Below, piece after piece: positions 1-64,000 of a stretch of DNA of 64,000 nucleotides. The stretch lies in NCBI GenBank assembly GCA_026770025.1, contig JAMXDE010000038.1, positions 598,257 through 662,256 of the forward strand, in the 5' to 3' direction. Both the position numbers and the translations under genes were made by a program. Numbering within the stretch: the first letter of the stretch is position 1; every line of letters begins with the position of its first letter. The notes beneath the pieces were generated by a model. The model was not told the DNA's origin, made no database searches, and was given only the letters and a program-made list of their open reading frames with translations. The DNA is from Craspedostauros australis. Lineage: Eukaryota; Bacillariophyta; Bacillariophyceae; Mastogloiales; Achnanthaceae.

Positions 1-1
1 A

Positions 2-3000
2 GCAAAGTCAAGGGCAGCACCGCCAGCAACGAAGACAGCTGCATCGAACCAACCCACTCCGATCGTGAGAGCTCTCTTAACCACGACCACTGCGGCGCAT
101 CGCCCAGTTGCAACGAATACTGGGCAGCCAAAGCCCGCACCACCGTCAGCGGCACAAACCACTACTACGCAAGAGTCCGCCGCCACAATACGTGCAAGAA
201 ATCAAGCCAGCAACATCGTCAGACTCAATGGCAAGTTTTCGACTCAGCGCAAAGTCAACAAGCACAACACCGAAGCAAAACGCCAGGCTACCGCAGCCAA
301 GCACCCCGCCAACCCATACACCAGTTACCTACCCCCTGGCACATCCTACAACACCGCCGGCTACGTACCTCCTCCGGGAACTGCGACACCGTACGCTAGC
401 TATGTGGCCGCCAACACTGCCTACAACCACACTGCTTACATGCCTCCTCCATCCGCCAATTCTCCATACGCCGGTTACGTGCCTCCTGGCACTGTTTACA
501 ACAGCACTGGCTACACCACAGCCTACAACACCACAGCCTACATGCCGCCCCCTCACAACTCTACCCCAGTCGCCGGCTACATTGCTAACAACGCCGGCAA
601 ACATGGCGCTGCCACTGCGACGACTGCTGCGGCAGGCAAGCCCAAAGCAAAAGGGAAGGCGAAGGCAAATGCAAAGACCGGCAAACAGGATGAGACGGAA
701 GTGGTGGTGATAGACAACGACGACGACGACGACGACGACGACGACAGCGTGGAGTCGCACCAGCAAAAGGAGAAGCCGACACTCAAGCGCATTCCCATGA
801 CTCACGAACTTGAACTTGCATTGCAAGATGTAACTGGAGGTGCGAAACTGACGGCACAGCTGGAGGTGATTAACATTGACAAGGAGCCAGCCGCAGCAGC
901 AGAAGCAGAAGCATCAGCTGAAGCGGACACAGCAGCAGCAGCAGCAGCACCGACAGCGACAGCGACAGCAGCACCTGCGGAAGCAGTTCCAGCCACAGCA
1001 ACAAAAACAACAGAATCGCCAGAAACACCACCAGCTCCTGCTCCACCACGATATGTGGCCATCATGAAGGGGAAGGATGGACTGGAGAATTGCATCTTCC
1101 TCTCCATGGAGAACGCACGCCAGTTCCTGAATTCGTTCTCCGTCTTCAAGGAGTTCAAGTACTTGGACGAAGCTGATTCATACCTCGTGAAGAACACGCC
1201 GATAACGAAGCTTCTCACCACGCAGGCACCCGCAGCATCCACAGCCACCATCAACGCTGCCGGAACGTTGACGACGATGCAGAACGCGTCCGGTACAGGC
1301 CCAACCACTCCACAACCGCGTGCATCCACAGCGCCTCTGTCAATTCATCACCTTCCGCCTCCACCGCTGAAACAGAAGCAGTTCAAGCTCAACTACACCG
1401 TGGAACAGCTCAAGGCCGTGGCCAAGCTGGAGACCTTGGAGGACACACCGACAAAGTTGTGGTGGGATATGTACACGGATCTTCTCACATTTCACAAGCG
1501 CCATGGCAACCTTCTCATCCGACCAGACAAGTCCATCTTGTCGCAGGATCGCATCCTCGGAGAAAGCTACGTCCCTCTCGTTATTTGGATAGCGGAGCAG
1601 CGCGTCCAGTACAAGGAATCGAAGGAACGTATAAAAGAGCAGCGGATCCGGAAAATAAGAGAAAAGTACCTTACCGCACACCGAAAGAGCACCGGAAAGA
1701 AAGGCGGAAAGGCCGGTTCCAAGAAGCGAGCAGCAGATGACGACTCTGATGACCCCAACGCTGTTCGAAGGAGCAGGCGCAATCGAAAAAAGGTGAACTA
1801 CAAGGAAAAGAAGCACATCGAATCAGATGATAACTCAACCTCTTCAGGGTGTGAAAGCGAGTACAGCGATGACAGCTTCAACCTGGAACGTAGAGGGCGC
1901 AGAAGCAGTTCATCCAGCCACAATGGCTCTGACCTTCCGACAAGCATGAAGGTCACGCGCTTGGAACAGCTTGGCTTCAGCTGGACGGTCACCCCAAGCG
2001 AAATCAAGGTCGCGCGAGTGGTGGCGCGCACGGCCGAGACGTCCGTGAGGACCATCGACAAGGATGGTTCCTTGTCCAAGGACATCTTTGGCGAGGGCCG
2101 TGGTCTTGCCAGACCCAAGGAGAACGCAGCCGGTGGCAAAAACGACGGCAACGACAATGATTCCAGCTCCGACGAGGACAGTGACGAGGATACCTTCGAT
2201 GCCAAACTCGTGAAGACCGGGCCAAGTGATATCAACGACGATCCCACAGTCAAGGCTATCGAGAGGTATGCCAAGTGCCAGTCTTTCTTGGATGCGATCA
2301 ACGCCAATAGCGTAGCAGCCGTAGACCGCCAACGTCACAAGCGAGAATTCAAGAGGGCCATGCACTCCATTCAGTCTTCACGCAAGGTCCACAGCCGATG
2401 GCAGCAAATGATGGGCAAGATGAGAGACTTCAAGGAAAAGTATGGTCACACCAACGTATACCTCGCCATCAATGGCTTGACCAAACCCATTAAGCGTCGT
2501 CGCGTCCAGGCAAGCAATCCAGCACCGACCGCAACTGGTGCCGCAGCGAATGGCAATGGTGCCGATGAAGAACCGGAAACCCAGCCTCGTGAGACTGGCA
2601 CCGGCCTCGTTGGCGGCAGTGGTGACGCAAAGAACGATGATGCCATGGAGACGGAACCAACCGACAATGACAAGGAGAAGAACAAGGACGATGACAACGA
2701 TGACGATGACGATGAGTTCATCCCGATAGAGTCGTACAAGCAGCTCAAGGTATGGGCGGACAACCAACGAAGGTTCTACCGTGAATGGCAAGCGGCTGGG
2801 CGCATTAACAACACCAACTCCAAGGGCACCTTCTGCGCGGACAAGGAGCGCATGCTAACGGAGATCGGCTTTGACTTAAATGTCGACAAGCGCATGTACC
2901 GCAAGCCTGGAGCCCGTTGGGAGGCATCGTATAAGAAGCTGAAAGAGTACGGCGAGGCCAACGATGGAGATTTCGAAATCACGAAGGCCATGGCAGACGA

Positions 3001-4423
3001 GGATCCTTCGTTGCAAGACATCCGACGGTTCTCCATCGAGCAGCGGGCCCAATTCAGGTACCTCAAAGACGGGCAACTATCGACGATGTCCGAGGAGAAG
3101 CGGCAGCGCCTGCTGGCCATCGGGTTCCCGCTCGTTCACGTCACGTTCGAGGATCGCGTGAAGCAGCTCAAGGAGCACATGGATAAAACGGGTGGCAAGG
3201 TCTTCAACAAGGGCCACGAGCTGTCCAAATGGGCCAAGAAGGTCAAGACACAGATCCAACGATTCGATGCCGGAAAGGGATGCCGCATCACCAAGGATCA
3301 GGTGGATCAGCTCAAGGCATTGGGATTCGAGGCGGGCAAGTCGTACGATCCCGTCGATGACCTCGTCGATGAGCATACTTGGGATGAGCAGTTTGCGCGT
3401 CTCAAGGCCTACAGCGAGGAGCATGGCGACTGCCTCGTGAACACGAACCCGCCGCTCGATGATTTCAAGAAGTGGGTACGTCTGCAGCGAGTCCAGTACC
3501 GCCGTCTGCAGGCTGGGAAGCCGACACGATTGACCGCGCTCCGTTTGCAGAAGCTGTACGACGTCGGTTTCATGTTCCGCCAAAAGCCCAACTACTGGAG
3601 CTTCAATGACCGCCTGGAGCAGCTCAAGGAGTACAAGGCAAAGCATGGGCACACACGAGTTCCAGTGATGGAGGGTGCGCTGGGAGCCTTCGTGTCGTCA
3701 TGCCGAACGGAGTACGGCAAGCGCACGATGGGACGACCCAACACCATGAAGGATGACCGCTTGGCCGCGTTGGAGGCCATCGAGTTTGAGTTCAACGTGG
3801 GCAAGCGCCTCGGCCCGCAGAACGGCCGCAAGTCATGGGACGAGCGGTTCCAGCAGCTGCTGCGATACAAGGCTGAACACGGAGACACCGTCGTTCCGCA
3901 GCACTTCGTCGGCTACAACAATCTTGGAAAGTGGGTGCAAGCGCAACGCAAGAACTACAAGAAGCTCCGTTCCGGCAACAAGACGAGCCTCAGCCCAGAC
4001 CGAGTCGCGCAGCTTGAGCAGATCGGCTTCGTGTGGGATGCGAGTTACAAGCTGAGGAAGCAACCCAAGCCACCTCCGCCCGCCAACACGAACGCTGTGG
4101 ATCAGACCGTCGAAATGACGGAACCTCTCCCTGCATTCCCCCAGCAGATCGCCAACACGGTGTTCCAGCACAGGGATTTCATGCAACACCTTCATCAGCC
4201 GCAGCACCACCATCAACAACACCACCACCACCAAGCGCCAAGGAATTTGATGCGTCGCAGATTGCCCACCGCGTCGAACGCCATGGAACCACCGAATGCC
4301 GATGCAATTGCCGCGGCCACAGCAGCAGCTGCAGCGGCAGCCCACGCAGGCGAGACCTTGGCCGAAAGGGCCGCAGATCTCTTCTCCAATGATTACGACA
4401 GCTTGCGAAGAACATTCCTTTGA
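2..4423 (+). CDS. Multi-HA-domain protein, 5' end outside the window
   Basis: The frame is open from the first bases of the window. No in-frame ATG precedes residue 100 or so, and the codon at 65 is GTG, so the true start probably lies upstream. Counting from 65 gives 1452 residues. Residues 85-175 are a low-complexity run of repeated Tyr/Pro/Gly units (YVPPPGT-like), followed by an Asp tract near 220-228 and Ala/Thr/Pro-rich sequence. Seven helicase-associated (HA) type modules follow, at about 462-641 (with a basic insert), 778-936 (with an acidic insert), 951-1022, 1027-1090, 1105-1172, 1179-1245 and 1257-1325. Each has a W/F-x-x-x-x-x-x-L-x-x-Y start and ends near a hydrophobic-Gly-Phe. 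The tail is rich in His, Gln and Ala. HA modules are three-helix units suspected of binding nucleic acid. No helicase motor is present. A nuclear DNA-binding or chromatin role is inference. Confidence 0.85.
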   Translation, partial: AKSRAAPPATKTAASNQPTPIVRALLTTTTAAHRPVATNTGQPKPAPPSAAQTTTTQESAATIRARNQASNIVRLNGKFSTQRKVNKHNTEAKRQATAAKHPANPYTSYLPPGTSYNTAGYVPPPGTATPYASYVAANTAYNHTAYMPPPSANSPYAGYVPPGTVYNSTGYTTAYNTTAYMPPPHNSTPVAGYIANNAGKHGAATATTAAAGKPKAKGKAKANAKTGKQDETEVVVIDNDDDDDDDDDSVESHQQKEKPTLKRIPMTHELELALQDVTGGAKLTAQLEVINIDKEPAAAAEAEASAEADTAAAAAAPTATATAAPAEAVPATATKTTESPETPPAPAPPRYVAIMKGKDGLENCIFLSMENARQFLNSFSVFKEFKYLDEADSYLVKNTPITKLLTTQAPAASTATINAAGTLTTMQNASGTGPTTPQPRASTAPLSIHHLPPPPLKQKQFKLNYTVEQLKAVAKLETLEDTPTKLWWDMYTDLLTFHKRHGNLLIRPDKSILSQDRILGESYVPLVIWIAEQRVQYKESKERIKEQRIRKIREKYLTAHRKSTGKKGGKAGSKKRAADDDSDDPNAVRRSRRNRKKVNYKEKKHIESDDNSTSSGCESEYSDDSFNLERRGRRSSSSSHNGSDLPTSMKVTRLEQLGFSWTVTPSEIKVARVVARTAETSVRTIDKDGSLSKDIFGEGRGLARPKENAAGGKNDGNDNDSSSDEDSDEDTFDAKLVKTGPSDINDDPTVKAIERYAKCQSFLDAINANSVAAVDRQRHKREFKRAMHSIQSSRKVHSRWQQMMGKMRDFKEKYGHTNVYLAINGLTKPIKRRRVQASNPAPTATGAAANGNGADEEPETQPRETGTGLVGGSGDAKNDDAMETEPTDNDKEKNKDDDNDDDDDEFIPIESYKQLKVWADNQRRFYREWQAAGRINNTNSKGTFCADKERMLTEIGFDLNVDKRMYRKPGARWEASYKKLKEYGEANDGDFEITKAMADEDPSLQDIRRFSIEQRAQFRYLKDGQLSTMSEEKRQRLLAIGFPLVHVTFEDRVKQLKEHMDKTGGKVFNKGHELSKWAKKVKTQIQRFDAGKGCRITKDQVDQLKALGFEAGKSYDPVDDLVDEHTWDEQFARLKAYSEEHGDCLVNTNPPLDDFKKWVRLQRVQYRRLQAGKPTRLTALRLQKLYDVGFMFRQKPNYWSFNDRLEQLKEYKAKHGHTRVPVMEGALGAFVSSCRTEYGKRTMGRPNTMKDDRLAALEAIEFEFNVGKRLGPQNGRKSWDERFQQLLRYKAEHGDTVVPQHFVGYNNLGKWVQAQRKNYKKLRSGNKTSLSPDRVAQLEQIGFVWDASYKLRKQPKPPPPANTNAVDQTVEMTEPLPAFPQQIANTVFQHRDFMQHLHQPQHHHQQHHHHQAPRNLMRRRLPTASNAMEPPNADAIAAATAAAAAAAHAGETLAERAADLFSNDYDSLRRTFL

Positions 4424-4590
4424 TCTCGAAGGGGGTGGAGAAGAACAGGAGCATTTGGAGTTTGATTTCTAGGAATGTCAAGAAGATATTAGAACCATGT
4501 TATTGAATGTCATCAAATCTGAAGTAGATGAGAGCTGAGTGGAGTAGATCACTCTATTATTACATCGTATAATAATAGCATTCATGTTCG

Positions 4591-4624
4591 TCCATTTGGT
4601 ATTATTGTTTGTGTGTGTGTGTGT
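4591..4624. repeat. TG-rich microsatellite
   Basis: A short run of TG dinucleotides lies in the 265-base gap between two convergent genes. It is probably part of the overlapping 3' untranslated regions. Confidence 0.6.
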
Positions 4625-4688
4625 GGCACACTGGGTGTGTCCCCGCAACAGTTTCAATGAGCTCAGCTTCACTTCACTTCATTTTGCT

Positions 4689-5868
4689 TCACGTCTTCGG
4701 ATACAGAATGTCATAGTGGCCAGGTCTGTACAGCACGGAGAGCTGGAGCTTGCTGTCCTCCGGACCGAAGACATGCTGCACCAGCTTGCCACCCTTGAAT
4801 TCATGTCCGTCCAAATACTCCACGCGCACGGTGACGCCAAATGCTTCGGCCAACGCCAGAACTTGCACCATGGCGCATTCCTTCCCCATCGGCTCGACCT
4901 GGGCCCTGCAAAACGCCGCGACGTCGACGTAACCACCTTCCATGTAGGGCAAAAACCGATTGGGATCGCTCTTGAGATACGACGCCGTGAGCACCCTCAT
5001 GTACCATGTGCAGTACTCGCTGGAGTCATTCTCCTTGTTCAGCTCGATCTCCAGCTGCTGCGTCGTGGACAGCTTGTTTTGCTGTATGGATTCGAGCAAT
5101 TCCACCAACGCCTCGTGGAACATGTCGATGGCGTACTCGTCGTATCCGCCCACGTTCATCACGAATTGGTTGGATTCCTTGGCTGCGCTTGCGGAGAATG
5201 CGAGAAAACAAATGGTGAGTATGAGCGGTGTGGGTGAGCATATCGCTGGTACGCACGAGGGCAATGGCAAGCACCGTCGAGTGGATCAGAGCAAGCACGA
5301 GTACTCGCTTGCGAAGATGAGCAAATGGAATTGCCCCTCACTCTTCATCGTCGCAGTCTTCGCTTTGATGATGGGCGGTCGACACGAAGATCCTGTCAGT
5401 TCTTCTCTCCCAGTGCACGGCTGGTGTGGAAGAAAATGACCCTGCACTCCCATTCTCGTCCAACGGCATCGAGGACTGCACATTCCATCTTCTCCACATC
5501 CATTCTCGTAGCTCACCATACTTTGCCACGCGATCCAATTCATCGGCATTGGCCGGGTTCATGAGATGCTCGCACAGACCGAAGAGGAATGCGCGGTAGT
5601 AGCAGTTGCCATCACCTCGCACCGTGCGAACATGCTGATACGATCGATCCAACTCATCGATGCCCAGCAGAAAGAACTTGGATGACCCGTCCGTCTCGTA
5701 GCGCTTCCGCAGAGACGCGATGGGCATCGGAACCGACGTCAGTGGCTGCGTCTCCTTGATCTCCTTCTCGATTGCCTCCATCTGAGCCTGCGTCTTGGCG
5801 TGCATCGCCGCGATCTCATTGCCTCCATCATCGGCATCACCATGGTTGGGCTTGGATTCGTCCGTCAT
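4689..5868 (-). CDS. Otubain-type deubiquitinating cysteine protease
   Basis: Two exons: 5868-5517 and 5182-4689. A 334-base intron (5183-5516) starts with GTGAGC and ends with GCGCAG. Joining in phase 1 restores a 281-residue protein and replaces two frames that otherwise run into unrelated sequence. The OTU catalytic triad is visible: Asp86 and Cys89 in RGDGNCYYRAF, and His273 in YRPGHYDILY next to the C-terminus. The stretch EPMGKEC, the ALAEAFGV helix and the VEYLDG strand are in the order seen in eukaryotic otubains, and the length is close to OTUB1-like proteins. Otubains remove ubiquitin from substrates, often with Lys48 linkage preference, in cytosol and nucleus. The N-terminal helix (residues 20-45) is charged, as in OTUB1. 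Linkage preference cannot be read from this sequence. Confidence 0.9.
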
Positions 5869-7564
5869 TGCTTCACTCCACTTTGCTTCGCTTCACTTCA
5901 GTCTCTTTCCTACCATGAAAGCCACCACGATGATCAACCACTCGGACGAGCCAGGTGCGTCTCCGCTCAGGTGGTTCTTCTCAGCTCCTGCTTCTGTTGC
6001 CATGGTGGAGGCTGTTGGAACCGCCGCCACGATCCTTGATCGAAAGATCTCTCTGGCTCTCTCTGTTCGGAGCCAGAGACTCGCCGTGACCATCGGGTCC
6101 ACGATCGTGGTGGTCGCGGCCAATCCAAAGCGCTTCTCTCGATTTGTTGAATCGTGGTCGAAGGAGTCCAAAGTTGAAGAAATGTCGTCGAGCCGTTTCG
6201 CGCCACGTCACCTTCCGTGGAACAAGAACACGATTCCTCAACAGATCCAAAGAATGCCTTCCACATTTCTCTGTTCCAGATCAGGCCCTTCGTCACAGTT
6301 TGCTCTCTTTGTTCCCTTCCCTGCGAATAGAGGGTTCGCTGTCTGTGAGCTACTGATCGAAGGCGTGGGTGGAAGCGAAGAATTACGTTTGGCCTTGGAC
6401 AAAGGACGGGACCACGATCAACGTATGCAAGGGGAGAGACACGCACCCCTCCGCCCTTGCGAGAAGGAGTTGCACTACCGCATCTTCGTCAAGTGCATCG
6501 AAGTTTGTGAAGAGGGCCCTTTTATCGTCAATCGTGCTGCTTTGGAGCAGTCGCATGCAAGGAACTCATCTAAGGGAGGGCTTGTGTGCGCAACTTGAGC
6601 TGCGTGTCACGTGAAGGAGGAGTACTATGTGCGTTTGTACGAGTATGTGCAGTGGTTGGTGAAGTCCTCGTGGTCACGGTATTTGTAGTCGTATTGGGCG
6701 ACACAGATTCTGGTAGACGGAAACGGCGTAGAGCGGATTCAGAAACCATCCACGCTCGCCGATACAGTACAGCTGCAGTACCATGGCCAGCATCATTCAT
6801 GTTGGGCAGATATGCACAGCAACGAGGCAGTGAAGTGTAATCTTGAGTCTAGTGTACTCTTGAGTCTAGTGTACCTCGGCACAGCATTTTGGCTCTCTCT
6901 TGGGTACTTGCGTGATGACAGTTGCCAGTCGCTGCGCCCACTCCATGATTCTACTTCCTGTCACCTGTTGCTTTGCTGTTGGAGAGTGCGAGCATTTGGA
7001 CGGCACAGCGTTCGCGCGATGTCGTTCCGCACATCTCCATTCAGAAATTCTGTCGTCCGCGCGGGTTGGATTGGAGATGTCCCCCAACTGCGGTCTTGGT
7101 GTTGCGTCTGTTCGCGTTGGAGTGCAACACCCAAGCGACTTCTTGCTCAGTGGGGAACAGGGCTCAAAGTACGTAACGTACAAGCAAACAAGCAATTGTG
7201 TATCATGAAATGGGAGTAGCGCATCATCGCCTCGGCAATGTGGCACTGTTCTCGATCGGCGAATGCCAGCAGTTTGAAAAAGCGACAGCCCATGGGTGAG
7301 TACTGTTCGAACACGACTTCGTCATCCAGTCAAGTCCATGCATCCATGAGCATCCATGGTACCACTCCCATCTTCGGAACGATGGCAGATCAGTGGTGCC
7401 GCCTCAGATTGTTGTTCTTCCAGCTGTGCATGGTAATGGAGCGCCAAAGACACGATCGAAGCTTCTACCATGCTATGAGGTAAAATACGATCTATTCGTG
7501 CCTTACCCACCATGCCGACGAATACCTTCTCCAATGTTCAGCACGAACAGACAGAATAGAGGCC
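5869..7564. other. Intergenic spacer, one doubtful ORF
   Basis: No supported gene. An ATG at 5915 opens 228 codons to 6598 on the + strand, but the product has no recognisable domain, and comparable frames are open on the opposite strand, so I do not call it. At about 6839-6875 an 18-base unit containing TTGAGTCTAGTGTAC is present twice in tandem. The rest shows nothing I can name. Confidence 0.5.
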
Positions 7565-8652
7565 TATCGCATTTCACATTGCGAGTCCCACGGTACAAAA
7601 TAACCTGATAATGACATTTTTAGAGGGGCAACATGCGAACTTCCCCCTCGGAAAGTGAAACTCGATTGCGTTTTAGGAGCCAAAAACACAATTGAGTTTC
7701 ACATTGCAGTCCCGGCAATCCAACCTTCCACGTGTTGAAACGAAACCAACGACCAATCATTTCTCTTCATTTGCAGCAATGTTGAGTCGTCCTTGTCGTG
7801 CTGATGATAGTTTTTATGAGATGCTAGTGATGATGAAACTAGCATTCCGAACGAGGGGTGCATGGAGCGATAGAGAGTGATTGCGATGTCGAATATGCTT
7901 GTAAGCTTCACATATGATATCTGCGCGCAAGTATCAAAGGCCACCTTCATGATCCAGCTGAGGAATCTTTGCTCATATCCTATTTCACCCGATGCAACAT
8001 CCGCGGCGTGTTCCTGATGCTCTGAGGATTAGTGTAGTCAGATACGACCAGGGACTTCTACCAACGGACATTTTGCATCCTTTGGAGATCCTGAATGCCA
8101 TATCAGAAGTCGTTGGTGGTCTCCAATCACCCCAACATGCAATCGCAATAGTTCTGTGTAGACTGCGTGAAGAGCTTCTATTGGACAACAAACTGCTGAT
8201 CTATCTCCATAATACGGTGATCAAGAGGTCTCTGCCATCGACATTGGCAACAGAGCCTTGAACAAGCCGTGAATTAGCAGGGACAAAGTGCTTGCGCATC
8301 TGTTGCCGGACCTCTGTTGGTGGCAAAGTTGAGACAGAAGAGATGGCAACGAACCTCTCACAACACGAAACTCCTAAGAGGAGAAAGAGGGATGTGTGTT
8401 GCGTACAACTCAGAGCACACCCATTAATCATCCTATCAACCTTTGGTCTCAACAAGTCATGCGATAACATGCAAGGAGCATTCATATCAGAGCAGTCTAA
8501 ACTAGAGCTCTATTCTACAGAAGAGAACCCGATTCAGTCATGTTGGTCGTCTTTCTGAGTAGGTCACGAACTAGTCACGAGTACCAATGTGAAATCCGAA
8601 CGTGAGTGCCACATGTGACATGAACACAGGGGTGTGAATGTGAAATGCGATA
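7565..8652 (-). mobile_element. TIR element, copy 1 (non-autonomous or decayed)
   Basis: The interval is bounded by a perfect 16-base terminal inverted repeat, TATCGCATTTCACATT, at 7565-7580 and its reverse complement at 8637-8652. GGCC abuts both ends (7561-7564 and 8653-8656) and may be a 4-base target duplication; alternatively the palindrome AGGCCT belongs to the termini. A second copy lies at 30459-31737 in the opposite orientation, alignable almost end to end. The TTTCACATTG motif recurs just inside the left end at about 7699-7708. A 20-base imperfect hairpin (GTGAAACTCRATTG arms) lies at about 7655-7704. Short open frames are shared with copy 2 (for example a stretch containing DKDD and TLL), but no transposase is intact. 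Strand is assigned arbitrarily as opposite to copy 2. Superfamily unknown. Confidence 0.7.
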
Positions 8653-9089
8653 GGCCTCTAATGTACGTGTGGCAGAGAACATGGCAAGCGCAGCGTAGAG
8701 TAACACAGAACGTCGTACGTTGCGTTTACATCCTTTGGGTCGCAAGATGCTCCGTACAAAGCTCTCCAAGCTTGTTGTGCACCAGATGCTCTGTGCGCCA
8801 TCTGGGTTTCATCGATTTATGCATTTGTTGGCATTGGTACTCTGGAGTAGTATAACAATATTCATTATTGTAGAGCATAACACTATTATAAGACGTAGGT
8901 ATGGAAAGTTGCGAGCACGCCCACTCTCGCTCGGGTGAGGATCATTAGGCCTGCATGTGCTGTATGGTCTGAAGAAAGCACTCGCTATGAATGCCAAAGG
9001 TGAACACCAATGCCAGAGAGCCCTGTTTTGGAGCTGGTCTCGGTTTCCACGAATACTCTTTCTTCGCAAATCCAGTCGACGCCCTGCCT
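8653..9089. other. Spacer, no gene seen
   Basis: This is a 437-base gap between the TIR element and the stop codon of the minus-strand DUF6824 gene. Its right part is presumably that gene's 3' untranslated region. No coding or repeat signal was seen. Confidence 0.4.
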
Positions 9090-11015
9090 TCAGTTGTCCC
9101 CTCTCTCCCGTTGGAGGAGCGAAAGGAGCTGCTTTCGTTTTTCATCGTTATGGAACAAGCATGCAATGATGTACTGATTCCGGGCTTGCGCAGGCAATTC
9201 CAGTGCGCGCTGAGTTTCGGCGAGATCTTGGGGACGACTGGCCGTAGCTTGATCATTGCCCAACTGGTCGAGACCCGGGCTCGGTCGCTGCAGTTGTGCG
9301 CGTAGGTACTGTTGCAGTTGAAGCTGGCTCAGCAGTTGACGTTGAGATTGTGCTTGGGATTGTGCCTCCTGAGCTGCTTGCAAGTTGGCCAGAATCCCGA
9401 AATCTGTGGGCCCTGCGCTTCCCGTCCCAGCACCAGTAGTGCCAGCGTTTGGAATCGAAGCAGCTGGATGAGTTTCCCCTTCAGAAGAGGAATGGTGGAG
9501 AGGATGGTTTGCTTGGTTTGCAACCGAGCGATTGTTCGCAGATGCAGCTGCCAACATGGTATCTTGCAGTGGAGTGCTGGGAAGCGATGTTAACTGAGCT
9601 CCAAGCTGCATACGCAGTTGCAACTGCTGCCGGATCAACTCATCCAGCCTTGCGGGGCCGAGAGAGTCACCTTCTGATGAACGCGCACGGGGAGCATCTT
9701 GGGCGTTCGGAGGCACATGCTGACCTGCGAATTGATTTCTTGCCATCTCCATGACTGCTGCCGACGGGGCTGTTCTTGGTCGTGTCGATATTGGTGCATG
9801 CAGGTATCCACTCAAAGGCGCTGATGGCCGTGCAGGTAGAGCCGGAGGTGCAGCCAGGGATGCTGTTGGAGCCGAGGCGCTGAGATGTGCGATCGCAGCC
9901 AAGGCTTCCTGATTTGTGCTGTGCATATTTGTCGTGGAAGGTGGAAGTGCAACGCTGCTTGCAGCGACAAGGGCGGCGATACGGGCCAACTGAGACGATG
10001 CGGTAGTTCCAGAGATCGATGCGGCCGGAGGCAATGGTGCCGTAGGCGAGGAGAGGAATTGTCCAAGCGTAATGGGCGTTTGATGAGCGCTTGGTAAGCT
10101 TTGTCCCGCCACATCCAAGTTGATGAGCGAACCTCCGTGACCTCTCTTCTTGCTTGGACTGTCCTGAGTATGATGGACTGACATCGATGGGTTCTTGGCG
10201 TGGGTAGAATCGCGAGACGCTGAGCTGCTCTTCAAGATGAGCGGACTCATCTGAGATGCAATCATTGCCCCATCAATCTTGTTGCGACCATGCTTTCTTC
10301 GTTTGGACTGGGGTGATTTTGATGAGTTGTGGACTGATGACGCTTCCGATTCATCACTGCTATTTTCGAGAAGGGAATCCGATGGGCGTTTCCCACCTGC
10401 ATTGGAGCCAACGGCGGCCAATACTGGTGACGATGTGATGATCTTCGAGCCCTCCTTCTTGTAACAGATGTACCGCAAGGCCTGCTTCACCTTCTCGATG
10501 GCAACCGCGTTGGGGGCGATTTCGTACGCAACTTCGTGCGATATCCCACGTTCCTCGAGTTGCGCCTTCGATAGCTTGCTCAGGAAACGGCCGTTCTTGT
10601 TCTTCACAGTGTCGATGGCATCTTGGACGATGGCGCTCTTGATCTTCCTGCTCGACGTAGAGATGTACTTGGGTTTGCAATCTTCGACGATGTTCCGAAA
10701 CTCCACGTTTCCCTTGTTCTTGTTCGGGCCTGTGCCTCTGCCCAGCAACACGTCGTGCGGCCCTACTGATAAGATGTAGCCCTCATCGGCGTTTGCACCA
10801 ACGAGCCCGGATTGACTCGAGGGGCCTTCCGTCTCTGGTTCTCTTCGTGCACCTGAGCGCGATTGGTTCTTGAGATGCGCCGCTCGCGGATTCGTGCCCG
10901 GCACAGTGGAGCTATTGTCTCGATCCGGCAGACTCATTCGAAGCGTTGGATCTATGGGAAGAGATGACAAGGCTGCAAGCTGATGGATGGATGCTGCGTG
11001 GTGGAAGAGAAGCAT
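9090..11015 (-). CDS. DUF6824-domain protein
   Basis: A single open frame of 641 codons. The first ATG is at 11015; an in-frame ATG at 10937 (MSLPDRDN) is an alternative start that would remove 26 residues. The recognisable part is residues about 82-175. It begins with GPHDVLLGRGTGPNKNKGN, contains a basic YISTSSRKIKS stretch and runs to a VKQALRYICYKKEG end. This matches the conserved domain I know as DUF6824, found mostly in diatoms and relatives; its biochemical role is not established. The GRG..N.H/K-type loop and basic helices resemble a nucleic-acid-binding fold, which is inference. A short basic, lysine-rich stretch (KRRKHGRNK) near residues 236-245 could be a nuclear localisation signal. 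The rest is Ser/Ala/Gln-rich and probably disordered, with Gln/Leu coiled-coil-like sequence near the C-terminus. Confidence 0.85.
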   Translation of the reverse strand: MLLFHHAASIHQLAALSSLPIDPTLRMSLPDRDNSSTVPGTNPRAAHLKNQSRSGARREPETEGPSSQSGLVGANADEGYILSVGPHDVLLGRGTGPNKNKGNVEFRNIVEDCKPKYISTSSRKIKSAIVQDAIDTVKNKNGRFLSKLSKAQLEERGISHEVAYEIAPNAVAIEKVKQALRYICYKKEGSKIITSSPVLAAVGSNAGGKRPSDSLLENSSDESEASSVHNSSKSPQSKRRKHGRNKIDGAMIASQMSPLILKSSSASRDSTHAKNPSMSVHHTQDSPSKKRGHGGSLINLDVAGQSLPSAHQTPITLGQFLSSPTAPLPPAASISGTTASSQLARIAALVAASSVALPPSTTNMHSTNQEALAAIAHLSASAPTASLAAPPALPARPSAPLSGYLHAPISTRPRTAPSAAVMEMARNQFAGQHVPPNAQDAPRARSSEGDSLGPARLDELIRQQLQLRMQLGAQLTSLPSTPLQDTMLAAASANNRSVANQANHPLHHSSSEGETHPAASIPNAGTTGAGTGSAGPTDFGILANLQAAQEAQSQAQSQRQLLSQLQLQQYLRAQLQRPSPGLDQLGNDQATASRPQDLAETQRALELPAQARNQYIIACLFHNDEKRKQLLSLLQRERGDN

Positions 11016-14000
11016 TGATGATTTGGTGAGTTGTCTTGTCTTGTCTTTATCTGAGTCTTCGTGGTTCCTGTCGGTTTACATGTGGCAGAGACGTATTGGT
11101 GGTGGATGAATGGATGGATGTGTGAGCAAGTACGGAGATGGATGAGAAACTCAAGGATGGACAGGTAACGGTGTTCATGCAAGAAGTACCATGTGTGGAT
11201 GCATGTCAGTATGACAGAAACATTGCGATGTGCAACTCTCTTGGTATGATTTGGCGGCTACGGCAGGTATTGTCCTGCACGGGTGCTTGTCGTGGATGAT
11301 GCTCCATGCAGGAACGCATTCCGCACATCCCCCCTCGACAAACCCGTTCCCTGAACTCACTCTGTGTACTCTCTTGCTGTCGATCTCTCTTGGCCAAGAA
11401 AGTGTCAGTTTGCTCAGAGAGTCTGTTGACCTTTGGATGTCTCTGCACTCTGCTCAATCACGCTGTTCTCGTTTCCTTGGTGGGCAGCGTCTTGTATTGC
11501 TTGCGTTGAGAGGGTTGGGCAGTGGCGATGATGGCGACGGTGGCGAGAGTGTGTTTTTTTCGGTTGCGCTGTGCTTCTCTTGTGAAACTCTTCTGTTCTG
11601 TTTTATGGGGATGAGGGGAGTCGGCCTTGGCCGGAGCACATGCATGAGGCATCCAAGTTCAGTGCCGCTCTCTGCGAGTATTTGCCAGAGAGAGAGAGAA
11701 GAGTCGGCCCAGAGGCGTATGGGTGTGCTCCTTTCAACCAAACGAGAAAATGAAAGGCAAAAAGAACGCATGCGAACAGTTTGTCGCTGCGACTCTTGCA
11801 CCGCTGCGGAAAGCGTTTCTTGACATGACTTCGACTAATCCACTCAATGATGACGTGGCGGGGTTGCGCGTCAGCACAAAGAACAAAACAAGAACTGCGA
11901 ACAACAAACTTGCGTTGCGTGAGCGTTTGTGTCTGGATGATGGAACTGTCGCAATTCGCCCTGCGCAACCTCACGGCCGGTTCCATCAGAGGGGGGATCT
12001 TCGATCACTTCGTGGCTGGTCGCCTGGAGAGCATGAAATATCATATCGCTCAAGTGCAGCAAATGAGCCAAGGATCTCCATTGAGTCCACCAGGTTGGTA
12101 TCTGTGATATAAATGCAAGCAGGATCCCAGCGACACTGGGACCAGCACCGCATAGCATACCCATACTCGTACCATGCGATTCCACCTGAACGATAGATGA
12201 TGTTCGTTTCGTCACAGTGGGAATACCGGTGGGATTGGGGGCCACCAAGATGTCCACGACAGTGCCACGAGCTACTCCACGCTGAGTGGCATTGGAGGAG
12301 ATTCTTTGCACCACCAGATCAGCCATTGCGTCTACTCGTCGTCTCGTACATATGGACGAGTGTATCAGTCCGCATTAATACGCAGCGTCCTTCATCATAC
12401 AGAACTGACAATGGGATTGCAGCGAGGTGAGGATATGTCAAACAACCACCGTAGAAGCACTCCTCGCGACTCCATGCAATCAGCTGCTCTTCACCCTTGA
12501 GTTGCTGTCTCTGTCTCTCTCCAGATTTGACCGGCTCGGGAGCAGAGATTGTCACCTTCGCACCATCCAGATAGCGCTCCAATGTTGCGAGCGTGGAATA
12601 ACGATCCAGATACCATCGATGTCTGCGCGAGAACGGAACACCCTCCCGACATATAGTCGTACTACTCTGCACTATCACCTGCAAAGTGGAAAGCATCGAC
12701 GCTTGGCGCAGGAACCTGAGTCCCTTCAACAGAGGGATCAGACACTCTCATAGACCACAGCGAAGACAAACAGCATGACTTTTCGTGTCTTCGAGGCATT
12801 GGGAAGGCAGACGCAATGTTCTTCACAGCATCGCCTTTGTGGTGCGAGTTTTTGGAATAGTATCACGCTCTCATCGTTTTCATCGACGGATTCCGCGTTC
12901 TCTTTGCATGTGCCCCCCTTGTTCCATGCTTGTTCCATCCTTGTTCCGTGATCCTTGATTAAGTACTATATGTACTGGTAGTCGTGCGGTTTGTCGGAAC
13001 GGCGGTATGACGTGGACATGTAGAGCTGTTTGTTGGTGGTGTTTCACGTCACACAATCATCTCGAATCGACGAAGGATGGAACCGGACCAGTGAAGAGGC
13101 CCAATAAATGTCTGATAGCGTTCCACGCTCTCAGGTTCGTGTTCAGGTCTCGTTCCACATCCGGTACAGAAATGTCGCGTTCCGAGTTCTGGTGGGGAAC
13201 GGAACAGCTAAAGGTACCCATAGATAAGAAAGATAGTTGACTAGGGTTCTCTGCGGACATAGAAGCGTCCTTGTGTTCGTGGATGTGATGCGCTTCATGT
13301 GTGCTGTCCTTGCCTGGCGACCTGGTGGTTCATTACGTACGCAAACAACACACTTAAATTTCTACGCGAATCGGAGGAGAAAATGAAATCTGTCCACAGT
13401 GTGGCAAGCACACATCATGCGCATACGTATTCTTGTTCGAGGAGATACCGTAGCTTCACCTCGTCGATGCAATTACAGATACACGCGAGCCACTGTGTAT
13501 CGGAAACAATACTCTGCAAGTCTCAACGAACAGTTTCCGACTTGTCGTGGGCTTAGTTGTTTTGTCACTAGTGTTGCGCTTTCCAGTCTTCATGTTCTAA
13601 CATGACACAATGTAAGGTGGAGGTGCGAGTGGGACCTTTTGCGCTGTCCACGAGTATTCTGCATCCCACACAGTCTCCTTGCTGGTCTTTCCTGAATGAC
13701 GATTCCGTATCTTGGCTTGATCCACCTGCCGACCTTCACTTTGTGCCCTTGGCCTTCAATCGTGAAATCTTGGTTGAGATTGTTGTCGCAGTCTCCATCG
13801 ATGATAATTCACCATCCTCCAAGGTTGCAAGAACCAGCAACGGCGATAGAGGATCGTGCCCAAGTGTCCACACAGATGCGTTGGATGCAACGAGTCCACG
13901 TCAGTTTCGTATGGTACCACACGCAGGCCATGAGGAAGTACCGGTACTAGTATGGTGGTAGCTGTATCTAACCTTCGTTGGCTTTCGTTCGCGAACATGA

Positions 14001-14425
14001 CCACCTCTCCCACGTCACGGCGTCAACCTCGCCGAGTGATCGGGTTGGTCGCTGGCTTGTGCGAATGTTGGGTTTGATGGATTTGATGAATTCCACCGCA
14101 TCTCCAGCATCAACCCGTTCTCCTTCCCCCATATCGTCGGGAAGTAGCGACGACGAGCCAGCTGTAGGACCGCGGCCATTGCCCTATGAGCGGATCTTTG
14201 TACCGAATGGATCTTCTTGTGCAGAGCCACTCCTGCGTAGGTAGGTTCATCCAGAGGGTGATGAGAAGTGGCAACTAAAATTTCACTTGGTAGAAAAGGT
14301 ACGATGTGGGGATCTACTCTTTGGGGCAATGAAAACGCCAGGTGGGATCAGGCGATCGTGCCTCAACGACGGAGCCGGAGATGGCTGAGTGCACAAATTG
14401 AGTTTGCTTGGCAAGTGTTCACATA
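11016..14425. other. 3.4-kb spacer with weak coding-like traces
   Basis: No gene can be supported. On the minus strand two adjacent frames, 12729-12319 and 12326-11871, read like ordinary protein (for example RYLDGAKVTISAPEP and GTVVDILVAPNPTG). They would have to be joined by a splice I cannot place. A second set of such traces lies at about 13600-14330 on the same strand, interrupted by stops. These could be a decayed gene or a multi-exon gene with short exons. The right end must contain the promoter of the dynamin-like gene at 14426. Confidence 0.35.
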
Positions 14426-16785
14426 ATGAACGGTCTTGCCATGTTGACACCGTGGTCAACATCTGGAGGCGCAAAAACTAACCAATCTGACGTCAAACCA
14501 CAGCCCACCACCAGCACCACCACCACCACCAATCAACAGCCCACGCCCACGATGAGCTTGAGCGGGAATCATGAGTACCGAGACTTCATGGAAAAGTTGG
14601 CCGAGGCCAACGTCGGCGAGTACATCGACCTCCCCATGATCGCCGTCATGGGTGATACCAGCAGTGGTAAGTCCAGTCTTCTGTCGATGATCTCCACCGT
14701 CGAGCTGCCAAGCTCAGACAAGTTGACGACGCGTTGCCCAACCTTGTTGGACATGACTAAGAGCACGGAGAAGCGAGCCGAGGTGAGCATCCAGTGGAAG
14801 GACGGGACCAAGGGCAAGCATTTCAACCCGATCGAAATAGGTGCGTCGAATTGGGATCAGCTGACTGAATCGATCAGAAAGGCCCAGGAATTCATCATCA
14901 AGGCGACCGGAAAGGAAGTCTCTCGCAACGTCGTTCGTGTGAAGATGTTCGGGCCTGAATGTGAAGATCTCAGCCTCGTCGATCTTCCAGGAATCGTTCG
15001 CTCGCGCGGAAAGGGAGAAAGCGAGTCTCTGTCCACTGAGATCCAAGCCCTCATGGAAGAGTACCTCCAAAACTCGAGGTGCGTTGTTCTCGCCGTGCAT
15101 CCGTGCAACGTCGATTTCCACAACTCACAGATCATGAACGAAGCCCGCAAGGTGGACCCAAACACCGAGAGGACAATTCCGGTGCTGACGAAGCCGGATT
15201 TGATCGACGACGGCGCGGAGGGCGAGGTCAAGCAGCTCCTTCTTGGGCTCAAGACTGACGAGTTCATCCAAGGCTTCCACATGGTCAAGGGCCGCGGACA
15301 GAAGGCTCTGAACGAGAACGTGTCGATCAGCGCAGCGCTGGACCAAGAGGAGAAGTTCTTCGCATCCACCAAACCATGGAGCGACTTCCGCAGGATGGAC
15401 TACTTCGGCACCAAGAGCCTCCGCGTGAAGCTCGGCGAATTGCAGATGAACACCATTCGTCAGGAATTTCCGAAGATCGAAGATGAGATCCGGAAGAAGC
15501 GCGAGAAGGCGGCCGAGCAGCTCAAACTCCTTGGGGCCATGCCCAACAGCTCTGGCGAGAGACGATCCACGTTCTCCAGCCTTAAGGACTACGTCATCGG
15601 CCGCATTGAGAATATGTTGGTCGGCGGCAACATCGACATCGAAGGCAGCGACGATACCAAAGAGACCGTCGCATCAGAGTTCCTCCGAGAATCCGCGGAG
15701 CTGAAGGCCAAGCTTGGTACTACACGATTGGCTTCGGTCACTGCAATGGACGTCGGGCAGCGCGTGAAGTACAAGTCCGGCGGAAACGAAGCCACAGGTG
15801 TGATCGAACGATTCCCTTATGAATCTACTGCGACAGTGACAGATGACAAGACGGGAACAGGTAAGAAAGGAGAGATGATGCATTTGGCATATGCAGCCAA
15901 TGCAGACGAAAGAGAGCAAGACGCGGGACGGCGGGAACACGCAAGCTTCCATCGTCGCCACACCCGCGTGTAAAACCCCCAAATCAGCTTTTGTGTGCCG
16001 TCCACTCACACCATCTCTGCACGTACCTTCGTATTACACCAGTCGTCAATGTCAACGTGGACACTTTGGAGCTCAACTCCGCATGGCTCCAGGAATTGTG
16101 CGCGAAGAACCGCGGTCTCGAGCTCCCTATCTTCCCGAGCTACACCCTGTTCCACACGATCGTGCTCAGGCTCATGAGAGAGGAATGGATCGCTCCGTGC
16201 GACGACCTCGCGATGAAGACATACGGCCTGATCAACGGCCGCGTCAAGCGGCTGCTGTCTCGTTCCCACAAGCTCCAGGCATTCCCTCGTTTGCGCACCT
16301 TCCTGACGAGCACCGCCACCGCCACGTGCGCGGAATTCTTGGATGATTCACGCCGTCGCATCAAGGAGAACTTCGAAAAGGAAGAGAGCGTGTACACACA
16401 GAATGAAAAGCTCGCTGAACGCAACAACGGATCCAATCCTCAGGAAGAGGAGGTCGATGCCGCGAAAATCAACGCCTCCGCCCTCGCCACCCCAACTCCA
16501 CCAAAGAAGGAGGCTGATCGTGATCTCGCTGTAGAGGAGATGATCTCCGCCCTCGATGCGTACGGAAAGATCGCCTACGATCGCGTGTCGGACGACGTCC
16601 CAGCCATCTGCATGCGAATGCTGCGCAATTACCACACCAAGCTGAACGAGCGCCTTCAGGCCGTGACGGATGAAGATCTGAACGAGCACATGCTCGTGCC
16701 GGACTCGGTGAGAGACAAGTACGACAACTGCAAGAAGGAGTATGAGACCTTGGACCAGAGCCTCATGATCCTCAAATCCAGTTAG
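14426..16785 (+). CDS. Dynamin-family large GTPase
   Basis: Two exons: 14426-15860 and 16043-16785. A 182-base phase-1 intron (15861-16042) opens with GTAAGA and closes with CCAG; joined, they give 725 residues. The start is the first ATG after an in-frame TGA at 14399. GTPase motifs are all present: G1 GDTSSGKS near residue 75, the G2 threonine in TTRCPT, G3 DLPG near 185 and G4 TKPD near 255. A helical middle/stalk region follows. The last 85 residues (about 641-725, with ISALDAYGKIAYDRV and LRNYHTKL) match a GTPase effector domain. No pleckstrin-homology or proline-rich domain is present, and the length is closer to Mx/Vps1/DRP types than to classical dynamins. Such proteins assemble as helical collars and drive membrane fission or tubulation. 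The N-terminal 45 residues are a Thr/Gln/Pro-rich leader. Which membrane it acts on cannot be told. Confidence 0.9.
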
Positions 16786-17010
16786 ATCGCTGTGGTGTTT
16801 GGGAACGATGTGCTCAAGACTCCGTGAGTCCGTTACGTTGCTTTCCATCCATCCATTGTCCCAACCCATATCAGGGTATCAATTAAAGTAGAGAGAAATC
16901 TCAGGTTTGCATCAAGAATCGAAGATGGTGGGGCCCATACTCGTATGGTATGATGTCCACACAGTACGTACTGTTGGAGTCGTTTGGTGTTGGCGAAACC
17001 TTGCCTCGGT

Positions 17011-19158
17011 CTACTCTTGGCTGTCGATGGAGACCTTACGCTGTTTGTTCTGCCGAAGCCTCGCCTCACGCACGGCCAGCAGCTGCTTGCCCAGGACGTG
17101 CTCCAGTCCATCCAACTGCGCCGACGATAAGTTAGTCGCCATGATGTCCGTTGTTTTGAGCAGATCGTGAACGTCAAGGCACAGCGCATCCAAGGCATCG
17201 AGCAACAGCTCCTGCTCGTTGACTTGTCGCGGTGCAGGCGAAGATGCCGGTGTCATGTCCGTGGGTGGTGGATCGAATACTGCTGCTGGTATGCAGGATG
17301 GTACAAGGGGAGTGAGATCTTCTTCGTCTGCCTCCTCCATGCTTCCAAACGATGTGACGGCCTGCTTCGTTGATTCGTTTGGATGCTTGTTGGTCGGTGA
17401 TGATGGCATGTCGTGTTCATCTGGTGATGCCGCAGCTGGTGCTTGGGGTGATGATGGGTCATTTTGCGCGCCAAGGTTGCGTGAGTCTGTGCTCTCTACT
17501 GCTTCCGTTCTATGTGCATCATCTTGAGAAGCACCGTTAGGTTTGGCGCTCCCGTTGGATTCAACATGTTGCTCCACACCAGCTGGATCAGCAGCCTTGC
17601 CTCCTCCTGCATCGTTTGTGCCGCTCCCTTGGTCGGTTGCGCCCGCATCTCCGTTGTCTGTGTCGCCGCTTGCAACCGACTTGGCCTGCGCGCCATCGCC
17701 ATCCATCTGCGGCGGCGCCGTATTGGTGGAAGTGCTGCGTTTCTTGCGATTCTGCTTCTTCTTCTTTTTCGACGATGGATGCGGCGAGGTGCCTTCCTCC
17801 TGTTCCAATTCGCGCAGGAGACGATTCATCTGCTCGTCGGCATGCTGCTGGGCGTACTCACGCAGAACACGATGCGCCATCTGCATGCCATCGAATTTGC
17901 GCTTGGCGTTCTGCGATTCCGGCGTCGCGCTGAGGCTGGCCACGTAAACGCTGGCCTTCGATAGATACTCTTGGCACGTGGTGCAATCGTCGGCCGTAGC
18001 GTGGATTCCGTACATGTCGGGTCGCTGCAGGAGGTACTCCACGAGCTGCGCGTGGCCGTGGCCGTACGCCAAGGACAGGAGGGTGTCGCCGGAATGGTTG
18101 GAATGCTGCAGGAGGTACTGGAACTGTTGGAGCAGCCGCTGCTGCGGAACGAGGAGATCCTCGAAGTTGGGACGCGTGTGGAAGGAAAGGCCCGTCGATG
18201 ACGAGTCGGGCGATGCCTTGGAGACGGAGGAGACCCTGACGATGGAGTTGTAGATGTGCTCCAAGCAGGATTCCACCCACACAAGATGGCCCATGCGCGC
18301 TGCCATGAGGATGGGCGTATCACCATGGTTGTTGACGCAGGAGATGAGACGAAATGCTCGGCTGGAGGGGCTCGCGCTGCCGTAGTCGAACTTGTGCAGC
18401 AGCTCGATGAGATAGGGGACGAGTTGCGGGTTGCCATCTGATGCCGCGTGGTGCAACGCCGAGTTCTCGTGCGAGTCGTGATCGAGCGGTTTGCAAGGGT
18501 CACCCCAAAGCTCCTTGAAGTCCTTCCTGTCGCGGTCGTAGTCGTACTTGGGGGCTTGGCGAGCGGCCTGCTTCTGCCCGTTCGCCTTAGGGGTTGGTTT
18601 TCTCTTGGCGTTGTTTTTGGCATTGGCAGGGCTGCCATCATCCGCAGATGAAGAAGAAGTGGACAAGGGCAACGAATAGTTCTTGACAGCGTAATGCAGC
18701 AGATTGACCTGTCCCTTGTCGCACAGAATGAGGATGGGAGTGATGGAAGAGCCCAGCTTCTCCTTGATCCCGCAGGAAGTGGCGGAGAAGTTGTGATCCG
18801 TCGTCTTGCGAAGCGGAACGAAGATGGGATCGAAGGCCTGCTTGACCTTGAAGAGAGGCGCGTTGGGTTCCAGCGAGGCCATCACCCTCAGCACTTCCTC
18901 CTGCTTCCAATGGTACGACGAGTCATCTGGTCGATCTGCCGTTGGTGTTGGCGATGTTGCCGGAGGTGGCGATGTTGCAGAGGATGATGGCTGCGAAGAT
19001 GCCTGTTGCCGTGGTGCGTCCGCTTGCGGCTGCGACTGTGACTGCGATGGTGCATCTCCTGCATCTCCTGCATCCACGATTGGCTGCCCCCATGCAGACT
19101 TTGCCTGTGATTTTGCCTGTGATTGCGATGCTATCTTCGATTTCGTTGGCGATGACAT
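17011..19158 (-). CDS. Ankyrin-repeat protein with Ser/Ala-rich tail
   Basis: A single 715-residue frame starting at ATG 19158. The first 80 residues are Ser/Gln/Pro-rich and probably disordered. Ankyrin repeats follow in the central part, recognisable from GQVNLLHYAVKNY, ENSALHHAASDGNPQLVPYL, HGDTPILMAARMGHLVWVE and SGDTLLSLAYGHGHAQLVEY. A basic KKKKKQNRKKR tract near residues 465-475 is a plausible nuclear localisation signal, and a long Asp/Gly/Ala/Ser-rich segment follows. The last about 75 residues are predicted helical (LDALDALCLDVHDLL...). Ankyrin stacks mediate protein-protein contacts; no enzyme domain is visible. The gene converges on the dynamin-like gene with about 225 bases between the stop codons. 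Partner and function are unknown. Confidence 0.85.
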   Translation of the reverse strand: MSSPTKSKIASQSQAKSQAKSAWGQPIVDAGDAGDAPSQSQSQPQADAPRQQASSQPSSSATSPPPATSPTPTADRPDDSSYHWKQEEVLRVMASLEPNAPLFKVKQAFDPIFVPLRKTTDHNFSATSCGIKEKLGSSITPILILCDKGQVNLLHYAVKNYSLPLSTSSSSADDGSPANAKNNAKRKPTPKANGQKQAARQAPKYDYDRDRKDFKELWGDPCKPLDHDSHENSALHHAASDGNPQLVPYLIELLHKFDYGSASPSSRAFRLISCVNNHGDTPILMAARMGHLVWVESCLEHIYNSIVRVSSVSKASPDSSSTGLSFHTRPNFEDLLVPQQRLLQQFQYLLQHSNHSGDTLLSLAYGHGHAQLVEYLLQRPDMYGIHATADDCTTCQEYLSKASVYVASLSATPESQNAKRKFDGMQMAHRVLREYAQQHADEQMNRLLRELEQEEGTSPHPSSKKKKKQNRKKRSTSTNTAPPQMDGDGAQAKSVASGDTDNGDAGATDQGSGTNDAGGGKAADPAGVEQHVESNGSAKPNGASQDDAHRTEAVESTDSRNLGAQNDPSSPQAPAAASPDEHDMPSSPTNKHPNESTKQAVTSFGSMEEADEEDLTPLVPSCIPAAVFDPPPTDMTPASSPAPRQVNEQELLLDALDALCLDVHDLLKTTDIMATNLSSAQLDGLEHVLGKQLLAVREARLRQNKQRKVSIDSQE

Positions 19159-19802
19159 GCTTGGACCATCGTTTGTGGGAACGACAGCGGCACGATCACG
19201 ATTACAAACACGATCACGATCAGAAGGAAGAGAGTGCTTCGATTGATGCGACGAGTATGAAGATGCCGACCGTGACGATGCCTGTGGAGGTAATGTACGA
19301 GGATTGATGCAGTCTCAATCTCTCCGTTCTTACGTTATTGTGTGCTCGTGTTCGCACTACCACCAAAACCACAGAGGGGAGTTCGCCAACAACACACGCA
19401 CACAAAGATCGCATCTGTCACGCCGCAATTCACGCAATCGCGATCGTCTCTTCGTTTGGTTTTGTTCGCCTTTTGTGTCCAAACACATCTTTGAGTGGAT
19501 CGAATGAGTCATAGAATGATCATCAAAACTAGAGATGGTCCATCTTCCTTCGAATTCGAATTCGTTCTCGGCGAGGTATCTTTGGATCTCCGAAGACGCC
19601 GACGCGCACATCATCCACAGAGAAACAGAGAGAGAGGAACGCAACACATGATGGGAAGCAATCGATGATCATCGTTGCTGGTCATTGTCATACCAACGAC
19701 AAGCACAGCATCATCGATAGCGCGCGGATCAAACTCGTACTCATAATCATCACTCGTGCACTGCACTGCACCAACCCCACCAATCTAAATCCACAAAGCA
19801 CC
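19159..19802. other. Divergent intergenic region
   Basis: This lies between two divergently transcribed genes and should hold both promoters. No clear core-promoter motif is recognised. It is rich in CGAT and GATC-type words and contains a short palindromic stretch (TTCGAATTCGAATTCG) at about 19551-19566. Confidence 0.35.
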
Positions 19803-20822
19803 ATGGGAAGACTGATCGAAGGCAAATGGGTGACCCAGGATCTGGGAAGCGACGCGAACGGTCGCTACGTGCGTCAGATGACGCAGTTCCGCAACACCAT
19901 CCCATCGCCAGAGTATCCTGCCGCGGTGCCGGGCCAGAATCGATACCGCCTCATCGTCTCGCACGCCTGCGGATGGTCCCACCGCTGCATGATCGTGCGG
20001 GCCCTCGTGCCGTGCGTGGAACAGACCGTCCCGATGCTCTTCGTCGATGCCTTCATGGGAGAGGACGGATGGACGTTCGGCAACAACACGCACGTGCTCG
20101 AGGCCAAGGATCTCTTCGCGTCCGATCATGCCAAGCATACCGATGACTCCATCCGCATCAAGGCCATGCACCAGCTCTACGCGTTGGGCAAGTCCGACTA
20201 CACCGGCCGTGCGTCCGTCCCGGTCCTGTGGGACACATTCACGGGAACCATCGTGAGCAACGAGAGTTCCGTCATCATTCGCATGTTCTGCGATCCCAAA
20301 TTCATTGCCCAGGATGACGTTGCAGCACAGCCCATCGATCTCATTCCATCCGAGTTGGAGGCCGCCATCGAGGAGATGGTGCAGGCCAACTACAACCCCA
20401 TCAACAACGGCGTGTACCGTTGCGGCTTTGCGAGCAGCCAGGAGGCCTACGACGAAGCCGTCACCAGCGTCTTTGCTCGTCTGCAGGAGCTGGAAGAGCT
20501 GCTCGGCAAGCAGCGGTACCTGATGGGCAACGACCGCATCACCTTGGCTGACATCTGCCTCTTCCCCACGCTGTACCGTTTCGATGAGGTCTACCACAAC
20601 CACTTCAAATGCAACAAGAAGCACCTGTACGAGTACCCGAATCTGTGGGCCTACACGAGGGAGCTGTACCAGCAAGGCACCGTGAAGGAATCATGTCGCA
20701 TGGACATCATCAAGGAGCATTACTACACCAGCCACGAATCTATCCATCCGCGTCGGTACATCCCGGTGGGTCCGGATGTCGATTGGGAGGAGCCGCATGG
20801 ACGCGATGCACAGAAGTGGTAG
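19803..20822 (+). CDS. Glutathionyl-hydroquinone reductase-like (GST superfamily)
   Basis: 339 residues from the ATG at 19803. The frame is open farther upstream to 19665, but that leader reads as untranslated sequence. The thioredoxin-fold half has the family hallmarks RYRLIVSHACGWSHR, FMGEDGWTFGNN, DYTGRASVPVLWD and IVSNESSVIIRMF. The all-helical C-terminal half has NNGVYRCGFA, GNDRITLADICLFPTLYRFD and YEYPNLWAYTRELYQ. These match Ecm4/YqjG-type enzymes, which use a cysteine to remove glutathione from glutathionyl-hydroquinones. The catalytic Cys is kept (near residue 55), but the usual Cys-Pro-Trp-Ala motif reads Cys-Gly-Trp-Ser. The expected role is cytosolic or plastid thiol detoxification. 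No clear targeting peptide is seen with this start; the longer frame could not be excluded as a transit peptide. Confidence 0.9.
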   Translation: MGRLIEGKWVTQDLGSDANGRYVRQMTQFRNTIPSPEYPAAVPGQNRYRLIVSHACGWSHRCMIVRALVPCVEQTVPMLFVDAFMGEDGWTFGNNTHVLEAKDLFASDHAKHTDDSIRIKAMHQLYALGKSDYTGRASVPVLWDTFTGTIVSNESSVIIRMFCDPKFIAQDDVAAQPIDLIPSELEAAIEEMVQANYNPINNGVYRCGFASSQEAYDEAVTSVFARLQELEELLGKQRYLMGNDRITLADICLFPTLYRFDEVYHNHFKCNKKHLYEYPNLWAYTRELYQQGTVKESCRMDIIKEHYYTSHESIHPRRYIPVGPDVDWEEPHGRDAQKW

Positions 20823-21028
20823 AGTAGATGATGTGACGATGTGAAGACGTGACGAACGAACACGCGGCTGTCGGAGTACAAGGGTTGTACTGGAGTACGA
20901 TGAAACAAATAGCATGAAAATAATATGGAACGATTGCTACGAGTACACATACCCATGGTACTCTCGTCGAACCAGTTTGCTCGTTGCCGTGCCGCCCCGT
21001 GGACGCCCCCACTCCTTGCTCAACATCA

Positions 21029-22868
21029 TCAAATGGATTCCTTCATGGCTTGGATGGTCCGCTTGGAGTACTCATCCAACAGATCGTACGATGGCTGCAG
21101 GAAGGTGGTCGCCGCGATGCGATATTCTTCCGTCGCATGCTGCTCCTTGTTGGCATTGTCGTTGCTGAACTTCTGCTCCACCCGCCCCGTGCGTCCGCCC
21201 TTGCTGTAGAACGACGACACGTGCTCGATGTTGGATCGCTCTTCCTGCGTCAGCGCGCGTTGCAGGGTGAAGGGTAGGACGGCGTCGGTCAACGTCTCGA
21301 TCAGACCATCGTAGTTGATCGGCAGACCCACAACCGCATCGTGATTGTCCAATTGACTCTGGATCTGTTCATGTGCGAATTCGGTCAGCGTCGCGAGATG
21401 GGCGGCACAGAATTCCGACAACGTCAGCGATGAAGGACCGTCGTTGTATCCAAACCGCGGCAGCATATCCTTCATGTACTCGGACGGATTGCTCAGCGCG
21501 CGCAGGCACACGGCACGTCCGCGATACTTGCCGTTGGACTCCAGCGCGCCCTTCTTGGCGTGGCTCATGAGGACCTGGACGGGATCGCGGTAGATGAAGA
21601 ACCACGGCACGCGGGGAAAGGCATCGTGGAAGCTCGCGATGGCAAGCGTGGTCATGGCGGATTGGAACTTGAAGAAGACGCGCTCTTCGTTGGGATCATT
21701 GGAGCGGCTCATGACGTAGACGATGTCACGCCACAGCTGGCGTTTCTGCGCATTCGTGCAACGAAGCCTGTCGCACAGCTTGACCATCTTGATGGGTGGC
21801 GAACTCTCCGAGTAGACGCGGTGCTTTGCTGGTGACATGGCCGCGAGGGAGTTGGCCACCAAGGTGCTGCCGCAGCGAGATTCGTGGAATGCTACGGCGG
21901 AAAGATCGAGAACCTTGATGGAGGCTTCTCCATCTCCATGCGCCGCTTGCTCTTGTTCGCGCGCATCATGCTGCCGCAGCAATGCCACAAGCTCCCGCAA
22001 ATCGAATGGATGTGAACTACGTTCATCGGGATCGCAGTGACGAGACTTTTCCAGCAGATCCTTGAACATGGGAACTGTTGTTGATTACGCAATTCAACAG
22101 AAAGGAATGAAACGCAAGGTGGGCAATAGTTTAGCACAGTGATAGTTGTGATGCAAGTCGTGGGTAAGGCGAGTCAATACGAGCAGCATTGGTGCATCGA
22201 ATGAGCTTGTACATTGGTGCCGTAAACGGTCAGATACCATCCCGCGTTCAACACCTTCGCTGTACCCACACTCTTTCAAGAGAGTCTTGTTAAATGCACT
22301 CCACCGTGCACGAGTATGGATGACACTGACCTTGTGACGGATTCTGCTTTTGCAACTTCCAGTCCAACGGGCAGAAATGCGCGTAGAAACCCGAATAGAA
22401 AGATGGATCGCCCGATGTTGCCGAATCATGATGGTGCTGCACATGCTGTTGCGCATCGATATCGACGAGATGCAACTCGCCGCTGAGAATGCGTTGTAGA
22501 ACCTTGGCCGAATCTGGACCCTTGCCTTCCAACAACCGTTCGGCGGCCTTGCTTTGCAGGAGGGAACCACTGAGACTCGCATCAGCGTTCGTGTCGATAT
22601 CGCCATACCTCGCCTGCTGTTGTTGGCGCAGCGATAAGACGTCCTTCGCCGCGCGTCCGATCTTTCTGGCCATGGGCTGCTCCTGGATTTTCTGAACAAG
22701 CTTTTGGGCTGCGCTGTAGTCGACCCCATCGTGCGCTGATGATCTGCTGCCAAACAGAACATCCCCGGCGACGTGCAACATCGTGAGACAGACTGCGACG
22801 CCGGCGCTGATGATGCAGAGCTGCTGCAGCTTCCGCTGTCGCGCTGCCTTTCCGTCATTCCCCTTCAT
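21029..22868 (-). CDS. Type II membrane sulfotransferase-like protein, paralogue A
   Basis: Two exons: 22868-22331 and 22074-21029. A phase-1 intron of 256 bases (22075-22330) opens with GTCAGT and ends with AACAG; the product is 527 residues. The N-terminus MKGNDGKAARQRK is basic and is followed by one hydrophobic segment (about 14-38), typical of a Golgi type II anchor. After a Gln/His-rich stem comes a P-loop-like FHESRCGSTLVANSL (Cys247-Gly-Ser-Thr), placed like the 5'-phosphosulfate loop of sulfotransferases. YRDPVQVLMSH (341-351) is placed like the 3'-phosphate-binding motif. This supports PAPS-dependent sulfation of glycans or lipids in the Golgi lumen. The substrate is unknown, and the assignment is by motif only. 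A paralogue with the same gene structure lies 5 kb away at 27271-28954. Confidence 0.75.
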
Positions 22869-23797
22869 CGTCGGCGTTTACGGAGTCTTCTGTCTGCAGC
22901 TGCGTCTATCTTGCACCTGCGCTTGTCCTATGGACGGATCTGAACTTCGCGGAGATGTTCGTGCTCTCACACTTGTATTGTGCTTCTGGGTTGGAATGCA
23001 GAATAGAGTGGAGTCGAGTCGAGTGGAGTAGCGCAGAATAGTAGGCGGATTGGCATCAATGAATGAACGCTCTGCCATGGAAGGGCACAGAGTATTCGAA
23101 TGTATGGTTGGACAAGGTTGGTAATGATGCTCCCACGAATGACTCTAGCACGCTGCTTCCCCAAAGGCCAACTTTGTGCCTTCCAACGGACGATGAACTG
23201 TGCCGGCCAATGAAGAACAACAGCATGACGACCGACCATGCCATGCCTCATCAAAGATGACCCCATCGGTGACGACGTCGTGTTGTTGTTCTCTTGTGGT
23301 GCGAGGCGATTTGGCGCCAACGAAATTGTCATTCCACGCACGACTCTTTCGAACAATCGACTCGTGATTCAGACGAGACCAACCATCGTTGATTGAATCG
23401 TGATGTAGTCCTGTTGCAGAGGCTACGAAAATACATTAGACTTACAACTAGGATAGAGTAAGCACTCGCGCCAACTCGACAAGGGCTCTACTCGTTTCAC
23501 CTTCGAGTGCGACCTGGAGAGCAAGAGAAGGGAATCGTGGAGATACCTGTTGCGGATGCAACGATGGCACACAGCAGCGTGGATGAGCCAGTTGGTTTTG
23601 ATTGAAGCCCATTCAACCACATGAACACGTATGTGCGGCACTCCGCACGCGTGCTGCCGACCCCAGCCATGATACTCGTATGTATTTCTGTCATACTCCC
23701 CGGAGAGAGCACCATATTCACGCTTCGCCTTAGTTGTTGAAGTGCGACGAATCTCATCCGGCTTCTTCCATCTCTCGTTGGGAGCTTGGCATATTTC
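22869..23797. other. Spacer, no gene seen
   Basis: About 930 bases between the start of one minus-strand gene and the stop of the next. A short GAGTGGAGTCGAGTCGAGTG repeat lies near 23009-23028. No coding signal is supported; the left part should hold the promoter of the sulfotransferase-like gene. Confidence 0.4.
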
Positions 23798-26032
23798 TCA
23801 TGGGGAGCATTCCGCGTCCCCAATTCGCCTCTTCCTGCTCAACACCTTCACCTCTGCAGTCCCAGCCTTGTCGTCTTTGCCATCATCATCATCGTTGGGC
23901 GCGTTGGCAGAATCATCCGTCATCTGCTCAAACAATGCCAACATCCTCCCATCGCGACCTTCCTCTTGTGCACATTGCAACGGCGTATCGCCACTCTTGT
24001 TCTGAACGTGCGGATCGAGCATCTCCAATGTCATCAAATACTCAACCACTTCCAAATACTCGCCTTTCACAGCACAGTGCAGCACTGTATCTCCCTCATC
24101 GTTCGCCATGTTCACATCCACATCCACGTTGTTCGATTCGACCAACAGTTTCATCTTCTCAGCTCGAATCTTGTGATCATCACTCTTGCTCTCACTTTCA
24201 CACCCATCCTCAGATACATTTCTATCTGCTCCTTTGCAAATACAGTGCAATACTGTATCGCCGCTGCTGTTTCGCAACGTGGCATCCACTGAGTCACATC
24301 CGATCAGATTCCGAAGGACGGAAACATCACCCTTCTCGCATGCGAGATGGAGGAGAGTGGTGCCATCATGATTCTGAATGTTCGCGATTGCTGTGACATT
24401 CTCCATCAGCCGTTGCATGGTGTCCACATCACCAACGGTATCACCAACATCAACATCATCCTGGTTGTGATTGTTGAAGAGATCGGTGAGGTTGGTTGTG
24501 GGAATGATTTGTTGTTGAATGAAATCGAAGACGTGATGAAGCCTGGCGGCATGATCGAAGGTGAAGAACATGCCCCTGTTGAACGCAATGTGAAGGGGTG
24601 TGTCACCATCTTCGTTTTGGATGTTGAGGCTTGCATCGGTCTTGCGTGACTGTAGCAACTCCTTGATGAAGCGTCGCTCCCCTTTCAAGCAAGCGATGTG
24701 GAGAGGCGTATTCCCATGGTTGTTTTGGAAGTTGAAGATGTCGTCGATATCTGTGTGTATGCCATTGTCGTCGTCGTTGATGTTGAGGATTGCATCGCTC
24801 TTGCGTGAGTGCAGCAATTCCATGATGAAGCTTTGCTCCCCTCTCAAGCAAGCGATGTGGAGAGGCGTATTTCCATCGTTGTTCTGGGTGCGAAGCATGA
24901 TGCCAGTGAGGATGCGATCCTGGTTCATCAGATACTCAACCGTGTCAAAGGCCACCCAATCCCTGAGAATGACATGGAGCGGTGTATTCCCTTTGTTGTT
25001 TTGCATGCTCCCATTGGCGTTGGCATTGATACCAAGCATGCTGTTGATATCGATACGATCCGTTTCCATCAGACACGAAATCGCATCTCTGGTCCCATAT
25101 AGGCAGGCAAGATGTAGCAGCGAATTGCCATCGCAGTTTGGTCCAATCACCTCAGGACGAACATCGAGTTCATCTAAACCCAACAAGTATGTGATGATTT
25201 CCTTGTTGCGGCACCCACAGTGGAGGGGAGTGTCCCCACTGTTGTTTCGGACGTTGACATCGATATCGACACCAATCCCATCCGACTCCATCATGTGCCT
25301 GACTACATCGATTTGACCCAACATACATGCGAGATGCAAAAGCGTGGAACCTTTCTTGTCCTGTTTGTTGATGTAAGCGTCAACGTTGACATGACTCGAT
25401 TGCACCAAGTATTCCAGTACATCGGGTCGTTTGCTCCAGCATGCGCGATGAATCAATGTGGAACCGCCATCGTCTTCCATGACGATGGACACTTGGCCGG
25501 ATTCCAACAAATACTTCGCAGTCTCAGCATTGTCGTTTCCGCAGGCACCATGAAGCACAGTCCGGCCTTTGTTGTCTTTGATATTGACATCCACGTCGAT
25601 TCGATCGGATTCCATCAGATACTCAACAATGGCTTTGTGTCCATTCCAGCAGGCAAGGCCGAGTGGTGTTCGACCAATGTTGGATTTGATGTTGGCATTC
25701 ACATCGATTTCCTTCGATTCCACCAAGTACTCAACGATGCTGTTGCGTCCCTTGAAGCAAGCATAATGAAATGGCGTGTGCCCCTGCTTGTTTTGGAGAT
25801 TGACATCCACATCGATTCGATCAGACTCCACCAGATACTTCACCATCTCCCTGGTTCCATGAGAACATGCATGATGAAACGCAGTTTCGCCGCGCTTGTC
25901 TGCCGTATTGGAAGGGATGACCGCTCCGTCCGCATACGATTCAACCAGATCTTGAATCATTATCAAGCTATCGTAGTGGCATGCACAGCCCATCTCTATG
26001 ATCCACTCATAGACGGCCTCGTTACTGCGCAT
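23798..26032 (-). CDS. Long ankyrin-repeat protein
   Basis: 744 residues from ATG 26032. The frame extends to 26173 only through a TTG, so the ATG is preferred. Almost the whole protein is ankyrin repeats with the T-P-L/F-H-x-A-C core, for example GETAFHHACSHGTREMVKYL, GHTPFHYACFKGRNSIVEYL and GRTPLGLACWNGHKAIVEYL. I count at least 15 repeats. Many are followed by a shared loop of the type ESDRIDVDVN, indicating expansion by internal duplication. Two longer loops near the middle carry Asp/Asn-rich inserts. There is no signal peptide or membrane segment. The C-terminus is short, Asp-rich and then basic (KVLSRKRRIGDAECSP). Expected to be a cytosolic or nuclear scaffold; the partner is unknown. 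It sits between the two sulfotransferase-like paralogues, in the same orientation. Confidence 0.88.
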   Translation of the reverse strand: MRSNEAVYEWIIEMGCACHYDSLIMIQDLVESYADGAVIPSNTADKRGETAFHHACSHGTREMVKYLVESDRIDVDVNLQNKQGHTPFHYACFKGRNSIVEYLVESKEIDVNANIKSNIGRTPLGLACWNGHKAIVEYLMESDRIDVDVNIKDNKGRTVLHGACGNDNAETAKYLLESGQVSIVMEDDGGSTLIHRACWSKRPDVLEYLVQSSHVNVDAYINKQDKKGSTLLHLACMLGQIDVVRHMMESDGIGVDIDVNVRNNSGDTPLHCGCRNKEIITYLLGLDELDVRPEVIGPNCDGNSLLHLACLYGTRDAISCLMETDRIDINSMLGINANANGSMQNNKGNTPLHVILRDWVAFDTVEYLMNQDRILTGIMLRTQNNDGNTPLHIACLRGEQSFIMELLHSRKSDAILNINDDDNGIHTDIDDIFNFQNNHGNTPLHIACLKGERRFIKELLQSRKTDASLNIQNEDGDTPLHIAFNRGMFFTFDHAARLHHVFDFIQQQIIPTTNLTDLFNNHNQDDVDVGDTVGDVDTMQRLMENVTAIANIQNHDGTTLLHLACEKGDVSVLRNLIGCDSVDATLRNSSGDTVLHCICKGADRNVSEDGCESESKSDDHKIRAEKMKLLVESNNVDVDVNMANDEGDTVLHCAVKGEYLEVVEYLMTLEMLDPHVQNKSGDTPLQCAQEEGRDGRMLALFEQMTDDSANAPNDDDDGKDDKAGTAEVKVLSRKRRIGDAECSP

Positions 26033-27270
26033 GGTACATTGATTCCATTGTGATGAAAGAGGCGTATGGTTGGGAAGTCGAGGTTGAATTGGACCAGAGA
26101 AGCAAAGCACCGATGTAAGTGAGAAATACGAGTAGGTGACATAGTCGCAGCCGCACACACTCAGATGTGGCAAATCTATTTAATCCAATCCAATCCAACC
26201 ACGGATAACCACGAAACGCAAACAGAAATATTGCAACTCACTCTTCTGCTTGATTGTTGGGCATGCTCGGTATTCTTAATGATGATGGTCTATGATGTGC
26301 TGCGCCTCGTTTTTCGTGAGGGAAGGGCGCTGGAAGTTGGTGTAGCGCGGCTGCGGATGGAGAGGATGTGGCAGCGATCTCTTGATGTGATTGAGAGAAG
26401 CCCCTTTGATGAGAATGGACTGTCGGAGTACCAGCACGATCGCGAAGATTGTTGTGCCTCTCTTGATGCGTTGTAACGTGTTCAATGCGTGTGATGGGTG
26501 TGCCTTTCGCTGGTCACCCTGATGCCTTACTCTGCTCTGTCTTGCGCTTGAAAGTGTTGAGATACGGCTGGATGTAACTTCGTTGGTATTATATCACCTT
26601 TGAGTTCGTCTTGAGAGTGATGTGTGCTGCAGATCTCGGTTTTATGGCACGGGGAGACAGGCATTGTGAGCCAGGCATCGTAATCGCAGGCGCCCATCGC
26701 CTCCACAGGCGAGCAGGGTGGAAAATCTCATTTTGTGCTTCTCGTCGCGATGTTCAGCAGCGTTGGAGTTTTTTGTTGTTGGTTTCGGAGTTGCCATTGT
26801 TGTCATTGCTGTTGATGTTGCGGTCGGTGTTGTTACCTCAACGCGCAACGGCTCACTCTCCGTGTTGATGTATCGGAGACGTCCATGCGGAGTCATCGCG
26901 GATGCTTCCAGTCTTTCACTTTGTGCGTTGTCTCTGTGTTTGTGTCCCCTCTCTTGGAGTCGCGGAGCATGTTCTCCAGCGTGGACGCTTCCCAACTCCG
27001 AAACACGCAAAGCCCGCTGAAACGAAGAGCGGAACAAAACACGCAATGAGTCCTCGCTGATGCATTTGAGTCCGGACTAATCTTCGTGGACATGCTCTTC
27101 TCCGTCGATCTTTCCACCACAGTGTCCAAAGTAAATTCTCGGAGAGCAGAGCCGGCTGCATGGTATTTTATACGTGTTGCGAACTATTAGAGTCTGCATA
27201 TGTAGTAATGGACAACTCTAAGTCCTCGACTTGTGAGAAGTTCCCGCCCCTTCTTCCGCAAGATGACTCT
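26033..27270. other. Spacer, no gene seen
   Basis: The left part should contain the promoter of the ankyrin gene. ATCCAATCCAATCCAACC at about 26184-26201 is a short 5-base tandem repeat. Frames in 26600-27160 are open on several strands but have low-complexity, unconvincing products. Confidence 0.4.
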
Positions 27271-28954
27271 TCACAGCCCATCGTTTGCTTGTCTATCTCG
27301 GCTTGCGTCTCTCGCATTCAGCTCCGCTTTCTGCTCTCGTTCATATCGTTTCAGGAAGTCGTAGGAATCTTGCAGGAAGGTCGCGGCTGCTTTCTGGATC
27401 TTGGGCGTCGCCGCATCCTCCTTGGCTTCGTTGTCGCTGTGGAAGATGCCTGCGCGGTTGTCGCGTCCCTTCGCGTAGAATGAGGTCACGTGCCGGATGC
27501 GTTTCACCATCGTCTCCGTCACCGTAATTCCCATGTGCTGTGGGAGAATCTCCTCGTACAGCCTCTGCGGTAGATCGGCGTAGTTGATTGGAATTCCCAT
27601 CGAGGCCGGTTTGTCCAGCTCTTCCGTCGCGGCTTCGACGATGCCAGCCAAATGTGCCGCGCAGTACTCCTCCAGCGTCGCCTTCCTCTTCGATTCGATG
27701 CCATGCCGATTCAGGATCTCCAGCAAGCTGTTGGGCGGTTGCTTGCGCGATCGCGTGCACACGGCCTGCTTCAATCCGTCCTTGGTGTGACTCATCATCA
27801 CCTGCACTGGATCACGGTACACGAACATCCATGGCGTTTGTGGAAAGGCATGCACGAAGTCGGCGATGTGATACGTCGTCGCCGATTGGAATTTGAAGAA
27901 TACACGCTCTTCGTCCTCATCGTTGGTGCGGCTCATGAGATAGATCACGTCGCGGAACAATCGATCGAACTGCTTGCGCGTGCCGCTGTGTTTCCATTGG
28001 CCATGAACGTAGTTGAAGACCCGTATGGGTGGCGAGCTCTCCGAGTACACGCGATGGTGCTGGGGATCCATTCCGATCAGCGTGTTGGCGACGAGCGTGC
28101 TGCCGCATCGCGATTCGTGAAATGCGACGCCGGTCAGATCGAGGACCTTCGGAGTCGCTTTCTTTGCTGCATCGTCGTTGGTGCTTGCGTCTTGCAATCG
28201 TTGCTGGACTTTCGCATCCCGTTCCTTTGCAAGCTTGGCTATGTGCGCGAGGTCGAAGGTGAAGCGATGATTTGTGCACTCTGGCGAATGCATAACGATG
28301 TCGCGGAACATTGGGTCTGCGCGGTGCCGGAATGAGGTTGCGTCATTTGTTGGCGAAAGCACGGGTATATTGGTTGATGTGGAATCGTTTCGCGTGTGTG
28401 CGCATGTTGACAGGATGATACCACCAAAGGTCAACAAGCAGAGGGAGACATGAAAGGTGGTGAGCCAGACCATCTGGTGATTGCAAAAACGGCCATTGCA
28501 GCCATTACCGAAAGAGAGATGCGCACGTGCCATGATCGCAATGCAGAAGGGACTTACACTTGGACGGATTGGTCTTGTGCAAGGACCAGTCCAGTTCACA
28601 AAAGTCGCCGGAGACTCCAGCGTAGCCATCCTCCGGAGCGTCTCGGATCTTTTGCATATCGAAGGAGAGATCGACTAGATGGAGTTCCGCATTCAGGATC
28701 TTTCGCAGCGCGGCGTCCCTGTCCATCTTCCTGAATCGCCCACCATGATTTGGATCCTTCGTATGGTGCTGCGCATGTGGGGATCCACCGTTGTGATGAG
28801 CAGGGCGTGGCTTGCGCAGATTCCGACCAGACGAAGATCGCCGCCCGATCCCCAGCGCCTTCAACAGCACTATCAGGATTGCGAAGAATGCAACGATGAC
28901 CACCAGCCGACGCACGAGCTTGCGCCGCGCTGCCTTTCCATTGTTGCCCTTCAT
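27271..28954 (-). CDS. Type II membrane sulfotransferase-like protein, paralogue B
   Basis: Two exons: 28954-28558 and 28316-27271. A phase-1 intron of 241 bases (28317-28557) opens with GTAAGT and ends with GCGCAG; the product is 480 residues. The start at 28954 (MKGNNGKAARRK) is chosen because it aligns with paralogue A; the upstream in-frame codons to 29044 do not. A single hydrophobic anchor (about 14-37, VVIVAFFAILIVLL) follows the basic N-terminus. Exon 2 carries FHESRCGSTLVANTL and YRDPVQVMMSH, the same PAPS-binding-like motifs as paralogue A. The exon-2 coding parts of the two genes have exactly the same length (1046 bases), while the stem encoded by exon 1 is shorter here and less conserved. 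Likely a Golgi sulfotransferase with unknown acceptor. The pair arose by local duplication. Confidence 0.75.
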
Positions 28955-29178
28955 GATTGGCCCAGCGCGATTGGATGCACTGCTCACTGCGGTGATGTGT
29001 TCGTTGCTGCGAATTGCAATCAGCCGTCGATCGTCTCTCGTCACGAAACTCCTTGATCCAGTTTTGCGATGACACGGAGATCCTCATTTCAGCAATGTCC
29101 TCTCTGAGCTGCGTCGTGGCACCGATGTCGTTGCCTGTGTGCAAACAACGGACGATGCATCCAAATGGCGACCAGCTC

Positions 29179-29212
29179 TATCTCTCTCTCTCTCTCTCTC
29201 TCTGGAGTGTTC
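29179..29212. repeat. CT microsatellite
   Basis: An uninterrupted run of TC dinucleotides preceded by TCTA. Confidence 0.85.
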
Positions 29213-29660
29213 GACATTGAGCTTCGTGACTGGCATCGCGGAGATCGCCATCGTCGCCGCTCTGTTGGCAACGGATCTCCAGAACCGTGGTGTTGTATTT
29301 GCCTTTTTGGTTCATGTTCGCGAAGATTTTGGACCGTTTGTGACATCTGAGTATCTTGACGACGTCACAACATGTGATGAATAATGATTTGTCTGACGCT
29401 CGATAGACAGTTTGGAAGTGCGGACAGACGCAAAAGTGCGTGATGCAGACATGCGCTGTGTCATGTTGTATTGGAATTGTTTCGCTCGCCTGGGACACCC
29501 AACATTTTGTCCAGAAGATCCATCTTGAACGTGATTGAAAGTTGTCGACATGACATTTTCTCTCTTTTGACAGAACTGATCGAGAAAACGATAGTGTTGC
29601 TCATTTTTACTAGTTTCCAAAATTTGTGAAATAGCGGTTTCCTTGGTTGTCATCAGTTGA

Positions 29661-29792
29661 CGGAGTGAGACAAAGTTGGACAAAGTCAGACAAAGTTGGA
29701 CAGAGTGAGACAAAGTTGGACAGAACTCGGCAAAAATGGACAATAGCAAATCGACTTTGACAAAATTGGACAAAATTGGGCAAAGTCATCCA
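29661..29792 (+). repeat. 10-base minisatellite GACAAAGTTG (left array)
   Basis: About 13 imperfect copies of a 10-base unit, GACAAAGTTG with variants such as GACAAAGTCA and GACAGAGTGA. The mirror-oriented array of the same unit is at 31825-31972. Confidence 0.75.
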
Positions 29793-30617
29793 AACACAGA
29801 CATGAGCCAAGCACACGTGTAAACAAAAATGACTACGGAGACAAGTGAATTCTATTTTGCAGCGTAAATCTGTCTTAATTAGTTGTGTTACACTTCCTCC
29901 CAAGATAAACGATGAAGTTCTGATGACGAGCCTCTTGGTAGATGCGTTCCTTGAACTTCGTATGACTAAATGGAGCATACTCAGGCCAGCTTTGTTGCAG
30001 TTGGAACGGTGTTAAATGTGTGTGGCTTCCATCCTTGATAGCGTGGCAGAGAGGCATCTTTGCGACAGACACAAAATAGGCTCCCCCGGTGGTTGTGTTG
30101 CTGTCGTGGGTGGAGTTGCCCGTTGTTCACCAAGGTGTTGGATTCCATCAATCAGTGTCTGAGCTTCTTCACCATTTGCTTCCGATGATTGCAAAGCCTA
30201 GCTTCAGACTGACTGAAAACAACATCAATGGATCCTGCCAGGTGAGAATAGCACAACTCCCATGCCTCAACAGCAGCAACCTCTTCCTCTTCCACTGGCA
30301 ATGTACTAGAAAGATCCTCAAGGATGATTTCTCTTGCCTGACTTCCCCTCCATTGTGCAGTACCAGATGAAAGGAGGAGCAGAACTATTTGAAACTTGAG
30401 TTCTGGTGCATGTTCCCAACAATTCTCCCATCACTGACAAATCACAACAACAGAAGGTTATCGCATTTCACATTCACACCCCTGTATTAATGTCACAACT
30501 GGCAATCACATTCGGATTTCACATTGGTACTCATGACTCATTTGCGACCTATGAAGAAAGAAAACCAAAGTGGCTGGATCAGCTTCTCTTCTGTAGAACA
30601 GAATTCTATTTTAGACT

Positions 30618-30830
30618 TATCAGCACAAATACATATAGTGCTAAATCTCATTACTCCGGACGCCCCCACAATCTACTTATTTCACTTGTGTTTGGTTCAG
30701 CAATTGCAACGCTTGTAGCTCAATGGTAGAGCGCCAGTAATTCTCACTGAGGTTCCGAGTTTGACTCCTGGCATGGTACTTTGCTTTTGCTTTCCCCTTG
30801 TGATTTTTACGGTAGTGCTCTTTCAAGACT
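30618..30830 (+). mobile_element. 213-base tRNA-related insertion (SINE-like)
   Basis: In TIR copy 1 the sequence runs TTTAGACT directly into GCTCTG (reverse strand, near 8490-8500). In this copy the same two halves are separated by 213 bases, flanked by AGACT at 30613-30617 and 30826-30830. That gives an empty site and a 5-base target duplication. The insert contains a tRNA-like segment (30709-30782) with Pol III A- and B-box-like sequences. A SINE would normally start with the tRNA part; here about 90 bases precede it, so the class is open. Confidence 0.6.
30709..30782 (+). tRNA. tRNA-like sequence, probably a tRNA pseudogene or SINE head
   Basis: The D arm GCTC-AATGGTA-GAGC is perfect, and TAGCTCAATGG fits the A-box consensus. 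AGTTTGACTCC resembles the B box (9 of 11 positions). A T arm can be drawn (CCGAG / CCTGG) with one mismatch. The anticodon arm forms only four pairs with an irregular loop lacking U33, and the acceptor ends do not pair. It is therefore unlikely to be a working tRNA. Confidence 0.45.
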
Positions 30831-31737
30831 GCTCTGGTCTGGATGCTCTGTTGCATGTTATCGCATCACATGTTGAGACAAAAATGATGGTAGGATCATT
30901 AATGGGTGTGTCCTGAGTTGCATGCAATGCATATCTCTCTTTCTCCTCTTCATAGCCTTGTATTGTGAAATTTTTGTTGCCATGTCTTCTGTCGCAACTT
31001 TGCCACGACCAGAAGTCCAATAACAGAGGCGCAAGCACTTCGTCCCTGCTACTTCCTGGCTTGTTCAAGTCTCTCTTGCCAATATCGATGGCAGAGACTT
31101 CTTGATCACCATATCATGGAGATGGATCAGCAGTTTGCTGTCCAATAGAAGCTCCTCATGCAGTCTACACAGAACTATTGCTATGCTACATTAAGTTGGT
31201 TGGAGGCCACCAATGACATCCGCTATGGCAATCAGGAGCTCCAAAGGATGCAAAATGCGTGTTGGTCCAAGTTCCTGGTCATATCAGAGGGCACCGATCC
31301 TCAGAGAATCCAGGAACACACCATGTATGATGCATCGGATGAAATGGGCAATGAGCAAAGCTTCCTTGGCTGGACTATGAAGGGAGTCACTGCTAATTGC
31401 ACGCAAATGTCATAGATGACGTTTGCAGGCATATCCAACATTGCTTTCACTCTCTATTGCTCCATGTATCCTTCACACTAGAATGCTAGCTTCTGCTTTG
31501 CTAGCATGCCAATGCATCCATCATCAGTATGACAAAGATGACGGAACACTATTGTACATGAAGAGATATGATTGGGTGTTTATTTCGTTTCGACATGTGG
31601 AAGGTCTATTGCCGGGACTGCGACGTGAAACTCGATTGTGTTTCAATTTCCGAGGGGGGGAATTCGCATGTTGCCCCTCCAAAAATATCTCGATGAGGTT
31701 ATATTGTACTGTGGGAATTGCTATTTGTAATACAATA

Positions 31738-32742
31738 TCACTCATATCAGAGCGAAGTCGCAGGTCGATAGTCTGGAGAGAGCAACTGATTCATCGCCCA
31801 CTCTAATTTCCGTCATCAGCCTGAGTCTCACTTTGTCCGGCTTTGTCTGATTTTGTCTACTTCTGTCTGACTTTGTCTGACGCTTTCTGATTCTGTCTGG
31901 TTTTGTCTCACTTTGTCCAATTCGGTCAAATTTTGTCTGACATTGTCTGACATTGTCTGCCATTGTCCAACTCATTTTTAGGCACAATTTCGGATCTCAG
32001 ATGACAAATGCAAAGAAGCAAAAATATCCATTTTTCCATTCAAGAACAATTTCTCAGCAATAATCCTCCATTATCGAGTCCCGTAATGAGTAGTTGACAG
32101 AGAAAAACTCATGAAATGGACAATTTGTTGGGTGTCCCTGATGTTTGCTTTGGGACACTTGTTCTTCCTTGCCGTGATTGAATTCTTGGCGCTGTGACCG
32201 GGAAGCGGGTGCGGCTTTTGACGCCTTTCGGGTCGCTTTTCCTCTTTGTGTGGATGAAGACGATTGGCGGGGCGAGTGTCTCTCAATAGGCCAAGTAAAT
32301 GGGATCATGTTGCCGCTTGGACGGACCCAGAATTGGGATTCCCGTGTCATGACACTGCTGCACATTCCAGCTTCCGACATTGACCCAAGAGAGCGAAGTC
32401 ATCAAGTCCAAACGCTGACTATGCGCAAGAGCTTTCCGCCTCCCTTCACGCACAACGAAGACCACAGCGCCACCACGCCCAAACCGACATCAAGAATGAC
32501 ATCAAGACTGCCAGCAACGCCACAGCAAAGGCCATGTACGCACCTGACTCGTACATGTACTAATACACGGTCGGCGAGACCAACCACCAATCTCAGCGAA
32601 AGCGAAAGCGCCAAGCGCATGTCCTGATCACAATCTCAGGCGCTGCCACAACCGCAATCACAATTACGCCCACGATTACGCCCACCAGCCCACCAACGAG
32701 CACACTTACCAACACAAACGCAGACACGTTGAGACTCTCATC
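31738..32742. other. Spacer upstream of the STAND ATPase
   Basis: Contains the right-hand minisatellite array. The 32160-32740 part is presumably promoter and 5' leader of the + strand gene at 32743. No other gene is supported. Confidence 0.4.
31825..31972 (-). repeat. 10-base minisatellite (right array, inverted)
   Basis: About 14 imperfect copies of CTTTGTCTGA-type units, the reverse complement of the GACAAAGTTG unit at 29661-29792. Together the two arrays flank the TIR element in opposite orientation. Confidence 0.75.
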
Positions 32743-35700
32743 ATGGCGGCGCGGATGATCGAACTGAAGGCGAAGCGCGCAACGATGTCCCATCGCGACA
32801 TCGCCCCGCTGTTGCCGACCACAGGCAAGGAGTCACCCGCTCCAACTCCGGGCGAGGAGATCATGAAGGAGATCATCACGTCGAAGGCCAAGCTAACGAG
32901 CACCGTATCTATGACGGACAACGATTCCTCCTTCGACCTCGCGTCCAAGCAGTCTCTCAACTTCGACCGCGCGGGTCTCGTGGGACGCGACAAGGAGAAG
33001 CGGATCATGTCCAACGCCATCCGCCAGCTGCTCAAGCAGCAACCTGCCGACGGCGAGGCTCTCAAGACCCTGTGCCTCATCTCCGGTCCGTCGGGTTCCG
33101 GCAAGAGCAAGCTCGCCACGCACTACCGGCAGCACTGCCTGGACAGCTTCGCGTTCTTCGTCTGCGGCAAGTTCGATCTGCATCAAATGGAGGAGCCCTA
33201 CGCCGGCATCCGTAGTGCGATGGGGGAGCTCATGGAACAGATCAAGTTGCTGCCGCCCAACGACGTCGTCGGCGCAACCATGGACGATCCAAGGAGGGTC
33301 TCGCGCGTGCATCAGGCGCTGGTCCGCAATCTGTCGTCCAGCGAGCTGAGGACGCTGCACAAGATCGTCCCTGGTATGTACAAATGGATGACGGGCGAAG
33401 ATGCCGTCACCGTCGGCACGCGGCAAAGCAAATGTGCGGACCTCACCAGCAGGGATGCAACCAGCGACGATGTCAACAACAGCAATGTCAACAACAGCAA
33501 TAATGATGACAATAGCGACACTGCAGCCATCATCACGAATACGGAGCTGGTTGGCAGTAACTCCATGATCCAGCAGAAGTCGCTTGCAACCCTATCGATA
33601 GGATCCGACGGTGAGAGGAATCCTGCCGCGGCGGAGGGATACAAGGAGAAGTCCGACAGGATCAAGCACACGCTCAAACGGTTCCTGCAGATCATTTGCC
33701 AACACAGCCCGCTTGTGCTCATGATGGATGACATCCAATGGGCCGACAAGGCGTCGCTGGATCTGATCGAAACGTGGACGCTGGATGCTGAAATCCCGTC
33801 TTTGATGATCGTGGGATGCTTCAGATCCAACGAGCTGGAGCAGAATGAATCGCTGCAAGGCATGATCGGCACTCTCGAGAACTTGAAGCGAGAGCGAGCC
33901 ATCCGCATCATCAACATCCATATGAGCGACCTACCCCAGCACAGCGTCCGGCGGATCCTCGTCGAGATCCTGCTGCCGGACAAGGATGACGATGTCAACG
34001 GCCTCGCGGATATCGTCCATCGCAAGACGGGCGGCAACATCTTCTTCGTCAAGCAGTTTCTGGAATCGTTGGTTGATGACGATCTGCTGTGGTTTGATGA
34101 GGTTGGTGGGATGAAGTGGCTCTGGGAGGAACGCAAGATCATCGCCGAGTCGTCGGCCACGGACAACATTGTGGATCTGATGAAGCACAAGCTGCATCGC
34201 GTTGATGATGCTCACCAGGCACTCCCGATTGCAGCGTGCCTCGGATGCACGTTTTCGCGCAAGAGGTTGATGCTTGTGATTCGGGCATTTTCGATCCATT
34301 CCGATCACAGGGTGTTCTTTCGAGATCTGCTGATTGAGGATGACGCAGCGCAGCCCAAATTGGTTGGTGCCGAACCAAGACGGAAGCAACGGCGGCGGCA
34401 AAGTGTCGATCTCACATCGCATAAGAGCATACAAAAGGTCCTCGATACCTGCGAACGCGAAGGGCTCATCGAGCAACATTCCCAACATCAAACCAAGCGT
34501 GCCAAGTCGAAAACCAAGACCGAGAAGGCGCGAGCGGCATCAAACCAAGCGCGAAACGATGATGATCGATGCACCTTCATCCACGACAAGATCCAGGAGG
34601 CGGCATTGGCGTTGGTACCCCAAGACAAGTTATCTGAGCTGCAGCATAGGGTTGGTGACATCCTGCTCTCCTCCTTCTCCAATGGCGAGATGGAGGATCA
34701 CGACATCTACATGGTCGCTGGCCTCATCAACACGAGGCTTGACCTGATTCCAGCCACGGCAGAGCAATCCAACCGCCGCATGAGGATCGCCATGCTCAAC
34801 TACAAGACGGCCCAGCTCGCCGTGGAGTGCGCCGCGTTTCAAGCTGCGTTGCGGTACTTCGCAACGGCCATGCAGATGCTGCCTACCAATCATTGGAAGA
34901 GCCATTTCGCCGAGAGCTTGGATATCTACGCCTCGGCAGCTGAGTGCGCATACCTCATAAATGACTCCAACAAGGCCAAGGAGTACTGCTCGGCCGTCCT
35001 ATCGCTTGAGTGCCCTCTGCTTCACAAGGTCCGAACTTATCATATCTTCCTAGAAGTCCTATTCACGGAATCTCAAGCACACAAGACGGTCAAGACGCTA
35101 CCAACGTGCATCAACCTGCTCAGCATGCTTGGTTGCGAACTGCCGAAGAGCAGCTTCAGCAGAAAGATGCGACTCATCTTTGGCCTGTCGAAGATGAAGC
35201 GAGTGGCATCAAAATGGACAGTGGAATCCTTTCGAAGCATGCCAGCGTCACAGGATCCAACGCAAATGGCAATCGTCAAGACCCTCAACAAGTCAATCGT
35301 CATCGCCTTCGTTCTCGAGCCGGACCTATTTCCTTTGATCATCGTCGAGTGCGTACGCAGGACCTTGAAGTACGGAATCATGCCATGCTCAGCACCTGCT
35401 TTTAGTTGCTTGGCCTTACTCGTAGGGTACTTCATGGGAGACTTCGTAACAGCAGTCAAGATTTGCAAGGTTGCTCTCGCCATAACAGATCGCGAATCAA
35501 ATCAATTTTGCAAATGCCAGGTCATGTACACTGCTTGCCTGGGCACCATGCACTGGGTCAGACCTCTGGGGGAGATACCAGCGCCTTTTTGGGAGGCTTA
35601 CGAGCTGGGCATGGCCTGCGGGGATGTCGACTCGGCCATCCGGGCTCTCATGTACTATTGGCTAGCGAGATTCTACATCGGAGTCCCGCTGCCTCAGCTC

Positions 35701-36540
35701 GATGAGGAAATGCTGAAGTACTCGAAGGTCATGGAAGACTTTCAGAGGGCGGACACAAGAAGCATCATCAACGTGACTTGGCAATCAATACGGAACTTGC
35801 GCGGTCTCTCGGACAATGACATCAAGCTGAAGGGAGACATATTCGACGAAGATGACTTCTTCCGGAACGCCACCGAGGAAAGCGACAATTTCGTGTCGGT
35901 TTTGGTGATGTCATGTCGGCAAACGCTGGGCGTTTTCCTCGGCGAGTACGAGTACGGAGCTTCGGCATCGGTGAAAATCTTCGATGAGGAGCTGAAGGTA
36001 TTTGCTGGATCGTTCTTCCTGCCGCTTGCCGCGTGCTATTCCGGGGTCTGCTGCTACGCTGCCTCCCACAGCACATCCAACAAGGCCGATGCGAAGCGAT
36101 ATCGCAAATTTGCTGACAAATGCCGAAAGCAGCTGCAAGTATGGGCAGACAAGGGCAATCCAAACTGCGACCACAGACTCGCCCTCCTGGAGGCGGAGCA
36201 CAAGATGTTGCGATCAAAGTACGACTTTGCCCTCTTCAAGTTCAGGAGTGTCATCGAGATGACCGACAAGCTCGGATGCATCCATGAACAAGCCTTGGCG
36301 AATGAGCGGCTGTCGGAGTGCTTGGTGAGGATGGGCAAGAGAGACGTCGCTCTTCTGGCCATGGCGGAAGCCATCAGGCTGTACGAGGAGTGGGGTGCAA
36401 TGAAAAAGGTTGAGAAGCTGAGGTTGGCATCCGAGAAGATGCGACAGGGGGCACGGGCTGATGGTGTCGCTGTTTCGGTTGGTGGGGATACTGATACGGT
36501 GCCGTTCGCGGCAGGTTCGACAGGCACGGCAAGTGCGTGA
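32743..36540 (+). CDS. STAND-like AAA ATPase with helical repeat C-terminus
   Basis: One frame of 1265 residues from ATG 32743. Residues 77-470 form an AAA_16/MalT-like NTPase: GRDKEKRIM near 83, Walker A GPSGSGKSKLA near 114, Walker B LVLMMDDIQWAD near 323-334, and the sensor-type GGNIFFVKQFLESL near 429. A disordered Asn/Asp/Ser insert (about 240-262) interrupts the NTPase part. A winged-helix-like region (to about 660) has a lysine-rich insert near 585-605. It is followed by a long alpha-solenoid, TPR-like region to about 1230. Similar ATPases in diatoms are often fused to kinase or cyclase output domains. None is present here, so this may be a stand-alone sensor/switch or have lost its partner domain. 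STAND proteins use nucleotide exchange to assemble signalling platforms; the ligand is unknown. Confidence 0.85.
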   Translation: MAARMIELKAKRATMSHRDIAPLLPTTGKESPAPTPGEEIMKEIITSKAKLTSTVSMTDNDSSFDLASKQSLNFDRAGLVGRDKEKRIMSNAIRQLLKQQPADGEALKTLCLISGPSGSGKSKLATHYRQHCLDSFAFFVCGKFDLHQMEEPYAGIRSAMGELMEQIKLLPPNDVVGATMDDPRRVSRVHQALVRNLSSSELRTLHKIVPGMYKWMTGEDAVTVGTRQSKCADLTSRDATSDDVNNSNVNNSNNDDNSDTAAIITNTELVGSNSMIQQKSLATLSIGSDGERNPAAAEGYKEKSDRIKHTLKRFLQIICQHSPLVLMMDDIQWADKASLDLIETWTLDAEIPSLMIVGCFRSNELEQNESLQGMIGTLENLKRERAIRIINIHMSDLPQHSVRRILVEILLPDKDDDVNGLADIVHRKTGGNIFFVKQFLESLVDDDLLWFDEVGGMKWLWEERKIIAESSATDNIVDLMKHKLHRVDDAHQALPIAACLGCTFSRKRLMLVIRAFSIHSDHRVFFRDLLIEDDAAQPKLVGAEPRRKQRRRQSVDLTSHKSIQKVLDTCEREGLIEQHSQHQTKRAKSKTKTEKARAASNQARNDDDRCTFIHDKIQEAALALVPQDKLSELQHRVGDILLSSFSNGEMEDHDIYMVAGLINTRLDLIPATAEQSNRRMRIAMLNYKTAQLAVECAAFQAALRYFATAMQMLPTNHWKSHFAESLDIYASAAECAYLINDSNKAKEYCSAVLSLECPLLHKVRTYHIFLEVLFTESQAHKTVKTLPTCINLLSMLGCELPKSSFSRKMRLIFGLSKMKRVASKWTVESFRSMPASQDPTQMAIVKTLNKSIVIAFVLEPDLFPLIIVECVRRTLKYGIMPCSAPAFSCLALLVGYFMGDFVTAVKICKVALAITDRESNQFCKCQVMYTACLGTMHWVRPLGEIPAPFWEAYELGMACGDVDSAIRALMYYWLARFYIGVPLPQLDEEMLKYSKVMEDFQRADTRSIINVTWQSIRNLRGLSDNDIKLKGDIFDEDDFFRNATEESDNFVSVLVMSCRQTLGVFLGEYEYGASASVKIFDEELKVFAGSFFLPLAACYSGVCCYAASHSTSNKADAKRYRKFADKCRKQLQVWADKGNPNCDHRLALLEAEHKMLRSKYDFALFKFRSVIEMTDKLGCIHEQALANERLSECLVRMGKRDVALLAMAEAIRLYEEWGAMKKVEKLRLASEKMRQGARADGVAVSVGGDTDTVPFAAGSTGTASA

Positions 36541-37159
36541 AGCGGCAAGAAGTAAATAAGTAATATAATAGAGTAGACCGCTTGTGATCGAGTGTGATTA
36601 TGTCGGTGGGTAGATGCGAGGAAGCATGAGTAGGCATGGTACACCGTACCATGGAATAGATGGTTTGACTGCACCGTGCTGTGCTGCTCTGTGCTCTTGA
36701 GGAGATTGGTGTGGTGTGGTGCTGTGTTGAGTTGTTCGTAGATTTCTGCGGTTCCGGTCCTTTTTGGATTTTGTGAGGAAGTTCCGTATCCACGTCTGGA
36801 TCAAGGCTGCGACACAACCACGACATTCGAAGACACCAACACATAGCGAGATTGAGTCACGCGACGTCACAACCCAGACACGTACGACCTCCACACCAAC
36901 AAATGAGAACAAGAATCCAGAAGCAGAAGATCGTGGAAGGTGGAGACATCACCAACAACAACCAAGAGACGCGCTCACCACAACACAGCACACTGCGCAC
37001 ACCATGGTCTCCGATTACCACAATACTCACACAAACACGCTTCCCTCTACTCGTACGACTAATGGTACAAACACTTCCGAGATGATGGGCGCGGTCTTCG
37101 CTGCTTCAATTCCGCCGCCTGAGCAGGTCAGACACCAACGTTGCGCGGAAAATGGCAGG

Positions 37160-37560
37160 TGATGGACGAGAGAGCTGAAGTCGGACCACGCGTCATGTGG
37201 TCTCTTGGCGTCGACTTCGGTTGCGCGTATCTTCCGACAGATGATGCCAATCCCCAAGTTGTCAAGCTGGAGCACTGAGCAAGACTCTCACCCTGCGGCG
37301 AATTCGTCCTGAGGCGTGGAAAGCAACGGCATGGCAGCGAAGCATCGCATGGCATCGGTGCGCTGCACAGGAGATGCATCGCTTTGGACGCCGGAGCAGT
37401 CGCCAACCCAGCCAAGTGGTTGGACCACATCAAGCCTCGCGCACTCCGCCAGCGGCGAGCGATCGCATGAAACATAACCAAAGAGCAATTGGCGTGGCAC
37501 ATGGTTCTTGCTTCGTTGCTTGGCTCATCTGCTGCCCCAATGGCTGGCCCAATGGCTGGC
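37160..37560 (+). pseudogene. Possible decayed Hsp70-like N-terminus
   Basis: In frame with an ATG at 37162, a short stretch reads VMWSLGVDFGCAYL and then DDANPQVVKLEH before a TGA. It resembles the first strand and phosphate loop of Hsp70/actin-fold ATPases (the family has G-I-D-L-G-T-T). About 240 bases further, NITKEQLAWHMVLASL has the spacing and pattern of the Hsp70 segment before the first catalytic helix. Stops and frame changes separate the two. The match is by eye and weak; it may be chance. Confidence 0.2.
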
Positions 37561-37687
37561 CCGAACAACAGAGCAAACGCCCGCGTATAACAAGACACCA
37601 AGGGTATGACGACGAATATGAATGTGAATCCAGCGGAGGCTCCACGGCGCTGGCTCCACTCATATTCCATGCTCCTCGCCTACCGAC

Positions 37688-37735
37688 ATTCGCACTCACA
37701 CTCACACTCATATTCATATTCACACTCATATTCAC
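37688..37735. repeat. CACTCA / CATATT microsatellite
   Basis: Six-base units CACTCA, CATATT and variants are repeated about eight times. Confidence 0.7.
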
Positions 37736-38163
37736 AGCCAGCTTGTCTCCCCTTCGCATCAACACGCCGCACAACTGAATTTAACAATGATCGAGTGATT
37801 GTTTGATGTCGTGGTAGTTCCGCTTGCAGCACTCTCTTCGGAACGTGCAAACCAACTTTCGTCTTTTCACTCAACGCGAGCGTTGGTGTTGAATCGGTGC
37901 ATGACTCGGCATGTGCGATGCGGCATTGGACTGATAACTCGTCATCTCCTTCACCTTGACTGCACAGTGACTACTCATACAAGTCTCACTCCCTACGAAT
38001 CTGAAGGCTCTCTTGATAAAGTAATATAGAGAATATCTAATTGTTCAGACTTTGTCATCTGCGCCCTCCACTGCATGATACGTTTGCTCCTCAAGCGCCG
38101 TTGCTGCAGTGAACTGCTTCACTCCTCTTCCTCGGTGGTGCCGTCCACCTCAATCACTTCGGA

Positions 38164-38760
38164 TCAATTGGTTTTCATAGAGCTGGTTCTCATCGAGCGG
38201 ACGAAGTCCACCAGTGCCGCCCGATCCATGTATGCATCCACTCGCGCGGTACCCTCGTCTTCGCTCAGCGCCTCGTACAACTCCATCATGGACATACGGT
38301 TGTACTCATCATCAATACCATCGCTCTCCATTCTACCATGGCAGAGGTCATGAATGGCTCCCATTAGGTGAGGATGATGAAATAGCTGCTTGGAATCTGG
38401 ATGACTGAACAATTTGTTCTCATATTCAGCTGCCATCCTCATTGCGGTATCCTTCAACAGTGTATAGTTGTGTTGACGGGCGGATAGCAATGCGTCTATC
38501 ATGGTGTCCTCTGTGAGATGCTTGCGGGCCAACTCTGCTTCAAGGACAAGCTTGAGTCGCCAGAAACCGAACTCATTGGCCACAAGGATCAGATGTTGCA
38601 GATCATCCTGTCCAGTGAGGGTGGGAGTTGGCTGGTTTGCGTCATCATCGCCAGCGAAGTCATGAGCGCTGTCATTCAAGGATATCTCACCTGTGTAGAT
38701 GCATTGGAGGACTTATCGGACGTGCCTTGGTTGGAGGTGGGGAAGAGGGATGGTTGTTTG
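38164..38760 (-). pseudogene. BTB/BACK-domain gene fragment
   Basis: From 38712 to 38164 the frame reads VLQCIYTGEISL, the typical last helix and strand of a BTB domain. It continues into a helical region (LILVANEFGFWRLKLVLEAEL, LLSARQHNYTLLKDTAMRM) that looks like the following BACK-type helices, and ends in a normal TAG stop. Just upstream, IPLPHLQPRHVR is in the same frame and fits the preceding BTB segment, but a TAA (38715-38713) separates the two. The rest of the BTB core is not found within 270 bases upstream. The TAA is followed by G, so TAAG could alternatively be a splice acceptor after a pyrimidine-rich tract. BTB proteins usually serve as Cullin-3 adaptors; this copy is probably not functional as it stands. 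Confidence 0.5.
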
Positions 38761-38985
38761 GATGGAGCCGCGCCGTCTTCGGTGTCATCATTCGCGTGCT
38801 GATGTCGGATTCCTTTGTCGACCAGTGTCTCAATGGATGGGGCAGCGATCAGGAGGACTCCAGAGTTTGCCTTCATTGGTTGTTGTTGGTCGCCCTGTCC
38901 ACACGAGGGGATGGTGTCTGCCCTGTTCTCGGTTTGGAAGGATCTGAGCCGGTCTTATCCAATGCTGATGTTGGTCCTCTTGTGG

Positions 38986-39783
38986 CTACTGTTCTTGTGG
39001 TTGTTCATTTGCTTGTTCGTTTTGTTGTAAGTGTTGCTGCAGTTGTTGCAGTTGTGAGTGAACTGAAGGTGAAAGTCCTCTGACGAGGGACTCCATACAC
39101 TCCAGGTGGCCACGCGTGCATGCCCAACGAAGGGGAGTTTCACCTTGGTTGTTTTGACAGTTGATGTTCGCCCCACCTGATTCGATGAGGTACTTCACAC
39201 ACTCCAGCTTGCCATTGGAGCATGCCTCATGAAGGGGAGTCCAACCATAGTTGTTTTTGCAGTTGATGTTCGCCTCACCTGATTCAATGAGGTACTTGAC
39301 ACACTCCAGGTGGCCGTTGTAGCATGCCCGATGAAGGGGAGTGGAACCTATGTTGTTTTTGCAGTTGATGTCCGCCTCACATGATTCGATGAGGTACTCC
39401 ACGCACTCCAGGTGGCCGTTGTGGCATGCTACATGAAGGGGAGTGAGACCATTGTTGTCTTTGCAGTTGACGTCGGCCCTGCATGATTTGATGAGGTACT
39501 TGACACACTCCAGGTGGCCGTTGTAGCATGTATCATGAAGGAGAGTGTCACCATCGCTGTCTTTGCAGCTGATGTCCGCCTCACATGATTTGATGAGGTA
39601 CTTGACACACTCCAGGTGGCCGTTGCAGCATGCCAGATGAAGGGGAGTCCAACCACCGATGGTTTTGAAGTTGACATCAACTCCTTCATTCTGCGTCTTG
39701 TTCTGCCTCTTCCATTCCTTCAACACTGACAAGTCACCTGCCTTGGCAGCATCAATGAGTTGTTGGTTGGTAACACTCGGCAT
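38986..39783 (-). CDS. Ankyrin-repeat protein with near-identical repeats
   Basis: 265 residues from ATG 39783 (MPSVTNQQL). The frame is open to 39969, but that part is encoded by a TATGAG microsatellite and reads as leader. Six consecutive 34-residue ankyrin repeats follow, with the invariant core NGHLECVKYLI and loops such as ANINCKNN. The DNA of the units is also very similar, so the array was amplified recently. The C-terminus is Gln-rich (LQQLQQHLQQNE) and ends at TAG. An N-terminal cap (LIDAAKAGDLSVLKEWKRQN) is present. No other domain. The BTB/BACK fragment starts 270 bases downstream on the same strand; ankyrin-BTB fusions are common, so the two may once have been one gene. Confidence 0.8.
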   Translation of the reverse strand: MPSVTNQQLIDAAKAGDLSVLKEWKRQNKTQNEGVDVNFKTIGGWTPLHLACCNGHLECVKYLIKSCEADISCKDSDGDTLLHDTCYNGHLECVKYLIKSCRADVNCKDNNGLTPLHVACHNGHLECVEYLIESCEADINCKNNIGSTPLHRACYNGHLECVKYLIESGEANINCKNNYGWTPLHEACSNGKLECVKYLIESGGANINCQNNQGETPLRWACTRGHLECMESLVRGLSPSVHSQLQQLQQHLQQNEQANEQPQEQ

Positions 39784-41820
39784 TTTGAGAGTATGGTGGA
39801 TGGTCGCTGGACGATAGACGTTGGACGATTTACGTTGGATTGGCTGTCGAGGATGTCTGTGGTCGGAGCTGCCTATGGAAGAGATATCGATGTTTGTGTA
39901 TGCAACAGCTTGTATTAGTATGAGTATGAGTATGAGTACCATACGCTGTGTGATGAATATGAGTGGCAATTCGATGTCTGTTGTTCACGCGGTTGAGTAT
40001 GGGGTTGAGTGTGGGGTTGGGTGATGTGTGTGTTGTTGTCTTGTTCGCATGGTCTCCTCCTTCTGTTTGCCTGTGTTTGTCTCCTTCTCTTGATCAAACG
40101 CGTCTGGTTCGCGCGGATTGGATCTTTCTGTTCCCATCCATCACGAAAATGCGTGCGACCAACAACAAGAAAGAAGCACCACAACAGAGTTCTCGTTTGG
40201 CCACAATCAACGCAACACCAATCCGAAGCAAACAACGTCAAAGTCTTCGGAAACACAGAGAGCTGTCATCGTCGCCACCACCGCCGCCACCACCATGTGC
40301 ACCATGGCCCACGCTTGCTTGCGTCATCGTGGCATCTGCAAGACCGCTGACCCCCGTCCGCCTGCCATTGCAAGCACCAACTTGAGGTGTGAACCAATGC
40401 CTCGAACAACCATGAAGCCACCGATGAAGCCACCGATATGACTGCCTTTGTTGGTTGCGACCCATCTCATTTGGATTTGGCTGGTTGCCATCCCACCGCA
40501 TTGCAAGCATCACCATCTGCGCAGGCAACAAGAGTCCTCAACATCCAACCAACACCACGTTGTGTATTGGGATGGGTTGGCACATTCAGCAATCAATAGG
40601 CGGAGCGATACTGTGACGCCTCCACTGTTCCTGCCGCACGGAACACCAAGACACAATACCATGCGCATTCTATCCAGAGGCATGAGCGCCATCGTCTTGG
40701 CTCGTGACTTCCAGAGCATCGATGCCCAACCGAGGCGATCGACAGGAACCTCCGTCTCATCAACGAAGTTGGGAGCATCACGAAGGAGGACATATGGGAA
40801 TATGGCGCGCATTGGCAATGGATCACTGACCGCGTGCTTCTTCTACCATATGGAACTCTGTGTCAACCATGATCCGCAGTACGGCACTCGCACTCTGCAT
40901 GGGGTTGCTTGTTGGTTTGTTGGTTGGTTTCTTCTCTTGCTCGTCAAGCTCTCTGGATGCTTGGACTGGGCTGGCTCGTCGGTTCTTGTCTTTCCGCCAC
41001 ACTGGCATTGGTCGCTTCGAAGATTGGAATGGATGGTGACCCTGGCATTTGCTGCTTCAACGGTGAGTGATCGCTCCTCCTGGGACTTGGCAAGGGTCTT
41101 GACTGCAGTGTTGGCGCAATGGCAGGAGTGCAACTCATCCAGCGACGAGGTCAATAGCGCGATACGAGACGGTCAATGGAACCGCACAGCAACCATGCTC
41201 CTCGCGGCTTCTCACCATTTCTCTCTGCCTTGTTCACCATGTGCTCTTCGTCGTCTCTTCCACAAACTTGGATCGGCTGGCATCGGCACTGTAGCTTTCA
41301 ATCTACTTGGCAGTGTGACTTGGAGTAGAGTGCACTGGGTGCGAATCCGGCGGCATGGTGACGACTGTACGGCTTGTGAAAATGCTGCTGCCATGCGTCC
41401 TCTGTCTGCGCAACGAACCAACAACGATGCTGATGGCGGAGTGTGGATGGAACCACGGACGTCCAATCTGCTCGTGAATGACATTGGCAACATCCCTGTG
41501 TGCGTATGTATTGTAGAGAGCGGACCAGACTTGTCGTACACAAGGCAAAGGCAGCATTGGAGCAGTATCCAGCCCTTCAATCTCTTGAAACATCCGGTGA
41601 CTTCATGACTGTGTTCTTTTGCACAAGCAGGGACTCAGTGCATGTGGTACTGTTCCAAACATACATAGAGAAGTACAGTCTCTTCGTAGGTGTGTTACAT
41701 GCAGGGACGTGAGTCTACCACACCTCTATGAGTATGATACGAATACAGAGCGGCCCCTCCGTCTCATTCCATCCCATCGTGTCGTGATGCATCACTGGGT
41801 GGGAGTGTTGGTACCATTAA
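39784..41820. other. Spacer with an unassigned 386-codon frame
   Basis: A + strand frame at 40448-41608 is open for 386 codons but shows no domain. In another + frame, starting at ATG 40438, two stretches read more like real protein (for example AIDRNLRLINEVGS, then ITKEDIWEYGAHWQW at about 40728-40845), interrupted by TAG and TGA. A TATGAG repeat lies at 39916-39938. I do not call a gene; a decayed gene or unrecognised introns are both possible. Confidence 0.3.
39916..39938. repeat. TATGAG microsatellite
   Basis: Four tandem copies of the 6-base unit lie upstream of the ankyrin gene, in its probable 5' leader. Confidence 0.75.
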
Positions 41821-44217
41821 TCAAGCGATCGTGGTACTGAGACGCGCTCTTTCTCCTGACCACATTCTTTTATGTGAGTTGCAGTGGCTTTGTGCCAGAC
41901 AGCTTCTCATGGTAGACAGCATCGCGAGTTGACGATCTGCTTCGTCCACGGCGATTTGATTGAAGGGCTCCGCGTGATGACGAACGTTTGTTGCCATGTT
42001 GTTGTTTGCCATCTCGTCCATTGTCATCTCGCTCATTGCTGTGCCGTTCGACGCTGTCAATTCGATGTCCTCTTGATCTGCTTCGTTGTCGCGCCGATGG
42101 TGATCATTCATCGGAGGACTTCCTTCGCTGATCTTCGCCGATCTTCGCCACGTGGTGTCGATTGGCTACGGTCACGTTGATTTGGTCTTCGCCAACTTCC
42201 TCGGTCATGCTTTCGGGAAGATGAGCCCTTGTACCGTTACAAACCAGTACCAGTGGAGTGCGCATTTGAGTTGGTTTCGCGTGAACTCGAGGCTGCGTTC
42301 ATATCATCCGAACTGCCAGATGTTCGTTGTCGCCACGATGATGGCGATGAGCCCATCGATGCTTGCGCAGTTCTTCTGCGGCCGCGATCGGACGGACTTC
42401 GACGACTCCGCGCCGATGGCGAGCGGCGGCTTCTTCCAGAGGAGGAAGTGTGAATTGCTCCGTCACGACGATGACGAAATGATGGCAAACGCTCCACACT
42501 GTTTGATCTTGACGATGTCGAGTGCGGCTTGCCACTGGTGTGCTGTGCGCTTCTCCGCCGATGCCGTGGCGACAGTGATTTCGATGGTAATATCAATGGT
42601 GATGACACACCTCTTGTTTTGCTGGAGTGGTGACGTCAGGGCCCATTGCCAAGCACCTTGGAGATCCTTTCCTTGATCGCTTCTCATCACGCAGAGCACC
42701 CGTGCTTCGTCCGCGTGAACGTCGTTGCTTTGAGTCTTCACTTGGGCGCAACGAACTGCATGCAGATCTGTTGCGGGAAGGAGTCACCTGTTCCTTCTTG
42801 CTCGATTGCCATTTGATTCCCAAACTCAAGGCTCCAGGGCTGGATGGGGCTTGGGGTTGTGGCCGAGACACCTCCGTGGTTGCGTTCGAACTGTTGCAGA
42901 TTGAGTTTGGATTTGGACTGTGTTAATGATGGCGACGATGATGGTGCCTTTGCGGCTGCTTTGGTCAAGGCAAGATCGGCCAATTGCGATGGTCGGGATT
43001 CGAGAGATGGTCATTGCTTCGATTTGGCAGGATTGGTCGACGACACTTCACGTAATGATGATGATTTGATCTTGAGGATGCTGTCCAAGGTCGACCTGCG
43101 CTTGTTCAACGACGAAGACTGTTGTCTCTCTTCATGTGTGCGGCTGAAGGGGGCTGGTGTAGATGCCGCGCTCCAACCTCCAGGCGTGACAGGGGCCTCG
43201 GGGCTTCTCCCACCATTCGTTGCAGCAGCACTTGTCGCAACGTCGACGCTGTCGTGGAGACTTGGCAGATTGGAGCGTGACTCCAGGCTCTCACTGCGTG
43301 ACGTCTCCGTTGTCGCAACTCGAGATAGATCCGGGGTGCTGGCTGTACTCTTCGCGCCTGATGTGTCTGGTGTGTATGTTGTGCCTGGCATGTTGTGTCC
43401 GTCCTTCGAGAATTCCAAACTCTTGTTCCTCGATTTGTCGCTGCTGGTTGTTCCGTTGGAATTCGTTCTTGGCCTTGGCCTGCGTCTCCAACTCTGGGCA
43501 AGCTTCGTCTTGTCTTGGTTGATCCGTTCGCAGGTTGCGCCAAGTGCTGTGGCTGTGGCGAAGCTGAGTCCACCTGGGGTGTTTGGCGCTGGTATCGATT
43601 CGTTGTTGTGGAACTTGCTGGGATCAAGGGAGCTGAATGACATCTCATGAGCTTGCATGTCGAGCATGTCCAGATTCTTCGCACATGATCGTTTCACGGC
43701 CAAAGCTTTCGCATCTTTTGCTGCACTTCTATTGGCGCTGATTGGTGTATCTGTGCTGACACTCGCACGACCACCTGAATGTGCAGCTGCTTTGGCCTCT
43801 TTGGCCTCTTGGGCGACGCTGGTGGGCTTGCTCACCTTCGATTTCGTGTCGGCCTCCTGTTGCGGTTGCTTGATCTCCGCTTGCTTCTCTGCTATCAGTC
43901 TGACACCGTCCTCTTCCAGAAACTTCGATGGTCATGATCACATGACCGCACGGGCTGGACGAAGGTTCGAACAGAGTATCAGGCTGGACGCTTGGCTGTG
44001 GCAACTCCCAGAGTAGATCATACTCATGGGAGGTTCCATACTCATAGTTGTACGACGGGTGGGTCAAGGTGCGGAGCAATTGGCGAGGCTTCCCACAGAT
44101 CCTCTTGGATGTCAATGCCTCCTCATCTTGTCTGATTGTTTGTGTTTGTGTTTGCGTCGGTGGTACCAATGTGAAGGGATACGGCGCTGTTGGAGGGGTT
44201 GCCATCACCATCGCCAT
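41821..44217 (-). pseudogene. Ser/Arg-rich gene, broken or with unresolved introns
   Basis: Coding-like, low-complexity sequence runs through several minus-strand frames. The first is an N-terminal part from ATG 44217 (MAMVMATPPTAPYPF). Next is a Ser/Ala/Lys-rich part, 43925-43011, with FLEEDGVRLIAEKQAEIKQ. It continues in the same frame past a TGA at 43013-43011 (QLADLALTKAAAKAPSSSP). Arg/Ser-rich parts such as GRSRRSPSARSRRSPSDRG follow to a TAA near 42237, again continuing in frame (GSSSRKHDRGSWRRPN). The end is an acidic/Met-rich piece to 41821. The RS-type composition suggests a protein of the splicing-factor-like class, but no RRM is seen. Stops inside otherwise smooth frames mean a pseudogene, or small introns I cannot place. 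The best single exon is 43011-43925. Confidence 0.4.
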
Positions 44218-44243
44218 CGTCGAACAGAGTTGAGCATTCTCTT

Positions 44244-44276
44244 CTTTTCGAAGTTTCGGGTCAACACTTCGAAAAG
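44244..44276. other. Perfect 11-bp hairpin CTTTTCGAAGT
   Basis: CTTTTCGAAGT at 44244-44254 and its exact reverse complement at 44266-44276 are separated by 11 bases. It lies 27 bases upstream of the probable start of the Ser/Arg-rich gene, so it could sit in that leader or be a dimer-binding site. Confidence 0.6.
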
Positions 44277-44929
44277 TACCATGCCTTCGTGGTATCGGCC
44301 GTAACTCCAACCTCAATCATAGTATCTCATGAAGAACCCATAGTTAGTCCGAGATAAAATGACGTGGCACACAACCAAAACGCTCAATCATGAGCATGTA
44401 CTGCGACAGACTCTCTTTTTAGCAGTTTGGCCAAACCGTAAAAATAGACTGGCATGACTTCGAAAACTTCGAATTTCCATTTGCGTTTTGTTCGAAACGT
44501 ACTTCGCAACCAGACAGACAGACGCGCACCAAACACGATACGATTCAGTCACCCTGAATATCTCTAAGCTCGATATATTAGCGTGTGCGTCCCGTCGCGT
44601 CAAAGCCACATGGTTTGATCATGCTTGGGACTGTTTATGAAGTTGATAAATCGTTCGTTCACACATCTTGAATGCTACGAGCGGATTTTGAAACGCTTGG
44701 ACCGTGCACGAATGACGTGAACACAGGCTCTATACGCATGATGTATGCTACGATAGGGTGAGATGAAAAGGCATGCCGAAGGCACCAGCAGACTCAATGG
44801 TGGGAATAATAGTTTAAGCCGTCCGGGGCATAGTGCTAGTGGCGGAAATTGGTAACATTGTGCAGAAATTGGCTCAATGACAACACTGGCCCGGCTCCAC
44901 CAAACATTCCAATGTGTCTCTCTAGACTT
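44277..44929. other. Left flank of the satellite array
   Basis: No gene. From about 44870 the sequence begins to resemble the monomer (ACAACACTGG... then GCATGTAAATGATC) at low identity, so the last tens of bases are a degenerate edge monomer. Confidence 0.45.
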
Positions 44930-46560
44930 GCATGTAAATGATCAATGCGCGAGCAAACCAACGATGGTGGGCCATGGTATGGTCCCCAATGGGTGCGTTC
45001 CGAGTGGTTACAGGCCGTAATTACATATTTAGAGGTCACTCCGGTCATATTTGGTGATACATATGACTGTGAATATTCAGCAACACTGAATATCATGTTC
45101 TGGCCAGATGTACATGTAAAGGATCGATCCGCGAGCGCACCAACGATGGTAGGCCATGGTATGGTCCCTCATGGGTACGTTCCAAGTGGTTATAGGTCGC
45201 CAATGCATATTTAGGGGTCTCTCCGTCCAATTTGGTGATACATATGACTGTGAATATTCAGCACCACTGTATATCGTGTTCTTGCCAGATGTGTATAGGA
45301 ATGATCAATGCGCGAGCAAACCAACGATGGTGGGCCATGGTATGGTCCCTCATGGGTGCGTTCCGAGTGGTTATAGGTCGCCAATGCATATTTAAAGGGT
45401 CCTCCGGTCAAATTTGGTGATACACGCGAAGTTGAATATTCAGCGCCACTGAATATCGTGTTCTGGCCAGAAGTGCATAGGAATGATCAATGCGCGAGCA
45501 AACCAACGATGGTGGGCGATGGTATGGTCCCCAATGGGTGCGTTCCAAGTTGTTATAGACCGTAATTACATATTTAGAGGTCCCTCCGGTCCAATTTGGT
45601 GATACACGCGAAGTTGGAAATTCAGCGCCACTGAATATCGTGTTCTGGTCAGATGTGTACAGGCATCATCAATGCGCGAGCAAACCAACGATGGTGGGCG
45701 ACGGTATAGTCCTCGGTGGGTGCGTTCCGAGTGGTTATAGGTCGCCAATGCATATTTAAAGGGTCCTCCGGTCAAATTTGGTGATACACGCGAAGTTGAA
45801 TATTCAGCGCCACTGAATATCGTGTTCTGGCCAGAAGTGCATAGGAATGATCAATGCGCGAGCAAACCAACGATAGTGGGCGACGGTATAGTCCTCGTTG
45901 GGTGCGTTCCGAGTGGTTATATGCCGTAATTACATATTTAGGGGTCACTCCGGTCCAATTTGGTGATACACGCGAAGTTGGAAATTCAGCGCCACTGAAT
46001 ATCGTGTTCTGGTCAGATGTGTACAGGCATCATCAATGCGCGAGCAAACCAACGCTGGTGGGCCATGGTATGGTCCCCAATGGGTGCGTTCCGAGTGGTT
46101 ATAGACCGTCATTGCATATTTAAGGCGTCCTCCGGTCCAATTTCGTCACACACATGAAGTTGAATATTCAGCACCACTGATTATCGTGTTCTGGCCAGAT
46201 GTACATGTAAAGGATCAATGCGCGAGCAAACCAACGATAGTGGGCGACGGTATAGTCCTCGGTGGGTGCGTTCCGAGTGGTTATAGGCCGTAATTACATA
46301 TTTAAGGCGTCCTCCGGTCCAATTTCGTGATTCATATGACTGTGAATATTCAGCAACACTGAATATCGTGTTCTGGCCAGAAGTGCATAGGAATGATCAA
46401 TGCGCGAGCAAACCAACGATGGTGGGCCATGGTATGGTCCCCCATGGGTGTGTTCCGAGTGGTTATAGGCCATCATTGCATATTTATGGGGTCCTCCGGT
46501 CAAAGTTGGTGATTCATATGACTGTGAATATTCAGCACCACTGAATATCGTGTTCTGGCC

Positions 46561-48917
46561 AGATGTACATAGGAATGATCGATCCGCGAGCAAACCAACG
46601 ATGGGGGACGATGGTATGGTCCCCAATGGGTGCGTTCCGAGTGGTTATATGCCGTATTTGCATATTTAGGGGTTCTGCGGTCAAATTTCGTCACACACAT
46701 GAAGTTGAATATTCACCAACACTGAATATCGTGTTCTGGCTAGAAGTGCATAGGAATGATCGATCCGCAAGCGCACCAACGATAGTGGGCCATGGCATGG
46801 TCCTCCATGGGTGCGTTCCGAGTGGTTATAGGTCGCCAATGCATATTTAGGCGTCCTCCGGTCAAAATTGGTGATTCATATGACTGTGAATATTCAGCAA
46901 CACTGAATATCGTGTTCTGGCCAGATGTGCATACAAATCATCGATCCGCAAGCAAACCAACGCTGGCGGGCCATGGTATGGTCCCCGATGGGTGCGTTCC
47001 AAGTGGTTATAGGCCGTAATTACATAGTTAGAGGTCCCTCCGGTCAAATTTGGTGATACACGCGAAGTTGAATATTCAGCGCCACTGAATATCATGTTCT
47101 GGCCAGATGTACATAGGAATGATCGATCCGCGAGCAAACCAACGATGGGGGACGATGGTATGGTCCCCAATGGGTGCGTTCCGAGTGGTTATATGCCGTA
47201 TTTGCATATTTAGGGGTTCTGCGGTCAAATTTCGTCACACACATGAAGTTGAATATTCACCAACACTGAATATCGTGTTCTGGCTAGAAGTGCATAGGAA
47301 TGATCGATCCGCAAGCGCACCAACGATAGTGGGCCATGGCATGGTCCTCCATGGGTGCGTTCCGAGTGGTTATAGGTCGCCAATGCATATTTAGGCGTCC
47401 TCCGGTCAAAATTGGTGATTCATATGACTGTGAATATTCAGCAACACTGAATATCGTGTTCTGGCCAGATGTGCATACAAATCATCGATCCGCAAGCAAA
47501 CCAACGCTGGCGGGCCATGGTATGGTCCCCGATGGGTGCGTTCCAAGTGGTTATAGGCCGTAATTACATAGTTAGAGGTCCCTCCGGTCAAATTTGGTGA
47601 TACACGCGAAGTTGAATATTCAGCGCCACTGAATATCATGTTCTGGCCAGATGTACATAGGAATGATCGATCCGCGAGCAAACCAACGATAGTGGGCCAT
47701 GGCATGGTCCCCAATGGGTGCGTTCCGAGTGGTTATATGCCGTATTTGCATATTTAGGGGTTCTGCGGTCAAATTTCGTCACACACATGAAGTTGAATAT
47801 TCACCAACACTGAATATCGTGTTCTGGCTAGAAGTGCATAGGAATGATCGATCCGCAAGCGCACCAACGATAGTGGGCCATGGCATGGTCCTCCATGGGT
47901 GCGTTCCGAGTGGTTATAGGTCGCCAATGCATATTTAGGCGTCCTCCGGTCAAAATTGGTGATTCATATGACTGTGAATATTCAGCAACACTGAATATCG
48001 TGTTCTGGCCAGATGTGCATACAAATCATCGATCCGCAAGCAAACCAACGCTGGCGGGCCATGGTATGGTCCCCGATGGGTGCGTTCCAAGTGGTTATAG
48101 GCCGTAATTACATAGTTAGAGGTCCCTCCGGTCAAATTTGGTGATACACGCGAAGTTGAATATTCAGCGCCACTGAATATCATGTTCTGGCCAGATGTAC
48201 ATAGGAATGATCGATCCGCGAGCAAACCAACGATAGTGGGCCATGGCATGGTCCCCAATGGGTGCGTTCCGAGTGGTTATATGCCGTATTTGCATATTTA
48301 GGGGTTCTGCGGTCAAATTTCGTCACACACATGAAGTTGAATATTCACCAACACTGAATATCGTGTTCTGGCTAGAAGTGCATAGGAATGATCGATCCGC
48401 AAGCGCACCAACGATAGTGGGCCATGGCATGGTCCTCCATGGGTGCGTTCCGAGTGGTTATAGGTCGCCAATGCATATTTAGGCGTCCTCCGGTCAAAAT
48501 TGGTGATTCATATGACTGTGAATATTCAGCAACACTGAATATCGTGTTCTGGCCAGATGTGCATACAAATCATCGATCCGCAAGCAAACCAACGCTGGCG
48601 GGCCATGGCATGGTCCCCGATGGGTGCGTTCCAAGTGGTTATAGGTCGCCAATGCATATTTAGGCGTCCTCCGGTCAAAATTGGTGATACACGCGAAGTT
48701 GAATATTCAGCGCCACTGAATATCGTGTTCTGGCCAGATGTACATAGGAATGATCGATCCGCAAGCAAACCAACGCTGGCGGGCCATGGTATGGTCCCCG
48801 ATGGGTGCGTTCCAAGTGGTTATAGGCCGTAATTACATAGTTAGAGGTCCCTCCGGTCAAATTTGGTGATACACGCGAAGTTGAATATTCAGCGCCACTG
48901 AATATCATGTTCTGGCC
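46561..48917 (+). repeat. Trimeric higher-order repeat, 544-bp period
   Basis: Three 544-base units start at 46561, 47105 and 47649. A fourth unit at 48193-48917 has one extra, hybrid monomer (725 bases). The same diagnostic variants recur in order in each unit: ATTCACCAACACTG with GGCTAGAAGTG, then GCAAGCGCACC, then CGCTGGCGGGCC with a TACATAGTTAG block. The first unit and the second are the same as far as I compared; units 3 and 4 differ from them by a short block (GATAGTGGGCCATGGCATGG replacing the GATGGGGGACGATGG type). Confidence 0.9.
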
Positions 48918-49755
48918 AGATGTACATAGGAATCATCAATGCGCGAGCAAACCAACGACGTTGAGCCATGGTATGGTCCCTGATGGGTGCGTTCCGAGTG
49001 GTTATAGGCCGTAATTACATATTTAGAGGTCTCTCCGTCCAATTTCGTGATACACATGACAGTGAATATTCAGCAACACTGAATATCATGTTCTGGCCAG
49101 ATGTACATGTAAAGGATCAATGCGCGAGCATACCAACGATAGTGGGCCATGGTATGGTCCCCGATGGGTGCGTTCCAAGTGGTTATAGGCCGCCATTGCA
49201 TATTTAGGCGTCCTCCGGTCAAAATTGGTGATTCATATGACTGTGAATATTCAGCACCACTGAATATCGTGTTCTGGCCAGATGTACATAGGAATGATCA
49301 ATACGCGAGCAAGGCAACGATGGTGGGCCATGGTATGGTCCCCAATGAGTGCGTTCCGAGTGGTGATAGACCGCCATTGCATATTTAGAGGTTCTGCGGT
49401 CAAAGTTGGTGATTCATATGACAGTGAATATTCAGCGCCACTGAATATCGTGTTCTGGCCAGATGTACATGTAAAGGATCAATGCGCGAGCATACCAACG
49501 ATAGTGGGCCATGGTATGGTCCCCGATGGGTGCGTTCCAAGTGGTTATAGGCCGCCATTGCATATTTAGGCGTCCTCCGGTCAAAATTGGTGATTCATAT
49601 GACTGTGAATATTCAGCACCACTGAATATCGTGTTCTGGCCAGATGTACATAGGAATGATCAATGCGCGAGCAAATCAACGATGGTGGGCCATGGTATGG
49701 TCCCCCATGGGTGCGTTCCAAGTGATTATAGGTCGCCAATGCATATTTAAGGGAT

Positions 49756-52295
49756 CCTCCGGTCAAATTTGGTGATACATATGACTGTGAATATTCAGCG
49801 CCACTGAATATCGTGTTCTGGCCAGATGTACATGTAAAGGATCAATGCGCGAGCAAACCAACGATTGTGGGCGATGGTATGGTCCCCAATGGGTGCGTTC
49901 CGAGTGGTTATAGGCCGTAATTACATATTTAGGGGTTCTGCGGTCAAATTTGGTGATACATATGACTGTGAATATTCAGCACTACTGAATATCGTGTTCT
50001 GGCCAGAAGTGCATGTAAAGGATCGATTCGCAAGCAAACCAACGATAGTAGGCCATGGTATGGTCCCCAATGGGTGCATTCCAAGTGGTTATAGGCCGTA
50101 ATTACATATTTAGGGGTTCTGCGGTCAAATTTGGTGATACATATGACTGTGAATATTCAGCAACACTGAATATCATGTTCTGGCCAGATGTACATCGGAA
50201 TGATCAATGCGCGAGCAAGGCAACGATGGCGGACGATGATGTGGTCCCCAATGGGTGCGTTCCGAGTGGTTATAGGCCGTCATTGCATATTTAAGGCGTC
50301 CTTCGGTCAAAATTGGTGATTCATATGAAGTTGAATATTCAGCACCACTGAATATCGTGTTCTGGCCAGATGTACATGGAAAGGATCAATGCGCGAGCAA
50401 ACCAACGATAGTGGGCCATGGTATGGTCCCCAATGGGTGCATTCCAAGTGGTTATAGGCCGTAATTACATATTTAGGGGTTCTGCGGTCAAATTTGGTGA
50501 TACATATGACTGTGAATATTCAGCGCCAGTGAATATCATGTTCTGGCCAGATGTACATGTAAAGGATCAATGCGCGAGAAAATCAACGCTGGTGGGCCAT
50601 GGTATGGTCCCCGATGGGTGTGTTCCAAGTGGTTATAGACCGTCATTGCATAATTAAGCGTGACTCCGGTCAAATTGGGTCACACACATGAAGTAGAATA
50701 TTCAGCACCACTGAATATCGTGTTCTGGCCAGATGTACATAGGAATGATCGATCCGCGAGCAAACCAACGATATTGGGCCATGGTATGGTCCCCCATGGG
50801 TGCGTTCCGAGTGGTTATAGACCGTCATTGCATATTGAGAGGTCACTCCGTCCAATTTGGTGATACATATGACAGTGAATATTCAGCAACACTGAATATC
50901 GTGTTCTGGCCAGATGTACATGTAAAGAATCGATCCGCGAGCAAACTAACGATGGTGGGCCATGGTATGGTCCCCCATGGGTGCGTTCCGAGTGAATATA
51001 GGTCGCCAATGCATATTTAAAGGGTCCTCCGGTCAAATTTGGTGATACATATGACTGTGAATATTCAGCGCCACTGAATATCGTGTTCTGGCCAGATGTA
51101 CATGTAAAGGATCAATGCGCGAGCAAACCAACGATTGTGGGCGATGGTATGGTCCCCAATGGGTGCGTTCCGAGTGGTTATAGGCCGTAATTACATATTT
51201 AGGGGTTCTGCGGTCAAATTTGGTGATACATATGACTGTGAATATTCAGCACTACTGAATATCGTGTTCTGGCCAGAAGTGCATGTAAAGGATCGATTCG
51301 CAAGCAAACCAACGATAGTAGGCCATGGTATGGTCCCCAATGGGTGCATTCCAAGTGGTTATAGGCCGTAATTACATATTTAGGGGTTCTGCGGTCAAAT
51401 TTGGTGATACATATGACTGTGAATATTCAGCAACACTGAATATCATGTTCTGGCCAGATGTACATCGGAATGATCAATGCGCGAGCAAGGCAACGATGGC
51501 GGACGATGATGTGGTCCCCAATGGGTGCGTTCCGAGTGGTTATAGGCCGTCATTGCATATTTAAGGCGTCCTTCGGTCAAAATTGGTGATTCATATGAAG
51601 TTGAATATTCAGCACCACTGAATATCGTGTTCTGGCCAGATGTACATGGAAAGGATCAATGCGCGAGCAAACCAACGATAGTGGGCCATGGTATGGTCCC
51701 CAATGGGTGCATTCCAAGTGGTTATAGGCCGTAATTACATATTTAGGGGTTCTGCGGTCAAATTTGGTGATACATATGACTGTGAATATTCAGCGCCAGT
51801 GAATATCATGTTCTGGCCAGATGTACATGTAAAGGATCAATGCGCGAGAAAATCAACGCTGGTGGGCCATGGTATGGTCCCCGATGGGTGTGTTCCAAGT
51901 GGTTATAGACCGTCATTGCATAATTAAGCGTGACTCCGGTCAAATTGGGTCACACACATGAAGTAGAATATTCAGCACCACTGAATATCGTGTTCTGGCC
52001 AGATGTACATAGGAATGATCGATCCGCGAGCAAACCAACGATATTGGGCCATGGTATGGTCCCCCATGGGTGCGTTCCGAGTGGTTATAGACCGTCATTG
52101 CATATTGAGAGGTCACTCCGTCCAATTTGGTGATACATATGACAGTGAATATTCAGCAACACTGAATATCGTGTTCTGGCCAGATGTACATGTAAAGAAT
52201 CGATCCGCGAGCAAACTAACGATGGTGGGCCATGGTATGGTCCCCCATGGGTGCGTTCCGAGTGAATATAGGTCGCCAATGCATATTTAAAGGGT
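49756..52295 (+). repeat. Heptameric higher-order repeat, 1270 bp x 2
   Basis: Positions 49756-51025 and 51026-52295 are the same as far as I can compare by eye, including rare variants such as the GCGCCAGTGAATATCATG monomer and GCGAGAAAATCAACGC. Similarity resumes for about 110 bases of a third unit (to about 52404). 1270 bases equals seven monomers. Confidence 0.9.
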
Positions 52296-55200
52296 CCTCC
52301 GGTCAAATTTGGTGATACATATGACTGTGAATATTCAGCGCCACTGAATATCGTGTTCTGGCCAGATGTACATGTAAAGGATCAATGCGCGAGCAAACCA
52401 ACGATGTTGAGCCATGGTATGGTCCCCCATGGGTGCGTTCCGAGTGGTTATAGGCCGTAATTACATATTTAGAGGTCTCTCCGTCCAATTTCGTGGTACA
52501 TATGACAGTGAATATTCAGAGGCAATGTATATCGTGTTCTGGCCAGATGCACATGTAAAGGATCAATGCGCGGGCAAACCAACGATGTTGAGCCATGGTA
52601 TGGTCCCCGATGGGTGCGTTCCGAGTGGTTATAGACCGTAATTACATATTTATGGGATCCTGCGGTCAAAATTGGTGATTCAAATGAAGGTGAATATTCA
52701 GCACCACTGAATATCGTGTTCTGGCCAGATGTACATCGGAATGATCAACGCGCGAGCAAACCAACGATTGCGGGCGATGATATGGTCCCCCATGGGTGCG
52801 TTCCGAGTGGTTATAGGCCATAATTACATATTTAGAGGTCACTCCGTCCAATTTGGTGATACATATGACTGTGAATATTCAGAGGCAATGTATATCGTGT
52901 TCTGGCCAGAAGTGCATACAAATGATGGGTCCGCAAGCAAACCAACGATGGTGGGCCATGGTATGGTCCCCGATGGGTGCGTTCCGAGTGGTTATAGACC
53001 GTCATTGCATATTTAGAGGTCTCTCCGTCCAATTTCGTGATACATATGACAGTGAATATTCAGCAACACTGAATATCGTGTTCTGGACAGATGTACATAG
53101 GAATGATCAATGCGCGAGCAAGGCAACGATGGCGGACGATGATGTGGTCCCCAATGGGTGCGTTCCGAGTGGTTATAGACCGTCATTGCATATTTAGGGG
53201 TTCTGCGGTCAAATTTGGTGATTCATATGATGGTGAATATTCAGCACCACTGAATATCGTGTTCTGGCTAGATGTACATAGGAATGATCAATTCGCGGGC
53301 AAACCAACGATGGGGGACGATGGTATGGTCCCCAATGGGTGCGTTCCAAGTGGTTATAGGCCGTAATCGTATATTTAGAGGTCACTCCGTCCAATTTGGT
53401 GATACATATGACAGTGAATATTCAGCACCGCTGAATATCGTGTTCTGGACAGAAGTGCATACAAATGATGGGTCCGCAAGCAAACCAACGATGGTGGGCC
53501 ATGGTATGGTCCCCCATGGGTGCGTTCCGAGTGGTTATAGATCGTCATTGCATATTTAGAGGTCACTCCGTCCAATTTCGTGATTCATATGACTGTGAAT
53601 ATTCAGCAACACTGAATATCGTGTTCTGGCCAGAAGTGCATAGGAATGATCAATGCGCGAGCAAACCAACAATGGGCGACGATGGTATGGTCTCCAATGG
53701 GTGCGTTACGAGTGGTTATAGGTCGTAATTACATATTTAGAGGTCACTCCGTCCAATTTGGTGATACACATGAAGTTGAATATTCAGCGCCACTGAATAT
53801 CGTGTTCTGGACAGAAGTGCATAGGAATGATCAATACGCGAGCAAACCAACAATGGTGGGCCATGGTATGGTCCCCCATGGGTGTGTTCCGAGTGGTTAT
53901 AGGCCATCATTGCATATTTATGGGGTCCTCCGGTCAAAGTTGGTGATTCATATGATGGTGAATATTCAGCACCACTGAATATCGTGTTCTGGCCAGATGT
54001 ACATAGGAATGATCGATCCGCGAGCAAACCAACGATGGTAGGCGATGGTATGGTCCCCCATGGGTGTATTCCGAGTGGTTATAGACCGTCATTGCATATT
54101 TAAGCGTGCCTCCGTCCAATTTCGTCACACACATGAAGTTGAATATTCAGCACCACTGAATATCGTGTTCTGGCTAGATGTACATAGGAATGATCAATGC
54201 GCGAGCAAACCAACGATGGTGGGCCATGGTATGGTCCCCCATGGGTGTGTTCCGAGTGGTTATTGGTCGTAATTACGTATTTATAGGATCCTCCGGTCAT
54301 ATTTGGTGATTCATATGACTGTGAATATTCAGCGCCACTGAATATCGTGTTCTGGCCAGATGTACATAGGAATGATCAATGCGCGGGCAAACCAACGATG
54401 GGGGACGATGATATGGTCCCCAATGGGCGCGTTCCAAGTGGTTATAGGCCGTAATTACATATTTAAGGCGTCCTCCGGTCCAATTTCGTGATACACATGA
54501 AGTTGAATATTCAGCACCACTGAATATCGTGTTCTGGCCAGAAGTGCATAGGAATGATCAATACGCGAGCAAACCAACAATGGTGGGCCATGGTATGGTC
54601 CCCCATGGGTGTGTTCCGAGTGGTTATAGGCCATCATTGCATATTTATGGGGTCCTCCGGTCAAAGTTGGTGATTCATATGATGGTGAATATTCAGCACC
54701 ACTGAATATCGTGTTCTGGCCAGATGTACATAGGAATGATCAATACGCGATCAAACCAACGATGGGGGACGATGGTATGGTCCCCAATGGGTGCGTTCCA
54801 AGTGGTTATAGACCGCCATTGCATATATAGAGGTTCTGCGGTCAATTTTGGTGATTCATATGATGGTGAATATTCAGCGCCACTGAATATCGTGTTCTGG
54901 ACAGATGTACATACAAATGATCAATGCGCGAGCAAACCAACAATGGTGGGCCATGGTATGGTCCCCCATGGGTGTGTTCCGAGTGGTTATAGGCCATCAT
55001 TGCATATTTATGGGGTCCTCCGGTCAAATTTGGTGATTCATATGACTGTGAATATTCAGCACCACTGAATATCGTGTTCTGGCCAGATGTACATAGGAAT
55101 GATCAATACGCGAGCAAGGCAACGATGGTGGGCCATGGTATGGTCCCCAATGGGTGCGTTCCGAGTGGTGATAGACCGCCATTGCATATTTAGAGGTTCT

Positions 55201-55989
55201 GCGGTCAAAGTTGGTGATTCATATGATGGTGAATATTCAGCACCACTGAATATCGTGTTCTGGCTAGATGTACATAGGAATGGTCAATGCGCGAGCAAAC
55301 CAACAATGGGGGACGATGGTATGGTCCCCAATGGGTGCGTTCCGAGTGGTTATAGGCCGTCATTGCATATTTAGAGGTCTCTCCGTCCAATTTGGTGATT
55401 CATATGACTGTGAATATTCAGAGGCAATGTATATCGTGTTCTGGCCAGAATTGCATAGGAATGATCAATGCGCGAGCAAATCAACGATGGTGGGCCATGG
55501 TATGGTCCCCAATGGGTGCGTTCCGAGTGGCTATAGGCCATCATTGCATATTTATGGGGTCCTCCGGTCAAATTTGGTGATTCATATGACTGTGAATATT
55601 CGGCAACACTGAATATCGTGTTCTGGCTAGAAGTGCATAGGAATGATCGATCCGCGAGCAAACAAACGATGGTGGGCCATGGTATGGTCCCCCATGGGTG
55701 CGTTCCAAGTGGTTATAGGTCGCCAATGCATAGTTAAGGCGTCCTCCGGTCAAATTTGGTGATTCATATGATGGTGAATATTCAGAGGCAATGTATATCG
55801 TGTTCTGGCCAGATGTACATAGGAATGATCAATGCGCGAGCAAATCAACGATGGTGGGCCATGGTATGGTCCCCCATGGGTGCGTTCCGAGTGGTTACAG
55901 GCCGTCATTGCATATATAGAGGTTCTGCGGTCCAATTTGGTGATTCATATGACTGTGAATATTCAGCACCACTGAATATCGTGTTCTGG

Positions 55990-57000
55990 CCAGATGTACA
56001 TAGGAATGATCAATATGCGAGCAAACAAACGATGGTGGGCCATGGTATGGTCCCCGGTGGGTGCATTCCGAGTGGTTATAGGTCGTAATTACGTATTTAT
56101 AGGATCCTCCGGTCGAATTTGGTGATTCATATGAAGTTGAATATTCAGCACCACTGAATATCGTGTTCTGGATAGATGTACATAGGAATGGTCAATGCGC
56201 GAGCAACCCAACAACGGGGGACGATGGTATGGTCCCCAATGGGTGCGTTCCGAGTGGTTATAGGTCGCCAATGCATATATAGAGGTCTCTCCGTCCAATT
56301 TGGTGATTCATATGATGGTGAATATTCGGCAACACTGAATATCGTGTTCTGGCTAGAAGTGCATAGGAATGGTCAATGCGCGAGCAAACCAACGATGGTG
56401 GGCCATGGTACGGTCCCCAATGGGTGCGTTCCGAGTGGTTATAGGTCGCCAATGCATATATAGAGGTCTCTCCGTCCAATTTGGTGATTCAAATGAAGGT
56501 GAATATTCAGCGCCACTGAATATCGTGTTCTGGCCAGATGTACATAGGAATGATCAATGCGCGAGCAAACCAACGATGGTGGGCCATGGTATGGTCCCCA
56601 ATGGGTGCGTTCCGAGTGGTTATAGACCGCCATTGCATATTTAGGGGTCACTCCGTCGAATTTGGTGATTCATATGACAGTGAATATTCAGCACCGCTGA
56701 ATATCGTGTTCTGGCTAGAAGTGCATAGGAATGGTCAATGCGCGAGCAAACAAACGATGGTGGGCCATGGTATGGTCCCCGGTGGGTGCATTCCGAGTGG
56801 TTATAGGTCGTAATTACGTATTTATAGGATCCTCCGGTCGAATTTGGTGATTCATATGAAGTTGAATATTCAGCACCACTGAATATCGTGTTCTGGATAG
56901 ATGTACATAGGAATGGTCAATGCGCGAGCAACCCAACAACGGGGGACGATGGTATGGTCTCCAATGGGTGCGTTCCAAGTGGTTATAGGCCGTCATTGCA
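55990..57000 (+). repeat. Tetrameric higher-order period, 725 bp
   Basis: The block at about 56016-56236, with GGTGGGTGCATTCCG, ACGTATTTATAGGATCC, TTCTGGATAGATG and CCCAACAACGGGGG, recurs 725 bases later at 56741-56961. A similar 724/725-base spacing links the segments at about 53940 and 54660. The intervening monomers are less alike, so this is an older or partial higher-order repeat. Confidence 0.7.
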
Positions 57001-58325
57001 TATTTTGGGGTTCTGCGGTCAATTTTGGTGATTCATATGACAGTGAATATTCAGCACCACTGAATATCGTGTTCTGGCCAGAAGTGCATAGGAATGACCA
57101 ATGCCCGAGCTAACCAACGATGGTGGGCCATGGTATGGTCCCCAATGGGTGCGTTCCAAGTGGTTATAGGTCGCCAATGCATATATAGAGGTCTCTCCGT
57201 CCAATTTGGTGATTCAAATGAAGGTGAATATTCAGCGCCACTGAATATCGTGTTCTGGCCAGATGTACATGTAAAGGATCAATGCGCGAGCAAACCAACG
57301 ATAGTGGGCCATGGTATGGTCCCCCATGGGTGCGTTCCAAGTGATTATAGGTCGCCAATGCATATTTTGGGGTTCTGCGGTCAATTTGGTGATACATATG
57401 AAGTTGAATATTCAGCAGCACTGAATATCATGTTCTGGCCAGAAGTGCATAGGAATGATCAATGCGCGAGCAAACCAACGATGGTGGGCCATGGTATGGT
57501 CCCCCATGGGTGCGTTCCAAGTGGTTATAGACCGCCATTACGTATTTAGAGGTCCCTCCGTCGAATTTGGTGATTCATATGAAGTTGAATATTCAGCACC
57601 ACTGAATATCGTGTTCTGGCTAGAAGTGCATAGGAATGATTAATGCGCAAGCAAACCAACAATGGTGGGCCGTGGTACGGTCCCCAATGGGTGCGTTCCG
57701 AGTGGTTATAGGTCGCCAATGCATATTTAAGGGATCCTCCGGTCAAATTTGGTGATACATATGACAGTGAATATTCAGCGCCACTGAATATCGTGTTCTG
57801 GCCAGAAGTGCATAGGAATGGTCAATGCGCGGGCAAACCAACGCTGGTGGGCCATGGTATGGTCCCCGATGGGTGCGTTCCGAGTGGTTATAGGCTGCCA
57901 TTGCATATTTAGGGGATCCTGCGGTCAAATTGCGTCACACACATGAAGTAGAATATTCAGCACCACTGAATATCGTGTTCTGGCTAGATGTACATAGGAA
58001 TGATCAATGCGCGAGCACACCAACGATAGTAGGCCATGGTATGGTCCCCCATGGGTGCGTTCCGACTGGTTATAGGTCGCCAATGCATATTTAAGCGTGC
58101 CTCCGGTCAAATTTCGTCACACACATGAAGCTGAATATTCAGCGCCACTGAATATCGTGTTCTGGCCAGAAGTGCATACAAATCATCGATCCTCAAGCAA
58201 ACCAACGATGGTGGGCCATGGTATGGTCCCCGATGGGCACGCTCCGAGTGGTTATAGGTCGCCAATGTATATTTAGGGGTCACTCCGGTCCAATTTGGTC
58301 ATGCACGCAACGGTGAATATTCAGC

Positions 58326-58480
58326 TCCTCGGTGTTTCGCGATTTTGCTACTCATGCATGGGAATGACCAGTCCGAAGGCATGCAACCGATTGGGACCCA
58401 TCCAAGGCCTTTCCGTCGGCATATTCCGTGGGTGTGTACGCTTTCTTTTCTTGCGTAAGGGGTTGAAACCTTCATGTTCC
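58326..58480 (+). repeat. Degenerate monomer at the right edge
   Basis: After GTGAATATTCAGC the sequence keeps monomer landmarks only loosely (CATGCATGGGAATGACCAGT, then AAGGCATGCAACC and GGGACCCAT). It then loses similarity near 58450. Confidence 0.55.
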
Positions 58481-59184
58481 TCGTACACACGATGACACCG
58501 ATCGTCGAACGCCACTGTGGGTCAAACCGGCCTATATCTGCACTGCACTGATCAATTTGGAGGAATGAAATCATCTTGAGCTTATCCTTGGACCTCTCCC
58601 GGACACTTTCCATGTGGTTATTTGCTGCATTTGCATCTTCGAATACCGGCTCCTTCAAACTTTGCATTCATGTGACACCATCCAGGAACTGCCAACATGA
58701 ACCATATCTGAACAAATCCCCATTGGAATCATCAATCTCAGGACGTCCATCAAACTGTGTTGTATGCAGGGGGCGCTCATAGGTGTATCAACGCCCTTGA
58801 TCTGCTCCTGAAGCCTCCGCAAAGACCTGAATGGTTGGATACCCATACCCATATCAGCATGTGCATAGCCTGCAACCTCAATGCCTCTCGGACGGATGGA
58901 TGCACCAATGTAGGCTGATCTGAGCCAGTCTACAGCAACAAAACGCAAGCAATACTTTGATGCGTATTGGCACTATCATCGGGCATATGCGAGTACGAGC
59001 CGTCCCGATCGACCACGTCCATGCATGGCACAGTGCCCGATCGTATTTTGTGAACGCATGCGGCAAAGTTGTGGGAGTCGATGGAGTTGTCAGTAATCCG
59101 TGACTGGGGACTCGATGAAAGATACCAATCAACAAATGGCGCCATCACCAACCTCGCCCCGAAAATTGCAACTCCCTCCATCAT
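58480..59184 (-). pseudogene. Decayed ORF next to the satellite
   Basis: Three minus-strand frames read like pieces of one protein. They are 59184-58930 (SRITDNSIDSHNFAACVHKI and PCMDVVDRDGSYSHMP), 58948-58655 (FVAVDWLRSAYIGASIRPRG and RSLRRLQEQIKGVDTP) and 58667-58480 (EPVFEDANAANNHMESVRER). Frame changes separate them. I recognise no family; position and decay suggest a transposon-type gene. Confidence 0.3.
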
Positions 59185-62100
59185 CCTACGTCGTCTGTCA
59201 TGTTCCTTGAAGCTTCAGATCCTTGTGCATGAGCAAATAAATAATGCAAAGATCAAACTCTCTTATGGGGCTGCGCTGGAGGCGCTTCCCTCCGCCTCCT
59301 TTCAACTTCGCGCCGGACACTAAGGGAGCACAGAATCTGTTGATTGTTGTATGCATTCAGTGAATGTGCGAGCTGTCGTGTATGCGGCTGCTTTACATTT
59401 TAGGCCGGGGTTGGATGAGCGCGTCTTCTGCGCTTCAGCCACATGAACAGGGTGCCAGAGGCAGTCGGTTCATGCAACATCTGTGTGGTTTGCTCGACCC
59501 ATATCGCGACCTGCGCTATGTGCGCGTCTGCTGTTGGTGCCGTCCGTTGAATCCTGTGGTGAGTGGGCCGATGGTGCTCGCGGCGGAGACGAAATGATTC
59601 TGATCTATTGCGAAGAGCTTGATTTATTCCGGCTTCAGCCAAGTCTTGACCTTCAAAAAGTGCTTCGTTTCGAGCTGCCCATTGCTCCCACGCCATGCGC
59701 TAGATGCGACATATGAGCTATCCAGACCATTTCGCCACGGACTTTCTGGATTGTTGCCGCCTCAGAAAACCCCTCTACATCGGTTCCCAGATCCTCGTGC
59801 ATGACACAACATCGTGCAGCATCGTTGTCCTTCTTTGATCATCAGACCAGCAACGTCAGAGCCATCAGTCATCCTGTTCCGTTCACAGCTCTACTACAAT
59901 CAAGAGCTGACATCTCGTGCTATCGCACGGTGCATGCAGGGCATCGCTCACTCTCGCGCTGCAATCAGAAGACGACAGTCAAGTAATCATCAATCAGCCT
60001 TTCACCCTTTTACAAGAAAGTTGGCACATGTGCTGCATAGTTCCATGGCACAAGTGGAGCACCCAGCATGGAACGAAAACAGCAATGACAACACCAATAT
60101 TCGAATGGAGAAATGGAACAAAATGAAAACAGCACCGCACGACCTATTGTTGGTGATAGGAGCCCAAGCATTTGTACAACTTTCATTTGTGGCAGCCATG
60201 CACGCACCTGGCAGGACGATTCCATGGGTGAGAGACGAGTGCACCCAAGCATGGAGAGTAAAACGATCGCCAGCGACTGGCGCGCACCTCCAAAGCGGCA
60301 AAAAGTGAGCGACGTCACTTCACAGGTTGGAGTTCAGACAGGCAAAAAATGTGCCATGGGCCAGCTGAACCATTGACTCGTCGTTTCTTGTTCCCTGTGG
60401 AGCAAAACGCTAGTTCACCATCCCTGCAAAATATCAGGCAAAACACGAAATGGCTGAGACTGCAATCACCATGAACCACGGCAGCAAGCTGAGTATAGCA
60501 GGAAAATGGACAGCAGCTCTCTTGCGGTAGCCTATTTATTACGTTTGTTGCGGGGATGATGCGGATGGTGCTCTCCGTGTCCTTGAAGATGTGCCGGTTG
60601 TGAAAATGGAATCTGCAGCGAGATCGCAATGTGTCACGACCGATCATACTTCAATTGCATGGGCTCGCAATGATCATGGGATTGGTGGCCGTCGCCGCGA
60701 AAGCATAACTTCATTCTTTTGTGCTGTTGGCGTTGTTCCTTGGTCCGTCTGGTTGTTTCTTGTGAACCGCATTCCAAAAGTAACGAATACGTGGTCGAGT
60801 ATTCGTAGCGTGGCTATTGCGTTGATACATGCCGCGAATGGTTGGAGATGGTCCTCAAGGTCACAACGTAGTCCTCTGAATTGCATGTCCGTAGGCACAT
60901 ACGTACCAATGACCCGGAACGTAACCGCGTGATGCAGCGGATCAAAAGTGTATGTAGCTGGTACCCCCAAAATGATCCGACTACTATGTGATAGATCGCG
61001 GTCTTAGAATACAGCTACTTGGGTTTATGACTAGTTGACTGAGGTGCGGAAGCTGATGGTCTGATGATTGCCATACACCGCGGGCAAGTGCGAGGAGTGT
61101 GTGTGTGTGCTCAGTGAAACGGATGCGAAACCAAACGGATGTGTTGATATGCTGAAAATTGAGTCTGATAGGATAGCGTCCAGTGATCGAATTACTTGGG
61201 AGACTGAACGTCTTTGGTTGAGCATTGTCGATCGATGATTGTCGCATAGGGGCATGGCCCCACGAAGGATCATGCGTTGGAGGATGCGCACATTCTCGGC
61301 GCACTGAGGATGCGGCCCGATGCTTTTGGCGCGAACTGACCGATCGGTATTTCTTTTTGTCCAGGTCTGAGTCCAGCTTGGGAACAGTCGTGGACTTGAG
61401 TCTGCTCACATTTTGAGATGTGTGCACAACTGCAATGATGCCGACACACAGGCGTCATGTGGATTCAGGCGCCGCCTCGGTGATCTAGAGAGTTGCAGTG
61501 GGATGGCGACGGCATCTACATCAGAAATGATTCGCCATGACCACGCAGATCATCTGATCGACCATCTGAATAATAATAATAACTCACTGACTATCCCTTG
61601 CATTCAAGGTTGCCTCGAAGGCTTCATAGTCGCCCGCAAACGACGAGCCAAAAGGCCGACCACGCCAGAACGACTTCTATTAGGATCTCGCTTCCCTGCC
61701 TTCCACAGATTGCCATCTCCATAAATCACATAGAACATACGCACTGGGCACCCGATTCCACATCCGCCGTGCACTTCACCCATATCATGAATTCCCGCGT
61801 CTCCGCCTCGCTTGTTCACGCTCTGCCCTCTTGGACCGGAGACTGCTCGCGCACTTCCTCTTCTGCCCCTCCTGATGCCATAATCCTCCCTTTGGCGCCC
61901 TCTTCGTTGCCTGTCACCCATGGTGGGCGTTGCTGCTCCTGTCCTCGGCCCCGTCTGCCATAACCGGCTTGCCGCTGTTCCTACTCTGGCCGCCTCCACA
62001 TGCCGTACCCGCGCAAGTTGCTCATCCACTGGTATTCTCTGGACCTGCTCCTTGCTCGTGTTCTCCAGCAGCCCTGCGTCCCTCCATAATAATCCTCTAC

Positions 62101-62242
62101 TCCCTCGCTGCTACACCACTTCCACCTTCTCTTGCGCCTGCTGGACCTTCTCTGTCTATTTGCTCCAAAGCTCATCCTCGTACAGTGCCTGATTTCATGG
62201 TTTCCACGCCACCCATCGTGCTTCCCACAGGTCTCGAATCGC
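59185..62242. other. Right flank, mostly unassigned
   Basis: No intact gene. A minus-strand frame at 59696-59400 (AWEQWAARNEALFEGQ) resembles the C-terminal W..W..RN segment that follows the zinc motif in the retroelement-like proteins of diatoms, so it may belong with the fragment at 62243-63580. Sequence 60000-61600 shows nothing I can name; a short ATAATAATAATAA tract is near 61571-61582. Confidence 0.3.
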
Positions 62243-63580
62243 TTAGCTAATCCAATGCGTTGGCGTATCTCTACTGCCACTGCGCCGCATCGTTTCAGTC
62301 CGTACTCGCCGCCACTGCCAAGACCACCTCCCCAGCACCATCTTGTCCCATCCAATCTTGCCTTGCGCCATCGATGCTCTGTGCACATCAGACCACCCTT
62401 GCGGTTCCGTCTCGCGCTGTTCTGTCCACATTCGCACCTGTCGCACGATCTCTTGTACCATTTGCGGATCCCCCTCGTCCATTCTCATCGCGTGCGCCCA
62501 CTTCTTCAAAGCAGCATGCCTCACGCGCATCGCAGCAGGATGCTGACACTGCATCACATGCGCCTTCATCTCTTCCTCTGTTTTGCATACCAGGCATAGG
62601 CCATCGCTCCAGAATTTCCACTTCCGCATATTCCTGCCGACCGGTCCGAAATGCGCCGCGTGCTTCACCACTTATCGTCGCCTTCCATTCTCCAGCCCAT
62701 GCATCGCCGCTCGTATAGAATGGCCGTCGACGTCAGCCATCTCCTCCCAGTCCATTTTGCCTGTCCTGCTCTGCCACTGCTTGGTTTTCTGCCACTGCAC
62801 GTGTTCCCACAGAATATCCTTCGTGCTCGCGCAAGCCTTCTCTCCCCCTATCCACACTGGCCACTCATCTCCATGCAGTTCCTCATCACGCTCCGGACCG
62901 TTCCGTCTCTACTCCGCTCCCGCCATTTTGTCGACATCGTCGTTCCAGTGCGATGATCGACCATCTGAATACCTGCGATACTATACTGCGATCATCTCTC
63001 TTTCACATGCCACCGATCACACGCATATTGGCGACCGCCACCACATTCGTTCAAATTCGCCACACCAATCAATCATCCTGCTCCCACTACGGATTCCAGA
63101 TGATGTGCGCCCTCTGGAAATGGCCAATAGCCCGAACACAAACGATCAAAGGTAACAATCATGTTCAATGATGGCACTACCCATACATGGGTCGCCCTGC
63201 TCGTTCGCGTCCTCATTCCACTCTGGTCAAGTCTCATCTGTCTGCCTACACTGTAGCTGATCCGCTCAATTATGTACAATAGGGTGGGACACAATCCATT
63301 GCGCTTGGAGCAGCGCTGATATGTCGGTCGTATCGGTGCTCCGCTCGATTGGTGTCTCCTTTTCGTCCTGCTCTACTCCCCACACTGCAGTCGACCATTT
63401 TCTGGAGTCGACCCATGGGCGAAAGATGACGGAAACAAGAGACGACGGCGACACACAAAACTCGGATCGGATCCACAACAAAACTCCTCCAATCGCCGTG
63501 CGCATCCTCACTCTCCTCAGTTCTGGGACATCATGGCCGATTCCCGTCGCATGGAATACAATCCAAAGCAGAGAAAGCAC
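62243..63580 (-). pseudogene. Degenerate retroelement C-terminus (zinc-motif / RNase H-like remnant)
   Basis: The clearest part is 62671-62243. It has a Cys-x2-Cys...His-x4-Cys pattern (CLVCKTEEEMKAHVMQC) followed by a helical region with QGKIGWDKMVLGRWSWQWRR. That pattern is typical of the post-RNase H zinc segment of LINE-like elements in stramenopiles. The same frame continues upstream past one TAA (62857-62672: VQWQKTKQWQSRTGKMDWEE). Further upstream, 63580-63266 (LSLLWIVFHATGIGH) could be the RNase H remnant, in another frame. Several stops and shifts show it is dead. Assignment to a family is by eye only. Confidence 0.4.
63395..63464 (+). repeat. Direct repeat, left copy
   Basis: The sequence beginning CCATTTTCTGGAGTCGACCC is repeated from 63937 to the window end (at least 60 bases, identical as far as visible), 542 bases away. 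Confidence 0.85.
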
Positions 63581-63754
63581 ACGACCATGAGAGAAATACC
63601 ATTCCTCACAGGTATCATACTATGATTGTCTGAATTATATGTTATAACATAAAAGTGCACTCTCCTCGTATTCGTTATGCCATCGTATTGCGCATCACAT
63701 CGTGATGATGTGGTGACGAGGATGAGTTGGACATCATTGAAAACACATCGATCG

Positions 63755-63850
63755 TGTAGTAGTGTAGTAGTGTAGTCGTGTAGTAGCGTAGTAGCGTAGT
63801 AGCGTAGTAGTGTAGTAGCGTCGTGGTGGAGTACCTTAGTATAGTAGCAT
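63755..63850 (+). repeat. GTAGTAGYGTA minisatellite
   Basis: About ten copies of a GTAGTAGTGTA / GTAGTAGCGTA unit of roughly 9-11 bases. It lies between the two copies of the direct repeat. Confidence 0.8.
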
Positions 63851-63936
63851 AGTGTTATCAGTACAATAGCGATGATGTTGTGGTGAGCAGTCGCGAAAAC
63901 GCTCTGTGATGGCTGTGCGCGTCATGCTTTTGTCCG

Positions 63937-64000
63937 CCATTTTCTGGAGTCGACCCATGGGCGAAAGATGACGGAAACAAGAGACGACGGCGACACACAA
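63937..64000 (+). repeat. Direct repeat, right copy, cut by the window end
   Basis: Matches 63395 onward up to the last base of the window. The true length is unknown. Confidence 0.85.

Follow-up and report, generated by a model that had tools for sequence, protein, structure and literature searches.

The analysed stretch of DNA, referred to below as the window, is 64 kb long and contains a tandem repeat block of 13.4 kb with 74 copies of one monomer (Table 1). Tandem Repeats Finder (TRF) reports a period of 181, 73.8 copies, and 85% matches over 44937–58325. An anchor scan of the window gave 74 anchors, all on the plus strand, whose 73 spacings are all between 180 and 182 bp. There are no anchor matches on the minus strand or outside the array in the 64-kb window, and no further convincing copy of the monomer was found there apart from a relic at the edge. 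The 18-base core of the monomer has 65 matches in the sequence versus none in each of 100 shuffles; thus, the array is not a product of chance. Both TRF and the anchors agree with the earlier note, which described about 74 head-to-tail monomers of about 181 bases in uniform orientation, and the spacing supports its description of a satellite with a near-nucleosomal monomer length. The block is a long head-to-tail non-coding array, and its monomer lies within the size range of about 150–500 bp given for satellites in PMC7290008. It is a genuine satellite DNA array, the repeats of which appear to have been reshuffled by frequent exchange.

Table 1. Coordinates of the satellite array and associated features in the window.
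Feature	Position	Strand	Details
Left junction	44926..44940	+	Monomer 1 is 93% identical to consensus; no clear relic further left
Satellite array	44937..58325	+	74 monomers spaced 180–182 bp apart, all in the same direction; pairwise identity 85% on average
Dyad, example in monomer 1	45073..45093	+	ATATTCAG-5 bp-CTGAATAT; alignment columns 135–155; position read by eye
Local trimer block, monomers about 10–22	46551..48933	+	Two exact repeats (905 and 596 bp), offset 544 (46551–48608); extra exact monomer-length copy at 48753–48933
Exact seven-monomer tandem duplication	49755..52405	+	1381 bp identical, offset 1270; monomers 28–34 identical to 35–41
Last recognisable monomer (74)	58185..58365	+	79% identical to consensus
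Decayed monomer relic beyond array	58529..58736	+	Local score 54.5 vs. 31.5 for the best of 300 shuffles

There are no ORFs of at least 200 aa inside the array, and the longest stop-to-stop frame seen there is 161 aa. No Rfam matches, hence no rRNA, and no tRNA were detected in the window. A search for the 18-base core returned no matches in viral contigs and 16 single matches in prokaryote contigs, versus about 15 expected by chance. The monomer HMM aligned over 18–39 bp at each of these 16 matches (best E 0.0027), and they were taken as chance on account of both their number and the short alignments. The AAA_16 ORF of the window has no match in viral contigs, and the 274 pattern matches of the HA-domain ORF to viral contigs include no relatives. 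The CpG observed/expected ratio is 0.93 in the array and 0.95–0.97 in the flanks, and 4 of the 83 rare variants fall at the 18 CpG positions of the 181; no signal of CpG deamination or RIP-like decay is present. When WW dinucleotide periodicity was analysed, the harmonics at 10.1 and 10.7 bp ranked second and third of the 16 tested, in a comparison made without a control.

The surroundings of the array are neutral on the question of a centromere. None of the ten ORFs tested within 5 kb of it (three on the left, seven on the right) has a Pfam match above the threshold, and three have sub-threshold matches, including, on the right side, a fragment of zf-RVT (E 0.015). These results bear on the earlier note's proposal of flanking decayed genes and elements. 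Long open frames with Pfam domains start 5 kb to the left. Pfam matches to the HA and DUF6824 domains are found among the frames of the window, a content which we take to be linked with diatoms; a diatom label for the window is plausible on this basis. An origin of the whole array as a transposon was rejected, since a blastn comparison of the left flank (4.9 kb) with the right flank (5.3 kb) gave a best E of 0.20.

The two edges of the array differ. The left edge is sharp, or nearly so: the alignment score of the 425 bp left of monomer 1 is reached by 14 of 300 shuffles (about 5%), which leaves room for a faint remnant. On the right, decay passes through monomer 74 and then into the relic at about 58529–58736, whose score is reached by none of 300 shuffles; an HMM piece was also detected at 58602–58676 (E 0.022). 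Of the degenerate monomers reported at both edges, only those on the right were found, given the high identity of monomer 1 and the shuffle result on the left.

The array is organised at the level of the single monomer, overlaid by some local duplications of recent date. It contains 13 exact repeats of at least 130 bp, the longest being 1381 bp (7 monomers), followed by 905 and 596 bp (3 monomers); the trimer is repeated about four times within its local block, and single-monomer copies are also present. A partner at no less than 99% identity exists for 30 of the 74 monomers, and 34 have one at no less than 97%. The mean identity is almost flat with lag, being 0.854 at lag 1 and 0.843 at lag 39, and an array-wide higher-order repeat (HOR) is hence absent. 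No multi-monomer unit of high identity extending over the array was found, only local blocks. The several kinds of HOR that had been described are thus real as local three-, seven-, and single-monomer duplications, but they have no array-wide period.

The likeness to primate alpha satellite lies in the head-to-tail arrangement, with a monomer of 171 bp there, as described in PMC9859433, versus about 181 bp here; divergent monomeric stretches also occur in that family (PMC9859433). Kinetochore-bearing alpha satellite, however, consists of HOR units that recur hundreds to thousands of times (PMC9859433), whereas only brief local blocks within 13.4 kb are observed here. An array of the alpha-satellite type would also be expected to have divergent monomers at both edges, while decay is seen here on one side. 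The alpha-satellite-like higher-order architecture claimed in the earlier note is therefore not supported; what is found is monomeric repeats with recent local duplications, no array-wide HOR, and one-sided decay.

The main new property of the array is its fine mosaicism, in which variants are reassorted on a scale of about 10–15 bp. Linkage was counted on 54 of the 74 monomers, with 20 near-identical copies dropped; the filter rule of the simulation scripts kept 53 of the 74. The r2 between variable columns is 0.217 at 1–5 bp, 0.098 at 6–10 bp, 0.042–0.043 at 11–15 bp, and 0.02–0.04 beyond; with a permuted mean of 0.019, linkage has dropped almost to that of the permuted data by a distance of about 15 bp in the monomer. 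Near-identical monomer pairs number 33. Unfitted simulations of crossing-over alone (three settings, four runs each) gave an r2 of 0.22–0.27 at 11–15 bp and 94–199 near-identical pairs, and a simulation of this kind with 500 monomers gave 0.22, 126 pairs, and an identity of 0.79. Crossing-over combined with conversion in 10- or 20-bp tracts (eight runs each) gave 0.05–0.06 at 11–15 bp and 21–33 pairs. A crude model of a wider genome pool (500 monomers, 30% long-range duplication, eight runs) gave 0.13 and 76 pairs, superseding four earlier runs with 0.17 and 105 pairs.

In these unfitted models, unequal crossing-over alone leaves excess linkage, whereas short conversion tracts come close to the data, although not in every statistic. 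The r2 at 1–5 bp is 0.22 in the data versus 0.09–0.14 in the runs with 5-, 10-, and 20-bp tracts; runs with 50-bp tracts fit this bin (0.205) but not that at 11–15 bp (0.107). In one simulation set, two of the three conversion settings fell short both in identity (0.75 and 0.79) and in the number of near-identical pairs (1 and 8). Invariant columns make up 25% of the data versus a mean of 46% in the neutral conversion runs, all 40 of which were higher. Only a small number of models, all unfitted, were run, and because the conversion rate was varied together with tract length, they provide no estimate of the latter.

The best reading, to which we give a probability of roughly 60%, is a non-coding monomeric satellite array maintained by exchange. 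Under such maintenance, unequal crossing-over between misaligned copies would change the length of the array and leave exact three- and seven-monomer blocks, while frequent short gene-conversion tracts would spread and reassort variants. The right edge may no longer take part in the exchange and hence be decaying. The array is probably packaged as regularly spaced silent chromatin and probably has no sequence-specific job.

Several other explanations can be weighed against exchange-driven maintenance. The monomers carry a dyad with 8-bp arms and a 5-bp loop, all eight pairs of which are intact in 57 of the 74, and a functional protein-binding array (a regulatory, replication, or recombination element) might be built on it. 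When the consensus was shuffled by mononucleotides 500 times, 10 of the shuffles held a dyad of at least 8 bp, and the conservation of the arms is 0.977 versus 0.903 overall, the second of 162 placements. However, 22 of 40 neutral simulations produced, at some place in the monomer, a stretch with this geometry and equal conservation; conservation alone is thus not evidence of selection, selection on the dyad is unnecessary, and we regard this explanation as very improbable. Marginally less improbable, but still hardly likely, is a subtelomeric satellite such as that of the brown alga Ectocarpus, where monomers of about 98 bp at chromosome ends carry three TTAGGG motifs each (PMC11541908). This motif, which two diatoms have as their telomere unit (PMC8329260), occurs on the plus strand in 16 of the 74 monomers and once in the rest of the window. 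Nevertheless, it is absent from the other 58, sits in the least conserved of the tabulated stretches (columns 91–105, 0.80), and is not an unlikely chance occurrence in a 181-bp unit (about 9% by our estimate); no telomeric array is listed in the window by TRF at its score threshold. The least probable explanation is an assembly error that inflated or misjoined part of the array, notably the exact three- and seven-monomer blocks. Perfect identity over 1381 bp would fit it, but 40 of the 74 monomers lack a partner at 97% identity, which makes the greater part of the array resolvable, and the sequences into which its two ends run share no blastn similarity (best E 0.20).

A present or former role of the array as the centromere or a pericentromeric satellite of its chromosome, in which CENH3 nucleosomes would be phased on the 181-bp unit and exchange would keep it alike, seems possible but unlikely from the sequence. 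A monomer on the nucleosome scale, the shared orientation of the copies, their confinement to one block of the 64-kb window, recent local expansion, the conserved 8-bp dyad, and a GC content of 47% versus 53% outside would all suit a centromere, as would the reverse-transcriptase piece found below threshold on the right side and the lack of a recognised gene among the ten ORFs tested nearby. In a variant of this explanation, the divergent monomers would be what remains of a retired centromere, as at the retired human centromere 2, where 41 kb of such monomers persist (PMC9859433). Against a centromere stand the absence of an array-wide HOR, the domain-bearing frames from 5 kb leftwards, and the lower-GC stretches elsewhere in the window. 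The proposed centromeres of Phaeodactylum are marked by minimum GC (PMC9266582), but the 100-, 500-, and 1000-bp GC minima of the 64-kb window all lie outside the array (at 500 bp, 0.40 outside versus 0.44 inside), and the minimum of the Phaeodactylum type is therefore not at the array. Centromeres of Phaeodactylum tricornutum, possibly of the same broad group of organisms, are described as short, AT-rich, and non-repetitive (PMC7082073, PMC9266582), whereas tandem repeats with 47% GC are found here.

Satellite DNA is described in another stramenopile, the oomycete Phytophthora parasitica, namely PpSat1 and PpSat2, the latter with a mean monomer of 142 bp (PMC7290008). In the diatom Pleurosigma pacificum, a noted part of the genome consists of tandem repeats (PMC12803021); tandem arrays as such are therefore already known from diatoms. 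Those repeats average 34.5% GC versus 47% here, and the portions covered of PMC12803021 hold no monomer or centromere description for them. Among the matches listed in the open-licence literature, titles and abstract openings name no diatom centromeric satellite, and a look-up of the words “satellite” and “centromer” in the available text of four diatom genome papers (PMC5124317, PMC12803021, PMC8329260, PMC7466962) returned neither.

A broader proposal, slightly more doubtful than a centromeric role for this array, is that a diatom, or a close relative of diatoms, may have satellite centromeres, in which each chromosome would carry a single 181-bp array whose copies stay alike via very short conversion tracts and not by HOR amplification. 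Were the array to mark centromeres, satellite centromeres would join the short low-GC ones so far described for the group. If it is not centromeric, it is still a complete small satellite in which blocks of expansion, mosaicism on a fine scale, and decay at one edge can be read together, and would be a useful test case for satellite evolution in an algal genome.

The array is a real, complete and small satellite array. An anchor pattern places all 74 monomers on the forward strand, each 180 to 182 bp from the next (73 spacings), and has no match outside the array on either strand of the whole window. No convincing monomer copy was found elsewhere in the window with a monomer profile (best E 0.099 at 30886). 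The pairwise identity of the monomers averages 0.85 (range 0.70–1.00), and the mean GC content of the array is 47%, compared with 53% in the remainder of the window. The array contains no ORF of at least 200 aa, and in the whole window no tRNA was found and no Rfam family scored above its gathering threshold. An 18-base core of the monomer is absent from the viral contig collection and occurs 16 times in the prokaryote collection, where about 15 occurrences are expected by chance; neither collection is eukaryotic, so these counts say little about the spread of the monomer.

Features of the array and of the rest of the window
Feature	Position	Strand	Remarks
Satellite array	44937-58325	+	Period 181, 73.8 copies; sole large array in window (Tandem Repeats Finder)
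Decayed monomer copy	about 58529-58736		Right of array; score 54.5 (maximum over 300 shuffles 31.5)
zf-RVT piece (zinc-binding, reverse transcriptase)	62243-62671		Right flank; sub-threshold, E 0.015
1.1-kb element	7557-8660		24-nt perfect terminal inverted repeats (7557-7580 / 8637-8660)
Inverted relative of the 1.1-kb element	30459-31716		About 22 kb off, pieces 80-84% identical; likely a DNA-transposon pair
Short tandem repeats	29655-29742; 31825-31967		Units 10 to 40 bp; near one transposon-like copy
Two related ORFs	21029-22069; 27271-28629	-	Common DNA stretches 74-78% identical; no Pfam match at E 0.001
Ankyrin-repeat ORF	38986-39969	-	Encloses 102-bp tandem array 39085-39674
69-bp direct repeat	63390-63458; 63932-64000		97% identical, spacing 542; runs into window end

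The earlier note described degenerate monomers at both edges. This holds on the right, where monomer 74 has 79% identity to the consensus and a decayed copy lies beyond it. Monomer 1, at the left edge, has 93% identity to the consensus, and the adjoining 425 bp align to the monomer with a score of 28, which was equalled or exceeded in 14 of 300 shuffles; thus, there is no clear relic on this side, though a faint remnant is possible.

Several kinds of higher-order repeat had also been claimed. Exact local blocks do exist: a seven-monomer block (1381-bp exact repeat, offset 1270) and a three-monomer block (905- and 596-bp exact repeats, offset 544) are among 13 exact repeats of at least 130 bp. 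Such blocks are the source of the near-identical pairs; 30 of the 74 monomers have a partner at least 99% identical, and 34 at least 97%. However, identity changes little with the distance in monomers, from 0.854 at lag 1 to 0.843 at lag 39, and rises slightly at lags 2–4, 6, 7 and 9. The blocks are recent local duplications, and an array-wide higher-order repeat is absent.

Linkage between variable columns was analyzed in 54 monomers after removal of 20 near-identical copies. The r2 value falls from 0.217 at 1–5 bp to 0.098 at 6–10 bp and 0.043 at 11–15 bp, remaining at 0.02–0.04 further on (0.019 in permuted columns). When two-state, non-singleton columns are paired, 836 of the 2346 pairs have all four combinations. 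Thus, variants that monomers have in common are reassorted over some 10–15 bp, and this very short-scale reassortment is firmly established.

Unfitted array simulations were compared with the observed r2 of 0.042 at 11–15 bp and 33 near-identical pairs. With crossing-over alone (three block sizes, 4 runs per size), mean r2 was 0.22–0.27 and there were 94–199 pairs; with a 500-monomer pool the values were 0.22 and 126, and with long-range duplication added, 0.13 and 76. Three settings of 20-bp conversion in a first series gave r2 of 0.03–0.05; two were off, with too few pairs (1 and 8) and identities below that of the data (0.75 and 0.79), and the third gave 0.05, 28 pairs and identity 0.84. 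In a series of 8 runs per tract length, where the conversion rate was reduced along with tract length and the two are therefore confounded, r2 and pairs were 0.04 and 23 (5 bp), 0.06 and 33 (10 bp), 0.05 and 21 (20 bp), 0.11 and 37 (50 bp), and 0.19 and 70 (181 bp). No setting fully reproduced the data: runs with 5- to 20-bp tracts gave r2 of 0.09–0.14 at 1–5 bp versus 0.22 observed, and invariant columns (25% in the data) were more frequent in 40/40 conversion runs (mean 46%). Among the models tried, short-tract conversion performs best.

The consensus contains a dyad (ATATTCAG, five-base loop, CTGAATAT); among 500 mononucleotide shuffles, 10 have a dyad of at least this length. Of the 74 monomers, 57 keep all eight pairs, and arm conservation ranks second among 162 placements of this geometry; equal conservation arose somewhere in the monomer in 22 of 40 neutral simulations. 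The dyad is a lead and not evidence of selection.

Pfam matches were found in eight of ten long frames tested from 5 kb leftwards (HA, DUF6824, dynamin, ankyrin, GST and AAA_16), the nearest ending at 39969; HA and DUF6824 are presumably linked to diatoms, and the plausible assignment of the sequence to a diatom is based on these two domains. Ten further frames closer in (3 left, 7 right; a subset of the frames listed) gave nothing above threshold: seven had no match and three were sub-threshold, the zf-RVT piece being the most telling. Thus, no recognised gene appeared among the frames tested in a stretch of at least some 5 kb to either side of the array, and gene-bearing sequence lies beyond this stretch on the left.

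The lack of a recognised gene among these nearby frames, the nucleosome-scale monomer, the single orientation, the recent expansion and the GC content below that of the surroundings are all consistent with a centromere. Against this reading, or neutral to it, are the absence of a higher-order repeat, decay seen on one side only, and window GC minima that lie outside the array whether GC is measured over 100, 500 or 1000 bp (at 500 bp, 0.44 within the array versus 0.40 near 29.5 kb). Phaeodactylum centromeres are described in PMC7082073 and PMC9266582 as short, AT-rich and located by minimum GC, whereas the array has 47% GC and is not the window minimum. Among the matches listed, literature on diatom centromeres and satellites contained no diatom satellite centromere. 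We consider a centromere possible but unlikely. A subtelomeric satellite is a further alternative, suggested by TTAGGG in 16 of 74 monomers and by a satellite of such a type in Ectocarpus, described in PMC11541908. Most likely, this is an ordinary satellite maintained by exchange, a small and complete array whose evolution is informative.
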